Below are positions 1 to 64,000 of a stretch of 64,000 nucleotides of DNA, piece by piece. The first letter of the stretch is position 1. Every line of letters begins with the position of its first letter. Location: contig NZ_WHPF01000012.1 of NCBI RefSeq assembly GCF_013106755.1, positions 1 to 64,000 on the forward strand, given 5' to 3'. The DNA is from Limnovirga soli (GTDB lineage: Bacteria > Bacteroidota > Bacteroidia > Chitinophagales > Chitinophagaceae). Both the position numbers and the translations under genes were made by a program. The notes beneath the pieces were generated by a model that searched no databases, was not told where the DNA came from, and worked only from the letters and a program-made list of their open reading frames with translations.

Positions 1-114
1 GGAGGCAATGAATATCAACGAGTTATGAAATTGGCATGGTGTAAATTATCCACGACAAGGAGGTGTTTTCCAAAATATGGATATGGGAAGCATATTGGGA
101 ACTGCTGCCCATAG

Positions 115-176
115 TATCCGAACGTACAAGAGTGCGACGCAAGTACAGCTGCACTTGGATTTATTGCCGGGTACAC
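115..176 (+). repeat. IGR-A copy 1
   Basis: Core at 124-143 with the odd palindrome TGCGACGCA, right end TTGCCGGGTAC. It lies about 100 bp upstream of the NiR-like gene and points toward it. Confidence 0.9.
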
Positions 177-272
177 CTATATTTTTATGCAAAAAATATA
201 GGCAAAAACAGATATTTGTTACAAATAACATCTTGCCACCAAAACATACTGCCTAATGGCAGGTGCATGCAC

Positions 273-1556
273 ATGAAAAATATTAATACCATTAAAGTAA
301 ATTTCAAGGGAGGTATTATTCATCCCGATAGTTTGTACAATATTCTAATTGCCGCCGGTAAATGTGGCTTGCGCCATGTGCGGTTTGGGCTGCGACAGCA
401 ACTTTTGTTTGATGTGGAAATTGAAGAGCTGGACCATATTACCACCGAACTGGAAACACTGGGTATTAGCTTTGAAATTAATAAGGAAGGTTTCCCCAAT
501 ATTGTAAGCTCGTACCCGGCTGAGGAAATATTTATTAATAATACCTGGCTTACAGAAAATATTTATAAAGCCATTTTTGCCTCATTTGAATATACGCCCA
601 CTTTAAAAGTAAATGTGAGCGATGCCAACCAAAGTTTTACGCCCTTGCTAACCGGTAATATTAATTGGGTGGCTTCGCCCGAAGCAACCGATTACTGGTA
701 TTTGTTTATACGGTTTCCTAAAACCAATATTATTTACGAGTGGAAGGATATATTGCCCACCAAAGATTTAGCTGCCATAAGCCAGCGTATTGAAGAAACC
801 ATATTGCAAAATGCTGCTGCTTTTTACGATAATACTGAGGCCGATGGAGAAGCCTTATACGAGAAAGTAAAAGCATTTACCCTAAATAGCCAGCCCGCCA
901 CAGTACCCCTGGTGTTGCCCGCTTTTAACCTGCCCTATTACGAAGGTTTAAACCGCTATAACGATAGTTACTGGCTGGGTATTTACCGCCGCGATGAATT
1001 GTATAGTATTAAGTTTTTGAAAGAAATATGTATGCTTTGCCTTACCACCGGTGCGGTGCAATTATGCGCCACGCCATGGAAAACCATTATTATAAAAGGT
1101 ATTGCCGAAGTAAACCGTAAGGACTGGAATTACCTGTTGGATAAATACCAGATAAATGTGCGTCATGCCGCCAACGAACTTAATTTTCAGGTAGAAGATA
1201 ATAGCCTGGCTGCCATAAAATTAAAACAGCATCTGGTTAAATATTTAAATGATGCCGATACCAGAACTTTTGGTGTTTGCATAGGTATAAAAACAAGACG
1301 TAAAAGCGAAGTGTTTAGTAGCATTCTGGTACGCCGCAGGCCATTAATACGTATTGGTAAATGGGGCTTTTTACATATGTACGATATTTTGTGTGCCAAA
1401 GAATATAACCCCAACGAGCGTACCGATTTTGTATACAGTAAAGACAATTTTAAGTTTGTACTGGCCGAGCAATTGCGCCGTGCCGTACTATCGTTTTATC
1501 AGTACCACGATAAAAAAGAAAAAGAAGCTGCCGCCAAAGCAGTAAGTGAAGAGTAA
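273..1556 (+). CDS. Nitrite/sulfite reductase ferredoxin-like half-domain protein, cofactor motifs absent
   Basis: About 427 residues. Residues 1-70 (GLRHVRFGLRQQL and the following DVEIEELDHI stretch) resemble the ferredoxin-like half domain of nitrite/sulfite reductases, and a second such half appears near residues 260-330 (TGAVQLCATPWKTIIIKG). I do not see the Cys-x5-Cys / Cys-x3-Cys ligands for a 4Fe-4S-siroheme centre, nor a C-terminal rubredoxin knuckle, so catalysis as a sulfite or nitrite reductase is unlikely. The reading frame stays open back to position 63, but that extension runs through an intergenic repeat (115-176). I therefore place the start at the ATG at 273 (MKNINTIK), with an ATG at 267 as the alternative. 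A perfect 10-bp hairpin follows the stop. The family call rests on fold resemblance only. Confidence 0.6.
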   Translation: MKNINTIKVNFKGGIIHPDSLYNILIAAGKCGLRHVRFGLRQQLLFDVEIEELDHITTELETLGISFEINKEGFPNIVSSYPAEEIFINNTWLTENIYKAIFASFEYTPTLKVNVSDANQSFTPLLTGNINWVASPEATDYWYLFIRFPKTNIIYEWKDILPTKDLAAISQRIEETILQNAAAFYDNTEADGEALYEKVKAFTLNSQPATVPLVLPAFNLPYYEGLNRYNDSYWLGIYRRDELYSIKFLKEICMLCLTTGAVQLCATPWKTIIIKGIAEVNRKDWNYLLDKYQINVRHAANELNFQVEDNSLAAIKLKQHLVKYLNDADTRTFGVCIGIKTRRKSEVFSSILVRRRPLIRIGKWGFLHMYDILCAKEYNPNERTDFVYSKDNFKFVLAEQLRRAVLSFYQYHDKKEKEAAAKAVSEE

Positions 1557-1578
1557 GGTAATTTGGATATTATTAAAG

Positions 1579-1608
1579 AGCAGGGCAATACAGGTGTGTT
1601 GCCCTGCT
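1579..1608. terminator. Hairpin terminator candidate after the NiR-like gene
   Basis: Perfect 10-bp inverted repeat AGCAGGGCAA (1579-1588) and TTGCCCTGCT (1599-1608) with a 10-nt loop, 22 bp past the stop codon. No long T-run follows on either strand, so its strength as an intrinsic terminator is uncertain. Confidence 0.55.
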
Positions 1609-1611
1609 GTT

Positions 1612-1668
1612 GTTAAATGGCGGCTTTACTTGCGTCGCACTCTTGTGCTTTCTGTTCATTATGCAGCT
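1612..1668 (-). repeat. IGR-A copy 2
   Basis: Minus-strand copy, core 1629-1648, between the convergent ends of the NiR-like gene and the FISUMP lipoprotein. The right-end TTGCCGGG box is not recognisable here. Confidence 0.85.
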
Positions 1669-1702
1669 TTTTATATTGCATATAATATACAGCAGCCAGT
1701 TA

Positions 1703-2410
1703 TCAATCCTTAACACAACGCACTGAAAGGCCGTCCCTTTTATCGGCAGCACCCCTAAATACAGTGCCATCGTTATAATTTAATCTGTAATACAAGGGCA
1801 GTCCGCTACTGTCTGTATTAGCACTCCAGCCCCAACCATAAATACGAAAGTAGAGAAACTGACCATTGTTATACCTGTTACCACCCGGCAGGCCGGTAAA
1901 ACCGCTGCTATTGGTGGCATTGGTATTGGGGGCCGACCAATGGGCTAATCCGGTTTCTTTCATTTTGCCACCGGCTACCAGGTTGCCACCAAGGGTGTTG
2001 ATAAGGGTAGTCCATTCTGCATCGGTGGGTATATGCCAACCTGCAGGTGCCAGGCCACGGGGATCATTTACGGCATGCCAGTTGTAAATTTTACCATATA
2101 CTGTTCCGGCCAAAGAATCGTTATTGTGCCAGCACCAGGCACCGGTGGTTAATGCGGCCCATTTTGCTGGATTTGTTACCTGTGGTATCCTGTCCCCATT
2201 TCTATAACGGCTTACATTCAGGTTGCTGCTCATCCAGCGTTGGTTGCCAATTTTTGCAATAGGCATTTCGCCGGTAGTATTTATATCTGCCAACAGGTTA
2301 TTGGCTGCATTGCTTTGGGTAATATTTGCATTGGCATTGCTGTTGTTTTTATTACAGGCCATCAGAAGCAATACCAGCAACATAATGGTGAAGTGGCTAA
2401 TTTTTTTCAT
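1703..2410 (-). CDS. FISUMP-domain surface lipoprotein
   Basis: 235 residues. An N-terminal lipoprotein signal ends in the lipobox LLMAC (Cys19), followed by a short Asn/Ala-rich spacer. The rest matches the Fibrobacter succinogenes major paralogous (FISUMP) pattern: IGNQRWMSSNLNV near residue 55, then YGKIYNWHAV, GWHIPTDAEWTTL, GGKMKETG, GFTGLPGGNR, WSANTDSSG and the closing SVRCVKD. This domain is common in secreted Bacteroidota and Fibrobacteres proteins and has no established biochemical role. Predicted location is the outer membrane or cell surface. It stands alone, with its own upstream region and an IGR-A copy beyond its stop. Confidence 0.85.
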   Translation of the reverse strand: MKKISHFTIMLLVLLLMACNKNNSNANANITQSNAANNLLADINTTGEMPIAKIGNQRWMSSNLNVSRYRNGDRIPQVTNPAKWAALTTGAWCWHNNDSLAGTVYGKIYNWHAVNDPRGLAPAGWHIPTDAEWTTLINTLGGNLVAGGKMKETGLAHWSAPNTNATNSSGFTGLPGGNRYNNGQFLYFRIYGWGWSANTDSSGLPLYYRLNYNDGTVFRGAADKRDGLSVRCVKD

Positions 2411-2706
2411 GGTAATTAATTTATGTATGGAAAATGATGATTAATACAAACCGACTGTGTTTGTGGTAGAAGAAAGCAATCATGAAGATCGCTGATCTTT
2501 TTGGTGCTACAGGTGATTTGAATCATTAAGCTGTGCATAATACAATTATTTCCGGAAGTTGGCTTGTGCTGGCTGTTTTTTTAATATACTGTTTCGTTAA
2601 GGGTGCAAGAAGTGTATGCCGGATAGTTTTATTGTATATGTGAGCAAATAAGCTAAAAAGCATTTATTTTTATGTATTGGCCCGTTTGCCACCTTAATGT
2701 TTGTAT
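2411..2706. other. Divergent intergenic region
   Basis: About 296 bp between the minus-strand FISUMP lipoprotein and the plus-strand lipoprotein at 2707. It should hold both promoters. I find no IGR-A copy, no exact TAnnTTTG box and no convincing open frame. Confidence 0.5.
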
Positions 2707-3540
2707 ATGAAAAATTTATTTCCTTTTATGTTGCTATTGGGTAGTGTTTGTATGGGTTGTGGCGGTAGTAGTCCGCAACCCGTGATGCATTTTATACCAC
2801 TGGTTTCATCTCATTTTAATTTTTCTGCCGATTCTTCTTTTGCCGTACCTGATGGAAAAGCATGGGAAGCCAGAAAGCGGGCACATGATAGCTGTATGGG
2901 AGAGTCGTTTCCTGCGAATGCCATATTTATAAAATCGAAAGATACTTTTCAAATTGGGGCCATTGTAAACAGGAACACAATGAAAGTGGTAAGAACGTTT
3001 AACATGGCCAACATACCACGTGATTTATTAAGTGATGCCTTTAATTTTGTTACCAAACCCTGTTATGAGAAAAGCGTGGTGCCTGTTTCGCCAGCTGTAT
3101 TTATTAATGAGCATATTGTGCTTAGTGTTCCCGGTGCTGCCAATAAGGTAAATGAGGAATTGAATACAGCTTTTCAAAATAGTGTTCAAACGGAAATGGA
3201 AACAGGCTCCTGGCTTAATATCGAATTAACTGACGCTTTTGGTAAAATATTAGATACTACTACAAATGCCCTGTTGCTGGATTATAAAAATTATTTACTG
3301 GATAGCGCCAATATGGTACTGATAAAAAGTGCCAGTATAACCGATGTGAATTTTTATATTACTACGGCCAAACCTATGTCGGCCCCCCTGTTAGCGGCTT
3401 TAATTCAAAAGCCGGTGGTAGATATGGGTAATCCACTTTTGCATGCCCAATTATTTTATATAAGTAATACCAGTTTTCAATTAAAGTTTAATAGTATTTT
3501 TCAAATTATGGGGCAGTTTATGCAATGCAAGGTTGAGTAA
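2707..3540 (+). CDS. Hypothetical lipoprotein
   Basis: 277 residues with no family I recognise. The N-terminus is a lipoprotein signal with two possible lipobox cysteines (GSVC and CMGC, residues 13-18) followed by GGSS. The body is rich in beta-type sequence with no low-complexity repeats. The frame is open from a TTG at 2701; the first ATG, at 2707 (MKNLFPF), gives a clean signal peptide and is preferred. Predicted to be anchored in the periplasm or outer membrane. An IGR-A copy lies about 110 bp after the stop. Confidence 0.7.
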   Translation: MKNLFPFMLLLGSVCMGCGGSSPQPVMHFIPLVSSHFNFSADSSFAVPDGKAWEARKRAHDSCMGESFPANAIFIKSKDTFQIGAIVNRNTMKVVRTFNMANIPRDLLSDAFNFVTKPCYEKSVVPVSPAVFINEHIVLSVPGAANKVNEELNTAFQNSVQTEMETGSWLNIELTDAFGKILDTTTNALLLDYKNYLLDSANMVLIKSASITDVNFYITTAKPMSAPLLAALIQKPVVDMGNPLLHAQLFYISNTSFQLKFNSIFQIMGQFMQCKVE

Positions 3541-3642
3541 CAATTCTTAATTTGCAAAAGGCCTGCATCTTATCCCGAACATAAAAGTTGGTGTGGTAAT
3601 TGCCCAAATTTGTATGGTGTTTTCCTTCTTAGTGCTGCGCCA

Positions 3643-3706
3643 ACTATCCAGCCGCACAAGTGCGCGACGCAAGGATGTTGCCCTTGGTGCAATTGCCCGG
3701 TACATC
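3643..3706 (+). repeat. IGR-A copy 3
   Basis: Core 3654-3673, slightly diverged (GTGCGCGACGCA). Right end ATTGCCCGGTAC. It lies between convergent genes. Confidence 0.85.
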
Positions 3707-3772
3707 AATCTGCCTTTGTATTTACACAATTATTTTCAGGCCTTTATGCAATAGACCGCCTGCAAAAATCTT

Positions 3773-3970
3773 TTATTTAAAGTATGACAATGGAATAATC
3801 TTCCACATATCGTGCGATAAATTACCTGTTAGTAATTCGTATAAAAGATAGATGGGCCAAAATATATAATGCACAATAAGTAAAATAATTGAGTGATTAT
3901 AATACCAGCTTATCATGATGGTATACAGGCCCAGCAAAAAATACAGCAGTCCGCCATTTTTTTTGTCCAT
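3773..3970 (-). CDS. Small two-helix membrane protein
   Basis: 65 residues, two predicted transmembrane segments (about 7-24 and 27-45), with tyrosine and tryptophan clustered at their ends (SWYYNHS, HYIFWPIYLLYE) and a short polar tail. The composition is that of a genuine small inner-membrane protein rather than a shadow frame, and no longer gene competes on either strand. The ATG at 3970 lies about 42 bp downstream of the right end of a co-oriented IGR-A copy. Function unknown. Confidence 0.55.
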   Translation of the reverse strand: MDKKNGGLLYFLLGLYTIMISWYYNHSIILLIVHYIFWPIYLLYELLTGNLSHDMWKIIPLSYFK

Positions 3971-4011
3971 TGCGTTGGTGTTTTTATTGTTAGCAATTGT
4001 GCCTTATAAAG

Positions 4012-4096
4012 GTAGCCAATTTTTGTGCCAGACAATTTTCTATTATGCAGCTTTACTTGCGTCGCACTCTTGTACGTTTGGATACATGGTGCAGCC
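4012..4096 (-). repeat. IGR-A copy 4
   Basis: Minus-strand copy, core 4056-4075, with GCTGC on both sides of the core. It reads toward the small membrane protein gene. Confidence 0.9.
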
Positions 4097-4139
4097 AAAT
4101 TATTGTGCATTAATGTAAGTATGCACTTTTAGCAAGGTA

Positions 4140-4551
4140 TTATTTACTCTTTTTAAATACAGCCAGGAAATACAGGGGCTTGCCTTTGGTATCAAATGCT
4201 TCGGGATAGTTATTGCCCATTAAATTATAGCAAATGGTTAATTGCTTGTTTTGATAGATATAAATGGCGGTAAAATGTTTGCCTGCATTAACACCATCCT
4301 TGCCATAAATATCCATTTTTCTATCCTTGTATCGGGCAATGCCTTTATCAATACTTTCGGCGAATACGGTGTAGTTGCTGTCTTTTATAATTAGTTTTTG
4401 TTTTTCAAATGCGGTGGCTGGTAGCTGCGTGCCACCTATTTCCTGGGCAATGGGTAGCCAGGTGCCATTTAACATATTTGCTTGAGTTGTAGTGTTTTTA
4501 ATGCCGGAACAGCCTGCGAAAAAACAGGATAACCAATAATATCTGTCGCAT
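4140..4551 (-). pseudogene. Small lipoprotein split by a homopolymer frameshift
   Basis: The open frame 4475-4140 gives 111 residues (MLNGTWLPIAQEIGGT and on), resembling the small TIGR03067-type/lipocalin-like domain: LNGTW start, a central KLIIKDSNYTVF strand and a GKPLYFLAVFKK end. It has no signal sequence of its own. Upstream on the same strand an ATG at 4551 starts MRQILLVILFF; with one T fewer in the six-T run (A-tract 4519-4524 on the plus strand) the frame continues as AGCSGIKNTTTQAN and joins MLNGTW, giving a proper lipoprotein signal with a Gly-Cys lipobox. As written the signal and body are out of frame. This is either an assembly or sequencing homopolymer error, slippage-based phase variation, or a recent pseudogene. 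Confidence 0.65.
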
Positions 4552-4575
4552 AAAAAAACAATTTGCAGAAGTTTA

Positions 4576-4959
4576 TCAGGCTTGTGCCTTTATTTTCTGA
4601 TGCCAGTAATAATAAGAAATAATACCGGGTAATATAAATGCCAGCATAGATATCATCATAGGGTCGAATTTACCGGATGATGCAATGCTCGAATAAATGG
4701 CGCCTGCCAAATCGAAAAATAAGCCGGCATAAGCCCATTCTTTTATGCGCTTAAAACCTGGCAGTAGAATAGTAATGGAACCCAGCAATTTTGCTACGCT
4801 GATAAATTGAATAAAATACACAGGATAGCCCATGTCATCATGCAATAATTTGATAGTGTCCTCAGTTGGCCCTAATCCGCCCACAGCAGATACCAGCATT
4901 AGCGCAGCGAAAATAATAGTAGATACCCAGTAGATAATGTTGGTTGTTTTGGTTGTCAT
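4576..4959 (-). CDS. DoxX-like family membrane protein
   Basis: 127 residues with four predicted transmembrane helices (about 9-27, 48-65, 75-92 and 98-115). The order and signature fit the DoxX-like family (PF13564): an N-terminal helix after TNIIYWV, then GYPVYFIQFISVAKLLGSITIL, FKRIKEWAYAGLFFDL and a C-terminal FILPGIISYYYW. Members are small inner-membrane proteins without a settled function; some are linked to quinone or redox stress. It lies upstream of, and on the same strand as, the frameshifted lipoprotein, separated by about 25 bp from the restored start, so the two could be co-transcribed. Confidence 0.85.
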   Translation of the reverse strand: MTTKTTNIIYWVSTIIFAALMLVSAVGGLGPTEDTIKLLHDDMGYPVYFIQFISVAKLLGSITILLPGFKRIKEWAYAGLFFDLAGAIYSSIASSGKFDPMMISMLAFILPGIISYYYWHQKIKAQA

Positions 4960-5240
4960 ACAATTGTTTTACAGGTGGTTATTTTAAGAATAAATATAAG
5001 TGCTTCCGTTGAGTTTATATCTTAAATTTTTTCAGCTGTTTTATTAAATTAAGACTGTGAAGTATACAATATAGACTTCAATTACCTGCCTTAAAATACT
5101 GTAAGACATTTTTTAAGCAAGCCAAAGTGTTTATTTTTTTACTCTACTACAAGAGGCAGGTAATACAATTTTGCTTTTTTTACTTTAAATTACAATTAAT
5201 AACAAGGTATATAACAGTTGTTCGTTACTTTCATATAACA

Positions 5241-5822
5241 ATGAAACCCAACTTAAAAGCAAGCCTGATAGTGTTGATATTCGCACTATCCTGCACAAAA
5301 GAAAACGCCCTGCAACCATCTGCCGTATCTACATCTTCCACAGCAAATGCGGCCACTACACATTATTTGGGGGAAGCATTTGGAGGAGGCATTATTTACT
5401 GGATTGACAGTGCCGCCGGCACCGGTTTAATTGCAGCCACCGAAAACCAGAGTGATGCAATGGCATGGAATAAAGACAGCTCTTATAAATTGATAGGGGC
5501 AAAGGGCAAAAGTATTGGTACCGGCAGAATAAATACCCAAAAAATTATTACTGCATTTGGTACTGCAGGCTCGCCTTATGCCGCATTGCTTTGTGTGAAT
5601 TATAGGGGTGGCGGGTTTACCGATTGGTTTTTGCCTTCCAGGGAAGAACTGTATAAAATGAGCCTGAACAAAAAATATCTGCAAGGGCTTACCGGCGGCA
5701 ACTACTGGAGCTCATCTGAGCGGAATTCTATAACTACCTATTTGATACATTTTCACAATAACCTAAAATCCAACACCAACAAAAGCGATACTTTTCATGT
5801 ACGCGCCATTAGAACTTTTTAA
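5241..5822 (+). CDS. Lipoprotein with a DUF1566-like C-terminal domain
   Basis: 193 residues from the ATG at 5241 (MKPNLKAS). The open frame extends upstream to 5127 but only that ATG gives a signal peptide, ending at the lipobox ALSC (Cys18). A Ser/Thr/Ala linker leads to a domain starting LGEAFGGGIIYWID near residue 45. It then has GLIAAT, the GGGFTDWFLPSREEL signature near residue 130, NYWSSSE and a final HVRAIRTF. This pattern is the DUF1566 (Lcl C-terminal) fold found in surface lipoproteins and related distantly to FISUMP domains. Role unknown; predicted to sit on the cell surface. Confidence 0.75.
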   Translation: MKPNLKASLIVLIFALSCTKENALQPSAVSTSSTANAATTHYLGEAFGGGIIYWIDSAAGTGLIAATENQSDAMAWNKDSSYKLIGAKGKSIGTGRINTQKIITAFGTAGSPYAALLCVNYRGGGFTDWFLPSREELYKMSLNKKYLQGLTGGNYWSSSERNSITTYLIHFHNNLKSNTNKSDTFHVRAIRTF

Positions 5823-5858
5823 GTTTGGTATGCAACCAGATTTTAAGTGGTATTGTAA

Positions 5859-7559
5859 TTAGATGTTGCCCTTCTTTAATTCACTTACTGCATAATCGCA
5901 TGCACGGGCTGTAAGTGCCATATAGGTTAAGGATGGGTTTACACAAGAGCCCGAAGCCATACAACTACCATCGGTAATAAATACATTGGGCACTTCGTGC
6001 ATTTGGTTAAATGCATTTAATACAGAAGTGCGTGCATCCCTGCCCATACGTGCTATGCCCATTTCGTGGTTGGCATTGCCGGGAAAGGAAATACTTCCGT
6101 TTACTTTTACATTGGTATAGCCGGCTTCTTCCAGCATTTGCTTACCGGTGGCGGCAATGTCGGCATGCATTATTTTTTCGTTTTCCTTAAATGCGCAATC
6201 TATGGTAATAGTGGGCCGGCCCCAGGGGTCTTTCTTATCCTTATTCAGGGTAATACGATTATCGCTGTAGGGTAAGCATTCGCCAAAAGCATAGAGGCTT
6301 AACTGCCAGTTGCCTGGCTCGCTAAGTGCTTCTTTAAGATCGGCACCAATAGCGGTATCATGTGCCTGCCTGCTGCGGTAGGCATTGCCTGCAAAATGAT
6401 AACCGCGTAAAAAATCAGCAGTGGTTTCCTTTACATTTTTAAACCGCGGAATATACACCGGTGCCGGTCTGCGGCCATAGTAATAGCTGTCTTCAAATCC
6501 ATCAATATTGGCAGTAATGGAAAGGCCTTTGTGATGATCCATCAGGTTGCGGCCTACCTGGTCGCTGCCATTACCCAACCCATTTGGAAAGCGGTTTGAC
6601 ACCGAGTTGAGTAAAATAAAAGCTGTAGCTACCGTGGCCGCATTTAAAAAAATAAGTTTGGCATAAAAGGTTTCTGTTTGTTTTGTTTCTGTATCTATTA
6701 TTTCAACGCCGGTGGCTTTCTGCAGTTGCTCATTATATAACACTTTATTTACCAGACTGTGTGGCCTAACGGTAAGATTACCGGTAGCATAAGCTGCTGG
6801 TATAGTACTGGCATTGGTACTAAAATAGGCACCATAAGGGCAGCCACGATGACAAAGATCCCGGGCCTGGCATTGTCCCCGGCCTTTAACCGGTTTCGTT
6901 AAATTGGCGGTGCGGCCAATAATTACTTTTCGGTCGTTAAAAGTAGATTCAATTCTTTTTTTAAAATCTTTCTCGGCGCAATTCATTTCAAATGGCGGTT
7001 GAAATTTTCCATCCGGTAAGTGGGGTATGCCTTCCACCGATCCGCTAACTCCAATAAAAGATTCTACATAGTCGTACCATGGTGCAATATCTTTATAACG
7101 AATAGGCCAATCCACGCCATGCCCATCTTTTGCATTGGCTTCAAAATCAAGATCACTCCAGCGATAGCAAGCCCTTGCCCATAACATGGAGCGGCCGCCC
7201 ACTATATCGCCACGTACCCAGTCAAACCTTTTGGTTTCGTCGTAGGGATTTTCTTTATCGTTTATATAAAAATGTTTATTGTCTTCGCGGTAAGAGTAAT
7301 GGCGGCTTTGCACATAGCAACGTTCCTTATCTTCTTTACTAAGACTAAGACGGTGCGCAAAATTCCAGGGATCTTTGGTAGCAGTTGGGTAATCGCCATG
7401 TTCAACATTGCGGCCCCGTTCCAGTAACAATACTTTTAAGCCTTTTTCGCATAGTTCTTTCGCGGCCCAGCCGCCTGTAATGCCCGATCCAACCACAATG
7501 GCATCATAGGTGTTTTGTTTGGTAGCTGTATTGTTTACATGTAAAGTATCGCCCGGCAT
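5859..7559 (-). CDS. GMC-family FAD-dependent oxidoreductase
   Basis: 566 residues. The Rossmann FAD motif is at the N-terminus (YDAIVVGSGITGGWAAKEL, residues 19-37), followed by the GGRSMLWARACYRWSDLDFEA substrate region near 120. The C-terminal GMC block has NHEMGIARMG, DGSCMASGSCVNPSLT and MALTARACDYA. Such enzymes oxidise alcohols or sugars in the periplasm or cytoplasm. In Bacteroidota they often pair with a gluconate 2-dehydrogenase subunit 3-like protein, which I do not find next to this gene. The frame is open back to 7736 but that part crosses an IGR-A copy, so the ATG at 7559 (MPGDTLHVN) is chosen. No Sec or Tat signal is seen. Confidence 0.88.
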   Translation of the reverse strand: MPGDTLHVNNTATKQNTYDAIVVGSGITGGWAAKELCEKGLKVLLLERGRNVEHGDYPTATKDPWNFAHRLSLSKEDKERCYVQSRHYSYREDNKHFYINDKENPYDETKRFDWVRGDIVGGRSMLWARACYRWSDLDFEANAKDGHGVDWPIRYKDIAPWYDYVESFIGVSGSVEGIPHLPDGKFQPPFEMNCAEKDFKKRIESTFNDRKVIIGRTANLTKPVKGRGQCQARDLCHRGCPYGAYFSTNASTIPAAYATGNLTVRPHSLVNKVLYNEQLQKATGVEIIDTETKQTETFYAKLIFLNAATVATAFILLNSVSNRFPNGLGNGSDQVGRNLMDHHKGLSITANIDGFEDSYYYGRRPAPVYIPRFKNVKETTADFLRGYHFAGNAYRSRQAHDTAIGADLKEALSEPGNWQLSLYAFGECLPYSDNRITLNKDKKDPWGRPTITIDCAFKENEKIMHADIAATGKQMLEEAGYTNVKVNGSISFPGNANHEMGIARMGRDARTSVLNAFNQMHEVPNVFITDGSCMASGSCVNPSLTYMALTARACDYAVSELKKGNI

Positions 7560-7615
7560 AACAGGTATTGTTTTGTACGAAAGGTAAATATATTTTTTAC
7601 AAATACATGCAGCCA

Positions 7616-7692
7616 TTTTTGTTCCCGTCAAGGAGTAATATGGCAGCTTTACTTGCGTCGCACACTTGTACTGCAACAACCATGTGCAGCAG
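7616..7692 (-). repeat. IGR-A copy 5
   Basis: Minus-strand copy, core 7652-7671, right end TTGACGGGAAC about 57 bp upstream of the GMC start and co-oriented with it. A TGTATTTG box lies about 21 bp past the TTG, resembling a -33/-7 pair. Confidence 0.88.
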
Positions 7693-7789
7693 TCATATAT
7701 AATAGAAAATAATTTTTGCCTGATGAACCAGGGCATACATATTTTGTTATTTCACATTCCAGTAGAAATCGTACATTTCTTATCTGTTT

Positions 7790-9382
7790 ATGACAATGCC
7801 ATCTAACTATATCAGGATACTACTGCTTTTTGGGGCTATGGTATTTTCATTGCACAGCAGTTGGGCACAGGAAATTTGTAATAATGGTAAAGATGATGAC
7901 AATGATGGCTTAACGGATTTGTATGACCCGGAATGCCAGTGCCGTTTTACAGTAAATGGGAACCTGCTGTTAAATGGTTCCTTCGAATTGTTTGACCATT
8001 GCCCCGTAAACTATGCGTATGATATAGACCATAATATTGCCAATAATTGGGAGTATGGCACTTACACCAATATTAACGAAGCCGTATTTTATCATCATCT
8101 TTCCTGTGTATACGATTCGGGCCAGGTAATGCTCACCATGCCACCAGCCACGCCTTTGCCCAACGGAAAAGGATTTATTTCAATAAGAAACAATGCCTAT
8201 AACCAGCCTATTCCCCAAAATGAAATGACCAAGAGTTATGTGGGGCAATGTTTGCAGGCACCATTACAAAAGGGGGAAGATTATACCTTAAGCTTTTATG
8301 CCGGCAGGTTTAGATCATGGGATAATTTGAGGGGTAAAATTTATCCCTTTACGGTAGCTGTTTTTGGTAATGCCGATTGTAATGCAGTACCATTTGGTAA
8401 GATATATGCCTCCGGCAATGGCTGTCCGGCAAATTATCCGGGATGGGTATTGCTGGGTAAAACTACTGTATACAGTTATGGAGATTGGGTGCAATCTGTT
8501 GTGCATCTTACCATACCATTTAATATTAATACCATACAAATTGGCCCTGATTGTTCCGCACTGCCACCCATTGCCGATCAGGCAGATAGCACCACTTTTT
8601 TAGATTATCACTTGTATTATTTGGATGATATGCACCTGCTGCCGACCAAAGATTTTCCTTTTCAGTATATTCATTTACAAACCGGGGTTTCCTGTAATAT
8701 AAACCCTGTTTTAAAAGCACCTGTGCTGCCCAATGCCAGCTACCAATGGTATAAGGATAGTATTGCCATTATAGGTGCTACAGATAGCATATATGAGCTA
8801 CCCAATGCATCAATAAGAGCTTATTATAATGTGGTGATTAATACAACCCCAACCTGTATTATTACTGAGCCTTTTTTGGTAACACCCAGCAATCTTTCTA
8901 AAATTCAAATACCGGCAGATACTACAATTTGTTTAAATGCCTCCCTATTGCTTGCTCCAGGTATGGAGGGTATTAGCTACACGATAAATGGTGTTCCTGC
9001 TAATGAAGTGATGATTAAGAATGAAGGCTTGTATACCATTATGGCAACAGATATTTACGGATGCCAAAAATTATTTGCCACGCAGGTGGTTGCGCAAAAT
9101 TGTATTGATTGCGATGCATTCATTCCCAATGCGTTTACGCCAAATGGAGATGGGTTAAATGATGTTTTTAGGGCAAGGATAGATTGTAGTGTTACCAAAT
9201 ATCATTGCAGGATATTTAACCGATGGGGTAAAATAATATTTAGCAGTAATAACCCCCAAACCGGATGGAACGGCGCGGTTAGCGGTACAAAAATGCCTGC
9301 GGGTAGCTATGTTTATTTTATTGAATATACAACAGCAGCGGGCAGAAAGAAAATAGTAAAAGGGGTATTCACGCTGCTTTAA
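7790..9382 (+). CDS. Secreted protein with T9SS type B sorting domain
   Basis: 530 residues. A signal peptide ends near SSWAQ (residue 27), followed by an EICNNGKDDDNDGLTD calcium-binding-like acidic stretch. A jelly-roll-like region follows (LLLNGSFELFDHCP, near 65; LSFYAGRF, near 170; VHLTIPFNINTIQIG, near 240). Two Ig-like segments come next, and the C-terminal ~85 residues are a gliding-motility-type domain with FIPNAFTPNGDGLNDVF, CRIFNRWGKIIFSS, WNG and the closing KGVFTLL. That domain (TIGR04131) directs export by the type IX system and attachment to the cell surface. The central sandwich suggests carbohydrate or ligand binding, but no catalytic motif is visible. Confidence 0.88.
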   Translation: MTMPSNYIRILLLFGAMVFSLHSSWAQEICNNGKDDDNDGLTDLYDPECQCRFTVNGNLLLNGSFELFDHCPVNYAYDIDHNIANNWEYGTYTNINEAVFYHHLSCVYDSGQVMLTMPPATPLPNGKGFISIRNNAYNQPIPQNEMTKSYVGQCLQAPLQKGEDYTLSFYAGRFRSWDNLRGKIYPFTVAVFGNADCNAVPFGKIYASGNGCPANYPGWVLLGKTTVYSYGDWVQSVVHLTIPFNINTIQIGPDCSALPPIADQADSTTFLDYHLYYLDDMHLLPTKDFPFQYIHLQTGVSCNINPVLKAPVLPNASYQWYKDSIAIIGATDSIYELPNASIRAYYNVVINTTPTCIITEPFLVTPSNLSKIQIPADTTICLNASLLLAPGMEGISYTINGVPANEVMIKNEGLYTIMATDIYGCQKLFATQVVAQNCIDCDAFIPNAFTPNGDGLNDVFRARIDCSVTKYHCRIFNRWGKIIFSSNNPQTGWNGAVSGTKMPAGSYVYFIEYTTAAGRKKIVKGVFTLL

Positions 9383-9499
9383 AAATGATGAAAAGTGATG
9401 GGTAGGCATTTACCAAATGAACCAGCATATACTTGCAGCACAATTATAATTCCTCCAGATTTTTGGGTGTATTAACAGGCTGTTTGCAGCTGCGGTATA

Positions 9500-9560
9500 T
9501 TCTATAGTACAAGTGTGCGACGCAAGTAAAGATGCCATTGGGTATATTGCCAGGCTCTAA
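9500..9560 (+). repeat. IGR-A copy 6
   Basis: Core 9507-9526 (GTGTGCGACGCA variant), right end TTGCCAGGCTC, between the convergent T9SS gene and the helicase gene. Confidence 0.88.
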
Positions 9561-9605
9561 AAAATACTGCTTCAAATTTTTGGATACACTAGTTTGCTGT
9601 TGGTG

Positions 9606-10748
9606 TTAGAAGCCTTTTAAATCATAACTAGCAGTATCAATAATCTCTACTTTCTTGCGCATTTTCTTTTGGATAATTTTGAAATGATGTTCTTCTTCTT
9701 CGCTAATTAATGCAATAGCTGTACCGGGTGATTCGGCCCGGCCCGTACGCCCAATGCGATGAATATAATCTTTGGGAGAGCGGGGTAGTTCGTAATTAAT
9801 TACATAGGGCAGAAATTGAATATCTATACCACGACTGGCAAGGTCGGTAGCTACCAACACCCTGAACACGCCTGCTTTAAAATCATTCAGGTTATTGGTT
9901 CGGGTGCCCTGACTTTTTTTACTATGCAAGGCGGCAGCTTCAATGCCATTTATTTTTAATTTCTCCACTACACTATCTGCGCGATGAACGGATGAGGTAA
10001 ATACCAACACCTGTTGCATGTTTTGCTGTTTAATCAAATAACGTAATAAAGGGCCTTTTCTTTCTTCGGCCACAGAATAGGCCAATTGTTGTATTAAGTC
10101 AATATTTTCTTCAGCTTCTTCAATTTCAATTTTTATGGGGTTGTGTAATAATAGTTCTGTAATGGTATGAATATCTTTTCCAAGTGTGGCAGAGAATAAA
10201 AGGTTTTGGCGCTTTGGAGGTAATAAAGCAAATATCTTGTTCATCTCATCTTTAAAGCCGAGATTCAACATTTTATCCGCTTCGTCCAATACCAGTAATT
10301 CCACTATATCAAGGTGCAATGCTTTAACCGAAACAAGGTCAAGTAAACGCCCCGGTGTGGCTACCAATACTTCTACGCCCTGTAATTCCATCATTTGCGG
10401 ATTAATAGAAACTCCACCAAAAACGGCCATTGTTTTTATTGGTTTCGGCAAATATTGGGATAGCTGTTTAAATACCTCGCCAACCTGTACAGCCAATTCT
10501 CTGGTTGGTACCAGAATCAGCGCTTTTATATGCCTGTTGGCAGCAGGTGGTTTATGCAATTGCTGCTGTAATACAGGCAATGCATAACTTAATGTTTTGC
10601 CTGATCCTGTTTTGGCAATTCCCAATACATCTTTGCCACCTAAAATGGCCGGTATAGCCGCTTGTTGAATAGGATATACGGTGGTAAAATGTTGTTGCTC
10701 TACTGCTTTTAATAAAGCTGCTGATAAACCGAGTTTTGAAAAAGACAT
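9606..10748 (-). CDS. DEAD-box RNA helicase, RhlE-like
   Basis: 380 residues, all canonical motifs in order: Q motif (FSKLGLS and YPIQQAAIP), motif I AKTGSGKT near 44-51, Ia PTRELA, Ib TPGRLLD, motif II DEAD near 155, motif III SAT, then helicase C with VFTSSVHRADSV, ATDLASRGID and the HRIGRTGR arginine finger block. It unwinds short RNA duplexes in the cytoplasm, in ribosome assembly or RNA turnover. The C-terminal tail is short (about 20 residues after EEEEHHFKIIQKK), as in compact RhlE-type proteins. It is monocistronic. Confidence 0.95.
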   Translation of the reverse strand: MSFSKLGLSAALLKAVEQQHFTTVYPIQQAAIPAILGGKDVLGIAKTGSGKTLSYALPVLQQQLHKPPAANRHIKALILVPTRELAVQVGEVFKQLSQYLPKPIKTMAVFGGVSINPQMMELQGVEVLVATPGRLLDLVSVKALHLDIVELLVLDEADKMLNLGFKDEMNKIFALLPPKRQNLLFSATLGKDIHTITELLLHNPIKIEIEEAEENIDLIQQLAYSVAEERKGPLLRYLIKQQNMQQVLVFTSSVHRADSVVEKLKINGIEAAALHSKKSQGTRTNNLNDFKAGVFRVLVATDLASRGIDIQFLPYVINYELPRSPKDYIHRIGRTGRAESPGTAIALISEEEEHHFKIIQKKMRKKVEIIDTASYDLKGF

Positions 10749-10920
10749 ACTCCAATATTGTTAAAGGTATATTTAGCCCTGCAAACATAGTCTATAAATG
10801 CCGCAAGCCGGCGATACGTTCTCTGTTTGGGGGATGCTATTGTTTTACAATGAATCGGTTAGGTCCAATTAATAACCTGCTTAAAGGGGATAGATAGCAT
10901 AATAGTTGAGGCCATAATAG

Positions 10921-11061
10921 TTAAAACTGGGTCACAAACCGGCGAGCCACCTTTTATTGTGGGGTATGCATGCCAATGAAAAGTTGAGCAGTTTATTTAC
11001 CAGTTACAATTTGAATTTTCCGGATGATAAACAGATGATCAGTGAATTATTATGGGTATAA
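10921..11061 (+). pseudogene. Possible C-terminal fragment of a lost gene
   Basis: The 363-bp gap between the helicase and the pseudouridine synthase contains a 46-codon open stretch directly after a TAG, ending in TAA at 11061. It has protein-like composition (ASHLLLWGMHA, NEKLSSLFTSYNLNFPDD, ISELLWV). There is no start codon at its beginning, only an internal ATG. I do not recognise the family. It may be a decayed gene tail or chance; the rest of the gap holds nothing I can name. Confidence 0.25.
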
Positions 11062-11111
11062 ATTTTTATATTCACTATTATGCAATAGATTGACCAACAA
11101 ATCATTTGCCG

Positions 11112-11723
11112 ATGCAGGAAACAAAAACAGTTAACCGGTATTTTATTATCAACAAACCGCCAAATATGGTATCTCAGTTTGTGAGTACACATGATGTAGG
11201 TTTGCTGGGCGATCTTGATTTTCAATTTCCTGAGGGCATACACGCCATTGGCCGGCTGGATAGCCATTCAGAAGGTTTATTGATTTTAACTACCAATAAA
11301 AAAGTAACAAAGCTTTTGTTTCAGGGAGCCGTGCCCCATAAAAGGGTGTATTTGGTGCAGGTGGTAAATAAGGTTAGCGAGGCAACGCTTACACAATTAA
11401 GAACGGGTGTAACTATCCGTATTAAAGGCGACGTGGATTATACTACTTCGCCCTGTGATGTTGAAATAATTGAACATCCGGAGTTGATAACCAAACAGGC
11501 ATATGCTTTGCCTGACTATGTTTCGGTTACCTGGTTAACCATCACACTTACAGAGGGTAAGTTTCATCAGGTGCGGAAGATGGTGAAGGCCGTGCATCAC
11601 AAGTGTAAAAGGCTTATCCGCATTTCTATTGAAGACCTGTTGTTAGGGGATCTTGAGCCAGGCGCGGTAAAAGAAATTGAAGAGCAAACTTTTTTCCGGT
11701 TACTAAAAATTGATAACTGGTAA
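11112..11723 (+). CDS. RsuA/RluE-family rRNA pseudouridine synthase
   Basis: 203 residues. It converts a specific uridine in ribosomal RNA to pseudouridine. The catalytic block is GRLDSHSEGLLILTTN near residues 50-65, with the nucleophilic Asp in GRLD. The family's second motif, GKFHQVRKMVKAVHHK, is near 150-165, and IKGDVDYTTSPC lies between. The protein has no N-terminal S4 domain, like RluE-type enzymes acting on 23S rRNA; the exact target uridine cannot be read from sequence. The frame opens with a TTG at 11106; the ATG at 11112 is the better start. Confidence 0.88.
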   Translation: MQETKTVNRYFIINKPPNMVSQFVSTHDVGLLGDLDFQFPEGIHAIGRLDSHSEGLLILTTNKKVTKLLFQGAVPHKRVYLVQVVNKVSEATLTQLRTGVTIRIKGDVDYTTSPCDVEIIEHPELITKQAYALPDYVSVTWLTITLTEGKFHQVRKMVKAVHHKCKRLIRISIEDLLLGDLEPGAVKEIEEQTFFRLLKIDNW

Positions 11724-11764
11724 TTGCTCCTTCTGTTTAATAGTAATAACCCAACATGGCTTTT

Positions 11765-11838
11765 TGCTGCACAAAGTACAAAACCCTGAACCGAGCGTGG
11801 CAAGAAAAGATGCCAAGCATACAACTGCCGGTAAACAA
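11765..11838 (+). repeat. IGR-A variant copy (CCCTGAACCGAGCGTGGCA core)
   Basis: The variant core lies at 11781-11804, with the same spacing to a downstream AAAGATGCC and ACTGCCGG right end as ordinary copies. It sits between the convergent pseudouridine synthase and MDR reductase genes. Confidence 0.75.
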
Positions 11839-11879
11839 AGCAATTATCTGCATGGCATAATTATGTGATATTAAAATGC

Positions 11880-12878
11880 TTAAGCTTGTACAATCATCTT
11901 CCCAGTATTGTCGCCGTTAAACAAGCCAAGAAATGCATTTGGTATTTCGTTAAAACCTTTAACGATGGTTTCTTTATACGTTAACTTGCCCTCCTTCACC
12001 CACTGTGCGAGGTGTTGTATACCTTCAGCAAACTGGCTTTGAAAATTACTTATGATGAAGCCCTGCATTAACACGCTTCTGGTAAGCAGCATAGGCTGTA
12101 ATCTAGGCCCTATAGGCGTTTCTGTGCTATTGTAAAAAGATATTTGCCCGCACAAAGGTATACGTGCATGAAAGTTGATATGGCTAATGACTGCATCAGA
12201 AATAGGACCGCCCACATTGTCAAAATAAATATCTACTCCATTAGGGCAGGCTTCGGCAATAGCCTCACGCATATTGGCAGTGGTTTTATAATTAATAGCC
12301 TCATCAAAACCAAATTGCTCTTTTAGTAAAGCTGTTTTATCATCAGAGCCTGCAATGCCAATAACACGACAGCCTTGTATTTTAGCAATTTGGCCAACCA
12401 CCACGCCTACGGCTCCTGCTGCGCCCGATACAACGACAGTTTCTCCTGCTTTGGGCTTGCCAATATGCATTAAGCCAAAATAAGCGGTTAAACCGGGCAT
12501 ACCCAATACGCCCAGGTAGTAACTGGCCGGGGCCAATGTGGTATTAATTTTTTGTAAACTATTGGCAGATGCTACTGTTTGTTTGCGCCAGGGCAAAAGA
12601 CCAACCACCATGTCGCCTGCAATAAATAATGGTGAGTTACTGTTTATTACCCTGGCTACAACGCCACCCTGTATGGGTTCGTTTATCTGAAAGGGTGGCG
12701 CATAAGATTTGGTATCGTTCATGCGGCCCCGCATATAGGGGTCTACTGAAAAATATAAGTTTTCCAATAACACTTCTCCCTCGGCAATGTCTGGTAGTTC
12801 TACCGCTTCAAACCTGAAATTATCTATAACTGGTAAGCCTTTCGGCCTTGATGCGAGTACAATTTGTTCGGTGTTCAT
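11880..12878 (-). CDS. NADP-dependent MDR-family oxidoreductase (zinc-independent)
   Basis: 332 residues of the medium-chain dehydrogenase/reductase superfamily, closest in style to leukotriene B4 12-hydroxydehydrogenase / curcumin reductase (CurA-like) enzymes that reduce the double bond of enones. Features are the N-terminal LENLYFSVDPYMRGRM, LGMPGLTAYFGLMHIGKPKAGE, the nucleotide-binding VVVSGAAGAVGVVVGQIAK near 145-163, and VDIYFDNVGG near 215. The structural zinc cysteines are absent, as expected for this branch. It is divergent from the giant kinase-cyclase gene, with a 660-bp region between. Confidence 0.92.
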   Translation of the reverse strand: MNTEQIVLASRPKGLPVIDNFRFEAVELPDIAEGEVLLENLYFSVDPYMRGRMNDTKSYAPPFQINEPIQGGVVARVINSNSPLFIAGDMVVGLLPWRKQTVASANSLQKINTTLAPASYYLGVLGMPGLTAYFGLMHIGKPKAGETVVVSGAAGAVGVVVGQIAKIQGCRVIGIAGSDDKTALLKEQFGFDEAINYKTTANMREAIAEACPNGVDIYFDNVGGPISDAVISHINFHARIPLCGQISFYNSTETPIGPRLQPMLLTRSVLMQGFIISNFQSQFAEGIQHLAQWVKEGKLTYKETIVKGFNEIPNAFLGLFNGDNTGKMIVQA

Positions 12879-12959
12879 TATTTTGTTTTAGGGGCAAAGG
12901 TAGTGTAAGATGCTGCGTTGCTTATAGTAATATTGTTACAGATGATTATATAGTAATTG

Positions 12960-13022
12960 TTGTAGCCAAACTAAAGTAATATCATTAAGCACCGCTTGCG
13001 TCGCACACTTGTACGGTTATCT
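12960..13022 (-). repeat. IGR-A copy 7
   Basis: Minus-strand copy, core 12995-13014. It reads toward the MDR reductase start about 80 bp away. The segment after the core is diverged and the right end is only TTTGGCTAC. Confidence 0.8.
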
Positions 13023-13358
13023 CTTTATGGGGCAAAAGGAAATGAAAAACAGTTTTATATATTTAGTTGCTTAAGCCTGCAGGGTGTTCAATGTAAAGAA
13101 AGTCAATGGGTTAAATTTTATTTAATTGTTGAAACAGCGAGATTTTTCATTTATAAATACTATATTTATTTCAGGTTTAATCCGGGCCGTAAAAGTCAGC
13201 TGCATCCCTTGTTCATGTAGCCTTGATTACTCAAATCATTTAAAGTCATGCATCCGAATTGCATGCAGAGGAATCCAATATCGATGAAAAATTACTGCTA
13301 AAGTTGCTATGGGTTTTTCTATGAAAAAAACCGGTATTATTTAATTTTTTAAAGGAAT

Positions 13359-13385
13359 ATTTTCTCTTTCTGGTAAAGAGAAAAT
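13359..13385. promoter_or_regulatory. Perfect 11-bp hairpin upstream of the kinase-cyclase gene
   Basis: ATTTTCTCTTT (13359-13369) and AAAGAGAAAAT (13375-13385) form a perfect stem with a 5-nt loop. No T-run follows and no gene ends nearby, so a terminator is unlikely. It could be an operator or an RNA structure in the leader of the 13539 gene. Confidence 0.5.
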
Positions 13386-13421
13386 AAATGAATTGCATTG
13401 TGTGCTATGGCAGCAATCATT

Positions 13422-13473
13422 TACTCAGGCGCTGTTGTGGGTAAACATGTTATGCCATGCGTGAGCCTGAGTA
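13422..13473. promoter_or_regulatory. 9-bp inverted repeat with 34-bp spacing upstream of the kinase-cyclase gene
   Basis: TACTCAGGC (13422-13430) and GCCTGAGTA (13465-13473) are perfect arms, 66 bp before the ATG at 13539. This spacing suits two half-sites for a dimeric regulator or a leader hairpin. No protein partner can be named. Confidence 0.45.
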
Positions 13474-13538
13474 TAGGATTTTAACAATTTCAACCTGGAG
13501 AAACTGGCCTCAGGCCGTTTTCATCCAAACAACATCAT

Positions 13539-16500
13539 ATGCAGGAGAAACTGGTTTACGAAAGCAAAAAATCTAAAATTTATTTTCAGGATGAAAGTGA
13601 ATGGGGTAAGCCTGTAGCCATGAAAATCCTGAATTATGAATTTCCTACGCCTTCTGATATACAACAATTTTACAATGAATTTGAGTTAATTGAAGGGCTA
13701 AATTTACCCGGCATCAGAAATGTGCTAAAACGTACAAAAGCCAAAAACCGGCATGCTATTTATTTGGAATGGGTAGCCGCAGAAACTATCAGTAGTGCTT
13801 TTAAAAACAAGCAGGGCGATATAATCGACTTTCTCTACATTGCTATAGCAGCGGCAGGCGCTCTAAGTGAAATTCATAGAAATAATATTATTCATAAAGA
13901 CATTAATCCTTTTAATGTACTGGTTAATCTGCAGGAGCGTTCCGTAAAGATTATCGATTTTGGTATCTCTTCTAAAATTGATTTGCGCCAGGTAAATTTG
14001 GGCAACCCCGAAAAACTGGAAGGCACACTGGCATATAACTCGCCTGAGCAAACCGGTAGAATGAATCGGGTAGTGGATTATAGAACCGATTTATATTCTT
14101 TGGGGATTACTTTTTATGAAATGCTTACCGGCAGGCTGCCATTTGCTATTACAGATGCTATAGAATTGGTACATAGCCATATAGCGGTTATACCCAAACC
14201 TGCATGTAGCATTAATCCTGCCATCCCCAAACCTATTTCTGATATTATTGATGTGCTAATGGCAAAAAATGCAGAAGACAGGTATCAATCTGCCTTGGGC
14301 TTACAACATGATCTTGCCATTTGTTTGAAGCAATACGAAGAGAAACGGCTAATAACTCCCTTTGCTTTAAAACAAAATGATTTCTCCGGAAAGTTTCAAA
14401 TACAACAAAAATTATATGGCAGGGAGCAGGAAATAGCATTACTCATAAATGCTTTTGAACGTTGTGCAGCGGGTAAAATTGAAATGATTTTAGTGGCAGG
14501 GTATTCAGGGACAGGAAAATCTGTTTTGGTAAGGGAAGTGCATAAACCTATTACACAAAAAAGAGGCTATTTTATTGAAGGAAAATACGATCAGTTTCAA
14601 AGGGCGGTGCCTTATTACGCCATATTACATGCATTTAGTGAATTGATAAATATTCTTCTCACAGAAAATGAAGAAAGGCTGGGTAAAATCCGTGGAGAAA
14701 TGCTGGAAGCCTTGGGTGCCGAAGGCAAAGTATTAACAGATGTAATTCCCAACCTTGAACATATCATTGGTAAGCAACCTGAAGTGCCGGTAGTAGGTGG
14801 GGCAGAATTGCAGAATCGGTTTAATTATGTGTTTCGTAAATTCCTGAAATCCATTTCTACCAAAGAGCATCCGCTGGTTTTGTTTATTGATGATTTACAA
14901 TGGGCCGACTCAGCTTCTCTTAGTTTGCTGGACGTGTTAATGACTGATTCCACACAAGGCCATTTTCTTTGTATAGGTGCTTACCGGGATAATGAAGTAA
15001 ATGCTTCTCATCCATTTATTATTACCAAGGGCGAGATGGAAGAAAAAGGGGCCATAATAAATACGGTTACGATTGGTAATTTAACGAATGAACATGTAAA
15101 TAACCTTATTGCGGATATTGTTAAAGCTCCCCAAAATGCTACTACCGACCTAACAGAATTGGTATATGCCAAAACATTGGGCAATGCATTTTTTGTTAAT
15201 CAATTTTTGAAATCATTATATCAGGAAAGCCTTCTCAATTTCAATTTTGATACCCATCAATGGGATTGGGATATTCAAAAAGTAAAGGAGCAGAATATTA
15301 CTGATAATGTAGTAGCATTAATGGCTGGTAAAATTTTACGTTTACCTGTAGCCACCCAAAAAGTTATGCGGCTGGCCGCCTGTATTGGTAATAGTTTTGA
15401 TGTAAATACCCTTTCAGATATTTCTCAGCAGGAAAAATCTGAAACAATTAAAGATCTTTTTGAAGGTTTACGTGAAGGTTTATTGGTGCCGGCAGGCGAG
15501 CATATGCGTTTTTCTCATGACCGTATTCAACAGGCAGTATATTCATTAATTCCGGATGCGGAAAAAAATGCTGTTCACCTGAGTATTGGTAAGCTCATGT
15601 TGCAAAATATTCCACAACCACAACAGGAGGAAAAACTATTTGATATTGTAAACCAATGGAACTGGGGTAAGGATATTATTAGTACCGATGAAGAAAGGGA
15701 ATTGCTTGCCAATTTAAATTTACAGGCCGGGATAAAAGCAAAACAAACCTCCGCTTTTAAACCTGCCTTTGACTATTTTGAAACAGGAATTCAATTACTG
15801 AAATCAAATGCGTGGGTCAATCAGTACCAACTATGCCTCAATTTATATACCCATGCCACTGAAGCAGCTTATTTGAATGGGGATTTTGCTGAGATGGATA
15901 AGAAGTATAAAGACATCCTTGCCAATGCAAAAGACCTGCTGGAAAAAGTTAAACCCTACGAAATAAGGATCCTCGCTTATAAAGCAGAAAACAAATTGCT
16001 GGATGCGATAAAAACTGGTCTGGAAGTGTTGGCCCAATTAGGAGAGCGTTTCCCATCGAAACCAAATATGTTGCATGTAATGACAGATTTGGTAAAAACT
16101 AAATTTAAGCTAAGCGGTAAAAATAATGATAAGCTGAAGGAATTGCCTTTAATGACCAATGAGTATAAAATTGCTGCCATGCGTATTATGGCAGATATTG
16201 CCTCCTCCAGTTATTGGGCTACGCCAACTTTATTTCCATTACTTATTTTTAGAATGGTGCATCTTTCTTTGCGATATGGCAATACAGCTGTTTCAGCATT
16301 TGCTTTTGCTACATACGGTGTTATTATGTGCGGTGTATTGGGCGATATGAAATCAGGTTATGAATTTGGAAAACTGGGTTTGATTCTATTGGAAAAATTT
16401 AATGCCAAAGAATGGAAAACGCAAATTTATACACCTATTTATGCTTTAATTATTAACTGGAACGAGCATGTGCACAATACCCTACGGCCACTGCAGGAAT

Positions 16501-18635
16501 CCTATCATATTGGGTTAGAAACAGGGGCAATAGAGTTTGCCTGCATTAACACCAATATTTATTGTATCCATGCCTATTTAAGTGGTAAAAGATTACCCCG
16601 GTTAGAGGAAGAAACCAGGGCTTACAGTCAAAGCTTTAGCCAGTTTAAGCAGGAAACTAATTTTAATTATAATGAGGTCTATCATCAGCCCATGCTCAAT
16701 TTTATGGGCAAATCCGCAGACCCCATTAAGCTTACCGGTGAAGTATATGATGAAGATAAAATGATGGCCCAAAACCTGGAAAGAAATGATAAAACCGGTA
16801 CCTTCTTTATTCATTTTAATAAATTGATTCTGTGCTATTATTTTCAGGAATATAACAAGGCTTTGTACCATGCAGCGGAGTCTCGTAAATTATTAGAAGC
16901 GGTACTGGCTAAATTTGAAATTCCCAATCATCATTTTTACGAGGCACTTAATATGTTATCGCTTTACCCAAAGGCTTCCAATGCAGATAAAGGAAAGTAC
17001 ATGAAGCGGGTGAAATCTAATATGGGCAAACTAAAAAAATGGGCTAAAAATGCACCTGAAAATTATTTGCACAAATATTATTTATTAGATGCAGAGCGCT
17101 TAAGGGTATTGGGTAAATGGGATGAAGCCAGGCTGGTATATGATAAAGCCATAGAAGGTGCTTCCAATAATGATTATATACACGAAGAAGCGCTGGCATA
17201 TGAATTGGCTGGTAAGTTTTATCTGGAACAAAAATCAAAAGACCTGGCAGAGTTTTATTTAAAAGCTGCCTATAATGCCTATCGCGAATGGGGCGCCATT
17301 GCCAAACTGCGTAATCTGGAACAGAATTACCCCAAATATGTTTCTGGCGTTTTAAGACGGGAAGGCAGTTTTAGCGATACAGAAATGCTGGATGCTACAA
17401 CAAGTATGGTGGATGGTTCGGTGCTGGATATTACTACTGTATTAAAAGCCTCCACTACTATTTCCGGAGAAATTGTATTGCCTAAGTTGCTTAGAAAATT
17501 AATGGATATTGTGATAGAAAATGCGGGTGCCCAATATGGGTTTCTAATGCTGGAAAAAGATGGCTCGCTGTTTATAGAAGCACAATCCTACCGCGATGCT
17601 GCGGCTGCCAATATCCTGGAACATATACCCGTAAATAACTCCGGATTGCTGGCAGAATCTATTGTAAAATATGTAAAACGTACTGGAGAAAGTGTGGTAA
17701 TTAATGATGCCGGAAATGATTTGCGTTACGAGAAAGATCCTTTCATTGTAATGCACAAACCTAAATCTATTATCTCCTTGCCCGTATTTAATCAGGGTAA
17801 ATTTATTGGAGTGCTTTATCTCGCTAACGATCTTACCACAGGGGCATTTACACAGGAGCGTATCGACTTGTTGAAACTGCTTTCAGGGCAGATAGCTGTT
17901 TCTATTGATAATGCCATATTGTACGATCAAATGGAACAAAAGGTAAAAGAACGCACTGCTGAATTGGCTACCGAAAAGAAGAAATCAGATGATTTGCTGT
18001 ATAATATCCTTCCGCTGGAAACTGCGGAGGAGCTGAAACGCGATGGTAAAACAAGGCCAAGAAAATTTGAAAGCGTTACAGTAATGTTTACCGACTTCCA
18101 GGGATTTACGAAGATATCAGAACATCTTTCTCCTGATGAATTGGTTAACGAAGTAGATACCTGTTTTGGGGCTTTTGATGAGATAATTGGCAAGTACGGT
18201 ATTGAGAAAATAAAAACCATCGGAGATTCATACATGTGTGTTGGGGGCCTGCCCATTCCCAATTCTACACATGCACAGGATTTGGTAAATGCTGCCTGCG
18301 ATATTCAGCAATGGATGCAGGCGCATAGCAATCAGCGTATTCAAAAAGGCCTGCCGCATTTTGAAATTCGTATTGGTTTGCATTCCGGCCCTGTAGTCGC
18401 CGGAGTAGTTGGTACCAAAAAATTCGCATTTGATATTTGGGGCGATACAGTAAATACCGCCAGCAGAATGGAATCAAGCGGTGTGCCTGGTAAAGTAAAT
18501 ATTTCCGGGGCTACGTACAGGCAAATTAAAGACAAGTTTAACTGTACCTATCGTGGTAAAATTGCTGCCAAGAATAAGGGAGATATAGATATGTATTTTG
18601 TAGAAAGCGCTATGCAAAATACGTTAACTGTGTAG
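13539..18635 (+). CDS. Giant kinase - AAA ATPase - GAF - adenylate cyclase signalling protein
   Basis: 1698 residues. Domains in order: (1) Ser/Thr kinase, about 1-270, with Lys29 in PVAMK, IIHKDINPFN near 119, DFG near 139 and TLAYNSPEQTGRM; (2) AAA/STAND-type ATPase from about 293 (YGREQEIALL), Walker A GYSGTGKS near 322 and Walker B LVLFIDDLQWAD near 447; (3) a long helical TPR-like region, about 600-1290; (4) GAF, about 1310-1470; (5) a short coiled linker; (6) class III cyclase, about 1505-1690, with FTDFQGFT, KTIGDSYMCVGG and FDIWGDTVNTASRMES. In the cyclase, Lys (IKTIG) and Asp (FDIWG) occupy the positions that select adenine; guanylate cyclases carry Glu and Cys. I therefore predict cAMP synthesis. 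The front half resembles PknK/histidine-kinase-like tandem proteins. There is no transmembrane segment, so a cytoplasmic sensor integrator is likely. Confidence 0.9.
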   Translation: MQEKLVYESKKSKIYFQDESEWGKPVAMKILNYEFPTPSDIQQFYNEFELIEGLNLPGIRNVLKRTKAKNRHAIYLEWVAAETISSAFKNKQGDIIDFLYIAIAAAGALSEIHRNNIIHKDINPFNVLVNLQERSVKIIDFGISSKIDLRQVNLGNPEKLEGTLAYNSPEQTGRMNRVVDYRTDLYSLGITFYEMLTGRLPFAITDAIELVHSHIAVIPKPACSINPAIPKPISDIIDVLMAKNAEDRYQSALGLQHDLAICLKQYEEKRLITPFALKQNDFSGKFQIQQKLYGREQEIALLINAFERCAAGKIEMILVAGYSGTGKSVLVREVHKPITQKRGYFIEGKYDQFQRAVPYYAILHAFSELINILLTENEERLGKIRGEMLEALGAEGKVLTDVIPNLEHIIGKQPEVPVVGGAELQNRFNYVFRKFLKSISTKEHPLVLFIDDLQWADSASLSLLDVLMTDSTQGHFLCIGAYRDNEVNASHPFIITKGEMEEKGAIINTVTIGNLTNEHVNNLIADIVKAPQNATTDLTELVYAKTLGNAFFVNQFLKSLYQESLLNFNFDTHQWDWDIQKVKEQNITDNVVALMAGKILRLPVATQKVMRLAACIGNSFDVNTLSDISQQEKSETIKDLFEGLREGLLVPAGEHMRFSHDRIQQAVYSLIPDAEKNAVHLSIGKLMLQNIPQPQQEEKLFDIVNQWNWGKDIISTDEERELLANLNLQAGIKAKQTSAFKPAFDYFETGIQLLKSNAWVNQYQLCLNLYTHATEAAYLNGDFAEMDKKYKDILANAKDLLEKVKPYEIRILAYKAENKLLDAIKTGLEVLAQLGERFPSKPNMLHVMTDLVKTKFKLSGKNNDKLKELPLMTNEYKIAAMRIMADIASSSYWATPTLFPLLIFRMVHLSLRYGNTAVSAFAFATYGVIMCGVLGDMKSGYEFGKLGLILLEKFNAKEWKTQIYTPIYALIINWNEHVHNTLRPLQESYHIGLETGAIEFACINTNIYCIHAYLSGKRLPRLEEETRAYSQSFSQFKQETNFNYNEVYHQPMLNFMGKSADPIKLTGEVYDEDKMMAQNLERNDKTGTFFIHFNKLILCYYFQEYNKALYHAAESRKLLEAVLAKFEIPNHHFYEALNMLSLYPKASNADKGKYMKRVKSNMGKLKKWAKNAPENYLHKYYLLDAERLRVLGKWDEARLVYDKAIEGASNNDYIHEEALAYELAGKFYLEQKSKDLAEFYLKAAYNAYREWGAIAKLRNLEQNYPKYVSGVLRREGSFSDTEMLDATTSMVDGSVLDITTVLKASTTISGEIVLPKLLRKLMDIVIENAGAQYGFLMLEKDGSLFIEAQSYRDAAAANILEHIPVNNSGLLAESIVKYVKRTGESVVINDAGNDLRYEKDPFIVMHKPKSIISLPVFNQGKFIGVLYLANDLTTGAFTQERIDLLKLLSGQIAVSIDNAILYDQMEQKVKERTAELATEKKKSDDLLYNILPLETAEELKRDGKTRPRKFESVTVMFTDFQGFTKISEHLSPDELVNEVDTCFGAFDEIIGKYGIEKIKTIGDSYMCVGGLPIPNSTHAQDLVNAACDIQQWMQAHSNQRIQKGLPHFEIRIGLHSGPVVAGVVGTKKFAFDIWGDTVNTASRMESSGVPGKVNISGATYRQIKDKFNCTYRGKIAAKNKGDIDMYFVESAMQNTLTV

Positions 18636-18679
18636 TAGCATTGGAGTGTAAAAAATATATTGTTAATCAACTGTAAGCC

Positions 18680-18725
18680 TCATGGCAGCTTTACTTGTGT
18701 CACTCACTTGTACTGACAGATACTT
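18680..18725 (-). repeat. IGR-A copy 8a, degenerate
   Basis: Minus-strand copy with a damaged core (18694-18713, TTGTGTCACTCACTTG). It pairs as an inverted repeat with copy 8b about 50 bp away. Confidence 0.7.
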
Positions 18726-18757
18726 TGGGCAACTAAAATATTTGATTGCACCATAAA

Positions 18758-18825
18758 GAACAGAACGTACAAGAGTGCGACGCAAGAAACGATAAAAAAT
18801 AGTACAGTCGCCGGGCTATAAATAT
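18758..18825 (+). repeat. IGR-A copy 8b
   Basis: Core 18767-18786, right end CGCCGGGCTATAAAT about 37 bp upstream of the lipoxygenase ATG and co-oriented with it. Confidence 0.9.
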
Positions 18826-18861
18826 TAGAAATAAATATCCAATTGTATAAAATTAAATGCA

Positions 18862-21027
18862 ATGACGAAAGCAGAAATTGATGAAATTATTGAAAGCTGT
18901 TTCCTGGAAACAAAAATTGTCTTTGGCGATAAGGGGCATTTTTTTTCGCCCAAACTGGGGGGCATAAATTACCTGGAAGTAGGTAAATCAAAAATCATCC
19001 GCAGCTGGGTTACCATTATGGCGGAAAGGCTATATCGTTGGATTGATAGATTGAAAGATGCCATTGAGAAATGGTGGAAAGGAATGACACCACGTACAAA
19101 TGTTATTTATGGTTCTGTCTTCGATAGTAGTCTTGTAGGTACCCTAACTTTTGCAAGACCAGGCGATATTGCTATTCCCATACATAACAAGCGGGTGCAA
19201 TTATGGGCACGTACCAAATTTTTTAAATGGCGAAAACTGGGAGAAGCTATTTCTGCGCAGGATGGCAGTTTTGTACTTCCCTTTGATTTAAGGGCGGCAA
19301 GGGCCTGGGTAATACGTAAAAAACTTCATGTTGAAATTTACCAGATAACTGATGTGGTAAACGATAATGGCCAGATGATTCCAAATAAGATAGTGTTTAA
19401 AACCTTATTTATTTCCAAAAAGGATTTGATTGGCATGGAATATAACCTGAGGGATGTGCAATTGTTTTTTTGGGAATACAGGGATGATACGCCATTACCA
19501 CGTGTGGTAATAAAAGACGATGGAACAGATGTACCCGAAAGCTATACCCATGGCAGGGTAGAAGCGATGAGCGAACAACTGATACCGATAGAAATAACCA
19601 AACAAAAGCACCTGTTGCAAATTGCCCGTGACCCATCATCCATTGATGTATATGAAATTCAAAGCGACTACCCAAAAAACCTTACAGTAGCTATTGAAGA
19701 AAAACTACCCGGTTATACCAGAGGAGATGATTGGTTTGGCGAAAGAATGATGAATGGAATGAATATGGCAACATTTTTACAAGATAAAACTGACCCCGCT
19801 TTTTATTGGGTAAAATATTTTGGCGCCTGTAATTATGAAGTAAATGATGAATATGCTTTTCCTTCGGTAGAAATAAAATTTACGCTAAAGGAGGATGGAC
19901 TGCCTTTACCTGTGGAAATTCATTTAACGGGGCCTTTAAATGCAATTAATAAGGATCCATTTCAAAAAATAGTGGTTACACCTCAGGATGGCGACAAATG
20001 GTTACAGGCCAAAAGAGTAGCCAGGGTATCGGGTGCCTTATGCGCAGAACTTGATCAGCACCTGGCAGGTACCCATTTAAATACAGAACAGTATTCTATT
20101 GCTATTCACCGTAACCTACGGCTAAACCCTGTTGTATTGTTATTGATGCCACATGTAAAATCGGTAGCACTGATAGATAAGGATGCAGATAGACTGTTAA
20201 TACATGGATATATTCCTAATGCAACCGCTCTTACCGTAAAAGGAGCTGAAGAACGTGCCTGTGATTTACTTGGATTGCAGGACTGGAAAGGCTGGAAGCC
20301 TATGAAACAGCTTTCTGAAGCACATATATACGCAAAAGCCGAGGATCTTTTTTGTGAGGTAGTGCGTGAATGGGTAGATCTTTTTTTTGAACAAAATGAA
20401 TTCGAAATAAAAAAACAATGGTTTGAAATTTACCGTTTTAGCGAAGAGCTGGTAGAACATGCCGTACCATTTTTCCCTTCAACTGTTGACTTGTCTGCAA
20501 TGTCTCCCGAGGAAAAAGATTTTACCCAACGCCGGCTGGAATATTTACTGGAAGAATACCGTGTGGATATCAATAGCCCAAGAGTAACAATAAATGGTGA
20601 ATTAAAAGCCGTATCGCCCATAACCAATTCACCAGTGTTTGATGAAAATAGCGATGACTGGCAAAATTTAAAAGATTGCTGTTGCTATATTATTACTACC
20701 GCTACCTTTTTGCATACATGGGTAAACGAGCACCAGTATGAAGATATTGGTGAAGTATTATACAGTTGCCTTGGGCTGCGCTTTGGCACCAAACCGCATG
20801 GCATAATGGCGCCGGAATCTGATTTAAGTATTGCGCCAGATGCTACCCGCAGCACCCAAATGATGTGGTTTAGTAACCTGCTTTCAAGAACCGAATATGG
20901 GTTTATTTTAAAAAATGAGCAAGGCGATATGTTCCAGGAATTTATGGATTTATTGGCGGCAAGAAAAGATGAGTTTGCCAAACTTAAAGTTGACGTTGAA
21001 CAAATTGAATCACGTACTAATATTTAA
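18862..21027 (+). CDS. Lipoxygenase-family iron dioxygenase
   Basis: 721 residues. Lipoxygenases insert O2 into polyunsaturated fatty acids to make hydroperoxides, using a non-heme iron held by three His, an Asn and the C-terminal Ile carboxylate. Candidates for all five are present: His400 and His405 (QHLAGTHLNTEQYSIAIHRNL, the H-x4-H block), His618 and Asn622 (FLHTWVNEH, H-x3-N) and a true C-terminal Ile721 (ESRTNI). The upstream DDWFGERMMNGMNMATF matches the family's F-x-R-E-x-x-x-G-x-NP region, and LNPVVLLLMPH matches HPxxKLLxPH. Residues about 80-165 look like a beta-sandwich in place of the PLAT domain. The gene is 5 bp ahead of a catalase-related gene, so the hydroperoxide product is probably processed by it. 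The N-terminus has no signal peptide. Confidence 0.85.
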   Translation: MTKAEIDEIIESCFLETKIVFGDKGHFFSPKLGGINYLEVGKSKIIRSWVTIMAERLYRWIDRLKDAIEKWWKGMTPRTNVIYGSVFDSSLVGTLTFARPGDIAIPIHNKRVQLWARTKFFKWRKLGEAISAQDGSFVLPFDLRAARAWVIRKKLHVEIYQITDVVNDNGQMIPNKIVFKTLFISKKDLIGMEYNLRDVQLFFWEYRDDTPLPRVVIKDDGTDVPESYTHGRVEAMSEQLIPIEITKQKHLLQIARDPSSIDVYEIQSDYPKNLTVAIEEKLPGYTRGDDWFGERMMNGMNMATFLQDKTDPAFYWVKYFGACNYEVNDEYAFPSVEIKFTLKEDGLPLPVEIHLTGPLNAINKDPFQKIVVTPQDGDKWLQAKRVARVSGALCAELDQHLAGTHLNTEQYSIAIHRNLRLNPVVLLLMPHVKSVALIDKDADRLLIHGYIPNATALTVKGAEERACDLLGLQDWKGWKPMKQLSEAHIYAKAEDLFCEVVREWVDLFFEQNEFEIKKQWFEIYRFSEELVEHAVPFFPSTVDLSAMSPEEKDFTQRRLEYLLEEYRVDINSPRVTINGELKAVSPITNSPVFDENSDDWQNLKDCCCYIITTATFLHTWVNEHQYEDIGEVLYSCLGLRFGTKPHGIMAPESDLSIAPDATRSTQMMWFSNLLSRTEYGFILKNEQGDMFQEFMDLLAARKDEFAKLKVDVEQIESRTNI

Positions 21028-21032
21028 TAATT

Positions 21033-22163
21033 ATGTATACCAACCTGGTAATGCCAAAGAAAAAAATAACCTTTTGGCGCTTTATTGCACTATGGATTGC
21101 TGCTAAATGGGATAAAATGATTTTATGGGGTATTACAAAAATATTTGCCCTGGCTATTGCTATAACCCTTGGTCTTAAAAAGCGTTACCGAATGTCGCAT
21201 AATAATGGTATTGCCGGCCGCGGTAAAGTGCGTATTGTAAATAATCCCCAATTTCCTGAGCATGATTTTTTTGTGCCCGGTAAAGAATTTGATGCCCGTG
21301 TACGCCATGCTATGGCTACCTTTTTAGACGATGCTATGAAAGGTATCAGAAGCTGTTCTGTTAAATTTGCTGACACTGATTTTGACAGCCCTTTCGACCT
21401 GGAATGCAATACCGGTGAAATAAATTTATTTTGGAGTGCAGCCAGCTTTTTGCAGTTTGCCAAATTGCGCAAAGAACAATGGGGGGTAGAGTATGTGGAA
21501 TATTACCGCAAATATCCACAGGGAATAAAAGGTGCGCAGGAAGCCCTGCGCAAAGATGCTACCTCTTTTACCAATTTGCGTTATTATGCACTTACACCTT
21601 TTTTGTTTTATGGTAAAGACAAAGTAAAACGCTATGCAAAATATAGGGTAATACCTTTTGATGATATTCCCGAAACCGGATTGATTGACAACCCCAGCGA
21701 TTGGGATACTGCCAACCAACGCATCACCCCGCACGAAACCCGTGGCAGAAATTATTTAAAAGAAGAATATAAGGAGCATATTCAAAAAGAGGGCGCTGCA
21801 AAATACCGCATACAAATTCAAACACGGGTGGCCAATGATGATGATAGTCCTGAAATATTTAATAACCAAATACCATGGGATGCTGCCATCTTTCCCTGGT
21901 ACGATTTGGCTACCATGGAAATAACCGAAATACTCGATTGGAAAGAAAGCACACTCACCAGCTTTTCATTAAATAATATGCCCAAAACACTGGGTATTAT
22001 ACCGGCCAAATCTATCTATGATTATAACTCGCTAAACTATATGCGTGCCAATGCCGAAATTGCCAGAAAAGCCAGGTTGTTGTCCTATAAATTAAAAGGT
22101 ATTCCGGGGCCTATACCCAATAACGATAACAGAAATACAGATGTATGGGATCCTAAAAAATAA
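21033..22163 (+). CDS. Catalase-related, allene-oxide-synthase-like hemoprotein
   Basis: 376 residues. Residues 54-70 (MSHNNGIAGRGKVRIVN) match the distal-His region of catalases. RGxSVKF-like IRSCSVKFADTD and FDLECNTGEINLFW (about 105-134) match the catalase block holding the heme-side Asn. His56 and Asn126 are 70 residues apart, the spacing between the distal His and Asn of the coral catalase-related allene oxide synthase. A hydroxyl residue (Ser55) precedes the His, where true catalases have Val and coral AOS has Thr. No clear R-x-x-x-Y proximal motif is found; Tyr329, Tyr331 and Tyr336 are candidates. An N-terminal hydrophobic stretch (about 13-48) suggests membrane association. Translational spacing of 5 bp to the lipoxygenase indicates one oxylipin operon: hydroperoxide in, allene oxide or other product out. 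The ATG at 21051 is an alternative start. Confidence 0.7.
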   Translation: MYTNLVMPKKKITFWRFIALWIAAKWDKMILWGITKIFALAIAITLGLKKRYRMSHNNGIAGRGKVRIVNNPQFPEHDFFVPGKEFDARVRHAMATFLDDAMKGIRSCSVKFADTDFDSPFDLECNTGEINLFWSAASFLQFAKLRKEQWGVEYVEYYRKYPQGIKGAQEALRKDATSFTNLRYYALTPFLFYGKDKVKRYAKYRVIPFDDIPETGLIDNPSDWDTANQRITPHETRGRNYLKEEYKEHIQKEGAAKYRIQIQTRVANDDDSPEIFNNQIPWDAAIFPWYDLATMEITEILDWKESTLTSFSLNNMPKTLGIIPAKSIYDYNSLNYMRANAEIARKARLLSYKLKGIPGPIPNNDNRNTDVWDPKK

Positions 22164-22194
22164 AATACTGAATTGAGATAGTATACATCAAATT

Positions 22195-22217
22195 AAATAC
22201 AGCTGGGCTGTATTTTT
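22195..22217 (+). terminator. Intrinsic terminator of the lipoxygenase operon
   Basis: AAATACAGC (22195-22203), loop TGG, GCTGTATTT (22207-22215), followed directly by more T. It lies 32 bp past the stop of the catalase-related gene. Confidence 0.8.
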
Positions 22218-22279
22218 CTAAGTATGGAATCATCGCCGTTTACTATAATTCCCTGCAATACAAAGCAGCCAATTATGGC

Positions 22280-22350
22280 ACCAGCTAATAGCAACTATTT
22301 AGCTTTACTTGCCACGCTCGGTTCAGGGTTCCTCCCTTGTGGCGGCTATT
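22280..22350 (-). repeat. IGR-A variant copy on the minus strand
   Basis: Variant core complement at 22308-22331 (TTGCCACGCTCGGTTCAGGG), attached to the usual AGCTTTAC flank. It lies between the convergent oxylipin operon and DUF2235 gene. Confidence 0.75.
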
Positions 22351-22361
22351 AAATACAAGGC

Positions 22362-23399
22362 TTATTTAACCTGGTTGCCGTCAATATTTTTTGGTTTGTA
22401 TTCAGGGTGTGTTTTATATCGCTCATAAACAGTGTCATCAATACTTTGGTTGTTATCGTCGTTAATATTAATGATGCGCCAAACGGGGCGCCAAAACCAA
22501 TACATGGCAGAATATGAATTTCTAAGTACGCCTTTATAATCAGGTTTTATTTTGTCCAATACATCCTGGTTATAACAAAGGCCGGCCTCTTTTGCTTTGG
22601 CAATCAGCCATTGTAAAGCAATGTCGCTTAGTCCGCTATCTGCATAGCCGCCACCTACATTAGAGTGTACACCACTAAACCATCTTTGTTCCAACTTTTG
22701 TTTATGGTTCGGGTCTTTTTTTACTGTTTCACTTTTTTCCCAAAGGGTAGGCAAAAACAGTTTTCTTTTTTCATCAACTGCCAATGCGTGGTAGGCATTT
22801 TCTACATAGCTGCTTAAGGTAACATCGTGAAATTTATATTTCTGAATATTCTTTATTTTATAGGCCGGTAAGGGTATGCCAAGGCTGCCCACTGTATCCC
22901 ACACGCCAATAAATTTAATAGGCGTAATATCTTCATAGCAATAATTACTTCTAAAAAATTTCATCATATCACTATCCGGCGTGGTATAGCCATTACGGTC
23001 CCGGTAAAGGTTATAAGCATCCTGAATAAGATAGTAGTTCTCTGGTTTTAAAATACCGCAGTTTCTAATAAAACCTCCAATGCTTCTGGCTGTATAGGCA
23101 CCCCGGCTAAATCCAAACAAATAAATTTCATCACCGGGCTGGTAGGTCATTACCAAAAAGCTGTACATGTCTTTAATATTCTTATCAATACCTGCACCGG
23201 TGGTGCCACCCATAATTTTATCAGTAAGGGTATAGCCGGTGCCTACCCCTTCTTCGTATGCTTTAAGTTGTTGCATGCCATTACCATCGGCGCAAATGGC
23301 GTTAAACATTTTTTCTACATTGGTTTGTACAATGGTATTGCCGTCTTTACCGCCAATTTTATTCCAGGTGCCATCGCAGCAAACAATAATTCTTTTCAT
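22362..23399 (-). CDS. DUF2235 alpha/beta-hydrolase (T6SS phospholipase-like)
   Basis: 345 residues from the ATG at 23399 (MKRIIVCCDGTWN). The N-terminal VCCDGTWNK, the GFSRGAYTAR nucleophile elbow (Ser near 120), IKFIGVWDTVGSLG near 175 and WFSGVHSNVGGGY near 245 are the standard DUF2235 blocks. Characterised members include type VI secretion phospholipase effectors (Tle group), but many stand alone with unknown substrates. No signal peptide, VgrG or immunity partner is seen. It converges with the lipoxygenase operon; a lipase that frees fatty acids for the lipoxygenase is an attractive but unproven link. The in-frame ATG at 23456 is less likely. Confidence 0.88.
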   Translation of the reverse strand: MKRIIVCCDGTWNKIGGKDGNTIVQTNVEKMFNAICADGNGMQQLKAYEEGVGTGYTLTDKIMGGTTGAGIDKNIKDMYSFLVMTYQPGDEIYLFGFSRGAYTARSIGGFIRNCGILKPENYYLIQDAYNLYRDRNGYTTPDSDMMKFFRSNYCYEDITPIKFIGVWDTVGSLGIPLPAYKIKNIQKYKFHDVTLSSYVENAYHALAVDEKRKLFLPTLWEKSETVKKDPNHKQKLEQRWFSGVHSNVGGGYADSGLSDIALQWLIAKAKEAGLCYNQDVLDKIKPDYKGVLRNSYSAMYWFWRPVWRIININDDNNQSIDDTVYERYKTHPEYKPKNIDGNQVK

Positions 23400-23657
23400 A
23401 AGGTGCAGTTTTGTATTGGGTATACGAAATGTTATAGTACAAAATATTAATTGCATTTACATGTGTAAATATTTGCAATTAATGGCAGCATGCTTGTTTG
23501 AAGATAAGATTTTTGGATTTTAATAGCTGTAATAATGCTATATTCTTACCTAATTATTTTTTTGAAGCAGCTGGCGTGAATGATGTTGTGTGTTAGAACA
23601 ACTAAATGCTTATGTTAACAAAATTTCGCATGCTGTATCTATTTCAATAGCTGCGTG

Positions 23658-23722
23658 TAGAACCGAACGCACAAGTGTGCGACGCAACGGATGCCCGATG
23701 CCTGCAACTTGCCTGGCTCAAG
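23658..23722 (+). repeat. IGR-A copy 10
   Basis: Core 23669-23688, right end TTGCCTGGCTCAAG, about 97 bp upstream of the membrane-anchored protein gene and co-oriented. The other ~350 bp of this gap shows nothing recognisable. Confidence 0.88.
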
Positions 23723-23818
23723 ATATTTCTTATTATTTTTATTTTTAATAAATTAAATCCAGTTTACCTGTAACCCCGTATATGCCTGTGAATGTATTAC
23801 TCATCAAAAAAAACAGGC

Positions 23819-24247
23819 ATGAAAAACACCAAACTTAAAAAAATTGTATTAACCGTTTTATCGGTTTTTGTGTTGCTGGTTGCGGTACTTGCAGTGCATA
23901 TATATATGGTTACCAAACCTGCAACAGATGCACATACCAAAGTAATGGCACGGTTAGATTTTAAACAAACCATACTACCTGCAGATGCCAGTACCATTAC
24001 CAATTGGTTATATCAGCAAAAAGGAGTGGAGCATGTATTGTGCAACCCCAAAACCAACATCGTTGTATTTACCTATTATCCTGTACAAAACAATGCAGAT
24101 GTAATTGCCGCCAATTTAAAAGCTAACCTACATTATAATCTGGTGCGCTACAAACCCACTGCTGCCGAAATGCAGGGAGGTTGCCCGGTGGCTGCCGGTT
24201 CTGCTACCGCCAGGATATATAGTTCCATCTCAAATATTTTACATTAA
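23819..24247 (+). CDS. Membrane-anchored small protein upstream of a truncated globin
   Basis: 142 residues. Basic start (MKNTKLKK), one transmembrane helix (about 9-30), then an extracytoplasmic domain of about 110 residues. That domain has GVEHVLCNPKTNIVVFTYYPVQNNADVIAANL, which has the beta-alpha-beta rhythm of a heavy-metal-associated-like fold but no CxxC. A conserved-looking GGCPV lies near the end. I do not recognise the family. It is 17 bp ahead of the globin lipoprotein gene, so the two likely share a transcript and act in the same compartment, perhaps on heme, a gas or a redox partner (inference). Confidence 0.7.
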   Translation: MKNTKLKKIVLTVLSVFVLLVAVLAVHIYMVTKPATDAHTKVMARLDFKQTILPADASTITNWLYQQKGVEHVLCNPKTNIVVFTYYPVQNNADVIAANLKANLHYNLVRYKPTAAEMQGGCPVAAGSATARIYSSISNILH

Positions 24248-24264
24248 CACTAAAAATGAGCATT

Positions 24265-24822
24265 ATGAAAAAAACACCAGTATTACTGTTAGCCGGCTTT
24301 GTAGCCATGATGAGTTGTTTTGTGGCGTGTGATAAAAACGACACACCCGTTCAACCCGTTGTATTAACCTTGTATGATTCCTTAGGGGGTACTACATTGG
24401 TTACCGACCCTACTAATCCGTCCATGAAAATTGAGCAGGGTAGATTGGGCATAAGATCAGTTGTAGACAGTACCATTTTTGTTATTGCTGCAGATACTGC
24501 TATTAACTCTTATTTCACGGTATTGCTATCAGAAGTTACTGTTGGTAACCTGAGTGGCTTTCAGGATTTGAGTAATGAGTTAACCAATTTTTTCTGTGTA
24601 GCTACGGGAGCAAAAAACTTTATGTATACCGGACTGAATATGGTAGATGCACATGACCCCGCCAAAAATTCGCGTATGAATGGCAAAGCAGGTAATGATG
24701 ATTTTGATGCTTTTGTGGCAGACCTGGTGGCAGGTGCACAACAGAATGCATTGCCGGATTATTTAATTGCCCGTGTAGGTGCATTGGTAGAAACCCTGCG
24801 TACACAAGTAGTTCAACAATAG
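24265..24822 (+). CDS. Truncated-hemoglobin (group I-like) lipoprotein
   Basis: 185 residues. A lipoprotein signal ends at the lipobox FVAC (Cys21), followed by DKNDTPVQP and a globin domain: TLYDSLGGTTLV near 38, IAADTAINSYF near 78, ELTNFFCVATGAKNFMYTGLNMVDAHD near 110-135 with the candidate proximal His, and DFDAFVADLVAGAQQNALPDY near 150. These match the 2-on-2 globins that bind O2, NO or other ligands. Most truncated globins are cytoplasmic; here the lipobox predicts a periplasmic or outer-membrane-anchored one. An insertion (TDPTNPSMKIEQGRLG) interrupts the usual first helix. The alternative ATG at 24256 adds MSI. An intrinsic terminator follows. Confidence 0.85.
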   Translation: MKKTPVLLLAGFVAMMSCFVACDKNDTPVQPVVLTLYDSLGGTTLVTDPTNPSMKIEQGRLGIRSVVDSTIFVIAADTAINSYFTVLLSEVTVGNLSGFQDLSNELTNFFCVATGAKNFMYTGLNMVDAHDPAKNSRMNGKAGNDDFDAFVADLVAGAQQNALPDYLIARVGALVETLRTQVVQQ

Positions 24823-24844
24823 TATGAGTGTTTTTTTGAGTATA

Positions 24845-24876
24845 AAGCTGTTGCCAAAGGGTAACAGCTTTTTTGT
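24845..24876 (+). terminator. Intrinsic terminator after the globin gene
   Basis: AAGCTGTT (24845-24852) and AACAGCTT (24863-24870) followed by a T-run, between convergent genes. Confidence 0.85.
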
Positions 24877-24894
24877 TGTAATACTTAAAGCAAC

Positions 24895-25722
24895 TTATTT
24901 AACTTTTTTCAGCTCTTTTACCACCATACGGGTGATAACTGCATAACCCTTATCAGATGGATGCAGCCCATCAAATGTCATATCCATAGCGCCGGCTGGG
25001 TATGGGTATTCATCCGTGTCCGGATTAAAGGGGTACAGAATGCAATCGGGGTAAGTTAAGTCTTTATACAAACCTGTTGCAGGGTCTTTTACGTGTTTAA
25101 ATTTTACCATATTATGCAGTGTCATGCCACTTTTATTAAACAAGTCAATCACTGCAACATCTTCCTCCTTGCCAATAGCAATTACTGCATCGGCAAATTG
25201 AGATAGCAATTGGCCATTCTTTGCTTTATACGAGCCCCATGCATTATTGTGCATATCGCCCACATACACAAAATCAAGCCGCTGCATAGGCGTAATTAAA
25301 ATAATTTTTGCATCGGCATTCAGGCTGCGCAGTTTATTAATAATAATGCGGAAAGAACCATACACCGTGCCATTGCCGGTATTATTGGTATAGTCGGCAA
25401 TAGTGCCAACAGGCCTTCCCTGCCACCAATCGTTGGTGCCTAAAAAAATAGAATATACATCGGCCTTAACAATGCCCAGTTGATCAATCTGCTCAGCAAT
25501 GCCACCGGATGTCCAGCCATTATGCCCCTGATTGATATAATGTATATTGGGTAACTGTTCAGTTACCATGGTCATATAGCCTTTGGTAATTTTATGGGCA
25601 GTTTCTTCGGGGTGATCGTTAAGATAGGTAATAGAATCGCCAATGGCCACCCAGCTAATATCTTTTGGTGTAAACGAAGTAGTAATACAAAACAGGCAGC
25701 AAAAGGCAATCAGTTGTTTCAT
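24895..25722 (-). CDS. Secreted SGNH/GDSL hydrolase
   Basis: 275 residues. A signal peptide (MKQLIAFCCLFCITTSF) precedes the SGNH blocks: block I IGDSIT near 28 with the nucleophilic Ser, block II NQGHNGW near 65, block III FLGTNDWW near 93 and block V FDGLHPSDKGY near 252 with the catalytic Asp/His. Such enzymes remove acetyl or other ester groups from carbohydrates or lipids. The large segment between blocks III and V is typical for Bacteroidota members. Predicted to act in the periplasm. It is convergent with the globin gene. Confidence 0.9.
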   Translation of the reverse strand: MKQLIAFCCLFCITTSFTPKDISWVAIGDSITYLNDHPEETAHKITKGYMTMVTEQLPNIHYINQGHNGWTSGGIAEQIDQLGIVKADVYSIFLGTNDWWQGRPVGTIADYTNNTGNGTVYGSFRIIINKLRSLNADAKIILITPMQRLDFVYVGDMHNNAWGSYKAKNGQLLSQFADAVIAIGKEEDVAVIDLFNKSGMTLHNMVKFKHVKDPATGLYKDLTYPDCILYPFNPDTDEYPYPAGAMDMTFDGLHPSDKGYAVITRMVVKELKKVK

Positions 25723-25811
25723 GGTATATTTTTGAGCATGGTATAATCATAACAATGCCAACTAAAAATAATGAAATCTGCTCAGCCTTGCGGGTAAATA
25801 AAATAGTGGGG

Positions 25812-26591
25812 TTAAGATTTCTTTTTTCTTATATCCGGGGTATAGTAAAAAAAGCAGCGATAGGTATTATTAAAATCGTACTGATAGCCATTGGCTTTTT
25901 CCTGAAACACCATCATATAACCCAGGTCAAAACTCAGGTGTGGGTTAATGGTTTCTTTAATGCCTACAAAAGCCCTGTTTTGGTCAAAAGTATTATACAC
26001 CACTTCTTTGCCTACCTGCAGGTTTATTTCGTCTGATATAAGCAATGAGGGCACATGCGGTTTTTTACTAAGGGGTATATTTACGGTTAACGTATACCTG
26101 AAACGGTTGGTAAATTTATTGGTATGGGTGCTGGTGTCTTTCACCACTTTTTCCTGCCAGCGCTGTTCAATTCTAAGTCGGTTGATAATATTAACATTGC
26201 CCGTTTTGGCACTGGTTTGTATTTGCTCGTAAATCCTGTTTTCATCTGCAAAAGTAGTATAGCCGGGGGTGGTAGGTGCCAGCCATAAATGCCCGTAACC
26301 TGCGGCAATACTGGTACTGCTGTTAAGGGTATAGCCTGCACCAAAACGTATAAAATAAAAGCTGGGGTCGCTGGCAAAATGGTTGCGGCGCATATGCATA
26401 TCCACAATAGCACTCCATTTATCGCTAAGCCTGATGGTATTATTTAGCGATAGCCATGTTTGTGTTTGGTAATTAATTTCTTTGGGTTTGGTTTGTGCTG
26501 CCAGCGGGTTATTAAATAGCAGGGATATTGCAAAAAGGGCTGAAAAAAACAAGTAGTGCAGCTGTGTTTGGTAGCCTATATAGAATTTCAT
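25812..26591 (-). CDS. DUF2490 outer-membrane protein
   Basis: 259 residues from the ATG at 26591 (MKFYIGYQTQ). A signal peptide ends at PLAAQ (about residue 34). Alternating beta strands follow: YQTQTWLSLNNTIRLSDKW, FYFIRFGAGYTL, RIEQRWQEKV, FRYTLTVNIPL and a C-terminal YRCFFYYTPDI. This is the DUF2490 pattern, a predicted beta-barrel of unknown cargo. The frame runs open to 26642 but the earlier Met lacks a signal sequence directly after it. Confidence 0.8.
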   Translation of the reverse strand: MKFYIGYQTQLHYLFFSALFAISLLFNNPLAAQTKPKEINYQTQTWLSLNNTIRLSDKWSAIVDMHMRRNHFASDPSFYFIRFGAGYTLNSSTSIAAGYGHLWLAPTTPGYTTFADENRIYEQIQTSAKTGNVNIINRLRIEQRWQEKVVKDTSTHTNKFTNRFRYTLTVNIPLSKKPHVPSLLISDEINLQVGKEVVYNTFDQNRAFVGIKETINPHLSFDLGYMMVFQEKANGYQYDFNNTYRCFFYYTPDIRKKKS

Positions 26592-26696
26592 GGCCCAAAG
26601 GTAAAACCGCAGGTGGCAGCATTTTGTGATTTTTATCAGCATTATTATAAAAATATATCATGTATAAACCCGTATGTACGCAACAGTAGTTTTTAT

Positions 26697-26770
26697 GTGT
26701 ACCCGACCATTGCAGCCCTATTTGGCTTTACTTGCGTCGCACTCTTGTGCGGTTGGATACTTTGGGGGGC
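26697..26770 (-). repeat. IGR-A copy 11
   Basis: Minus-strand copy, core 26731-26750, right end GTCGGGTAC about 105 bp upstream of the DUF2490 gene. It also forms the left border of the accessory island that begins with IGR-B copy 1. Confidence 0.9.
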
Positions 26771-26824
26771 TTTTATGGTGTGGTTTGATGTATGAGATTG
26801 GCTTTGTATGGAAAGATACTAGCT

Positions 26825-26915
26825 ATTTGGAAAAACACTATTAGCATTGGATTATGAAACCAGACTTTTTTGGTATGGCTATTTAGTTCGGGTATTTTTG
26901 AGTTGGCAATAATTG
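26825..26915 (+). promoter_or_regulatory. IGR-B copy 1, promoter-bearing repeat
   Basis: Contains ACCAGAC, a T-run and TATGGCTATTTAGTTCGG shared with four other copies. TTTG at 26869-26872 and TATTTTTG at 26893-26900 are 20 bp apart, matching the Bacteroidota -33/-7 consensus. The ATG of the next gene is 60 bp downstream. Confidence 0.8.
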
Positions 26916-26959
26916 TAAACAAGCTTTACGATTCTAAGCAAATAAGTGTGTGACACCTT

Positions 26960-27460
26960 ATGAACAAAATCAAACATAATTTATCGGACAAAGTGAATGG
27001 TAAACTTCTTAAGTATCGACAAGGTGACTGCTTAAGTGTCAACTGTAAGAATGGAAAATATTTGGGAGTTTTAATTTCAAACAAATTCAACAAGTATTAC
27101 GACCTAACAGTAATTGATTTTTACGAGCCACACAAGCCAGGTTTGACAGACTTCATTAATGGAAAATTCTTTGGGACACGTTTTGGTTCGTGGGAAGAAC
27201 TTACTTACGCGGTAAACGTTAGAATGATAGAATGCAAGTATGTTGATAACTGTTCGGAAATAGAAAAAGTCGGTTCAGTAAAATTAATAAGCAATTTCAT
27301 AAAAGACGGTTATGCTTATTTAGACGACATTGAACAATTGGAGCAACATTATATAGAGGAATTACCAATTAGAATAGAAAAAAGCAAAAACGCAGAAAAG
27401 TTTCCTGACTTAGCTTTTGTAAGTAAACATTTTGTTGACTTTAGACACATCATGCAATAA
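26960..27460 (+). CDS. Hypothetical protein, possibly Imm26-like
   Basis: 166 residues, soluble, no signal peptide. The start YRQGDCLSVNCKNGKYLGVLISNKF, followed by a hydrophobic strand and DFYEPHKPG, is reminiscent of Imm26-type immunity proteins (GDVF-type strand, then a small beta fold), but the match is weak. Codon use is more AT-rich than in the flanking core genes. It is the first gene behind IGR-B copy 1 and is followed by a 220-bp gap with a second-class repeat (27564-27660). Confidence 0.6.
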   Translation: MNKIKHNLSDKVNGKLLKYRQGDCLSVNCKNGKYLGVLISNKFNKYYDLTVIDFYEPHKPGLTDFINGKFFGTRFGSWEELTYAVNVRMIECKYVDNCSEIEKVGSVKLISNFIKDGYAYLDDIEQLEQHYIEELPIRIEKSKNAEKFPDLAFVSKHFVDFRHIMQ

Positions 27461-27563
27461 CAACTATTGGCAACATTGGGTTTTATGCAATTTGGGCCTG
27501 ACCAACAAACGTCAACCAATTGAAAATCCAAGCTGTGATTTGGGCAGCACAAACAACTTTCAA

Positions 27564-27660
27564 CTTTAGTTCTTAAATTCAACTTTATATTTTCAATCAG
27601 CTGCGGTAGTAGGCAATCGGAATTCTAATTCCCAATCTGCATAAAGTCCTGCTCGTAGCA
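27564..27660 (+). repeat. Island element C, copy 1
   Basis: Shares TAGTTCTTA-ATTCAA and TATATTTT with the segment at 30854-30934, followed by an inverted repeat GGAATT-CT-AATTCC and a CTG-TAAA-CTG block. It sits between two accessory genes. Confidence 0.5.
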
Positions 27661-27683
27661 TGTTATTTTAAAGCCAAAGACTA

Positions 27684-28217
27684 ATGTTAGACTTCGATAA
27701 AGTAATAGAAAAAATAACATCATTCTTGAAGGCCTATAACTTTTTTGTTGTAGAAAACCATAAGAATCACGTTAAGTATGAATCGACAAAGACTTCAATC
27801 GTAATTGGATATGATGAAAGGGAATATTATTATTTTGCAATTGTAGGAGACAAATCAAATATTTCTATCCCACTTGATGTAAACAATTTGACAAATGTTT
27901 TTCAATATGATAGTGAAAAATTTATTAGGAGTCCGTTTGAGGAATTTTTTATTGACTTCTTTATGACAACCAATGGAAATCGTATTCTGACTGGCGATAG
28001 AACCATTTTTGAAGCTTTGAAAAGGGATAGAGACAAACGAGCAGAAGAATATACAAGACAACTCTTACAACGACAAAACTTGGATTCTGCAGACAAAGCT
28101 TGGCTTTCAAATAACTACCTTGTATTTGTTAAGCATTTGGACTTGATTGATAAGTCGAGTTTACTACAATCGTATGAACTTAAGTATTCAATAGCAAAGA
28201 GAAAACTAAACGAATAA
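27684..28217 (+). CDS. Hypothetical accessory protein
   Basis: 177 residues, soluble, rich in Phe/Tyr/Asp in the first 100 residues (FFVVENHKNHVKYES, REYYYFAIVGDK, FEEFFIDFFMT) and helical and charged afterwards (ALKRDRDKRAEEYTRQLLQRQ). No catalytic motif, no signal and no family I recognise. Size, acidity and context fit orphan immunity or defence accessory genes, but that is inference. Its start ATG at 27684 follows element C closely. Confidence 0.65.
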   Translation: MLDFDKVIEKITSFLKAYNFFVVENHKNHVKYESTKTSIVIGYDEREYYYFAIVGDKSNISIPLDVNNLTNVFQYDSEKFIRSPFEEFFIDFFMTTNGNRILTGDRTIFEALKRDRDKRAEEYTRQLLQRQNLDSADKAWLSNNYLVFVKHLDLIDKSSLLQSYELKYSIAKRKLNE

Positions 28218-28359
28218 CAAATCAGCACACAACTAAAATATCATTTTAAGTTTGACAAATAGACTTTTGTTGCTATTAGTTGTCAAGCTAAAATAAGAAA
28301 AGTCTTAAATAGAGACAGTTTTACATTCATAATTGCTGAATGCCAATTAAAATAATAAT

Positions 28360-28605
28360 ATGACTGAGAAATTTATAGAATTACTTTTTTGTACAGTTAT
28401 AATATTTTTGTTCTTGTTGAATTTTAATAATAGGTGGACAAATAGAAATTATGAAAAATTGAAATCAAAGAATTCAAGTTGGTATTGGTTTAGAGCTTTT
28501 AAAATTGCAGAAACGAAGGACAATTTCATAAAATTTCAAAAGGGACTTAGCATTTTTGTAATTGTAATTATGATAATAGCAATTTTAAATGTTTTAAAAT
28601 CATAA
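28360..28605 (+). CDS. Small two-helix membrane protein
   Basis: 81 residues with transmembrane segments at about 5-21 and 62-79, separated by a basic, aromatic loop (RWTNRNYEKLKSKNSSWYWFRAFK). No family recognised. It is the last gene of the first island block; an IGR-A copy begins about 130 bp later. Confidence 0.6.
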   Translation: MTEKFIELLFCTVIIFLFLLNFNNRWTNRNYEKLKSKNSSWYWFRAFKIAETKDNFIKFQKGLSIFVIVIMIIAILNVLKS

Positions 28606-28735
28606 GACAGACCAAGATAAAATCGCACTACAGCCAACTGTCTTGTCCAGCAATAGATGGACAAAAAATCAACTCAAAATGGCCATCAGCAACAGTTTAT
28701 TTCCTGTGCTTTTGAAACACTTTCCGCCACATATA

Positions 28736-28808
28736 TGCTGCATAACATTCCCACATGTACAAGAGTGCGACGCAAGGGAAGGTAAATAGCCATTGTTTTG
28801 CCAGGTCA
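28736..28808 (+). repeat. IGR-A copy 12
   Basis: Core 28757-28776, followed by GGGAAGGTAAATAG and the right end TTTTGCCAGGTCAAA. The internal segment is very similar to copy 13, about 840 bp away. Confidence 0.9.
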
Positions 28809-28844
28809 AAATTGAATATTAAAAATTAGATGTACCATGTACGC

Positions 28845-28910
28845 ATTGAATATTAACACCAGACTATTTTTGGTATGGCTATTTGGTTCGGTTATCGGCT
28901 ACGGTAAACT
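28845..28910 (+). promoter_or_regulatory. IGR-B copy 2, promoter box partly decayed
   Basis: TTTG at 28869-28872 is kept, but the -7 position reads TATCGGCT (28893-28900). The shared TATGGCTATTT block is intact. Confidence 0.65.
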
Positions 28911-28999
28911 GATAACACGTTATGACGCAACTGAAGCAACAAATTGATAAATTTGAGACAGTTGCCGATAATAATTATTATTTCGAAAATCAAAAAAAC

Positions 29000-29431
29000 A
29001 TGAAAGACTTCAAATCAGCTAATAAAGCACAAATAAGGTATATTCAATTGCTGAAGGTTGTATTTGGCTTATTTATACTGACACTTTCGCTTAGTAAAAA
29101 TGCCATGGCACAAGAAAAAGTTCAAATGGTTAGGTTAGCAAAAATAAAAGTTGACCCACTACAATTAGACAAGTATAATAATGCAATAAAAGAGCAAATG
29201 GCAACTGCTATTCGTCTTGAGCCAGGAGTGTTAACATATTACGCCGTTGCTGACAAAAGTGATCCATCACACATTACCATACTTGAAATTTATGCTGATA
29301 CTGCTGCATATCAAGCCCACATAATAACACCCCATTTTAAAAAGTACAAAGAGGCAGTTAAGGATATGGTTAAATCGTTGGAGCTAGTTGATGTTAATCT
29401 AATTGCATCTGCTAAACAACCAAGCTTATAA
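29000..29431 (+). CDS. Secreted antibiotic-biosynthesis-monooxygenase (ABM) domain protein
   Basis: 143 residues from the ATG at 29000. A signal peptide (hydrophobic VVFGLFILTLSLS, cleavage after AMA) leads to an ABM/dimeric alpha-beta barrel domain: VQMVRLAKIKVDPLQLDKYNNAIKEQM, EPGVLTYYAVADKSDPSHITILEIYAD, AYQAHIITPHFKKYKEAV. Family members act as monooxygenases, heme-degrading enzymes or small-molecule binders; no specific role can be given. An upstream in-frame ATG at 28922 has the same TTATGA start context as the gene behind IGR-B copy 1, but it would bury the signal peptide 50 residues in. Confidence 0.8.
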   Translation: MKDFKSANKAQIRYIQLLKVVFGLFILTLSLSKNAMAQEKVQMVRLAKIKVDPLQLDKYNNAIKEQMATAIRLEPGVLTYYAVADKSDPSHITILEIYADTAAYQAHIITPHFKKYKEAVKDMVKSLELVDVNLIASAKQPSL

Positions 29432-29572
29432 TTTGAGTAAAAACCGTTAAGCTGGGCTGTATTGTTTACAAGGACAGCCGTCAGGTAGTTAAGTAATTGC
29501 TGGTAAAGCAATACTATTGCAATGTATGTATGTTATTTTTTGTTGTTAAATAGAACAATATGCTTACCAAAA

Positions 29573-29647
29573 GGCTGCATAGCAATTCCACAAGTACAAG
29601 AGTGCGACGCAAGGGAAGTTAAATAGACATTCTTTTGCCGGGCCAAT
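29573..29647 (+). repeat. IGR-A copy 13
   Basis: Core 29594-29613, right end TTTTGCCGGGCC, immediately followed by IGR-B copy 3. Confidence 0.9.
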
Positions 29648-29730
29648 AATGGAAACACTATTCAAGTGGATGTTGTCAATGCCAGACTTTTTTTGGTATG
29701 GCAATTTGGTTCAGTTATTTTTGATTTAGG
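29648..29730 (+). promoter_or_regulatory. IGR-B copy 3, promoter-bearing repeat
   Basis: TTTG at 29692-29695, 20-bp spacer, TATTTTTG at 29716-29723; the start codon of the hydrolase is 36 bp further on. Confidence 0.82.
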
Positions 29731-29758
29731 TGCCATCATTCCAAAACATCTCTTCTAC

Positions 29759-30796
29759 ATGCATAAAAACAAGCAACTAGTTAGAACCATAGGCTGGGCA
29801 TTTTTAATTTTACTTATTGTTTTTTTGTATTTAATTTTCTGGCCAAGGCATTACAGTGTACAATCAGAAGCAACCGAAATAAATAGCAGGTTCTGGCACT
29901 TATCTACAGGATCTACTATTGGGTATACTTACATATCCTCTACTGCAAAAGACACCCAGGTATATCCTATTATTTATTTGCATGGGGGGCCAGGTGGCGC
30001 TATTTCCAGGCGGGTGATAGATGATTTAAAACCGCTTAGCAACGATGGCTTTGATCTATACTTCTATGATCAGGTTGGTAGCGGCGCATCAGGCAGATTA
30101 AATGATATTTCAGCATATACAGTGCAAAGACAAGTGGATGATCTCAATGAAATAATTACTAAAATTAATTCAGGAAAAGTTATATTAATTGGACAGTCCT
30201 GGGGCGCTATATTAGCTGCTGCCTACTTATCAATGCACCCTGAAAAGATTGACAAAATAATTTTTACCAGTCCGGGCCCTATTTATCCAATAAATGATGC
30301 AGAAATAAACACTCCTGCTCCGGATAGCTTTAGATTAAGGGCTCCATTATATACAAATAAAGCCGCAAATGAATCTTCAACCAATATTCGGGTAAAAGCA
30401 ATTAGTTTTTTCGCTACCCATTTTGGTATAAAAATCGCTTCTGATAAAGAAGTAGACGAATACGCCAACTTCCTTGATGCTAAATCTTATAAATCTGCTT
30501 TGTGTGATACATCCATAAACCTGGCAAATCGGGGTAATAATGGATTTTATGCAGGTATTATGACCTATAAAAGCATATTGCAGATGAAAGATTTCAGAGA
30601 GAAAATTAGAAGTAGCAACACGCCGGTTTTAATTTTGAAGGGACAATGTGACAATCAGTCATGGGGCGCTACCAATGAGTATTTGCGTCTTTTTCCTAAT
30701 CACAAATTTGTACTAATACCAAATGCGGGACACTTCATAAATGTGGAGCAGCCTGAAATGTATATCCGTGAAATAAGCAATTTTTTATTACCATAA
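29759..30796 (+). CDS. Membrane-anchored alpha/beta hydrolase, proline-iminopeptidase-like
   Basis: 345 residues from the ATG at 29759 (MHKNKQLVR). One N-terminal transmembrane anchor (about 9-30) is followed by an alpha/beta hydrolase: oxyanion HGGPGG near 88, YDQVGSGASG near 110, nucleophile elbow GQSWGA near 157, a cap region, and the catalytic His in NAGHF near 322. The HGGPGG plus GQSWG pairing is typical of prolyl iminopeptidases and related hydrolases (family S33). The anchor predicts action on the periplasmic face. The open frame reaches back into IGR-B, which is not coding. Confidence 0.88.
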   Translation: MHKNKQLVRTIGWAFLILLIVFLYLIFWPRHYSVQSEATEINSRFWHLSTGSTIGYTYISSTAKDTQVYPIIYLHGGPGGAISRRVIDDLKPLSNDGFDLYFYDQVGSGASGRLNDISAYTVQRQVDDLNEIITKINSGKVILIGQSWGAILAAAYLSMHPEKIDKIIFTSPGPIYPINDAEINTPAPDSFRLRAPLYTNKAANESSTNIRVKAISFFATHFGIKIASDKEVDEYANFLDAKSYKSALCDTSINLANRGNNGFYAGIMTYKSILQMKDFREKIRSSNTPVLILKGQCDNQSWGATNEYLRLFPNHKFVLIPNAGHFINVEQPEMYIREISNFLLP

Positions 30797-30853
30797 TGGC
30801 TGGCCAAAAATTGGGGTTTTATTCTGGTTGGGCTGGAGAAATAAATCTCAACA

Positions 30854-30934
30854 ATAGTTCTTACATTCAATTATATATTTTTAACCGGAAGGCGGAATGC
30901 TATTCCCTAGCTGTGTAAAACCTGAATGAGAGCC
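30854..30934 (+). repeat. Island element C, copy 2
   Basis: Similar to 27564-27660 in the TAGTTCTTA-ATTCAA and TATATTTT parts, with a shorter inverted repeat (GGAAT-GCT-ATTCC). It lies between the hydrolase and the NTF2-like gene. Confidence 0.5.
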
Positions 30935-30969
30935 GCGATTCAATTATCAATTATAAAAAAATCAACACA

Positions 30970-31419
30970 TTGAGAAAAGTAATCTTCTGTACTATTGCCA
31001 TTTTTTTTGCTACTCTTTTGCATGCACAACAATTATTGTCAAAGCAGGAACAGGAAATACAACACGCTGTTGTTAACATGTTTCAAGCCTTATCTAACAG
31101 GGATTCAATTGCCTTAAAATATTATTGTGCTCCTGATATAACATTTTATGAATATGGGCAAATATGGAATATTGATACCCTTATAAAGAAAGCAATTGCA
31201 ATGAACCAGTCGGCAGATTTTGAGCGAACCAATACTTTTGAATTCATCAATACGGCATCAGATAAAACTACCGCATGGGTAACTTATCGGCTGAACTCGG
31301 TTATAACTAAGGATGCAAATAAAACAAATATACAATGGCTGGAAACTGTTGTTTTAATAAGGCAAAATAAGCAATGGAAAATAAAGCATCTCCATTCAAC
31401 AATGATTAAAAAAAGCTAG
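30970..31419 (+). CDS. Secreted SnoaL/DUF4440-like (NTF2-fold) protein
   Basis: 149 residues. Signal peptide MRKVIFCTIAIFFATLLHAQ, then an NTF2-like fold: EIQHAVVNMFQALSNRDSIALKYYCAPDITFYEYG, TAWVTYRLNSVI and TVVLIRQNKQWKIKHLHST. Such domains serve as small-molecule enzymes or binding modules, and no catalytic residue identifies this one. The start codon is TTG (30970); no in-frame ATG precedes the signal peptide, so TTG initiation is likely. It probably shares a transcript with the hydrolase 173 bp upstream. Confidence 0.75.
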   Translation: MRKVIFCTIAIFFATLLHAQQLLSKQEQEIQHAVVNMFQALSNRDSIALKYYCAPDITFYEYGQIWNIDTLIKKAIAMNQSADFERTNTFEFINTASDKTTAWVTYRLNSVITKDANKTNIQWLETVVLIRQNKQWKIKHLHSTMIKKS

Positions 31420-31507
31420 CAGAGATTTCCGGCCTTTCTTGGTATACGATGGGCAATGATCTATTTCAGTATTTACTGATGTAATTGAATGACAAAATAG
31501 ATATTTG

Positions 31508-31593
31508 ATATTCAAAAACGCACTATAAAAAGAACGATTAGCAACACCAGATTTTTTTTGGTTTGACTTCTTAGTAAGGTATTTTTGAATTGG
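31508..31593 (+). promoter_or_regulatory. IGR-B copy 4, promoter-bearing repeat
   Basis: TTTG at 31557-31560, exactly 19 bp, TATTTTTG at 31580-31587. The surrounding repeat has diverged (TTTGACTTCTTAGTAAGG), while the two promoter boxes are kept. The next ATG is 36 bp downstream. Confidence 0.8.
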
Positions 31594-31622
31594 CTGAAAC
31601 CAATAACCAATTAATCAAACTT

Positions 31623-31820
31623 ATGAATTTCGATTCCTTATTCTTTTTGGCATTCGGTATATTTTCTTTAATCATGGGGGTGTTAAATAGGGGCGGATTA
31701 TTTTGGTTTTCCATGTACGATGGATTAAAAAAGGTTTTAGGTAAAGATTACAATCGGGTAACCAATATTATATGGGGAATAATAAGCATACTCATAGGGT
31801 TGGCATTATTTAAAAGGTAG
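31623..31820 (+). CDS. Imm17-like two-helix membrane protein
   Basis: 65 residues from the ATG at 31623. Helix one (SLFFLAFGIFSLIMGVLN), a short WFSMYDGLKKVLGKDYNRVTN loop, and helix two (IIWGIISILIGLALF). Size, the FGIFSL / WF / GKxxxR / GIISILIG layout and topology resemble the Imm17 immunity-protein family, known as orphan or toxin-paired immunity genes. No toxin gene is beside it. The open frame starts earlier at a TTG inside IGR-B. Confidence 0.65.
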   Translation: MNFDSLFFLAFGIFSLIMGVLNRGGLFWFSMYDGLKKVLGKDYNRVTNIIWGIISILIGLALFKR

Positions 31821-31899
31821 TTTTAAGAATAATTCTTGATCTTCATATGTCCCCTAACAATAAAAATTCCCTTCAGGCATACGCAATAATAAAAGCCCA

Positions 31900-31970
31900 A
31901 TAAAGTTCCCACCATACAAGTGTGCGACGCAAGTAAAGCTGCCATGTAGCTTTTGCCCGGCTACAAAAAA
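31900..31970 (+). repeat. IGR-A copy 14
   Basis: Core 31914-31933, right end TTTTGCCCGGCTAC. It closes the accessory island on the right. Confidence 0.9.
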
Positions 31971-31990
31971 GGCTGTTAGATTCTAACATA

Positions 31991-32022
31991 AAAAAAGCTG
32001 CTGCGGAACTAACCGCAGCAGC
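31991..32022 (-). terminator. Strong intrinsic terminator of the M4 protease gene
   Basis: GCTGCTGCGG (31997-32006) and CCGCAGCAGC (32013-32022) form a 10-bp GC-rich stem. On the minus strand it is followed by seven T. It ends transcription coming from the gene at 32048-34705. Confidence 0.92.
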
Positions 32023-32047
32023 CTGGTTTTCAAAAAAGCCTTGGGCC

Positions 32048-34705
32048 TTAGTCTTTTATTAATTGTGTTCGGCCAATAATGGTATTGTTTTGTTCTGCAA
32101 TTACCATAAATACGCCTCGGGTAAGTTTTTCAAGGCCATTTAGTGTAAAGGTATTTTTACCCTGTACTGCATTGCTCATTTTTTGAGATAACAATAACCT
32201 GCCCGACAGATCGGTTACTTTTAAGGTGATTGCACCTTTTTGTTGTACATCCATATTTACCGTAACCGCTGTACCTTTTACAGGGTTAGGCATAATATTT
32301 ACCACAGTATTGCCTGTATTGGCAGGAGTGGTAGCTGCTGCTGCAATTTCAGCAAATGCGGTGCCGCCGGTTATATTAACACTGTAATCTTCTGTTTCAC
32401 CATAATCAAATGTGGCACATGGATCGGTATTTAAAATACCATAGAACATTTGTACCCTTAATAAACCGCGGCCATTTTTTGCCGTTAATGGTACGGTAAA
32501 TGTAACCGTGGCAGGTGCTGTGGAAGCTGTTGTAACAGTGCCTACCAGTTCACCTGCATCGGCAAGGCTGCCATTTCGGTTAAAGTCAATATACACTGCC
32601 CAGTTTTCGCTGTAAGCGCCGGCCACAAAACCTGGTGTTAAGGAAAGTTTATAAGTACGGCCTGCTTTTAACTGACCAACAATATTGGTAAGGTTGGCAT
32701 AGCCATTATTGTTGCCGCTGGTATAACCAACAGGTCCTACTGCAATACGATCTATATATTCATATGCAGTACTTAGTCCGGCAGAAGTACAATAACCACC
32801 TACACTTAACGTACTAAAGGATACGGCAGAACTATAACCACTTCCAGTACCACTTGGGCAATTGCTTTCTACTTTAAAGTCGTACGATAAGCCGGCACCA
32901 AGGCCAGTTAAATTATAGCTGGTAGTGGCAATAGTAGAAACGGTTGTCCAAACTGATCCGGTAGTAAGTTTATACTGGAGGTTATAGGTGCTTACACCTG
33001 CTACTGCATTCCAGTTTAAGGTAGCGGTATGTTGTGTAATGCCAGTGGCTACCAGGGTGCCTGGTGCATCGCAACCAGTGGCAGATGAACCAATACCCAC
33101 GGCATAAAATGCATTTTTAACCTGTGCAACTTCGTTAGAGGTGGGGCCATATAAATCAGATGCTGCATTTATACAGGCGGTGCGCCAATCGGCATATTGT
33201 GAGTTGGCAACCAGGTATACTGTTTGAGAACGGTAGATGATCTGGTCGGCAACGGCAAGACCTAAAGCACCTACATTATAGCTATTGCCAATATCGTTGG
33301 TGCCGGTACCGCCATTTACCAATAAATAAAACATAAAATTACCTACGCCGCTGTTATAGTGTACGCCACCATTATCGCCAAAACCACTATACCAGAACGT
33401 GCCCTTGTAGGTGTCTGGCTGAGAAATAAGGTTGGGGTTACTCATGTCGCGAATAATCCAGTTCATATCATTACTCAGCTGCCAGTTAATATCAGTTGGC
33501 TTGGCCCAAAACTGTACTGATTTTCCCATAATATCACTCAGGCTTTCGTTAATAGCGCCAGACTCATAGCTATAAACCAGGTTACAGCTACTTTGGGTAA
33601 CACCATGCGTTAATTCGTGGCCGGTAACATCAATACCGGTAACACCGCCGGCTTCGCCGGTGGAGCGCTTGTTATAATTCATGGAACTGCCATCCCAAAA
33701 AGCATTGTCGATATAGGTAGGGTCGTTTACATAACTGTATAATGCAGTACCCAATCCGTCGTAACTGTTACGGCCAAAATTGGTCATATAATATGAATAG
33801 GTTTGCTCTACACCAAAATGGGCATCAAGGGCGGCAATATCAGCACCTGCCAAACTCCAGTTGGCTGATGCGCTGGTATAATCTGTACCTCTTTTGCCTG
33901 CATCGCCATGTAATGTAATTACACCACCACCGCGGGAATAATCACGCAGGCGGTAAGCTGTACCTGTAAAATCTGAATGGATGGTTTGGGTACTGCTCCA
34001 GTAAGTAGCTGCAGTGCCGGTAGCATCAGAAAAATAAATTTTATCCTGTTTGCCAATTACTTCGCCTGTAATAGCGTCTACAAAATAATCGGCGCGGCTT
34101 AATGGTTTTATGGCGTAAACATCTACTTTATAGCAAAGGCGCAATTCCCTTGGTTGCAGGGTTTCGCCGGGGTTAAACCAAACCAGGTTAGCCACGGGTG
34201 CATAGCTGGCGTTTTTATTACCTGTTTGCATTTTAATACGGTCCTGCATGCTTTCATCCTGCCATGCATAAGTTTGGGCACCCACTTTTTTAATGGTATT
34301 TTGTATGGCCGCCGCGTTGTTAATGCGTGTACTGCTGCGTTTGTCCATCAAAGGGTCAAACTCAGTAACAATGCTGCCACTTAAACCCTTAACCAGTTGG
34401 TTGCGGGTATGTATGGTGTACATACTGTTTTCTACCGGTATACCCTTATAGGTTTGATAATACCGGTAATGCACAAAGCCCAGTTTGTCGGTCTCGGTAC
34501 GCGTTAATACCAGGTTGGCATTGGCGGCTAAGCCCAATATGTTTTTTACATCATTGCCATTGAACGAAATGTTCTGGTCTTTGGCCAATGTAACAAAATG
34601 GTTACTAACCCCTTTTGGGCCACGAATGGCGCTGGATAAATTGTTTTGCGCAGCGGCACCCAATGCCAGAAAGAGTACAATCGCTGAAAGTAAATGTCGT
34701 TTCAT
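32048..34705 (-). CDS. Secreted M4-family metalloprotease with T9SS type A sorting domain
   Basis: 885 residues. Signal peptide (ends GAAAQ), FTP/PepSY propeptide (about 30-200, with YRYYQTYKGIPVENS), and a thermolysin-type catalytic domain: zinc motif HELTH at about 363-367 within VTGHELTHGVTQ, third ligand in GAINESLSD, catalytic GGVHYNSGV. A fibronectin type III domain (GTLVATGITQHTATLNWNAV) follows, then a GEVED-type domain (YIDFNRNGSLAD, DYGETEDYSV) and a C-terminal type A sorting signal (VVNIMPNPVKGTAVTV, GRLLLSQ, TQLIKD). Synthesised as an inactive precursor, exported through the outer membrane and probably cleaved from its C-terminal signal. It is an extracellular protein-degrading enzyme. 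Confidence 0.96.
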   Translation of the reverse strand: MKRHLLSAIVLFLALGAAAQNNLSSAIRGPKGVSNHFVTLAKDQNISFNGNDVKNILGLAANANLVLTRTETDKLGFVHYRYYQTYKGIPVENSMYTIHTRNQLVKGLSGSIVTEFDPLMDKRSSTRINNAAAIQNTIKKVGAQTYAWQDESMQDRIKMQTGNKNASYAPVANLVWFNPGETLQPRELRLCYKVDVYAIKPLSRADYFVDAITGEVIGKQDKIYFSDATGTAATYWSSTQTIHSDFTGTAYRLRDYSRGGGVITLHGDAGKRGTDYTSASANWSLAGADIAALDAHFGVEQTYSYYMTNFGRNSYDGLGTALYSYVNDPTYIDNAFWDGSSMNYNKRSTGEAGGVTGIDVTGHELTHGVTQSSCNLVYSYESGAINESLSDIMGKSVQFWAKPTDINWQLSNDMNWIIRDMSNPNLISQPDTYKGTFWYSGFGDNGGVHYNSGVGNFMFYLLVNGGTGTNDIGNSYNVGALGLAVADQIIYRSQTVYLVANSQYADWRTACINAASDLYGPTSNEVAQVKNAFYAVGIGSSATGCDAPGTLVATGITQHTATLNWNAVAGVSTYNLQYKLTTGSVWTTVSTIATTSYNLTGLGAGLSYDFKVESNCPSGTGSGYSSAVSFSTLSVGGYCTSAGLSTAYEYIDRIAVGPVGYTSGNNNGYANLTNIVGQLKAGRTYKLSLTPGFVAGAYSENWAVYIDFNRNGSLADAGELVGTVTTASTAPATVTFTVPLTAKNGRGLLRVQMFYGILNTDPCATFDYGETEDYSVNITGGTAFAEIAAAATTPANTGNTVVNIMPNPVKGTAVTVNMDVQQKGAITLKVTDLSGRLLLSQKMSNAVQGKNTFTLNGLEKLTRGVFMVIAEQNNTIIGRTQLIKD

Positions 34706-35039
34706 GGTTTGTGTTTAAGTATGTAAAAAATAAAATAGCCAACTGTTACCACCCGCATACAGCAATAGGTTTATTAATGCTGTGCACAATGCAACCCAAA
34801 TGAAATGTGCATAATTTTCATTTGCATAGCATGTTAATATGCGGGTTATTTAAAATAAGGTTTGAAAATGAAGTGCTGGCTTTGCAGTAGATATTGGACC
34901 TAAAAGGTATTTATATTTTTTTGAAAAAAAATAATTTTATTCTACGCATTTTATCCCTAAGTGTACGCTGTTTACAAAGGTGTAACATTGTTTTTATTTA
35001 TATGTATTCAAAGTATTTGGTACATTAAAATGCATTGTA

Positions 35040-35115
35040 TTATTAGCCGAACTGTGTAATTATATGGCGGCTTTACTTGCGTCGCACTCTTGTGCGGTTG
35101 GATTATATATGCAGC
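35040..35115 (-). repeat. IGR-A copy 15
   Basis: Minus-strand copy, core 35075-35094; forms a back-to-back pair with copy 16, with about 110 bp between them. Confidence 0.9.
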
Positions 35116-35224
35116 ATAGAGACCATTGCAAAAAAAGTAGTTAACACCCAAATGCCTGTTGCCTTTGCATGCAAGTGGGTTTATTTTATTTTTCCTGGCA
35201 GTTATGCATTCTTGTCGTTTATAA

Positions 35225-35299
35225 AAGCTGCATCAGGTATCTAACCGCACAAGAGTGCGACGCAACGGATGCCAAATAGATATTCTTTAGCCGGGTACC
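35225..35299 (+). repeat. IGR-A copy 16
   Basis: Core 35247-35266, right end TTAGCCGGGTACCC about 44 bp upstream of the dapB ATG and co-oriented. Confidence 0.9.
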
Positions 35300-35342
35300 C
35301 ACATTTTTTATTTATTTTGCCGCCAGCAAAGCACAACCAACA

Positions 35343-36068
35343 ATGAAAATAGCATTGATAGGCTACGGTAAAATGGGCCAGGCCATAGAACAAATTGCCC
35401 TTAATAAAGGCCATGAAATAGTATTGCGTATTGGCATTGAAAATGTAGAAGATTTTACTATTGAGGCAGTACAAAACGCCGATGTAGCTATAGAATTTAC
35501 CGGTCCGCATAGTGCAGTAGACAATATTAAAAAGTGTTTGGATGCTGGTGTGCCCGTTGTAAGTGGCTCTACCGGATGGCTGGCCCAATGGCAGGAAGTG
35601 ACCGCCTATTGCCAGGCTTGTAATGGTACTTTGCTCTATGCCAGTAATTTTAGTATTGGCGTAAACCTGTTTTTTAAATTAAACAGTTACCTGGCCAGTA
35701 TTATGCGCCAGTATGAAGAATATGAAGTGAGTATGGAAGAAATACACCATACGCAGAAAAAAGATGCCCCCAGTGGCACTGCCATTACCTTGGCAGAACA
35801 AATTATGGGGCAAATACCCCGTAAAACAGGCTGGGTAAACCACGCTACTACCGCTGCCAATGAACTGGCCATAATCAGCGAAAGAGTAGACCCTGCCCCA
35901 GGCACCCATAAAATAAAATATGCCTCGGCCATTGATGATATTGAAATTATTCATACCGCCCATAGCCGGCAGGGGTTTGCCGCCGGTGCCGTTTTGGCTG
36001 CTGCTTTTGTGCATGGCAAAAAGGGTATTTTTAGCTTTGACGATATTTTAAAGGCATCTGAAGTATAA
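35343..36068 (+). CDS. dapB: 4-hydroxy-tetrahydrodipicolinate reductase
   Basis: 241 residues, the usual length for short Bacteroidota DapB. It reduces the dipicolinate precursor in lysine and meso-diaminopimelate synthesis, using NAD(P)H in the cytoplasm. N-terminal nucleotide motif IALIGYGKMGQAIE, GSTGW near 80, SNFSIGVNLFF near 102, and the catalytic/substrate block EIHHTQKKDAPSGTA near 132-146 with the His-His pair and the Lys that binds substrate. The C-terminal HTAHSRQGFAAGAVLAA motif is present. Other dap genes are not nearby. Confidence 0.96.
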   Translation: MKIALIGYGKMGQAIEQIALNKGHEIVLRIGIENVEDFTIEAVQNADVAIEFTGPHSAVDNIKKCLDAGVPVVSGSTGWLAQWQEVTAYCQACNGTLLYASNFSIGVNLFFKLNSYLASIMRQYEEYEVSMEEIHHTQKKDAPSGTAITLAEQIMGQIPRKTGWVNHATTAANELAIISERVDPAPGTHKIKYASAIDDIEIIHTAHSRQGFAAGAVLAAAFVHGKKGIFSFDDILKASEV

Positions 36069-36096
36069 TTCCCGGGTTTTATGGATAAATTCTACG

Positions 36097-36124
36097 TTTG
36101 GTTAAAATATAATAGTGTATTTTG
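36097..36124 (+). promoter_or_regulatory. Promoter candidate of the histidine kinase operon
   Basis: TTTG (36097-36100), 17 bp, TATTTTG (36118-36124), 28 bp before the kinase ATG. It is close to the Bacteroidota consensus but with a shortened -7 box and spacer. Confidence 0.4.
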
Positions 36125-36151
36125 ACCGGGTAAAACCAATACGCTTTAACG

Positions 36152-38092
36152 ATGCCCTATTATATTAAGATAATGCTGACCATTTCGGCATGTTTTGTAA
36201 TCCTGTTTGCCCGTGCGCAGCAAACCACTCCCATTATTGATAGCATTGAAAAACTCTTGCCAACACAAAAGGATAGTGTGCTGGCAGCTTCGTACAACGA
36301 ACTTACCTGGCAATACCGCCTGGTAGACAGGGATAAAGCCATTAGCTATGGCAATAAAGCCATTGCCTTGGGTAATCAGCTGCATTATAACAAAGGGGTG
36401 GCCCAGGCGTATAATGACCTGGGAATTATTTTTTACGATAAAGAAAACTATGATACCGCAATTTACCTGTACCAGCAGGCCCTGAAAATTCGCCAGCAAA
36501 TGAACGACGATTTGGGTATTGCCAAATTGTATAATAAAATAGGGATTGTTTACCAACGCGAAAGTGTGTTTGATAAAGCGCTGGACAACCAGATTAAAGC
36601 ACTGGATATTTTCAGAAAATTTAATAACGATATCGGGGTCTCATACTCGCTTAATAATATTGGTATTGTAAACCAGAACATGGGGCAATACGAGGAAGCG
36701 ATTAAATATCACTTGCAGTCGGTGGCCATTAAAGAAAAAATAGGGGATAAAACCGGGCTGGCAGGATCTTTTGTAAATATTGGCAATATTTACCTTATTC
36801 AGGAGGATTTTGATAGTGCCAGGATTTTTTATATAAAAGCTACAGATATGTGCCGGCTATTGGGCGATAAGGAGTATTTATCCAACTCGCTGAATAACCT
36901 GGGTAAACTATATATCAAAACCAGGGATTTTGCCAATGCCTTGCCGGTTATTAAAGAATCGTACCAGTTACGCAGTGAACTTACAGATACCAAGGGCATG
37001 GTAAGCTGTCTGAGTAATTTAAGTGAAATATATATTGGTCTAAAGCAATACGATAGTGCTGCAGCTGTTTTAAACAAGGGGATGGTAATGGCAAAATCGG
37101 CCGTAAACTGTAAGCCCGAATTAAATGGTATTTACCAGAATTTTGCCAACCTGTATGAAGCCACCGGCGATACCGGCAAGGCCCTGGCCATGTATAAATT
37201 ATACTCCACCACCAAAGATTCTTTATATACAGATGAACTGGGCGAAACCTTTGCCGATTTAGCCACCAAGTATAAAACACTGGAAAAAGAAAACCAGATT
37301 CAGCAACAGGAATTTGAAATAAAACAGCGCAATTACTGGATTGCCGGTATTGCAGGTTTACTGGTGTTGGGGGCTTTGCTGGGTTATTCTTACTACCGCA
37401 GAATGCGGTTGCAGCAACAGGCAAAGCTGCAAACGGAAATACTAAAACAACAGGAACTGGCTACCAAAGCGGTTATTGAAGCAGAAGAAAGAGAGCGTAA
37501 GCGCATTGCCGGCGATTTACATGATGGCGTGGGTCAAACCATGAGCGCAGCCAAAATGAACCTCTCCGCCATTCAAAGTAACCTGCCATTTGTAAGCGAA
37601 GAGCAGCGCATTAATTTTGAAAAAGTAGTACACCTTATTGATGAAAGCTGCCAGGAAGTAAGAACCGTTTCGCATAATATGATGCCCAATGCGTTATTAA
37701 AAGCAGGCCTTTCCTCTGCCGTAAGGGAATTTATTGATAAGATAGACCAGCATATTATAAAAATAAGTTTGTACACCGAGGGTTTAAATGAAAGGATTGA
37801 TACCAATGTGGAAACGGTACTCTACCGTGTAATTCAGGAATGTGTAAACAATGTAATAAAACATGCAGGAGCCAGCCAGCTGGATATTTCCCTGATAAAA
37901 GACAAAGAAGGCATCAGCACCACCATTGAAGACAATGGTAAAGGGTTCGACAGTAAAGACACCACCAAATTCAATGGCATCGGGTTAAAGAATATTCAAA
38001 GCAGGATAGATTATTTAAAAGGTACAGTAGAGTGGGATTCATCACCCGGTAATGGTACATTGGTGGCAATACATGTACCTGTAAGCCTATAA
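36152..38092 (+). CDS. TPR-containing sensor histidine kinase (NarL-type partner)
   Basis: 646 residues. Signal sequence (ends FARAQQ), then about nine tetratricopeptide repeats (residues about 45-370; YNDLGIIFYDKENYDTAIYLYQQAL and similar units) placed in the periplasm. One transmembrane helix (WIAGIAGLLVLGALLGYSYY, about 393-412) is followed by a coiled coil and a HisKA_3 dimerisation domain with the phospho-acceptor His457 in RIAGDLHDGVGQT. The HATPase domain has ECVNNVIKHA and DNGKGF / GIGLKNIQSR. It phosphorylates the response regulator encoded 209 bp downstream. The TPR part may sense a protein or peptide in the envelope. Confidence 0.95.
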   Translation: MPYYIKIMLTISACFVILFARAQQTTPIIDSIEKLLPTQKDSVLAASYNELTWQYRLVDRDKAISYGNKAIALGNQLHYNKGVAQAYNDLGIIFYDKENYDTAIYLYQQALKIRQQMNDDLGIAKLYNKIGIVYQRESVFDKALDNQIKALDIFRKFNNDIGVSYSLNNIGIVNQNMGQYEEAIKYHLQSVAIKEKIGDKTGLAGSFVNIGNIYLIQEDFDSARIFYIKATDMCRLLGDKEYLSNSLNNLGKLYIKTRDFANALPVIKESYQLRSELTDTKGMVSCLSNLSEIYIGLKQYDSAAAVLNKGMVMAKSAVNCKPELNGIYQNFANLYEATGDTGKALAMYKLYSTTKDSLYTDELGETFADLATKYKTLEKENQIQQQEFEIKQRNYWIAGIAGLLVLGALLGYSYYRRMRLQQQAKLQTEILKQQELATKAVIEAEERERKRIAGDLHDGVGQTMSAAKMNLSAIQSNLPFVSEEQRINFEKVVHLIDESCQEVRTVSHNMMPNALLKAGLSSAVREFIDKIDQHIIKISLYTEGLNERIDTNVETVLYRVIQECVNNVIKHAGASQLDISLIKDKEGISTTIEDNGKGFDSKDTTKFNGIGLKNIQSRIDYLKGTVEWDSSPGNGTLVAIHVPVSL

Positions 38093-38301
38093 CAATATTT
38101 TATGATTTAAGAACCTGTGACAAATATGTAATGGTTGGCTGACAAGCATCAGTTGTTGGTATCAACCAAAACAGTTAATTTGTACAAGACATTTTACCAC
38201 AAAAGCTAAAAAGAAATACCGGTAAAAATTGTAACCAACCGGAACACACCACAGGAGACAGATGCTTTTTTAGTACAAGTGTTAAATTATTATGTAATCC
38301 A

Positions 38302-38943
38302 ATGAACAGCCCTCACATCAAAATTGCCATTGTAGACGATCACCGTATTGTGATCGACGGTATTAAATCCTTGCTGGAAGATCACCCTTCTTTTAAGATT
38401 GTTGCCTGCTCTACTTCCTCCGGCCAAATGCTGGAGACTTTACAGCAAACACCAGTTGATATTCTGCTTACAGATATCATGATGCCCGAAATGACGGGGC
38501 AGCAACTGGCAAAAGCAGTAAGAAAACAATTCCCTGCTATAAAAATTCTTGCCCTTAGCATGAGTGGCCAGGGCGATATTGTAAGTGAAATGATTAACGA
38601 TGCAGATATTGCAGGGTATGTATTAAAAAATATCAGTAAAGAGGAGCTCACCACCGCCATTCTTAAAATTGCCGGCGGCGGTATTTATTTTAGCGATCAG
38701 GTATTGGTAGAATTGGAACGTTTTAGCAATATGCAAAAACAAAACGATGAAGCCCATCTTACCCAGCGCGAAATAGAAATTATTAAACTAATAGAAAAAG
38801 AACTTAGTAATAAAGATATTGCCGATACACTCTACATTAGCGAAAGAACCGTAGAAACACACCGTAAAAATATATTTCGCAAAACCAAAACCAATAGCGT
38901 AATTGGCCTGGTTAAATATGCTTACGAACATAAACTAATCTAA
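38302..38943 (+). CDS. LuxR/NarL-family response regulator
   Basis: 213 residues. REC domain with the acidic pair in IAIVDDHRI, phospho-acceptor Asp58 in LLTDIMMPEMTG, Ser in LALSMSG and Lys in YVLKNIS. A C-terminal GerE-type helix-turn-helix (LTQREIEIIKLIEKELSNKDIADTLYISERTVETHRKNIFRKT) binds DNA. It is the cognate partner of the upstream histidine kinase. Its stop codon is directly adjacent to the stop of the convergent barrel gene, with no spacer. Confidence 0.96.
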   Translation: MNSPHIKIAIVDDHRIVIDGIKSLLEDHPSFKIVACSTSSGQMLETLQQTPVDILLTDIMMPEMTGQQLAKAVRKQFPAIKILALSMSGQGDIVSEMINDADIAGYVLKNISKEELTTAILKIAGGGIYFSDQVLVELERFSNMQKQNDEAHLTQREIEIIKLIEKELSNKDIADTLYISERTVETHRKNIFRKTKTNSVIGLVKYAYEHKLI

Positions 38944-39468
38944 TTACAGCCCTATGGCCAAACCGGCCTTAATACCCACCCACGATGCAAAACCAGCAGG
39001 GTTGCTGCGGGTAAACCCTTCATAATCCATTTGTATTTCCAATGGGCCCAGTTTAACACCGGCACCCGCATCGGCGGTAAATTTTTGTGTGGCATCTGTA
39101 TACTTGTTTTTAATATTGGCAATGCCCATATCGCCATGCAAATACACCAGTTTGCCAATAATATATTGCCTTATTCCTGCTTTAAAAGGTACTACGGTTA
39201 AAGCACCTGCGCTATTATTGCCGGCTGCGCCAAAACTGTTATAGCCAACCGTTCCCACAATAAAGGTTTTTTTCCAGCCAATACCCAGCCCGGCTTCTGC
39301 GCCAATGCCTGCGGTGTATGCATTGTTTAATTGGGCATCTGCAGGTTTATTGTAGGCGCCATGCCCAAAAACAAATACCAGCTTTTGCGCATGCGCCTTA
39401 TTTGCTAAAACACCCATACAACTGCAAAGCAGCAACAGGGCAATTGGTTTAACGGTAATTTTTTTCAT
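38944..39468 (-). CDS. Outer-membrane beta-barrel-like protein
   Basis: 174 residues. Signal peptide ends AHAQ. The mature part is Gly/Ala-rich with alternating strands (YTAGIGAEAGLGIGWKKTFIVGTVGYNS, VPFKAGIRQYIIGKLVYLHGDMGIANI, ADAGAGVKLGPLEIQMDYEGF, GIKAGLAIGL), fitting a small 8-stranded outer-membrane barrel. No specific family or substrate can be named. It is convergent with the response regulator and divergent from the Rrf2 regulator (68-bp gap), which could control it. Confidence 0.75.
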   Translation of the reverse strand: MKKITVKPIALLLLCSCMGVLANKAHAQKLVFVFGHGAYNKPADAQLNNAYTAGIGAEAGLGIGWKKTFIVGTVGYNSFGAAGNNSAGALTVVPFKAGIRQYIIGKLVYLHGDMGIANIKNKYTDATQKFTADAGAGVKLGPLEIQMDYEGFTRSNPAGFASWVGIKAGLAIGL

Positions 39469-39536
39469 ATAAAATCTTTGTATTTTAAAATAGGCAATTA
39501 AAATGCCAAATCAATTAACTTGCGTAAAACAATTGA

Positions 39537-39947
39537 ATGCTTTCCAAAAAAACCCAATATGCTTTTAAAGCCTTAATGTATCTCTCGCAGGAATACGAAA
39601 GCGGCCCCATACTTATTGCCGACATAGCCGTTAAAAAAAAGATACCGCTTAAGTTTTTAGAGAATATTTTGTTACAATTAAAAAAAGCCGGCATTCTCGA
39701 AAGTAAAAAGGGCAAAGGCGGCGGCTATTTTCTGGCCCGTGACCCACACCAGATTTTACTGGCCGATGTTTTACGCCTTGTAGATGGTCCCATTGCCCTG
39801 CTGCCCTGCGTTAGCCTGCATTTTTACGAGAAATGCAAAAACTGCGACGAAAACAACTGCGGACTTAACCGCGTAATGATAGAAGTAAGAGATGCCAACC
39901 TGGCCATTTTAGAAAAGAAAACCGTAGCCGATATAGCCAATTTATAA
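39537..39947 (+). CDS. Rrf2-family transcriptional regulator
   Basis: 136 residues. Winged helix-turn-helix (YAFKALMYLSQEYESGPILIADIAVKKKIPLKFLENILLQLKKAGILESKKGKGGGYFL) and the Rrf2 dimerisation helix. A cysteine cluster (PCVSLHFYEKCKNCDENNCGL) sits where IscR and NsrR bind an iron-sulfur cluster. Candidate cluster ligands are therefore present, suggesting redox, NO or iron sensing, but which target it controls is unknown. The divergent barrel gene is the nearest candidate. Confidence 0.92.
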   Translation: MLSKKTQYAFKALMYLSQEYESGPILIADIAVKKKIPLKFLENILLQLKKAGILESKKGKGGGYFLARDPHQILLADVLRLVDGPIALLPCVSLHFYEKCKNCDENNCGLNRVMIEVRDANLAILEKKTVADIANL

Positions 39948-39956
39948 AGCCATTTT

Positions 39957-40032
39957 TTGGGGCCAAAAGCCAGTACTGCTATGCAGCATCCTTGCGTCGC
40001 ACTCTTGTACGGTTGGGTACTATATGCAGCAA
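39957..40032 (-). repeat. IGR-A copy 17
   Basis: Minus-strand copy, core 39991-40010, starting 10 bp after the Rrf2 stop. The remaining ~300 bp up to 40333 are AT-rich and show no gene. Confidence 0.9.
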
Positions 40033-40333
40033 ATACCTATACAACTACCCCCAAAAAGGCATAAAGCAAGGCAGTGTTTTTACCTGCCCCCAACACAGCA
40101 GCACTACCATATATAAATAAATTGCAATAAAAATTTAATGTGCTAACCACCCGGTTTGTGCATATTCTCGCTATATTACAAACCTATTAATACCCAGAAT
40201 CCAACCCATGCTAAACGCAACAATAGAATTTTAAAACAAATGGGTGTGTTAAAAAGCACCACCCTTGCAAACAGGTACCAAGCTATATTTCCTGAGTATG
40301 CGTTTTTATACATTATAAAACCAACCAACACGT

Positions 40334-42106
40334 ATGAAACAATTAACCCTAATTGCATTTGTTTGCATTGCTTGTATGTATGTTTCTGTAGCGCAGCCTG
40401 GTACTCTTGATAGCAGTTTTGGGCAAAATGGAAAAGTAATTACTAGTTTCAATAATGATGTTTCAATTTGCTACGGTTCAGCTACGCAAAAGGATGGGAA
40501 AATAATCGTAGTTGGAGGTGGCAACATAGATAACGGTCAAGGAGGTTTTCTGGCAGTCCGTTATACTATTGAAGGGCAACTGGATGCAACATTTGGTGTG
40601 GGAGGAAGGGTTCTTGTAACTTTTGAAGAAGGAAGTGGAGAAGCACGAGATGTAGCAATACAAAATGACGGCAAAATAGTAATTGTTGGTTATGGCGGTA
40701 CTACCAAAACAACACCTAATGATATTTTTTTAGTAAGATTAAATTCTAATGGATTAGTCGATTCCACTTTTGGACTTAATGGAAGAGTTATTACTGATTT
40801 TAATAATTATGAAAATGCAAGGGCTATAGCAATTCAAAGTGATGGTAAAATTATTGTTGCAGGGAACTTTGAGCAACAAAAATTTCTAATAGTAAGGTAT
40901 TTATCAAATGGGGTAATTGATAACACTTTTGGCGAAAATGGAAAAGTAATAGCACCTTGGGGTGGACTTGCATTCGCAAATGATGTTTTAGTACAACCAG
41001 ACGGCAAGATAATTACATGTGGGTCAAGTGGTGGAATTGCTGTAATTGCACGCTATTTTCCCAATGGTATTCCTGATTCTGCTTTCGGCACTAATGGAGT
41101 TATATCAAATAGTTTTGGTTTTGCATCTACAAGTTTTAAAAATGTATCTCTTGATAAAAGTGCTTCCATTATTGCAGCGGGTTCAGCAGGTGATGGCATA
41201 GGCAATAACATGCTATTAGTAAAATACAATTTAATAGGAAAGCTCGATTCAAGCTTTGGCGTTGGCGGAAAAACAGTAATCACATTTAATGAGGGTTTTT
41301 CCAGAGTTTCTGCAATCGGATTGCAAAAGGATGGAAAAATTGTTGCAATGGGAGATGTATATAATCCATTCAATGGCAAGAAAAATAATTTTGCTGTTGC
41401 AAGAGTAGTTTCTGATGGCACTATTGATGAATCTTTTGATTTGGACGGGAAAGTTATTACAGATTTTGGCAGTGATTATTGGGAATATGCAGTAGATGGT
41501 TTTTTAACTGCTGAAGAAAAAGTTGTCGTTGTTGGCAATTCTGGTAACTATGATTCCCCCGTTGGTTATGCAATATTATTAGCCCGTTACAACGGCGATG
41601 CCCCCGAAAAAAACAAATACCTCCGCATCAAACACTGGCTGCACCACCACGGCATTACCTGGGAGGATAAACCCAATAACCTGATTAATTATTACAGCAT
41701 ACAAAGCAGCACCAATGGCAATGCATTTACTGAGGTAGCACGTATATTTAGTAACCATAATGGGGGCATACAAACCTATACTGCGGCCAACAATGCCACT
41801 GCCAATTACCGGGTAGCAGCCATAAGCAATACGGGTAATATTACCTATAGCAATACACTTACTTTAACCGCTACGCCCACCATACAACTCTACCCCAACC
41901 CCGCCAAAAACAACCTGCAAATAAAGGGCTTACCCGCAGGCACCACCAAACTTACGGTAACAGATATAAGGGGCAATACCAGCATAATAGCCACCACCAA
42001 CAGCACGGTATACAATATAAATATAGCACAGCTAACCAGCGGCAACTATCTGCTACATATTAAAACCGCCAACGAGGTTATTACCAAACAGTTTATAAAA
42101 GAATAA
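40334..42106 (+). CDS. Delta-60 repeat protein with T9SS type A sorting domain (paralogue 1)
   Basis: 590 residues. Signal peptide (ends SVAQ), then seven delta-60 repeats (TIGR02608), each built on a unit such as GTLDSSFGQNGKVITSF followed by a strand with AIQ-DGKIVVAG; together these probably form a beta-propeller-like surface domain. From about residue 432 a linker domain (HWLHHHGITWEDKPNNLI, YYSIQSSTNGNAF) precedes a type A sorting signal (IQLYPNPAKNNLQIKG, ITKQFIKE). Predicted to be secreted by the type IX system; no enzyme motif. The last ~480 bp are nearly identical to the same part of the next two genes. Confidence 0.93.
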   Translation: MKQLTLIAFVCIACMYVSVAQPGTLDSSFGQNGKVITSFNNDVSICYGSATQKDGKIIVVGGGNIDNGQGGFLAVRYTIEGQLDATFGVGGRVLVTFEEGSGEARDVAIQNDGKIVIVGYGGTTKTTPNDIFLVRLNSNGLVDSTFGLNGRVITDFNNYENARAIAIQSDGKIIVAGNFEQQKFLIVRYLSNGVIDNTFGENGKVIAPWGGLAFANDVLVQPDGKIITCGSSGGIAVIARYFPNGIPDSAFGTNGVISNSFGFASTSFKNVSLDKSASIIAAGSAGDGIGNNMLLVKYNLIGKLDSSFGVGGKTVITFNEGFSRVSAIGLQKDGKIVAMGDVYNPFNGKKNNFAVARVVSDGTIDESFDLDGKVITDFGSDYWEYAVDGFLTAEEKVVVVGNSGNYDSPVGYAILLARYNGDAPEKNKYLRIKHWLHHHGITWEDKPNNLINYYSIQSSTNGNAFTEVARIFSNHNGGIQTYTAANNATANYRVAAISNTGNITYSNTLTLTATPTIQLYPNPAKNNLQIKGLPAGTTKLTVTDIRGNTSIIATTNSTVYNINIAQLTSGNYLLHIKTANEVITKQFIKE

Positions 42107-42122
42107 GCAAAAAATGCATTGT

Positions 42123-43901
42123 ATGAAATCACTCCTCATTTTATTGGTATTGGTAAATTGTATGTACATAAGTAAAGCGCAGCCTGGTACTCTTGATAGC
42201 AGTTTTGGTGCAAATGGAAAAGTATTAGGTGAAGCTTTTCAAGGAGTTGCAAACTCGATGATTGTTCAGCCTGATGGTAAGATAGTTATTGGGGGAACAC
42301 AATATGGTGAACACAGTGGTTTTCTAGTTGCGCGTTATAATATGAATGGTACATTGGATATTAATTTTGGTGACAGTGGACGCGCAGTAAATAATCTTGG
42401 AGATGTAGCGTTCAGTAAGATAATTTATTCTATTGCGCTACAAAAGGATGGAAAAATTGTGGCTGTTGGGCAATATGCAAGTACAGGTGATAATAGTGGA
42501 TTTGCTATAATGCGCTTTAATTCAGATGGAAGTATTGATAAACAATTCGGGGATAACGGACTTACAATAACATCAGTATCTGGCAATTATGATATTGTTC
42601 GGGATATGGGTATATTACCTGATGGAACAATTATAGTTACTGGGGATACTGAAAAGAATCCCAACGACAATAAACGATCATTTTTAGCAAGCTATAATAG
42701 CAGTGGAAATTTAAATGAAAGTTTTGGAAATAAAGGCATACTTATAATCACACTCATAGATGTTGCTGATATAAGAGCATTGGGGATAACAAATGATTCC
42801 AAAATAATAATTGGAGGTTATTATAAAACATTTGAGAAAAGCATTTTATTGAAATTTAATTCTGACGGAAATGCTGACAAATCATTTGGAAATAATGGAT
42901 TAGCAGAGCTTTCGTTTAATAGCAATATCTACTTTAATCAATTAAATGACATAGCAATTAACCCTGACAATTCTATTGTAGCAACTGGATTTGTTCAGCA
43001 ATTTTCAAATGAATATTATAATATCATTGCCGAGAAGTTTCTTTCAAACGGAACGCCTGATAGTAGCTTTGGAACTAATGCCTATTCTTTAATTGGAATA
43101 GAAAAAAAGAACATTTATGCAAACTCAGTTCTATCTGAATCTAACGGAAAAGTTATTGCATCTGGATACTATGTAGATAAAGGAATAGGGTATTTTTTAG
43201 TATCTGCCTTTACGAAAAATGGGAAACCTGATTCAACATTTGGTATCAATGGAATACAAACAACATCTTTTGAAGGATCTGGAACGGCTTATTGCTCCGC
43301 GCTTCAAGAAGATGGTAAGATTCTTTTAGCTGGTACGAATGCCGATTATTCTATACCACGCTATCAGGTAGCAATAACCAGATACATGGGAAATGGTAGC
43401 GATAAATTGATGTATGTAAAAATAAAACACTGGCTGCACCACCACGGCATTACCTGGGAGAATAAACCCAATAACCTGATTAATTATTACAGCATACAAA
43501 GCAGCACCAATGGCAATGCCTTTACTGAGGTAGCACGTATATTTAGTAACCACCATGGGGGCATACAAACCTATACTGCGGCCAACAATGCCACCGCCAA
43601 TTACCGGGTAGCAGCCATTAGCAATACGGGTAATATTACCTATAGCAATACACTTACTTTAACCGCTACACCCACCATACAACTCTACCCCAACCCCGCC
43701 AAAAACAACCTGCACATACAGGGCTTGCCCGCTGGCACCACCAAACTTACGGTAACAGATATAAGCGGCAACACCAGCATAATAGCCACCACCAACAGCA
43801 CGGTATACAGCATAAACATAGCACAGCTAACCAGCGGCAACTACCTGCTACATATAAAAACCGCCAACGAGGTAATAACTAAACAGTTTATAAAAGAATA
43901 A
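42123..43901 (+). CDS. Delta-60 repeat protein with T9SS type A sorting domain (paralogue 2)
   Basis: 592 residues from the ATG at 42123 (MKSLLILLVLVN), which starts a signal peptide ending SKAQ; an ATG at 42114 is also in frame. Seven delta-60 repeats (GTLDSSFGANGKV, DGSIDKQFGDNG and so on) are clearly diverged from paralogue 1, while the C-terminal ~160 residues are almost the same (HWLHHHGITWENKPNNLI to ITKQFIKE). It begins 16 bp after paralogue 1, so the three genes are probably co-transcribed. Surface role inferred from the sorting domain; function unknown. Confidence 0.93.
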   Translation: MKSLLILLVLVNCMYISKAQPGTLDSSFGANGKVLGEAFQGVANSMIVQPDGKIVIGGTQYGEHSGFLVARYNMNGTLDINFGDSGRAVNNLGDVAFSKIIYSIALQKDGKIVAVGQYASTGDNSGFAIMRFNSDGSIDKQFGDNGLTITSVSGNYDIVRDMGILPDGTIIVTGDTEKNPNDNKRSFLASYNSSGNLNESFGNKGILIITLIDVADIRALGITNDSKIIIGGYYKTFEKSILLKFNSDGNADKSFGNNGLAELSFNSNIYFNQLNDIAINPDNSIVATGFVQQFSNEYYNIIAEKFLSNGTPDSSFGTNAYSLIGIEKKNIYANSVLSESNGKVIASGYYVDKGIGYFLVSAFTKNGKPDSTFGINGIQTTSFEGSGTAYCSALQEDGKILLAGTNADYSIPRYQVAITRYMGNGSDKLMYVKIKHWLHHHGITWENKPNNLINYYSIQSSTNGNAFTEVARIFSNHHGGIQTYTAANNATANYRVAAISNTGNITYSNTLTLTATPTIQLYPNPAKNNLHIQGLPAGTTKLTVTDISGNTSIIATTNSTVYSINIAQLTSGNYLLHIKTANEVITKQFIKE

Positions 43902-43916
43902 CCAAAAATGCATTGT

Positions 43917-45677
43917 ATGAAATCACTCCTCATTTTATTGGTATTGGTAAATTGTATTTACATAAGTAAAGCGCAAACCGGTACGCTTGATAGCAGTTTT
44001 GGCATCAATGGAAAAGTTATAAGCGAAACTTTCAAGGGGCGCATCAATGGAGTTGCAGTCCAAAAGGATAACAAAATTCTTATAGTAGGTTCAGGAAATT
44101 ATGATGACAAAGGAGGTTTTCTTATAGTTAGATACAATCCCGATGGGAACCCAGATGAAAGCTTTGGGAATTCTGGAAGGGTAATTACAACTATCGCTGG
44201 CGCAGCAAATGAATTTTTATCAGTAGCTGTTCAATCAGATGGAAATATAATAGCTTCCGGGTACTATTCCCCTAGTGGCTCAGGATCTGTAGATGCTGTC
44301 CTAATTAGATATAAGTCGAATGGTACTCTTGACAGTACTTTTGGAAATAATGGTATCGTTATTACTAATATTGCCCGTTGGGATTACCCTTATGATTTGA
44401 CTTTACAGAAGGATGGTAAAATTTTAATTGTTGGTGATAAAAGGATAAATGACAATGATAACCAAACATCATTTATTGCTCGATATAACATTAATGGTAG
44501 TCTTGATGAGGGATTTGGGATAAATGGCATACAATTAACGACTTTTAATAGCCTAATTAAGATGCGTTCAATAGCATTAACTTCAGACGAAAAAATCATA
44601 GTTGGTGGTACATATGGCGCTGGGGACGCATTTATTCTTGTTAGCTACTTAACTAATGGAGCTATAAACCCTGAATTTGGAAATGCCGGCAAGGCAACCT
44701 TATCATTATCAGATGGGGAGTTGGACGAAATTAAGATTCAAGTTGATGGGAACATATTAGCTACAGGTGTAGAAAGAAATAACGTTATTATAGCAAGATT
44801 TACAAAGAGCGGTGGGATTGATAATACATTCAGTAACGATGGGTTTAATGATAAAGTTTTTGAATCAGGTTTTTCCGATGGGAAAACTATTTTGTTACAG
44901 CCCGATATGAAGATAATAGTTGCTGGAAATAGGAGTAATAATAATGGTTCGTTTTATACCGTTTGTCGTTTTAAATTGGATGGTACATTAGATTCTACTT
45001 TTGCTACAAATGGTATTCAGCTCACATCTTTTGATGAAAGCACGTCTACACTAGTTTGTAATGATGCGGCATTACAAGCTGATGGAAAAATTGTTTTGGT
45101 TGGTAACTTAACAGAAGGTTTTCCGCCAGGTATATACGCAGCTTTGGCTAGATATAATAATGATAAGGGTTTAGGATCAAATCCACAATATGTAAAAATC
45201 AAACACTGGCTGCACCACCACGGCATTACCTGGGAGGATAAACCCAATAACCTGATTAATTATTACAGTATACAAAGCAGCACCAATGGCAATGCCTTTA
45301 CTGAGGTGGCACGTATATTTAATAACCAGCATGGTGGCACACAAACCTATACAGCAGCCAACAATGCCACCACCAATTACCGGGTAGCAGCAGTAAGCAA
45401 TACCGGCAATATTAAGTACAGCAATACACTTACTTTAACCGCCACACCCGCCATACAACTCTACCCCAACCCCGCCAAAAACAACCTGCAGATACAGGGC
45501 TTACCCGCAGGCACCACCAAACTTATAGTAACAGATTTAAGCGGCAATACCAGCATAATAGCCACTACCAACAGCACGGTATACAGTATACATATAGCAC
45601 AGCTAACCAGCGGCAACTACCTGCTACACATTAAAACTGCCAACGAGGTTATAACCAAACAGTTTATAAAAGAATAA
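43917..45677 (+). CDS. Delta-60 repeat protein with T9SS type A sorting domain (paralogue 3)
   Basis: 586 residues from the ATG at 43917 (an in-frame ATG also at 43908). Signal peptide nearly identical to that of paralogue 2, at DNA level too. Seven delta-60 repeats follow with their own sequence, then the shared C-terminal module (HWLHHHGITWEDKPNNLI, LYPNPAKNNLQIQG, ITKQFIKE). It is the last gene of the tandem set; a bidirectional hairpin terminator follows at 45853 after an IGR-A copy. Confidence 0.93.
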   Translation: MKSLLILLVLVNCIYISKAQTGTLDSSFGINGKVISETFKGRINGVAVQKDNKILIVGSGNYDDKGGFLIVRYNPDGNPDESFGNSGRVITTIAGAANEFLSVAVQSDGNIIASGYYSPSGSGSVDAVLIRYKSNGTLDSTFGNNGIVITNIARWDYPYDLTLQKDGKILIVGDKRINDNDNQTSFIARYNINGSLDEGFGINGIQLTTFNSLIKMRSIALTSDEKIIVGGTYGAGDAFILVSYLTNGAINPEFGNAGKATLSLSDGELDEIKIQVDGNILATGVERNNVIIARFTKSGGIDNTFSNDGFNDKVFESGFSDGKTILLQPDMKIIVAGNRSNNNGSFYTVCRFKLDGTLDSTFATNGIQLTSFDESTSTLVCNDAALQADGKIVLVGNLTEGFPPGIYAALARYNNDKGLGSNPQYVKIKHWLHHHGITWEDKPNNLINYYSIQSSTNGNAFTEVARIFNNQHGGTQTYTAANNATTNYRVAAVSNTGNIKYSNTLTLTATPAIQLYPNPAKNNLQIQGLPAGTTKLIVTDLSGNTSIIATTNSTVYSIHIAQLTSGNYLLHIKTANEVITKQFIKE

Positions 45678-45741
45678 GCAAGCCAGGGCATATATATTAG
45701 GTAATCCGGATTTTGCAGTTGGCTGTATTGGATGTTAAAAG

Positions 45742-45815
45742 CTGAATTATATGCTGTAGTACAAGTGTGCGACGCAAGCTAAGATGCCATTGAAACCTGC
45801 CGCCTGGTTCAACAT
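45742..45815 (+). repeat. IGR-A copy 18
   Basis: Core 45759-45778, right end TGCCGCCTGGTTC, between paralogue 3 and the terminator. Confidence 0.88.
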
Positions 45816-45852
45816 ATTTCTATTGCAAAATTTGGGTGTAACTATACCACAA

Positions 45853-45889
45853 AAAAAAGGATAATACCACCACTGTATTATCCTTTTTT
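45853..45889. terminator. Bidirectional intrinsic terminator
   Basis: AAAAAAGGATAATA (45853-45866) and TATTATCCTTTTTT (45876-45889), 9-nt loop. A-run and T-run serve both the delta-60 operon (plus) and the convergent hypothetical gene (minus). Confidence 0.9.
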
Positions 45890-45911
45890 AATAAAGCAAA
45901 CAAGCCCCGCC

Positions 45912-46868
45912 CTATATGGCAAAGCCTGCCCTAACCACCACATCAACAGTACCTGTATTGGTAAATTGCAGGTTGGTTTTTGTGGTATCTAAACCCATTT
46001 CTGTCAAGGTTTTCTTGTAAGTAATTTGTGGTTGTGCGGTAAAGCCATTGCCGCTGGTGCAGGCAGTACCGGCATCATCGGTACTGCACACAATAATACC
46101 ATTACCACCAATAACCCGCAGGTATAATTGCTTGCCACTGGTTAAGCTGCCGCTAACAAAATTAATCAACCCATTGGCAGGCACGGTATAATTGCTAACA
46201 TCAAAACCTGCAGAATCGCTGCCGCCACCGCTATTATCTATGGCACGGCTTAATACCCAACCACTATACAAGGGTTCGTTGGTATATTGGTAAATGGCCA
46301 TTTGGTCATCCGCATTGCCAAGTACTACATCTGCATTACCAAATAAAGTACCTACCTGTTCACCGGCTACCTGACTGTTTATTTGCTCAGTTCTTGGTTT
46401 TTGTACCCAGTCTTTAAAACTGTTGGTTAAACTGTTTAAACTGGTAATGGTAGCGGCATTAACACCCCAGGGTGCCAGTTGGGCGCTTAAGGGGGTAGCC
46501 ACATCCAATATCCTGTCGCTAATAACCAATACATCCGCATCCCGGCTATTATACAGGTCAGTTTTAACAAGGCTAACCAATTGCTTTTTAGCCGTATTGG
46601 CATTAGTGGTGTAATAGCCCCGGCAGGCGGCAGCAACGGTAAGAATAACAGTTTCTAACTGGGTACGTACTTCGGCTTTGTTTTGTGTATAACCTGTAAG
46701 GTCACGGGTGGCGGTACTGTCTGCATCTACAATGGCATTTATGGTAGTATCAAGGCTGGTAGCCAGTACCGCAATGGCGGGGTTAATGGCAAGGGTGGCA
46801 GCATTGTTTTGCAGGTACAGTTTGCATTTAATAAACATGCCTAATTTGTCTTCCTGAATTGCGTTCAT
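45912..46868 (-). CDS. Hypothetical protein
   Basis: 318 residues, no signal peptide or transmembrane segment. The first ~200 residues are helical and Ala/Thr-rich (LAINPAIAVLATSLDTTINAIVDADS, NKAEVRTQLETVILTVAAACRGYY, SFKDWVQKPRTEQINS). The last ~110 are beta-type with GSLTSGKQLYLRVIGGNGIIVCSTDDAGTAC and a strand-rich end. I do not recognise the family. It stands alone between a terminator and a tandem repeat region. No catalytic motif is seen. Confidence 0.8.
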   Translation of the reverse strand: MNAIQEDKLGMFIKCKLYLQNNAATLAINPAIAVLATSLDTTINAIVDADSTATRDLTGYTQNKAEVRTQLETVILTVAAACRGYYTTNANTAKKQLVSLVKTDLYNSRDADVLVISDRILDVATPLSAQLAPWGVNAATITSLNSLTNSFKDWVQKPRTEQINSQVAGEQVGTLFGNADVVLGNADDQMAIYQYTNEPLYSGWVLSRAIDNSGGGSDSAGFDVSNYTVPANGLINFVSGSLTSGKQLYLRVIGGNGIIVCSTDDAGTACTSGNGFTAQPQITYKKTLTEMGLDTTKTNLQFTNTGTVDVVVRAGFAI

Positions 46869-46942
46869 AATTTTAAGATGTTAGGTGAGGGTTTAAGTTA
46901 AAAAATATTGCAGAAAAACACCAAAAAAACGCCTCCTTTTTT

Positions 46943-47251
46943 TCAAAAAAAACCGTATTTAATGCATTGTTTATCAATTAGATGTGTAAATTTCCCGTCC
47001 ACATGGCAATAGTGTCTGTCCACATGACAATAGTGTCCGTCCATAGGGCAATAGTGTCCGTCCATAGGGCAATAGTGTTTGTCCATAAGGCAATAGTGTT
47101 CATCCATAGGGTAATAGTGTCCATCCATTAGGCAATAGTGTCCGTCCAGATGGCGAACCTGTCCGTTTAGATGTTTTTTTGGCATTTTTGAGCTCCAAAA
47201 TGAAACATATCCCGCCCCAAAAAAATAGTACGGCAGCTTGTTCATGTTCAA
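46943..47251 (-). CDS. Possible small HYC-repeat protein
   Basis: A 102-residue open frame spans the 21-bp tandem repeats on the minus strand. Because 21 is a multiple of three it reads as a seven-residue repeat of the type MDGHYCP (about eight units, His/Tyr/Cys/Asp-rich), preceded by MPKKHLNGQVRHLDG. Each unit offers His, Cys and Asp, so metal binding is conceivable. No signal peptide, and no independent evidence of translation; the open frame may be a by-product of the repeat. Confidence 0.3.
   Translation of the reverse strand: MNMNKLPYYFFGAGYVSFWSSKMPKKHLNGQVRHLDGHYCLMDGHYYPMDEHYCLMDKHYCPMDGHYCPMDGHYCHVDRHYCHVDGKFTHLIDKQCIKYGFF
46995..47173. repeat. 21-bp tandem repeat, about eight units
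   Basis: Units start at 46995, 47016, 47037, 47058, 47079, 47100, 47121 and 47142, then a partial unit. The typical unit is CCGTCCATAGGGCAATAGTGT. Units 3 and 4 are identical; the last unit is degenerate. It lies about 130 bp upstream of the HTH regulator gene, in the position where a regulator or an iteron-binding protein could bind. Confidence 0.95.
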
Positions 47252-47304
47252 AAAATTTTTTACTTTAATCGGGTAATTGTTTCCCTAAACAATAAACACA
47301 CCCT

Positions 47305-47652
47305 ATGATTCATATAAATATTGCAGCCCTGGCCAAATTGCGCGGCATACGCCACCCGCACAGGCATTTAATAAAAGCTGGTATTAGCGATAAAGTAGCA
47401 AGGGAATATTTAAGAGGTAAAAAAGACCGGCTGGTAGTGCAGCATATAGAAATATTGTGCGAGTTATTCAATTGCAGCCCCAACGAATTATTTGTATGGC
47501 AGCCCGATAATAAGGCCAAAGACACGCCGCAACATCCCCTGCAGGTAATACGCGTACAACCCCTGCCCGATACCATACAGGCATTACAACAGATACCCGT
47601 AGCCGAAGTAAAAAAGTTAATGGAAAACCTGCAGCAGCAAAAGCAACCATAG
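47305..47652 (+). CDS. XRE/Cro-type helix-turn-helix regulator
   Basis: 115 residues. Residues about 5-65 form a Cro/C1-type HTH: LAKLRGIRHPHRHLIKAGISDKVAREYLRG, then IEILCELFNCSPNELFVW. Proteins with this LFNCSPNELF ending regulate small operons or plasmid/phage functions. The C-terminal 45 residues are a Pro/Gln-rich helix (IPVAEVKKLMENLQQQKQP), possibly for dimerisation. It may bind the 21-bp repeats upstream (inference). The next gene on this strand is the restriction enzyme, 347 bp away. Confidence 0.85.
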   Translation: MIHINIAALAKLRGIRHPHRHLIKAGISDKVAREYLRGKKDRLVVQHIEILCELFNCSPNELFVWQPDNKAKDTPQHPLQVIRVQPLPDTIQALQQIPVAEVKKLMENLQQQKQP

Positions 47653-47699
47653 CCAGCCGGCGGGTAGCCCTGCGCCAATTAATTAATTGAAATAAAACA

Positions 47700-47780
47700 T
47701 TTTTGGCCCGGGCAATAGCAATGTTATGCAGCATCCTTGCGTCGCACTCTTGTGCGGTTGGGTACTTTATTGGGCTTTTA
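47700..47780 (-). repeat. IGR-A copy 19
   Basis: Minus-strand copy, core 47736-47755, right end TGCCCGGGCC. It forms the left border of the restriction-modification block. Confidence 0.9.
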
Positions 47781-47826
47781 TAAGTAGGAAAAACTAGCAG
47801 ATAGGCATGGTAGAGACATGCACCAT

Positions 47827-47915
47827 CTATTTGAAAAACGTACTATATAAGAAGTGATTATCTCCACCAGACTTTTTTTGGTATGGCTATTTAGTTCGTT
47901 TGATTTTGAGTTACT
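47827..47915 (+). promoter_or_regulatory. IGR-B copy 5, promoter-bearing repeat
   Basis: TTTG at 47877-47880, 20 bp, TGATTTTG at 47901-47908. The central TATGGCTATTTAGTTCG is identical to copy 1. The restriction enzyme ATG is 92 bp downstream. Confidence 0.78.
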
Positions 47916-47999
47916 GTGAATTGCATGAGCCCCATACTTACTATCAACATTCCTTCACTGACAGTCCTAAAGACGGGCAATATTTACTATTTTTGATAA

Positions 48000-48884
48000 A
48001 TGAGTTTGGACAAAAAAGATTTACAACCTTTAGGTGAAGTTTTCGGTTTTCCTATTAACAATGAAAGTGATAGAGCAAAACGTTATCGGGACAATAAGCT
48101 TTGTCCATATAATAACATCGTCTCAAACTGCACAAAAAACAGTATTGAGTTTCCATTAGGTGTTTGTAGTCTAAATCATAAAGACAAACAGGTAATCATA
48201 TGCCCAATAAGGTTTAGAGAAGATTGGACTATCATAAGTGATGCAGCTAATTTTATTTTTGACAGCAAGGCGACATGGACTCATGTTGGGGAAGTAAGAC
48301 TTAAAGACAAGCATGGTAAATCCGCAGGCAATATTGACTATGTTTTAGTTTCTTATGACGATAAAGGCCGTGTTTTAAACTTTGGTTCACTGGAAGTTCA
48401 AGCTGTTTACATTTCAGGTAACTTAACAGGGCCGTTCACTGCATATCTAGAAAGCCCAACACCCAAGTTTAACTGGATGCAGGCCTTCAAATATCCAAAA
48501 CCTGATTACCTATCATCGTCAAGAAAAAGACTTATCCCACAAATAATTGCGAAAGGTTCAATCTTGAAGCAATGGAATAAAAAACAGGTTGTTGCCTTAC
48601 AAACAAGTTTTTATAACACGTTGCCTTCTCTTCCGGAGTTTGATAAAGCTGATTCTGATTTTGCATTTTTCCTCTATGACCTTGTGCCTGATAATAAAAC
48701 AAAAGTATTATCTCTCAAACTTCAAAGAGTGGTGTATACCAATTTCGCAAGTGCATTAGAACAGATAGCCAAATTTGAAGCAGGTTCTATTAGTCAATTC
48801 ACTGAAATGTTACAGAAGAAACTTGACGCTAAACGAGCAGGATCATCAGATATTGATAACCTTGAAAACATAGTTGTAGAATGA
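48000..48884 (+). CDS. NotI-like type II restriction endonuclease
   Basis: 294 residues, resembling the NotI restriction endonuclease family (PF12183). A four-cysteine cluster (Cys35, Cys44, Cys56, Cys68; LCPYNNIVSNC and on) matches the iron-binding site of NotI. The PD-(D/E)xK-type core is Asp113 (GNIDYVLV) with Glu132-Val-Gln134 (SLEVQA), the E-x-Q form seen in NotI, and TGPFTAYLESP follows. It would cleave a specific duplex DNA site to block foreign DNA. Its stop overlaps the methyltransferase start by 4 bp (ATGA), so expression is coupled. Lower GC and different codon use than neighbours suggest transfer. No transposase or integrase is near. Confidence 0.85.
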   Translation: MSLDKKDLQPLGEVFGFPINNESDRAKRYRDNKLCPYNNIVSNCTKNSIEFPLGVCSLNHKDKQVIICPIRFREDWTIISDAANFIFDSKATWTHVGEVRLKDKHGKSAGNIDYVLVSYDDKGRVLNFGSLEVQAVYISGNLTGPFTAYLESPTPKFNWMQAFKYPKPDYLSSSRKRLIPQIIAKGSILKQWNKKQVVALQTSFYNTLPSLPEFDKADSDFAFFLYDLVPDNKTKVLSLKLQRVVYTNFASALEQIAKFEAGSISQFTEMLQKKLDAKRAGSSDIDNLENIVVE

Positions 48885-49756
48885 AAAATCAATTGACTAT
48901 GTTCGATATTGGCGAACAAAACCCAACTCAATCCATCATTAATGTTGCATCTGTTCCTCAACGCAGCCCTTTTCGTTATCCAGGAGGCAAGACATGGCTA
49001 ATCCCGACTGTTAGACAATGGTTAAAACAAGAAAGTAAAATTGCGAAGGAATTAATAGAACCATTTGCAGGTGGTGCTATTGTTAGTTTGACAGCAGCAT
49101 TTGAAAAAATGGCTGAACACATTACGATGGTAGAAATGGACGAAGAAATTGCTGCGGTTTGGCAAGTTATTTTAAACGGTAAAAATAAATGGCTTGCAGA
49201 CAAAATTTATTCTTACGACTTGACACATGCAAACGTAAAATCTGAATTAGAAAACCCAAACAAAAAACTACAGGACATTGCATTTTGTACAATATTAAAA
49301 AATAGGGTTTTTCATGGAGGTATTCTTGCAAAAGGTTCTGGAATGATTAAAAACGGGGAGAATGGTAAAGGAATTACTTCCCGTTGGTATCCAAAAACAC
49401 TGCGTGACAGAATACTTGCAATAAACTACGTTAAAGACAAGATAACATTTATTTCAGGTGATGCTTTTGAAGTGTTAGAAGAAAATGTAAATAGCGAAAG
49501 TTCTTACTTTTTTATTGACCCGCCATACACAATTGCTGGCAAACGCCTATACACATATTTTGAAATTGACCATGAAAGATTATTTGAACTTACTTCTCAA
49601 CTAAAAGGAAAGTTCATGCTGACATATGATGACACCCCAGAAATACGACAGCTTGCAAACAAGTACAATTTACAATTCAGGACTATACCAATGAAGACAA
49701 CGCTTCATTTTGAAAAAAATGAAATTATTATTTCAGACAACTTCTCATGGTGGTAA
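48881..49756 (+). CDS. N6-adenine DNA methyltransferase (D12 class, Dam-like)
   Basis: 291 residues. SAM motif RYPGGKTWLIPTV near 32, EPFAGGAIVSL near 60, catalytic DPPY near 217 (SYFFIDPPYTIAGKRLYTYF) and the family's ILKNRVFHGGILAKGSG region near 130. It methylates adenine in the site cut by the partner enzyme, protecting the host DNA. The ATG overlaps the endonuclease stop. The first ~30 residues (DIGEQNPTQSIINVASVPQRSP) are a disordered leader. DNA from 49757 is unrelated low-complexity sequence. Confidence 0.93.
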   Translation: MKNQLTMFDIGEQNPTQSIINVASVPQRSPFRYPGGKTWLIPTVRQWLKQESKIAKELIEPFAGGAIVSLTAAFEKMAEHITMVEMDEEIAAVWQVILNGKNKWLADKIYSYDLTHANVKSELENPNKKLQDIAFCTILKNRVFHGGILAKGSGMIKNGENGKGITSRWYPKTLRDRILAINYVKDKITFISGDAFEVLEENVNSESSYFFIDPPYTIAGKRLYTYFEIDHERLFELTSQLKGKFMLTYDDTPEIRQLANKYNLQFRTIPMKTTLHFEKNEIIISDNFSWW

Positions 49757-49885
49757 GATAGTAGCTTCTGTTAACAATAGATTTGCCAAAAGGAGCGGAC
49801 GAAAGCCGTGTGTTAACTTTTTGTTTGTCTCGCCCTTCAATAAGTTGCCAAATAATCAACATGAAATTGTCCTCGAAAACGCTTT

Positions 49886-49894
49886 CCCCCCCCC
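49886..49894 (+). repeat. Nine-C homopolymer
   Basis: A run of nine C in the gap after the methyltransferase gene; unusual in this AT-rich DNA and a possible slippage site. It is outside any reading frame I can support. Confidence 0.8.
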
Positions 49895-49966
49895 TTCCTT
49901 AAAAACTCCTTACTTCATCACAATCTCCTTCAATAAATCCCTTTCTCTTTAAAGGTCTTAGTATTG

Positions 49967-50140
49967 TTAATGCAGGGTAGTGAGTTGTTGTTGCAGGGCT
50001 TTTTCCTTGCGGGAGGGGCGTTTGATTTCGGGTATCAGATTAGTTAGGGTCTCGAATTGGTTGGTTCACTGTACCCTTCGCCGTTGTTGTAGTTGTCTCC
50101 AACCACCTTCGCATTCATCTTCGCTTCGATAAAAGCTCCA
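49967..50140 (-). pseudogene. Decayed gene tail on the minus strand
   Basis: Reading leftward, a protein-like stretch (ending PEIKRPSRKEKALQQQL, stop at 49967-49969) is preceded in a neighbouring frame by AKVVGDNYNNGEGYSEPTN. The two join with one frameshift near 50060. No start codon and no recognisable family. It is probably the remnant of a longer gene interrupted where the restriction-modification block and IGR-A copy 20 now lie. Confidence 0.35.
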
Positions 50141-50142
50141 CA

Positions 50143-50207
50143 AAATTCCGAACGTACAAGAGTGCGACGCAACGGCTGCCTCATACAGCATCTGCTGCCG
50201 GGTACAT
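50143..50207 (+). repeat. IGR-A copy 20
   Basis: Core 50154-50173, right end CTGCCGGGTAC about 60 bp upstream of rsmA and co-oriented. It also closes the restriction-modification block. Confidence 0.9.
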
Positions 50208-50267
50208 AATGGCTGTATTAGTGCCAGTTTCCCTAACTGCCGTAACAAATAATTATCTTTACGGCTC

Positions 50268-51035
50268 ATGCAATACACATTAAAAAAATCGCTGGGTCAG
50301 CACTTTTTAAAAGACGAGCATATTTGTAAGCAAATTGTGGCTGCCCTGCAACAAAGTCAGTCGGCCACCGGCATAACCCAATGGCTGGAAGTTGGCCCCG
50401 GTGCGGGTGCACTTACCAAATACCTGTTACCACTGCCGGGTATTAATTTTAAAGCAGTAGAACTGGATACTGAAAAAGTAAACTACCTGCAGCATACCTA
50501 TCCTGCCATACAAGGCAAAATTATTCACCAGGATTTTTTAGAAATAGCACCCCCATTTACCGATAGCTTTTTGGTGGTGGGTAATTTCCCTTACAATATT
50601 TCTACCCAAATTGTATTTAAAGTGCTTGATTGGAAAGCACAGGTACCGGTAATGATTGGCATGTTTCAAAAAGAAGTGGCCGAGCGTATTGTAAGTAAAA
50701 AAGGCTCGAAAGTATATGGTATTTTAAGTGTACTGGTACAGGCATTTTTTGCGGTAGAATATTTGTTTGATGTACCGCCCGAAAGCTTTAATCCGCCACC
50801 CAAGGTAATGAGTGGTGTAATACGTTTTACCGCTTTGGAAAATAAACCAGCCATACGCAGCGAACGCGATTTATATGTGCTGGTAAAAGCGGCCTTTAAC
50901 CAACGCCGTAAAATGTTGCGCAATGCCGTTAAAAGCCTTTTTGATGAAACGGTATTGGAAGAAGCCTTGTTTAGCAAAAGAGCCGAACAATTATCGGTAG
51001 AAGATTTTGCCGCACTTACCTTTCGCATGAGGTAG
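50268..51035 (+). CDS. rsmA: 16S rRNA (adenine1518-N6/adenine1519-N6)-dimethyltransferase
   Basis: 255 residues. It dimethylates the two adjacent adenines in the 3' terminal hairpin of 16S rRNA late in 30S assembly. N-terminal [22 protein letters not shown] motif [15 protein letters not shown] near 40-54, VELDTEKV, catalytic NFPYNIS near 107 and the C-terminal [13 protein letters not shown] and [14 protein letters not shown] blocks are all in place. The following gene starts about 40 bp later on the same strand. Confidence 0.97.
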
Positions 51036-51076
51036 ATAGTAATAAAGATGAATTGATTAATTTTTTGAGTAGAACT

Positions 51077-52003
51077 ATGGATAAAACAGTGTTAATTACG
51101 GCTAAAGTGCATCCTTATTTGGCAGAGCGTTTACAAAGTAGCGGGTATACCGTTAATTATTTACCTGCTATTACCTATAATGAATTGCCGGCCGCCATTG
51201 CCAATGCCACCGGACTTATTATAACCACCCGCTTACAAATAGATAAACCAATTATTGATGCGGCTGCCCACTTGCAATGGATTGGGCGGCTGGGCAGTGG
51301 TATGGAACTAATTGATGTACCCTATGCAGAAAGCAAAGGCATTACCTGTGTTAGCAGCCCCGAAGGCAACCGCAATGCCGTAGCCGAACATAACCTGGGC
51401 TTACTGCTAAACCTGATGAACAACATTAGCAGCAGCTTTACCCAGTTACAGCAGGGCCAATGGATACGCGATGCCAACCGAGGCACCGAATTAAGCGGCA
51501 AAACCGTTGGCATTATAGGCTATGGCAATACCGGTGCTGCTTTTGCCAGGCTATTAGAACCCTTTAATGTTACTGTATTGGCTTACGATAAATATAAAGC
51601 TGGTTTTGCCAATCATTTTATACGCGAAGCGGCCCCCGAACATATTTTTAAATATGCCGATGTGGTTAGTATGCACATTCCCTTAACCGCCGAAACCCTG
51701 CATTTTGCCAATGATGATTTTTTTAATGCCATGGAACAGCAGCCCTATTTTTTAACTGCCTGCCGCGGAAAAGTAACCGATACCGCCGCATTGATGAGGG
51801 CCTTGCAAAACCAAAAAATTGCCGCCGCAGGTATAGATGTGCTGGAAAACGAAAAATTAGATACCCATACCGCAATACAAAAGGAGCAGTTACAATGGCT
51901 TTGCCAGCAATCTAATGTAATTGTAACGCCCCATATTGCCGGTTATAGCCACGAAGCTTATTTTAAAATGGCCAAAATTGTTTTAGATAAGCTTAGTATT
52001 TAG
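51077..52003 (+). CDS. D-isomer-specific 2-hydroxyacid dehydrogenase
   Basis: 308 residues. It reduces a 2-keto acid or oxidises a D-2-hydroxy acid with NAD(P). Start [18 protein letters not shown] motif [17 protein letters not shown] near 140-156; catalytic Arg in TACRGKV near 228, Glu in [10 protein letters not shown] near 258 and His in [12 protein letters not shown] near 286. The substrate (phosphoglycerate, glyoxylate, lactate or another) cannot be told from this sequence. The protein is too short for the ACT domain of long SerA forms. The frame is open from 51053; the ATG at 51077 fits the family start. Confidence 0.9.
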
Positions 52004-52072
52004 TAAGGCGCAAAAAAAGGATGGCTTTATCATTTTTTCATAGTACAAATAATTTTACTACTTTTACACCAG

Positions 52073-52110
52073 CAACGCTTCAGCAGGTCTGAAGCGTTGT
52101 TATTTTTTTG
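52073..52110 (+). terminator. Intrinsic terminator before greA
   Basis: CAACGCTTCA (52073-52082) and TGAAGCGTTG (52090-52099), 7-nt loop, then TTATTTTTTT. It ends the dehydrogenase transcript. A weak promoter-like TACTTTTA (52059-52066) lies just before it, so the hairpin might also lie at the 5' end of the greA mRNA. Confidence 0.85.
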
Positions 52111-52133
52111 TATGTAGTTAAACAAATAAGACT

Positions 52134-52607
52134 ATGAGTGATGTAATGTATGTTTCAAAAGAAGCTTTTGAAAGAATGAAGGAAGAACTGCAGCACATGA
52201 AAGCAGTAGAAAGACCAGCCGCATCAAGGGCTATTGCAGAAGCAAGGGAAAAAGGTGATTTAAAAGAAAATGCAGAATACGATGCCGCTAAAGAAGCACA
52301 GGGAATACTGGAAGCTAAAATGAAATTACTGGAAACACAGGTGGCCAGTGCCCGTGTGGTAGACCCCAATGATATTGATTTAAGCAAAGTATCTGTAATG
52401 ACCAAAGTAACCATTACCAATATGGCTACTAAAAAAACCATGACCTACCAACTGGTTGGCGAAAAAGAAGCTGATCTAAAAGCGGGTAAAATTTCTGTAG
52501 GCTCGCCCATTGGCAAAGGCTTGCTGGGCAAGGTAATTGGCGATATTGCAGAAGTGCAGGCGCCCACTGGTATTATTAAATTTAAAGTAGAAAATATCGG
52601 TATTTAA
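52134..52607 (+). CDS. greA: Transcription elongation factor GreA
   Basis: 157 residues, standard length. It rescues backtracked RNA polymerase by stimulating cleavage of the 3' end of the nascent RNA. N-terminal coiled coil (about 8-75) with the tip acidic pair in EAREKGDLKENAEYDAAKEAQG, then the C-terminal FKBP-like domain with VTITNMATKKTMTYQLVGEKEAD and SVGSPIGKGLLGKVIGD. It is bracketed by two intrinsic terminators, so it is monocistronic. Confidence 0.97.
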   Translation: MSDVMYVSKEAFERMKEELQHMKAVERPAASRAIAEAREKGDLKENAEYDAAKEAQGILEAKMKLLETQVASARVVDPNDIDLSKVSVMTKVTITNMATKKTMTYQLVGEKEADLKAGKISVGSPIGKGLLGKVIGDIAEVQAPTGIIKFKVENIGI

Positions 52608-52624
52608 ATGATGCTGTATGGTAT

Positions 52625-52653
52625 AAAACCACCTCTGTTTGGGGTGGTTTTTT
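52625..52653 (+). terminator. Intrinsic terminator of greA
   Basis: AAAACCACC (52625-52633) and GGTGGTTTT (52643-52651) with following T, 18 bp after the greA stop. The rest of the 300-bp gap to 52911 has no gene I can support. Confidence 0.92.
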
Positions 52654-52910
52654 GTTGGTAATATGTAATAAAGGCTAATACAAATTAATTTGGGGCATTC
52701 ATCCAATAAAAATACTGTACTGTGGTAGCGGCTATCCGTTACTACTCCGCCACATCCCAAACGCACAGGCCTTCAGCGGGGTATCCACTTCTATCCGCCT
52801 GCCCTTCAGCTGCTGTAATTGGGTTGGGCAAAAGGCCATATGGTGCCAATAATTTGCCTGTTTATACTGCTACAAAAACCTAATTTTACGCCTTAACATA
52901 ATTGCACAAC

Positions 52911-53300
52911 ATGACTATTTTTTCCAAAATAATTGCCGGCGAAATACCCTCATATACTATTGCAGAAAACGAACGTTTTTTTGCCTTTCTCGATATATTT
53001 CCCATGGCAAAAGGCCATGTGCTGGTAATACCCAAAATAGAAACCGATCATTTTTTTGATGTGCCCGATACTTATTTGTCTGAATGGCTGGTATTTGCAA
53101 AACCCATTGCCAAAGCCATTGAAAAAGCATTTCCCTGCAACCGCTGTGGTATAGAGGTAATAGGCTTAGAAGTGCCACATGCACATATGCACCTGGTACC
53201 CATCAATTCTGCCGATGATCTTAATTTTACCCGTAAAAAATTAACACTAAGTGCGGCTGAGTTAAAAGAAGTGCAGGAGAAAATACTGGCAGCTTTATAG
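52911..53300 (+). CDS. HIT-family nucleotide hydrolase
   Basis: 129 residues from the ATG at 52911 (MTIFSKIIAGEIPSY). The typical HIT start (IFSKIIAGEIPSYTIAEN), FLDIFPMAKGHVLVIPK near 27-43 and the His-triad HAHMHLVP near 90 (PHAHMHL) identify a nucleoside phosphoramidase/dinucleotide hydrolase of the Hint branch. The physiological substrate is not known for most bacterial members. A hairpin terminator overlaps the end of the convergent ruvC. Confidence 0.95.
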   Translation: MTIFSKIIAGEIPSYTIAENERFFAFLDIFPMAKGHVLVIPKIETDHFFDVPDTYLSEWLVFAKPIAKAIEKAFPCNRCGIEVIGLEVPHAHMHLVPINSADDLNFTRKKLTLSAAELKEVQEKILAAL

Positions 53301-53301
53301 C

Positions 53302-53337
53302 ATAAACCAGTAAGGGTGGGAGTGTGGTTTATTTTTT
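53302..53337 (+). terminator. Intrinsic terminator between HIT gene and ruvC
   Basis: ATAAACCA (53302-53309) and TGGTTTAT (53325-53332) followed by TTTTT. The 3' arm covers the ruvC stop region. Confidence 0.8.
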
Positions 53338-53898
53338 AACCCTCTCCGGGTTTTTAGATAGAAAATCATCCCAGCCTTTAAAGCCCTTGCTAACACCTTT
53401 AAGTGCCGATGAAGTTTGATAATGATGGCATAATGCCACGGCAAGTGCATCCGTAGCATCAAAGTATTTTGGGGCTTCCTGTATGTTTAATACACGTTCT
53501 AACATATGCCACACCTGCTCTTTGGCCGCATTGCCGTTACCGGTAATGGATTGTTTTACTTTTTTGGGTGAATACTCAGTCACCAGCACTTTGCTTTGCA
53601 TGGCAGCAGCTATAGCTACACCTTGTGCACGGCCCAGCTTAAGCATACTTTGTACGTTTTTGCCAAAGAAGGGTGCTTCAATGGCAAAGGTTTGGGGTTT
53701 ATATTGTACAATCAGGCTATGCACTTTGGTATGTATCATTTCCAGCCTTTCGTAAATATCTTTTATGGCACCCAGTTTTAATACATCCATTGTTAAAATG
53801 CTGATATCGTTACCCTTTACTTCAATAATAGCATAACCCATTATCACTGTACCCGGATCTATTCCTAAAATAACTGTGCTGTTTTTTATTGCTGCCAT
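53329..53898 (-). CDS. ruvC: Crossover junction endodeoxyribonuclease RuvC
   Basis: 189 residues. It resolves Holliday junctions together with RuvAB. The RNase H-like fold carries acidic residues in GIDPGT (Asp near 14), AIEAPFFGKN (Glu near 73) and YFDATDALAVALCHH (Asp near 146 and 149). It has the usual Bacteroidota C-terminal extension (KGFKGWDDFLSKNPERVKK). ruvA and ruvB are not nearby. Confidence 0.96.
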   Translation of the reverse strand: MAAIKNSTVILGIDPGTVIMGYAIIEVKGNDISILTMDVLKLGAIKDIYERLEMIHTKVHSLIVQYKPQTFAIEAPFFGKNVQSMLKLGRAQGVAIAAAMQSKVLVTEYSPKKVKQSITGNGNAAKEQVWHMLERVLNIQEAPKYFDATDALAVALCHHYQTSSALKGVSKGFKGWDDFLSKNPERVKK

Positions 53899-54028
53899 AG
53901 TATGCGTACAAAGAAAGATAATTTACACATCATTTTCCCTGTTTTTGATTTATAGTATTGTCATTGCTATTTAATTAGGCTTTACCAACAGAGTTATGCC
54001 ATTGCATTTATGCCAGATGCCACAAAGG

Positions 54029-54088
54029 GTGAACCCTGCAGTGTGCGACGCAAGTAAAGCTGCATAAGTGTTCCCCCGCCGGGCTCAA
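54029..54088 (+). repeat. IGR-A hybrid copy
   Basis: The left half is GAACCCTG as in the variant subfamily; the right half TGTGCGACGCAAGTAAAGC is the common form. Right end CCGCCGGGCTCAATA, about 95 bp upstream of the ABC ATPase gene. Confidence 0.85.
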
Positions 54089-54181
54089 TATAATTTCCAC
54101 TTTACACACTATTATGCCACTTAAAGAAATTATAACTGTTTGCTGCATGATAAAGTTATACTTTCAAAAAAATTATTGCAA

Positions 54182-55072
54182 GTGGATGTATTAACACTTA
54201 ATGGTATTACCAAAAACTACGGTAAAATTTGTGCACTTAATAATGTGTCTTTTACAGTGCCTGAAGGCAGTGTATTTGGCATTTTGGGCCCTAACGGTAG
54301 CGGTAAAACTACTATGTTGGGTATTGTGCTAAATATTTTAAAACCCAGTGCCGGCAGCTTTACATTAATGGGCCAGCCTTCAACGGTTAATATGCGCAAA
54401 CATATTGGCACTTTACTGGAAACGCCCAATTTTTATCATTATTTATCCGGCGAAAGAAACCTGCGTATTGCAGCAGAAATAAAGGGTAAGGGGCACGATG
54501 GTATTGAAGATGCATTGCGTAAGGTAAACCTGCTTCACCGCAAGGATAGTAAATTCAGTACTTACTCTTTGGGTATGAAACAAAGGCTGGCAATTGCCGC
54601 TGCATTACTGGGTAACCCTGATGTATTAATATTCGACGAGCCTACCAATGGCTTAGACCCTGTGGGTATTGCCGAAATTCGCGAATTAATTACCCGTCTG
54701 GCTGCGGAAGGTAAAACCATTATCATGGCCAGTCATATGCTGGATGAGGTAGAAAAGGTTTGTACCCATGTTGCCATACTTAAAACCGGCGTATTAATTA
54801 CTGCAGGTAAAGTAGATGAAGTACTCACCAACGAAGACCTGGTTCAAATTGGTGCAGCAGATATTAACGCTTTGTCGCAAATACTACAAGGTTATTCCGG
54901 ATGCACTGCTATAAAGCAACTGGGTAGCCACTTACAGCTATCTTTTGCACAAGGCACTGCCCATTTGGAAAGCATCAATACTTTTTGTTTTAATAATGGC
55001 ATTGTATTAAACCATTTGCAATTAAAGAAGAAGAGTCTGGAAACCAAATTTCTTGAACTTACCAATAAATAA
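54182..55072 (+). CDS. ABC transporter ATP-binding protein
   Basis: 296 residues from a GTG at 54182; no in-frame ATG precedes the first conserved strand, and the open frame begins at a TTG (54140). Walker A GPNGSGKTT near 36-44, Q-loop LLETPNF, signature YSLGMKQRLAIAAALL near 130, Walker B VLIFDEPTNGLDP near 155 and the switch His in MASHMLDEV near 190. It powers the membrane permease encoded 4 bp downstream; the pair resembles bacitracin-export or Gld-type exporters. Substrate unknown. Confidence 0.93.
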   Translation: MDVLTLNGITKNYGKICALNNVSFTVPEGSVFGILGPNGSGKTTMLGIVLNILKPSAGSFTLMGQPSTVNMRKHIGTLLETPNFYHYLSGERNLRIAAEIKGKGHDGIEDALRKVNLLHRKDSKFSTYSLGMKQRLAIAAALLGNPDVLIFDEPTNGLDPVGIAEIRELITRLAAEGKTIIMASHMLDEVEKVCTHVAILKTGVLITAGKVDEVLTNEDLVQIGAADINALSQILQGYSGCTAIKQLGSHLQLSFAQGTAHLESINTFCFNNGIVLNHLQLKKKSLETKFLELTNK

Positions 55073-55076
55073 CATC

Positions 55077-55880
55077 ATGCGGCAACTGTTAAAAATAGAA
55101 TGGCTCAAAGTAAAAAATTATAAAACCTTCTGGGTTTTATCTGCCTTATACTTATTAAGCATTTGGGGTATAAATTATATTGTATTTGTATTTCAGCGTA
55201 AAGTATATGCCAATAAAGAAGCAGGAGATATGGCTAAGCTTTTTTTAGGTGGCCCTCCCTATGCTTTTCCCAAAGTGTGGCAAATGACTACCAATGTTAG
55301 TAGTTACCTGCTATTTATTGCCGGCTTAATTATGATTATTCTGGTTACGAATGAGTTTACTTTTAAAACCCACCGCCAAAATGTAATTGATGGTGTAACC
55401 CGCACACAATTTATAATAACCAAACTGGTTTGTGGTTTTATTATTGCCCTGCTATCTACCGTTTTTGTTTTTTTTACGGCGCTTTATTTTGGACTGGTAG
55501 AAGAAAGCAGTACCATTAGTTTTAGCGATATGCAATATTTGTTTTACTTCTTTTTACAGGCATTAAATTATTGCTGGCTGGCCATATTTATCAGCTTATT
55601 GGTAAAGCGCAGTGGTATTGCCATTGGCGTGTTTTTCTTATATACCATTGTCTTAGAAAACGTGCTGGTGCAAATGCTAAATTTTTATTTTGATGGTGCC
55701 GGCCGTTACCTCCCCATACAAAGCAGCGATGAATTAATTCCCGTGCCCGTATTTGAAAGTTTGCAAAAGCAAATTTCGTGGATTGAGATTAGTGTATACA
55801 CTTTAATTTTGCTGGTATGTATGTATTTGGCTGCCTGGTTCTTTATTAGCAAAAGAAAATTTGAAACCGACGATCTGTAA
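55077..55880 (+). CDS. ABC transporter permease (ABC-2 type)
   Basis: 267 residues with six predicted transmembrane segments (about 20-38, 74-93, 117-140, 158-180, 187-205 and 238-258). A first helix after LLKIEWLKVKNYKTFWVLS, then EFTFKTHRQNVIDGVTRTQFIITKL, a typical coupling loop of ABC-2 permeases such as the BcrB/GldF kind. It pairs with the ATPase upstream. Substrate cannot be inferred. The ATG at 55077 follows the ATPase stop; the earlier Met at 55053 would overlap it. Confidence 0.88.
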   Translation: MRQLLKIEWLKVKNYKTFWVLSALYLLSIWGINYIVFVFQRKVYANKEAGDMAKLFLGGPPYAFPKVWQMTTNVSSYLLFIAGLIMIILVTNEFTFKTHRQNVIDGVTRTQFIITKLVCGFIIALLSTVFVFFTALYFGLVEESSTISFSDMQYLFYFFLQALNYCWLAIFISLLVKRSGIAIGVFFLYTIVLENVLVQMLNFYFDGAGRYLPIQSSDELIPVPVFESLQKQISWIEISVYTLILLVCMYLAAWFFISKRKFETDDL

Positions 55881-55891
55881 AACAAATATGT

Positions 55892-55965
55892 ATTGGCCCG
55901 GCAATTAAGCTACATGCAGCTTTACTTGCGTCGCACACTTGTGCGTTCAGATAAATGGGCAGCAA
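55892..55965 (-). repeat. IGR-A copy 22
   Basis: Minus-strand copy, core 55925-55944, right end TTGCCGGGCC, filling the gap between the convergent permease and epimerase genes. Confidence 0.9.
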
Positions 55966-55972
55966 AAGCATG

Positions 55973-56908
55973 CTATATTATTTTGGCAGTAAGGTTGGTA
56001 ACCGCCGCTTCAATAGAAGGATACAAAAATTGAAAACCGGCCTGCTTTATTTTGGTAGCACTAACTGTAGCACTTTTTAGTACTTCCACACTCATTTCGC
56101 CCAGTACTAGTTTAAGTGCAAACGCAGGCACATGCAGTGGAATATAATAATTACCCCGCATGGCTTTGGCAAGGCAAAGCGTAAGTAATTTATTGCTAAC
56201 CGGTGCTGGCGCAACGCCATTATATATGCCTTGTAAATTGTTTTCTAATGCATATAAGTACATGCGGCAAATATCTTCAATATGAATCCAGCTGATTACC
56301 TGAGTTCCGCCACCCAGAATAGCGGCTGTGCCAAACTGCAAGGGCTTTTTAAACTCTGCCAAAGCGCCACCGGCATTGCTTAAAACGATGCCAGTTCTTA
56401 TGATGGCCAGGCGCTTTCCTAATTTTGTAACGGGTTCTATACTTTCTTCCCACTGCTGGCAGGTATCACCCAGAAAATCTGTGGCAGCCGGTTCTGTTTC
56501 TGTAAAGGGCTTAATGGTGGAAATGGCTCCATCATCTGCACCATACCAACCAATAGCAGAGGAACTAATTACCCCCTGTACCTGATTGGGTATTTCGGTT
56601 AATGCTTTTACCAATAGAGTACCACTTTGGGTGCGGCTGTTAAGAATTTCTTTTTTGCGGGCATCACTCCATCTTTTTTCTGCCACACCGGCACCCGCCA
56701 GGTGAATAATATAATCTGCACCGGCAACCGCATTAGCATCAATTGTGCCGGCATTAACGTTCCATTGGGCGTACGATAGCTGCGGATTAGTGCTGGCAGG
56801 CGCAGTGCCGCGGGTAAGAATAATTACCTTATAGCCTTTGTTTAACAACATGGGTGTTAAAGCTGTACCTATTAAGCCTGTGCCACCTGTAATGATAACT
56901 GTTTGCAT
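55973..56908 (-). CDS. TIGR01777-family NAD-dependent epimerase-like protein
   Basis: 311 residues, extended SDR fold. NAD motif ITGGTGLIGTALTPML near 6-21, HLAGAGVAEKRWS near 69, SSSAIGWYGADDG near 115, AIIRTGIVLSNAGGALAEF near 170 and SWIHIEDICRMYLYA near 205, followed by the short C-terminal DUF1731-type domain (SVEVLKSATVSATKIKQAGFQFLYPSIEAAV). This matches the YfcH/SulA-like family, which lacks an assigned substrate. Cytoplasmic. Confidence 0.92.
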   Translation of the reverse strand: MQTVIITGGTGLIGTALTPMLLNKGYKVIILTRGTAPASTNPQLSYAQWNVNAGTIDANAVAGADYIIHLAGAGVAEKRWSDARKKEILNSRTQSGTLLVKALTEIPNQVQGVISSSAIGWYGADDGAISTIKPFTETEPAATDFLGDTCQQWEESIEPVTKLGKRLAIIRTGIVLSNAGGALAEFKKPLQFGTAAILGGGTQVISWIHIEDICRMYLYALENNLQGIYNGVAPAPVSNKLLTLCLAKAMRGNYYIPLHVPAFALKLVLGEMSVEVLKSATVSATKIKQAGFQFLYPSIEAAVTNLTAKII

Positions 56909-56995
56909 ATGGTTATATTATTTCAAAATAACAACAATGTACACCGTATGTTTTGTTTCAGCTGTTAATATCCGGGTTTTATTTGAATAGAATGG

Positions 56996-57056
56996 GTGCA
57001 GTACAAGAGTGCGACGCAAGTAAAGTTGCAAATAGGTACCCATGCCTGGCTCAAAA
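56996..57056 (+). repeat. IGR-A copy 23
   Basis: Core 57001-57020, right end TGCCTGGCTCAAAAAATT, between the epimerase promoter region and the ftsZ terminator. Confidence 0.9.
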
Positions 57057-57073
57057 AATTATAAGCATAAGAC

Positions 57074-57104
57074 AAAAAAAATCCCTCCTGATGAACAGGA
57101 GGGA
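57074..57104 (-). terminator. Intrinsic terminator of the ftsZ end of the division cluster
   Basis: TCCCTCCTG (57082-57090) and CAGGAGGGA (57096-57104), 5-nt loop; on the minus strand the stem is followed by eight T after an A. It ends the transcript 33 bp beyond the ftsZ stop. Confidence 0.93.
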
Positions 57105-57136
57105 AACAACTAAAAACAACTAAAACTTATTTGGTG

Positions 57137-59104
57137 TTAATCTGGCTTTTTACCTTCCAGGAATGAATTGAACGAGGATAAATTGGTGGTATCATCATTC
57201 TCATTCTTTTTTACAGTGTATTTGCTATAAAACTGTTCGGCCGACGTTAACGTATTGCCGAATAATTCCATATTTCTGCGTACATAGGCGGGTACATTAT
57301 CGTACTCGTTATTGGCCTCTTTAGAGTTCATGTTAAAAGAAAGGTTGCGCAGTTTATTAATGCGTTCTGTAGCACGTTTGCGCTGGTCCTGCTCCTCGTC
57401 AAACGAATTATTTTCCGGTGACTGGTAAGCATCAGCAACAGGCTTTGGTGCCTGCTCTTCTTTTACCACTAATGTAAATGCCGTATTATCTTCTGGTGTT
57501 GGTTCTTCTTTTACAAACATAACAGGTTCCTGTACCGGCTCCTCTCTGATAAACATTTCAGGTTGAGGTGCAACCAAAGACTCAGGTGCTTTTTGTACCA
57601 CAGGAGGCTGCGTGTATGCAGGCATTACAGTTTGCTGCACAGGTGCTGGAATTTGCTGCGGCGCCGGCACCGGTGTTTGCATGAATGATTGCTGTGGTTC
57701 TGAAGCATAAATGTTTTTAGGCTTGTTTAATAAACTACTTCCCATAAACATTGGCTTGTTAACAGGTTCCTCTCTTTCGGTATAAGTAATTTGTGGTTCA
57801 GTGGGTACCTCTTTTACCGGAGTAGCAACTGGTATTGCTGTTTCCTGTACAGGAATTGCTGCAGGCATTTCCAGTTCAAAATGTACAACCGTTTCTTCTG
57901 GTACCGGAGCTGTGGTTGTTGCAGGTGTAGTAAAGGTAAACATGGGTGTAGCACTCACTTCTTCCTGCTCCATAATAGTGGGTGCATAAGGATCTGTCTC
58001 TTCTTTTTCAACAAAAGGAAGTGGTTGCTGGTTGTACATCTTTTTTTCCTCACCATCAATACCCAAAGTCATCACTATTTTTTCTTCTGTTTTTGGTTGC
58101 TCCTTAATTACCACCGGTTCTTTTTTAGCAAAAGGATCTTTGAATTCAAAGCCGGTAGCAATAACAGTAATACCAATTTTATTGCCCAGTGTATTATCGT
58201 AGCCTGTACCAATAATTAAATCAGCATGTTCGCCACTTTGCAAACGCAGGTGGTTATTAATGATTTCAAATTCATCCATCGTACATTCATGTTCACCTTC
58301 TGCACTATTGATGTTTACCAATATCCATTTCGCTCCGCGGATATCACTGTCGTTCAGCAATGGAGAATTCAATGATTCTTCAATGGCTTTTTGTGCCCTG
58401 TCTTCTCCTTCAGCAGTTGCATTACCCAGAATAGCTACACCACCATTTTTCATTACGGTGCATACATCGGCAAAGTCTACAATGATGGTACCACGGCTAT
58501 TGATGATATCGGTAATACATTTGGCAGCGGTAGCCAATACATTATCAGCCTTGCCAAAGGCTTCAGTCATTTTAAGATTACCATATTGCATGCGCAATTT
58601 ATCGTTGCTGATAACCAGCAAGGTATCTACATAAGGTTGTAACTGCCTGATGCCTTCTTCTGCCTGCTTTAAACGGCGTGGGCCTTCAAAGCTAAAAGGG
58701 GTAGTTACAATACCTACCGTAAGAATACCCAGGTCGCGGCATATTTTGGCAATAATGGGTGCGCCACCTGTACCGGTACCACCGCCCATACCTGCTGTAA
58801 TAAATGCCATTTTGGTATTTACTTCCAGTATGCGGCGTATTTCATCCAGTGATTCTTCGGTGGCCTGTTTGCCTACCTCTGGGTTGGCGCCAGCGCCCAG
58901 CCCTTGTGTTAAATGGGGGCCCAGCTGTATTTTGTTATGTACTTTACTTTGTTCAATTGCTTTGGCATCTGTATTACATATGACGAAGTCAACGCCCTCA
59001 ATATCCTGTTCGAACATAAAATTTACTGCGTTGCTTCCACCGCCACCCACACCAAGAACCTTGATGATAGATGATTTTTGTTTGGGCAGATCAAAATGTA
59101 TCAT
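57137..59104 (-). CDS. ftsZ: Cell division protein FtsZ with a long C-terminal linker
   Basis: 655 residues, against about 380-480 in most bacteria. The tubulin-like GTPase (about 10-325) is complete: VGGGGSNAVN, GMGGGTGTGGAP near 105-116 and NDKLR. Residues about 330-590 form a Pro/Glu/Thr/Gln-rich, apparently disordered linker with repeats such as EEPVQEPVMFVKEEP. The tail has a charged helix (DQRKRATERINKLRNLSFN) and YDNVPAYVRRNMELF, which fits the conserved Bacteroidota C-terminal FtsZ peptide. It polymerises into the division ring in the cytoplasm, tethered by FtsA. Last gene of the cluster. Confidence 0.96.
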   Translation of the reverse strand: MIHFDLPKQKSSIIKVLGVGGGGSNAVNFMFEQDIEGVDFVICNTDAKAIEQSKVHNKIQLGPHLTQGLGAGANPEVGKQATEESLDEIRRILEVNTKMAFITAGMGGGTGTGGAPIIAKICRDLGILTVGIVTTPFSFEGPRRLKQAEEGIRQLQPYVDTLLVISNDKLRMQYGNLKMTEAFGKADNVLATAAKCITDIINSRGTIIVDFADVCTVMKNGGVAILGNATAEGEDRAQKAIEESLNSPLLNDSDIRGAKWILVNINSAEGEHECTMDEFEIINNHLRLQSGEHADLIIGTGYDNTLGNKIGITVIATGFEFKDPFAKKEPVVIKEQPKTEEKIVMTLGIDGEEKKMYNQQPLPFVEKEETDPYAPTIMEQEEVSATPMFTFTTPATTTAPVPEETVVHFELEMPAAIPVQETAIPVATPVKEVPTEPQITYTEREEPVNKPMFMGSSLLNKPKNIYASEPQQSFMQTPVPAPQQIPAPVQQTVMPAYTQPPVVQKAPESLVAPQPEMFIREEPVQEPVMFVKEEPTPEDNTAFTLVVKEEQAPKPVADAYQSPENNSFDEEQDQRKRATERINKLRNLSFNMNSKEANNEYDNVPAYVRRNMELFGNTLTSAEQFYSKYTVKKNENDDTTNLSSFNSFLEGKKPD

Positions 59105-59208
59105 AATAACTAAATTTAATGTAATGGTTAGTAGTAATAATTCTCAATGCTATATACCGATGTTTAAGTAAGTGTAAGCACCTGTATATAAGTGTATTTC
59201 TGTTTTAA

Positions 59209-60630
59209 TTATTTAATTTCTGTATCACCTTCTTCTTTAAAAAGGTCTATCATACTTTCTTTGAATTTATCCCAAACACTGTTTAATCCTTTGCGTTTTT
59301 TGGTATCAACAGTGGTGGTGTTATTGGCATGAGCTTCTTCATTTTGTGTAGTACCGGTATCATGTTTTTTTAATACTTCAGGTACTTTTACATTCAGAAA
59401 ATTCTGGTCAAAATCCTTGCGTTTATTTTCATAATCGCTGTACCCTTTTAATATTAAACCAATACAGGTAGAATACATGGGTTTTCTCAACTCGTCAATA
59501 TGGTTGGCTGCCAGGTGTTCTGTTGGAAAACCTATTCTTGCATTTAACCCGGTTGTATATTCTGTTAACTGAATTAGATGTGTTAATTGTGCACCTCCAC
59601 CCGTTAGTATAATACCACCATTCAGCTGGCGATGATCCATGCCAATTTGTTTTAGATGATAAGTAACAAAATCAAGTATTTCGCCCATTCTGGCTTGTAT
59701 AATATTGGCCAGGTTTCTTACGCTTATTTCTTTTGCAGGCATGCCTTTTAAGCCCGGTATGGTAATATAGGCATTGGCTTTTGCCTCGTTAGATAAAGCA
59801 CTGCCAAACTGTACTTTCATGGCTTCTGCCTGTGTTTTAAGAACGCCAAGGCCCATACGTATATCGCTGGTAATATTCTCGCCACCAAATGGAATTACTG
59901 CTGTATGTCTTAAAGTGCCTTCATAGAAAACTGCAAGATCGCTGGTGCCACCTCCAATATCAAGAATAGCTACACCTGCTTCCATATCAATCTCGCTCAT
60001 TACAGCGCTGGAAGATGCCAATGGTTGCAATACCAGGTCTTTGGTTTTTAAACCACTGCGTTCTACTGCGCGGTTAATATTGCGTATGGCATTTTTATCG
60101 CCGGTGATAATATGAAAATTGGCACCCACTTTTACACCATTATAGCCAACGGGATCTTTAATGTCATTCAGATTGTCCACATGAAAATCCTGCGGAATAA
60201 CATCAATAATCTGGTCGCCTGCCGGTATAAATGTTTTGCGTTGATTTTCAATTAGCTGTTCAATTTCTGAATGTTTAATTTCAATTTCCGGATCCTGCCT
60301 TACCATATCGCCACGTGTTTGCAGGCTTTTAATATGATGGCCTGCTACACCTACATATACTTCGTTTATTTCAAGATCGGGATTGCTGTTAATGCAATTG
60401 TCTAATGCCTGTTGAATAGCTTTAATGGTTTGGTCAATATTCAACACCTGTCCGTGTTGAACACCATTGCTGTTAGCCCTGCCAAAGCCCAGAATTTCCA
60501 GTTTCCCGTACTCATTCTTTCTGCCGGCAATAGCAGCAATTTTTGTTGTTCCAATGTCGAGCCCAACAATAATCGGCTGTTCAGTTTCACCCTTGGGATG
60601 TGTTACTGTAACATTAGTGCTCTGGGTCAT
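59209..60630 (-). CDS. ftsA: Cell division protein FtsA
   Basis: 473 residues, actin-like ATPase that tethers FtsZ to the membrane. Phosphate-1 motif VGLDIGTTKIAAIAG near 22-36, SHS2/1C-region (EVYVGVAGHHIKSLQTRG), phosphate-2 VAILDIGGGTSDLAVFY near 215 and the adenosine motif GIILTGGGAQLTHLIQL near 340. The C-terminal part has a linker and an amphipathic membrane-targeting helix (LNSVWDKFKESMIDLFKEE). ftsZ follows after 104 bp. The 258 bp before it hold an IGR-A inverted pair. Confidence 0.96.
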   Translation of the reverse strand: MTQSTNVTVTHPKGETEQPIIVGLDIGTTKIAAIAGRKNEYGKLEILGFGRANSNGVQHGQVLNIDQTIKAIQQALDNCINSNPDLEINEVYVGVAGHHIKSLQTRGDMVRQDPEIEIKHSEIEQLIENQRKTFIPAGDQIIDVIPQDFHVDNLNDIKDPVGYNGVKVGANFHIITGDKNAIRNINRAVERSGLKTKDLVLQPLASSSAVMSEIDMEAGVAILDIGGGTSDLAVFYEGTLRHTAVIPFGGENITSDIRMGLGVLKTQAEAMKVQFGSALSNEAKANAYITIPGLKGMPAKEISVRNLANIIQARMGEILDFVTYHLKQIGMDHRQLNGGIILTGGGAQLTHLIQLTEYTTGLNARIGFPTEHLAANHIDELRKPMYSTCIGLILKGYSDYENKRKDFDQNFLNVKVPEVLKKHDTGTTQNEEAHANNTTTVDTKKRKGLNSVWDKFKESMIDLFKEEGDTEIK

Positions 60631-60699
60631 AGATATGTTTTTAGTTGTTTGTTGTTTATAAAAATTTTAGTTGTCTCCATGTTGTTTTGCATTTATATG

Positions 60700-60768
60700 A
60701 GCCCTGCTATTGCTCATCATGCAGCTTTACTTGCGTCGCACTCTTGTGCGTTTGCCTTTGTGGCAGCT
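60700..60768 (-). repeat. IGR-A copy 24
   Basis: Minus-strand copy, core 60730-60749, right end AGCAGGGCTCATATA about 70 bp upstream of the ftsA ATG and co-oriented. Confidence 0.9.
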
Positions 60769-60821
60769 TTTGATAAAATCCCTTGCTTCTTCACTTTAAC
60801 TTACTCACTTGCTCCACATTG

Positions 60822-60885
60822 TTCCGAACCCTGAACCGAGCGTGGCAGGTAAAGCTTATTGCTTGTACTTCTGCCGGCTACCAAA
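60822..60885 (+). repeat. IGR-A variant copy in the ftsA-ftsQ gap
   Basis: Variant core 60826-60848 (GAACCCTGAACCGAGCG), right end CTGCCGGCTACC. It faces away from copy 24 and abuts the ftsQ stop. Confidence 0.8.
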
Positions 60886-60888
60886 TAT

Positions 60889-61893
60889 TTATTGTTTTTT
60901 TAGTAATGCCTTTGGCTGCTTTTTTACTGCCGCCGGTTTTACTTGTTTTTTTATAGTAACTGGTTTGGCAATCGGCTTTTTATTATTGGCCAAATGCTTT
61001 GCTGTATCTGTTTTTACCGCCAATGATTTTATAACAGGTGCAGCATACAGCGTATCTTTTTGCAATTGCTCCAGTCGTTTTTCCATGGCAGCCATTTGCA
61101 TTTTAGCCGAAGCTGTATCAGCAATGGTAACTGGTGCGCCTTTTTTGGTGGCTACCACCTGGTTTTGATATTGCACATCAATGATGGCATATTTTTCAAA
61201 ACCTGTTTTGCTCCATACCTGTTGATAGAAAGCTTTTAGCTTAGCAAATTTTGTATCCAGGTCCTGTGCATCGCCAATACGTATCAGTTGATTACCTAGT
61301 ACAGGACTAAGTTCATAGTTACCCTGTGGTGTAATATCAATTTGTGCTATTTGAGCGCTAAGAAAACTATCGGCCTGTATTTTTAATGCTATATTTTTTA
61401 CATCTATCAGTAAAAGGCTATCTGGCACACTTAACCTTTTATTATCCGACGGGAACGATGTAAACATAGGCACCCGGGCAGATAATGCTTCGCTTAGCGG
61501 CAAACGTGCACAGGCAGTATCAATGTAGAAAGAGGTGCCCAGAACCGTAAAAATTCTGGCAAGAGGTTCTCTCTCTTCAATTACTGTATGCAATACCTGG
61601 TTATTATCAAAGAACAAATCAGCTTTTCTTATCCACGCATTTTTAGACAGCTGCTTTTCTATGTTGCGTAAATCTATTTTTGACGTGATGGCCCCTTTAA
61701 TAGCGCCAAAGTTTTTTAGTATATGCTCAACATCATTTCTGTTTACAAAAACATGTTCGTGTGCTCCATTAATTTCAATTTCTGTTGCTGTACATGCAGC
61801 ACTGTCTTTTTTTTGAATGGCCGCTACCAGCAGTGTGCAGGTTGCAACGGCCAATAAACTCCACAGTGTTATGCGTACAATCTTTTTCCACAT
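60889..61893 (-). CDS. ftsQ: Cell division protein FtsQ/DivIB
   Basis: 334 residues. Short cytoplasmic start, one transmembrane helix (about 7-25) and a periplasmic POTRA-type domain (EIEINGAHEHVFVNRNDVEHILKNF) followed by the beta domain (RNIEKQLSKNAWIRKADLFFDNNQVLHTVIEEREPLARIF). The C-terminal ~70 residues are a Lys/Pro/Ala-rich tail (KPVTIKKQVKPAAVKK). It links early and late division proteins. It is 5 bp from murC, so they are cotranscribed. Identification rests on the domain order and the division-cluster position. Confidence 0.9.
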   Translation of the reverse strand: MWKKIVRITLWSLLAVATCTLLVAAIQKKDSAACTATEIEINGAHEHVFVNRNDVEHILKNFGAIKGAITSKIDLRNIEKQLSKNAWIRKADLFFDNNQVLHTVIEEREPLARIFTVLGTSFYIDTACARLPLSEALSARVPMFTSFPSDNKRLSVPDSLLLIDVKNIALKIQADSFLSAQIAQIDITPQGNYELSPVLGNQLIRIGDAQDLDTKFAKLKAFYQQVWSKTGFEKYAIIDVQYQNQVVATKKGAPVTIADTASAKMQMAAMEKRLEQLQKDTLYAAPVIKSLAVKTDTAKHLANNKKPIAKPVTIKKQVKPAAVKKQPKALLKKQ

Positions 61894-61898
61894 ATAGT

Positions 61899-63266
61899 TT
61901 ATGCATTGCCATTTTGCAATACTGCTTTAACCGGTTGCAATAAGGTATCTATATCACCAGCTCCGCACATTACCAATAAGCCTGGTTGTTTTTCCTTTAT
62001 TTGTTGTACCATCTCTTCTTTACTTAGTACCATTTTGCTGGCAAGTTGCATTTTGCCTAAAATCAATTCACTGGTTACGCCTTCCATTGGTAATTCCCTT
62101 GCCGGATAAATGGGTAGTAGAATCACTTCATCTGCCATGTCTAAACTTTGGGCAAATTCTGCTGCCAGGTCTTTTGTTCTGCTATATAAATGTGGTTGAA
62201 AAACTATAGTGCATTTTTCAGCAGGGAACAAACTGCGTACCCCGCTAATCAATGCTTTCAACTCTTCGGGGTGGTGGGCATAATCATCTATCAGCGTATG
62301 TACACCATCCCTTAGCATATATTCGAACCTTCTTTTTACACCTTTAAAATTGGCTACGGCAATTTTTATTTTATCATCTTCAATACCCAGGTATTTTGCC
62401 ACGGTAATGGCAGCAATACTATTTTCTATATTGTGCAGTCCGCCCATTTGTAATACTACATCCTGCAATGCCCATTCTTTATGTATTACATCAAAACGGT
62501 ATGCGCCATTTTCTACTTTAATATCTGCTGCATACACATCAGCCCTTGTATCGGTTAAGCTGTAAGTATATTGTACAGATGCATGCAGGTCTGCAGCACG
62601 GCTTAAGCCATATTTACTTATTAGGCAACCCCCGGGTTTAACACGGTTTGCAAATTGTACAAAAGCATTTTCCACTTCTGCTGCAGTGCCATATATGTCC
62701 AGATGATCTGCATCCATGGCTGTTACAATGGCTACATCGGGTACCAGTTTTAAAAAGGAACGGTCATACTCATCTGCTTCTACTACACATACATTTTTTT
62801 CACTGCTCCAGAAATTGGTATTATAATTTGCCGAAATGCCACCCAAAAAAGCATTACACCCATAACCGGTATCACGAAGCAGATGTGCTGTCATGGTGGT
62901 AATGGTTGTTTTACCATGTGTACCGCCAATGCATACATTAAAAGAACTTTCTGTAATCCATTGTAATACATCGCTACGTTTTACCACCTGATACTGATGC
63001 TGACGGTAGTATACCAATTCTGCCTGCGCTGCCGGAATGGCTGGTGTATACACCACCACGTCTGCATCTTTTGGAATCAGCTCAATGTTTTCTTCGTAGT
63101 GAATAGCAATACCAGCTGCTTCAAGGCTTTTGGTAAGCACAGTAGATGTTTTATCGTACCCGCTAACCAGTTTTCCCAGCGAATGAAAATACCGGGCAAG
63201 CGCACTCATGCCAATGCCACCTATTCCTATGAAATAAACCTTTTGTATGTTTTGTATTACACTCAT
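61899..63266 (-). CDS. murC: UDP-N-acetylmuramate--L-alanine ligase
   Basis: 455 residues. It adds L-Ala to UDP-MurNAc, the first amino acid of the peptidoglycan stem, with ATP in the cytoplasm. The N-terminal Rossmann domain has YFIGIGGIGMSALA, the ATP loop is GGTHGKTTITTM near 112-123, then EADEYDRSFLKL, HNIENSIAAITVAKYLG and LIDDYAHHPEELKALI near 320 as in Mur ligases. The stop is 5 bp from ftsQ and the start is 6 bp from murG, giving tight operon packing. Confidence 0.97.
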   Translation of the reverse strand: MSVIQNIQKVYFIGIGGIGMSALARYFHSLGKLVSGYDKTSTVLTKSLEAAGIAIHYEENIELIPKDADVVVYTPAIPAAQAELVYYRQHQYQVVKRSDVLQWITESSFNVCIGGTHGKTTITTMTAHLLRDTGYGCNAFLGGISANYNTNFWSSEKNVCVVEADEYDRSFLKLVPDVAIVTAMDADHLDIYGTAAEVENAFVQFANRVKPGGCLISKYGLSRAADLHASVQYTYSLTDTRADVYAADIKVENGAYRFDVIHKEWALQDVVLQMGGLHNIENSIAAITVAKYLGIEDDKIKIAVANFKGVKRRFEYMLRDGVHTLIDDYAHHPEELKALISGVRSLFPAEKCTIVFQPHLYSRTKDLAAEFAQSLDMADEVILLPIYPARELPMEGVTSELILGKMQLASKMVLSKEEMVQQIKEKQPGLLVMCGAGDIDTLLQPVKAVLQNGNA

Positions 63267-63272
63267 CTGTTT

Positions 63273-64000
63273 TTATTGTATGCTTTGCAACACTTCTTTT
63301 GCAATTATTTCATCTGCATTGGTAACTGCATACCTGCTGATGTTTTGAATAAGTTTCTCCTGCATGGGAACATTTGTTGCCAGCATGGTAATAGTGCCAA
63401 ATAGTTTTGATTGTGCATCCTCATCCTTCACCATTAGTGCTGCATTTTTATCAACCAGGTATTTGGCATTTACTGTTTGATGATCTTCTGCCGCCAATGG
63501 ATATGGTACAAATACAACCGGTTTTTTTGTTACACAAAGTTCAGCTACCGACATAGCGCCAGATCTTGATATAACCACATCTGCAGCGGCAAATGCTTTA
63601 TCCATATCTGTTATAAAATCGCTTACCCATACGTTTTTGTAGGATTTGCCTCTTTCAACATAAATGGCTGCAGTTGTTTTGCCAGTTTGCCATATTAGCT
63701 GCAGATGCAGTGATTCCAGTTCGTGTACATGTTTGGCCATAACCTCGTTAATACTTCTTGCACCCAGGCTTCCGCCAACAGCCAGGATGGTTTTGCAGGT
63801 TGTATCTAATCCAAAATAGGCAAGCGCTTCTGCTTTGCTAATGGTTGATGATACGATTGATTTTCTTACCGGATTGCCGGTGACCATAATTTTTTCTGCC
63901 GGAAAAAATCTTTCCATTCCTTCGGTGGCAACAAATACTCTTGTGGCGTTTTTGCCAATGAGCATATTGCTTTTGCCTGCAAATGAATTACTCTCGTGGA
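63273..64000 (-). CDS. murG: MurG, UDP-GlcNAc:lipid I transferase, cut by the window edge
   Basis: Partial: about 242 C-terminal residues of roughly 365. It makes lipid II at the inner face of the membrane. The frame continues past the first visible ATG (63965) to the window edge, where HESNSFAGKSN matches the family HEQN-x-AG-x-xN motif. This shows that the true start lies outside. Visible motifs: VTGNPVR, AVGGSLGARSINE, ISRSGAMSVAELC and PYPLAAEDHQTVNAKYL, the UDP-GlcNAc-binding C-terminal domain. It is followed by murC after 6 bp. Confidence 0.96.
   Translation of the reverse strand, partial: HESNSFAGKSNMLIGKNATRVFVATEGMERFFPAEKIMVTGNPVRKSIVSSTISKAEALAYFGLDTTCKTILAVGGSLGARSINEVMAKHVHELESLHLQLIWQTGKTTAAIYVERGKSYKNVWVSDFITDMDKAFAAADVVISRSGAMSVAELCVTKKPVVFVPYPLAAEDHQTVNAKYLVDKNAALMVKDEDAQSKLFGTITMLATNVPMQEKLIQNISRYAVTNADEIIAKEVLQSIQ

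Follow-up and report, generated by a model that had tools for sequence, protein, structure and literature searches.

Gene content of the locus

The window, by which we mean the whole 64,000-nt stretch of DNA analysed here, carries three consecutive genes on the forward strand of a Bacteroidota genome. They encode a large multidomain signalling protein (KIN), a lipoxygenase (LOX) and a predicted catalase-fold protein (X). The coordinates of the genes and of the residues and signals discussed below are listed in Table 1. An earlier note on this DNA had described LOX and X as a two-gene unit with 5 bp between the ORFs. Both ORFs and their spacing were confirmed, but the unit was drawn too small: the gene upstream, which the note had missed, accompanies X in 15/15 close loci.

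Table 1. Positions of genes, candidate functional residues and flanking signals in the window.
Feature	Position (nt)	Strand	Basis
KIN, multidomain signalling protein, 1698 aa	13539..18635	+	Pfam, motif inspection
KIN-LOX intergenic gap, 226 bp	18636..18861	+	
LOX, lipoxygenase, 721 aa	18862..21027	+	Pfam, PDB match, predicted model
LOX candidate iron ligand codons His400 (20059-20061) and His405 (20074-20076)	20059..20076	+	alignment
LOX Ala442, putative R/S stereochemistry residue	20185..20187	+	alignment
LOX candidate iron ligand codons His618 (20713-20715) and Asn622 (20725-20727)	20713..20727	+	alignment
LOX C-terminal Ile721, fifth iron ligand candidate	21022..21024	+	alignment
X, predicted catalase-fold protein and coral-AOS relative, 376 aa	21033..22163	+	PDB match, predicted model
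X distal Ser55-His56 (coral T66-H67)	21195..21200	+	alignment
X distal Asn126 (coral N137)	21408..21410	+	alignment
X Ala341, aligned with the proximal heme Tyr Y353 of coral AOS	22053..22055	+	alignment
X Arg348, matching heme-coordinating coral R360, 7 residues past Ala341	22074..22076	+	alignment
X Tyr352 of the RxxxY motif (348-352), 11 residues 3' of the Tyr place	22086..22088	+	alignment
9-bp inverted repeat 3' of X, the last gene	22195..22215	.	terminator scan, weak

The gap between KIN and LOX measures -4 to 37 bp in six relatives that share this order of genes, compared with 226 bp in the window, where it may hold a promoter of LOX's own. A promoter scan of 13000-23800 returned 26 matches, below the 37.8 obtained in shuffles. 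The shared terminator of the earlier note comes down to the inverted repeat downstream of X, which the scanner assigned to the minus strand. It is a weak candidate for a terminator and lies between convergent genes; the scan of 13000-23800 gave 14 terminator-like sites where 9.6 were expected.

The lipoxygenase

LOX matched Pfam PF00305 above the family cut-off (E 5.8e-9) and the lipoxygenase structure 5ek8 at E 3.3e-102. Its architecture consists of N-terminal helices and a beta domain followed by the catalytic domain. The predicted model (pLDDT 74.4) aligned with 5ek8 at Z 36.2 and with the other lipoxygenases listed at Z 18-22. The earlier note had named five candidate iron ligands including the terminal Ile, and all five (H400, H405, H618, N622 and I721) were identical in 11/11 aligned rows, the window counted. 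I721 was the last aligned residue in 46/50 rows of the structural alignment; residues 719-721 and 435-443 had pLDDT values below 50. LOX is thus a true lipoxygenase, with a dioxygenase activity predicted from its sequence and model.

The stereochemistry of lipoxygenase products tends to be set by a single residue, with Ala and Gly favouring the S and R product, respectively. In LOX, Ala442 occupies this position, the Coffa position. The residue was Ala in 11/11 rows and Gly in 5ek8. Because of Ala442, the product of LOX is probably an S-hydroperoxide. The host genome contains three FA_desaturase genes, so polyunsaturated chains are possible there. The cited passages of a review place bacterial lipoxygenases in cyanobacteria and proteobacteria (PMC11011848). 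Here, Bacteroidota genomes yielded a lipoxygenase family that has partners of its own, and an Acidimicrobiales genome yielded a LOX in like company.

The catalase-fold protein

X matched coral allene oxide synthase (AOS; 1u5u) at E 3.1e-59 across residues 45-339, and a Pfam search of X yielded no family above its cut-off. The structure prediction that the earlier note had proposed against coral 8R-LOX-AOS bore out the likeness: 1u5u was the best structural match of the X model (pLDDT 69; residues 49-57 below 50), with Z 25.6 over 312 residues at 4.2 A. A long N-terminal helix (residues 14-48) is possibly a membrane anchor.

Much of the heme pocket is retained. The distal Ser-His pair, with Ser replacing the coral Thr, and the distal Asn were kept in 15/15 rows, and the His56-Asn126 spacing is 70; the spacing and the hydroxyl residue are as noted earlier. 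The equivalent of coral R64 (R53) was Arg in 11 and Lys in 4 of 15 rows, and that of coral R102 (R91) was Arg in 15/15. R348, which aligns with the Arg 7 residues after the proximal Tyr of a relative from NGR234, was Arg in all 14 readable rows.

The proximal side differs. The proximal heme Tyr of catalase and coral AOS, also present in the NGR234 relative as a coral-type RAIVY Tyr, corresponds to Ala341 in X, and the 14 readable rows have Ser (11), Ala (2) or Gly (1), with no Tyr. As reference sites we used the proximal Tyr numbers of the human, HPII and Proteus catalases. The structural alignment, some of whose rows end at other pairs (3rgp_A 355/391, 1si8_A 357/372, coral 1u5u 359/367), is suggestive of the Ala341-Tyr register, the main basis of which lies outside that alignment. 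Tyr352, which is out of register, was Tyr in 10/14 readable rows and Ile in 4/14.

Two further positions depart from coral AOS. The equivalent of coral K107 (T96) was Thr or Ser and that of L150 (F139) was Phe, each in 15/15 rows; K107 and L150 are described as substrate-channel residues of coral AOS in the cited part of PMC5617202. The same part reports that F150 and S177 replace L150 and L177 in a coral hydroperoxide lyase. F139 of X agrees with the first of these replacements; the placement of the 176-177 pair is unsure, with our coral numbering off by one relative to that paper.

Both sequence and model comparisons support X as a relative of coral AOS. The note's "AOS-like" description therefore survives for the fold and the distal residues, but to name X an allene oxide synthase goes too far, because the proximal Tyr is absent (14/14), K107 is replaced by Thr or Ser and L150 by Phe (15/15). 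If X binds heme, its chemistry must differ from that of coral AOS, given that the usual proximal Tyr is lacking; for the same reason, its catalytic step is uncertain. The missing Tyr raises the question of what a catalase fold does without an axial ligand.

The signalling protein

Pfam placed in KIN a Ser/Thr kinase domain (residues 13-258), an AAA_16 ATPase domain (291-477), a GAF domain (1316-1456) and a class III nucleotide cyclase domain (1508-1689). The middle region gave CHK1-like TPR matches in some relatives. The kinase HKD/DFG, Walker A/B and cyclase motifs were all intact, and the cyclase motifs, KIKTIGD and FDIWGDTVN, are of the adenylyl type. A Lys and an Asp within these motifs are the purine-specificity residues. 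Since Lys/Asp versus Glu/Cys distinguishes purine specificity among class III cyclases in the cited passages of PMC1262709, the Lys and Asp of KIN put its predicted output in the adenylyl cyclase class. KIN is the sole full-length copy in its genome. Its relatives at loci L024, L026 and L027 end in HATPase_c.

Conservation of the three-gene unit

KIN accompanied the X gene in all 15 close loci found, which span three phyla, and LOX was present in 14 of them. The order was KIN-LOX-X in eight loci, LOX-X-KIN in four and KIN-X-LOX in one; another locus had KIN followed by a fusion of X with the N-terminal domain of LOX, and the last had LOX-KIN with a convergent X. The C-terminal output of KIN was a cyclase in 10/15 loci (five by Pfam, five by match to the cyclase of the window) and of histidine-kinase type in 5/15 (three by Pfam, two by the end of the match and by eye). 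The G945 cassette lacked a LOX catalytic domain. The LOX at L029 is of a different subfamily (E 9e-5 against the LOX of the window, yet E 2.5e-58 against PF00305), from which we infer that LOX was probably swapped within a retained unit. The identities of KIN, LOX and X were correlated over 10 loci (r 0.93-0.98; 0.87-0.93 without L029).

In a set of 395 genomes from the window's phylum, LOX exceeded the cut-off in at least six, all six with KIN within 2 kb, and KIN occurred in at least 16 (hypergeometric P 1.6e-9 for the association); these counts are lower bounds, as two candidates were scored per genome. The unit itself is rare (5/395 genomes). Left uncounted were four weak X-profile matches in the phylum sample (G295, G358, G077 and G142) and three weak partial matches in the class of G448 (G818, G825 and G853). 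A G248 LOX match below the cut-off was dropped, and five Sinorhizobium plasmid records were considered too distant, at 28% identity, to be included. Locus L028, one of the four weak X-profile matches, was rejected as a LodA-type oxidase. In one of the five Sinorhizobium records, NGR234, none of the 8 annotated neighbours was a KIN.

The true unit is thus three genes, KIN, LOX and X. Within it, the pairing reported earlier for this Bacteroidota genome, of a lipoxygenase with a coral-AOS-fold protein encoded by its own gene, is conserved. Chance adjacency of the three genes was rejected on the 15/15 linkage with reshuffled orders. No description of the KIN-LOX-X gene set was found in the titles, abstract beginnings or passages of the matches listed in the open-access literature searched.

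KIN loci without a lipoxygenase

The phylum sample contained 20 KIN loci, 14 of them without LOX. In 11 of the 14, genes for RPE65, MPAB_Lcp or flavin/FAD oxidoreductases were in the row; L050 and L051 adjoin a 238-aa protein without a Pfam family, and L045 had no oxygenase or oxidoreductase partner. Because the KIN neighbourhoods had been viewed before the enzyme families for the linkage test were chosen, the P values for RPE65 and MPAB are descriptive. In a Gammaproteobacteria sample, KIN was detected in 15/274 genomes, G447 included. Apart from G447, 13 of the remaining 14 genomes (G587 was left out) provided 20 KIN loci, and no lipid oxygenase was found among the 10 KIN neighbours scanned, one each from 10 of these loci. 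KIN is therefore not an oxygenase partner everywhere.

Proposed function and alternatives

We give about even chances to the reading that LOX, X and KIN form an oxidised-lipid signalling module. LOX would add O2 to a polyunsaturated acyl chain, yielding a hydroperoxide, probably S. X, probably attached to the membrane through its N-terminal helix, would rearrange, cleave or capture that hydroperoxide. Judging from its domains and conserved linkage, KIN could then detect the product or the loaded X via its middle or GAF region and answer with cAMP or, in other lineages, with histidine-kinase phosphotransfer. The linkage would also fit a KIN that regulates the enzymes rather than sensing their product. 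Such a module suggests, short of proof, that oxidised fats serve some bacteria as internal signals, and the three-gene unit joins two questions: which signal the giant kinase-ATPase-GAF proteins respond to, and what use a lipoxygenase is to some bacteria.

A broader proposal, which we put forward tentatively and hold to be doubtful as it stands, is a class of bacterial lipid-signal circuits. Each would combine an oxygenase of polyunsaturated chains (lipoxygenase, carotenoid-cleavage type or MpaB/Lcp type) with a giant kinase-ATPase-GAF receptor whose cAMP or phosphorelay output is swappable. The lipoxygenase branch would have the constant partner X, in which a small residue takes the place of the proximal Tyr in an otherwise retained heme pocket; X would then be a natural cavity variant and might act as an oxylipin receptor or as a heme enzyme of a non-canonical kind. 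If true, this class would give bacteria an equivalent of eicosanoid, jasmonate or retinoid signalling. Observations against the three-gene signalling module are the 226-bp KIN-LOX gap, the lack of a proximal Tyr in X, the G945 cassette and the Gammaproteobacteria KIN neighbours.

The locus could instead be a plain oxylipin biosynthesis operon in which a heme AOS or hydroperoxide lyase processes the LOX hydroperoxide, KIN is merely a regulator, and the proximal ligand is Y352 or some other residue. Coral AOS being the best structural match of X, the largely retained distal Ser-His-Asn and Args for coral R64, R102 and R360, the RxxxY motif in 10/14 rows and the lyase-like F139 all speak for such an operon. 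We nevertheless consider it rather unlikely: every readable row has a small residue (Ala, Ser or Gly) instead of the proximal Tyr, Y352 gives way to Ile in 4/14, and a mere regulator would hardly need a kinase, an ATPase, a GAF domain and a cyclase in one protein.

A hydroperoxide detoxification or redox-stress unit, with X as a lipid-hydroperoxide peroxidase and KIN as a stress sensor, would suit the catalase superfamily fold of X. It is improbable in a unit that also makes the hydroperoxide (LOX in 14/15 loci), whose X has no proximal Tyr and which, at 5/395 genomes, is rare, unlike a housekeeping detoxifier.

We rate as distinctly improbable an anti-phage or self-sacrifice system in which KIN is an ATPase-coupled sensor and LOX an effector that damages membrane lipids. 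The patchy spread over three phyla, the resemblance of the KIN N-terminus to PADLOC kinases (PD-T4-6, generic) and that of its cyclase to a Pycsar cyclase (E 1e-16) would fit. However, similarity in the kinase part is expected of any Ser/Thr kinase, the output of KIN is a cyclase or histidine kinase, and LOX and X matched no PADLOC model at E<=0.01 in a scan of four window proteins.

That the three genes are adjacent only by chance or through recent shared ancestry is scarcely credible: several loci do belong to one family, but the reshuffled gene orders largely contradict this explanation, the loci span three phyla with KIN identity down to about 25%, the KIN output varies and the LOX subfamily is replaced in L029.

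Comparison with known systems

In the 8R-LOX-AOS of Plexaura homomalla (1u5u/3dy5), as in the window, a catalase-fold protein with a distal hydroxyl-His-Asn set, the best fold match of X, accompanies a lipoxygenase. The coral protein is a fusion, whereas LOX and X are encoded by separate genes, and the unit in the window includes a KIN gene. X further differs from coral AOS in having Ala (Ala, Ser or Gly in relatives) at the proximal Tyr place, Thr for K107 and Phe for L150. Compared with the coral lipoxygenase, LOX is closer to the cyanobacterial 5ek8 and has Ala at the stereo-determining residue. 5ek8, from Cyanothece PCC8801, is the closest solved lipoxygenase (605 residues aligned at 31% identity, the N-terminal beta domain included); it has Gly, not Ala, at the Coffa position.

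Catalase-related proteins also accompany lipoxygenases elsewhere. The Fg-cat gene of Fusarium adjoins a LOX gene. In the cited passages of PMC11719350, Fg-cat and the catalase-LOX fusions of Anabaena and Acaryochloris are catalase-related proteins that act with LOX hydroperoxides; they are compared with the unit in the window by description and, unlike it, are mentioned in those passages without a KIN partner. The catalase-related hydroperoxide lyase of Capnella imbricata has, in the cited part of PMC5617202, Phe at coral position 150, as does X at F139. X differs from that lyase in lacking the proximal Tyr, and the other lyase-specific residues are unmatched or uncertain.

The best NCBIfam match of KIN was TIGR03903 (E 3.5e-51), the TOMM system kinase/cyclase fusion protein, whose name refers to a natural-product system. 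KIN is likewise a kinase/cyclase fusion, but its 174.2 bits fall short of the 705.75-bit cut-off, so it is not a member of this family. KIN is also distinct from the HstK-type kinases, defined by a Ser/Thr kinase, GAF and HisKA/HATPase domains, as it ends in a cyclase. The cited passages of PMC2176072 describe the HstK type as Ser/Thr kinase, GAF and HisKA, list the kinase Tery_2857 with GAF and CYCc, and name no enzymatic partner, whereas KIN has a fixed one. Together, the HstK-type kinases and Tery_2857 as described there provide a precedent for a kinase and GAF domain joined to either output, as in KIN.

A conserved cassette of kinase, lipoxygenase and catalase-fold genes

The lipoxygenase (LOX) and the catalase-fold relative of coral allene oxide synthase (X) had been described in an earlier note as a two-gene oxylipin operon. 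Both reading frames are present as described, 5 bp apart, but the two-gene reading missed KIN, a further gene that lies upstream in the same orientation (see table). Pfam assigned it Ser/Thr kinase, AAA_16 ATPase, GAF and class III cyclase domains. Its kinase retains HKD and DFG and its ATPase the Walker A/B motifs; the cyclase motifs are likewise intact and include the adenylyl-type Lys and Asp, read here according to PMC1262709. KIN is the sole full-length copy in the genome; the other two matches span 174 and 189 residues.

Coordinates of features in the window and in fetched loci of relatives (L-numbers; G-numbers, genomes)
Feature	Sequence	Position	Strand	Remark
KIN, 1698 aa	window	13539-18635	+	ends 226 bp before LOX
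LOX, 721 aa	window	18862-21027	+	ORF call
X, 376 aa	window	21033-22163	+	
Tle1-like gene (T6SS phospholipase effector-like)	window	22362-23456	-	PF09994, E 7.9e-87
Three tandem secreted DUF5122 beta-propeller paralogues	window	40334-45677	+	C-terminal sorting domains
Cell-division genes FtsZ, FtsA	window	57137-63266	-	Mur ligase nearby
LOX N-terminal beta domain fused to X	L087 (G945)	6809-8323	-	downstream of KIN; cassette without LOX catalytic domain
238-aa protein, no Pfam family	L050	3933-4649		3 bp upstream of KIN homologue
238-aa protein, no Pfam family	L051	9924-10640		3 bp upstream of KIN homologue
KIN in three reading frames	L004 (G058)	1997-7101		LOX and X intact
Catalase-related gene cluster	L003 (NGR234 plasmid)	3880-9933		

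Relatives of X were collected from a close set (2 of 59, own genome counted), one scan of genome contigs (5 loci), the phylum (5 strong among 395 genomes, own genome counted), the class of G448 (1 strong among 218, G448 itself) and the family of G446 (6 among 215, two of them already counted). With weak or distant matches left out, this gave 15 distinct close loci, window included. KIN was found at all 15 and LOX at 14. The gene order was KIN, LOX, X in eight loci (L024 with a response-regulator/histidine-kinase gene inserted), LOX, X, KIN in four and KIN, X, LOX in one; in L029, LOX precedes KIN with X convergent, and this LOX is from another subfamily. The cassette occurs in Bacteroidota (L005 by title; Indibacter, Mongoliibacter), Acidiferrobacterales (Pseudomonadota) and Acidimicrobiales (Actinomycetota).

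The KIN output was a cyclase in 10 loci, identified by Pfam (window, L006, L007, L025, L029) or by match to the window cyclase (G058, L005, L009, L084, L087). In five it was of histidine-kinase type, by Pfam in L024, L026 and L027, and in L085 and L086 from a match stopping at 1478-1481 plus inspection by eye. All four loci with the order LOX, X, KIN (L026, L027, L085, L086) have the histidine-kinase type output, and their X carries Ile for Tyr at 352 and Lys for Arg at 53; they are a distinct sub-branch. The split KIN of G058 reflects either a frameshift or an assembly error.

Co-occurrence and co-variation

As a control, one set of 395 genomes from the window's phylum was searched (KIN at E<=1e-100, LOX over cut-off), giving counts of at least six for LOX, five for X and at least 16 for KIN. 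KIN was present in all six LOX genomes, less than 2 kb from LOX with at most one gene between (hypergeometric P for co-occurrence 1.6e-9), and the five top-scoring KINs were those of the five X genomes. In G130, which has no X, a LOX-like 472-aa gene stops 6 bp before KIN; it matches PDB lipoxygenases at E 1e-7 and no Pfam family at E<=0.001.

Co-evolution, which the earlier note had named as a check for LOX and X, was assessed by comparing sequence identities between pairs of loci, for KIN (residues 470-1478), for LOX and for X, over 10 loci (L005 and the four loci found later were left out). The identities do correlate (r 0.976, 0.927 and 0.940; each reached by 0 of 5000 permutations). Removing L029 gave r of 0.926, 0.874 and 0.919, reached by 0, 6 and 0 of 5000 permutations. 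The three trees differ in some branches.

The lipoxygenase

LOX matched PF00305 (E 5.8e-9), and its residues 102-720 matched the Cyanothece lipoxygenase 5ek8 (E 3.3e-102); an NCBIfam search at E<=0.1 gave no match for LOX or X. The five iron-ligand candidates proposed earlier, including the terminal Ile, are conserved: H400, H405, H618, N622 and I721 are identical in all 11 aligned LOXs, the window's among them. The AlphaFold2 model (pLDDT 74.4) aligned with 5ek8 over 605 residues (Z 36.2). The structural alignment closes at I721 in 46 of the 50 rows listed, but model pLDDT is <50 at 719-721, and also at 435-443. Position 442, which we take to decide R or S stereochemistry, is Ala in 11/11 rows and Gly in 5ek8, and an S-product is therefore predicted.

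The heme pocket of X

No Pfam family passed the cut-off for X, which matched coral AOS (1u5u) at E 3.1e-59. Its AlphaFold2 model (pLDDT 69, pTM 0.71; residues 49-57, including S55 and H56, <50) had coral AOS as top fold match (Foldseek E 9.8e-28), followed by catalases, and aligned with it over 312 residues (Z 25.6, 4.2 A). In the coral enzyme, as set out in the relevant part of PMC5617202, R64, R102 and R360 coordinate heme, T66, H67 and N137 are distal, Y353 is proximal, K107 lies at the substrate entrance, and position 150 is Leu in AOS and Phe in the lyase. Residues of X were counted in 15 rows, window included, and in 14 beyond residue 142, where L009 ends. S55, H56, R91 and N126 were kept in 15/15 rows and R348 in 14/14; R53 was Arg in 11 and Lys in four. 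The K107 position held Thr or Ser, and the L150 position Phe, in every row.

The proximal Tyr is absent from X at the aligned place. The Arg preceding it pairs with R338 in pairwise and profile alignments to the coral enzyme and the distant Sinorhizobium plasmid relative NGR234, where these alignments stop. NGR234, which has the coral-type Tyr, reads R-A-I-V-Y, then P-G-A-R-A-A-R. When it was aligned with the 14 readable family members, three MAFFT modes agreed in placing its Tyr on X residue 341 and the following A, R, A and R on A344, R345, A347 and R348; Tyr to the R348-aligned Arg spans seven, as does Y353-R360 in coral. Residue 341 is Ser in 11 rows, Ala in two and Gly in one. Structural-alignment rows end with X 353 on residue 370 of human catalase, 357 on 353 of Proteus and 351 on 425 of HPII. 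With the proximal Tyr numbers that we assume for these catalases, the modelled fold is suggestive of the same register if the last helix is ungapped; other rows end elsewhere.

R348-LLS-Y352 resembles the catalase RxxxY signature, but sits further along the modelled helix (334-355, one helix, block pLDDT 52-76), and residue 352 is Tyr in 10/14 rows and Ile in 4/14. X would thus use some other residue as axial ligand, take one from outside the protein, or lack it altogether. Retention of the distal residues and of the heme Args speaks for a pocket that still matters.

KIN beside other oxygenases

The 20 KIN loci of the 395-genome sample were classified by their neighbours. Five had LOX and X, and one had LOX with the LOX-like gene. 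An RPE65 (carotenoid-oxygenase-type) gene lay directly upstream in three, and two genes beyond an upstream flavin oxidoreductase in one. Four had an MPAB_Lcp gene in the row, accompanied by a methyltransferase in L043 and a Pyr4-like transmembrane terpene cyclase in L048. Two had a flavin amine-oxidase/desaturase-like gene in the row, one an FAD/ALO oxidase, two the 238-aa protein, and one no partner. The RPE65-type or MPAB_Lcp-type oxygenases stand in the row with KIN homologues in L042, L044, L047 and L038, and in L043, L046, L048 and L052. By eye, L072 holds a look-alike of the gene preceding the 238-aa protein gene.

In the 16 KIN genomes, 4/6 RPE65 and 4/7 MPAB genes lay within about 3 kb of KIN (covered fraction 0.3%), two families that were picked once these gene neighbourhoods were in view. 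Among 274 genomes from the class of G447, 15 have KIN, G447 counted. Of the 20 other KIN loci fetched there, 10 had one neighbour scanned, and no such enzyme turned up; the pattern therefore seems to belong to one branch, not to all such kinases.

Flanking genes

The Tle1-like gene is convergent with X, and its product could release fatty acids; judging from ORF starts only, none was seen beside the cassette in relatives. On the NGR234 plasmid, catalase-related genes adjoin genes for a patatin-like phospholipase and a di-heme cytochrome c peroxidase; the group may be a further cluster for lipid oxidation.

Proposed function and comparison with known systems

LOX would form an S-hydroperoxide of a polyunsaturated chain, a substrate that three FA_desaturase genes in the same genome make possible. 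X would then convert or bind the hydroperoxide, and KIN would detect the outcome and signal through cAMP or phosphate. Control of the enzymes by KIN, the reverse direction, fits the linkage equally. That kinases of one kind are coupled to oxygenases that are not related to each other is, in our view, more readily understood if a single type of receptor serves various lipid signals.

None of the components is new: LOX, the cAOS-like fold and proteins of the kinase-GAF-HisKA/cyclase kind all have precedents. No description of the KIN-LOX-X unit was found among the open-access papers listed; most subscription papers were outside this scope, and novelty is unproven. The best NCBIfam match of KIN, the TOMM kinase/cyclase fusion protein, fell far short of the cut-off; PMC2176072 lists proteins that join kinase, GAF and HisKA, and a single one that joins kinase, GAF and CYCc. 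PMC11719350 covers fusions of catalase and LOX in Anabaena and Acaryochloris, as well as a catalase from Fusarium that acts on 13S-hydroperoxides. Unlike the coral 8R enzyme, the window LOX is predicted to give an S product, and it differs from Cyanothece 5ek8 at the same stereo-determining residue. The allene-oxide-synthase-like assignment of X stands for the fold, the distal S55, H56 and N126 and the heme Args (with Lys at R53 in 4/15), but not for the proximal Tyr, K107 or L150, and in its Phe at the last of these positions X resembles the coral lyase.
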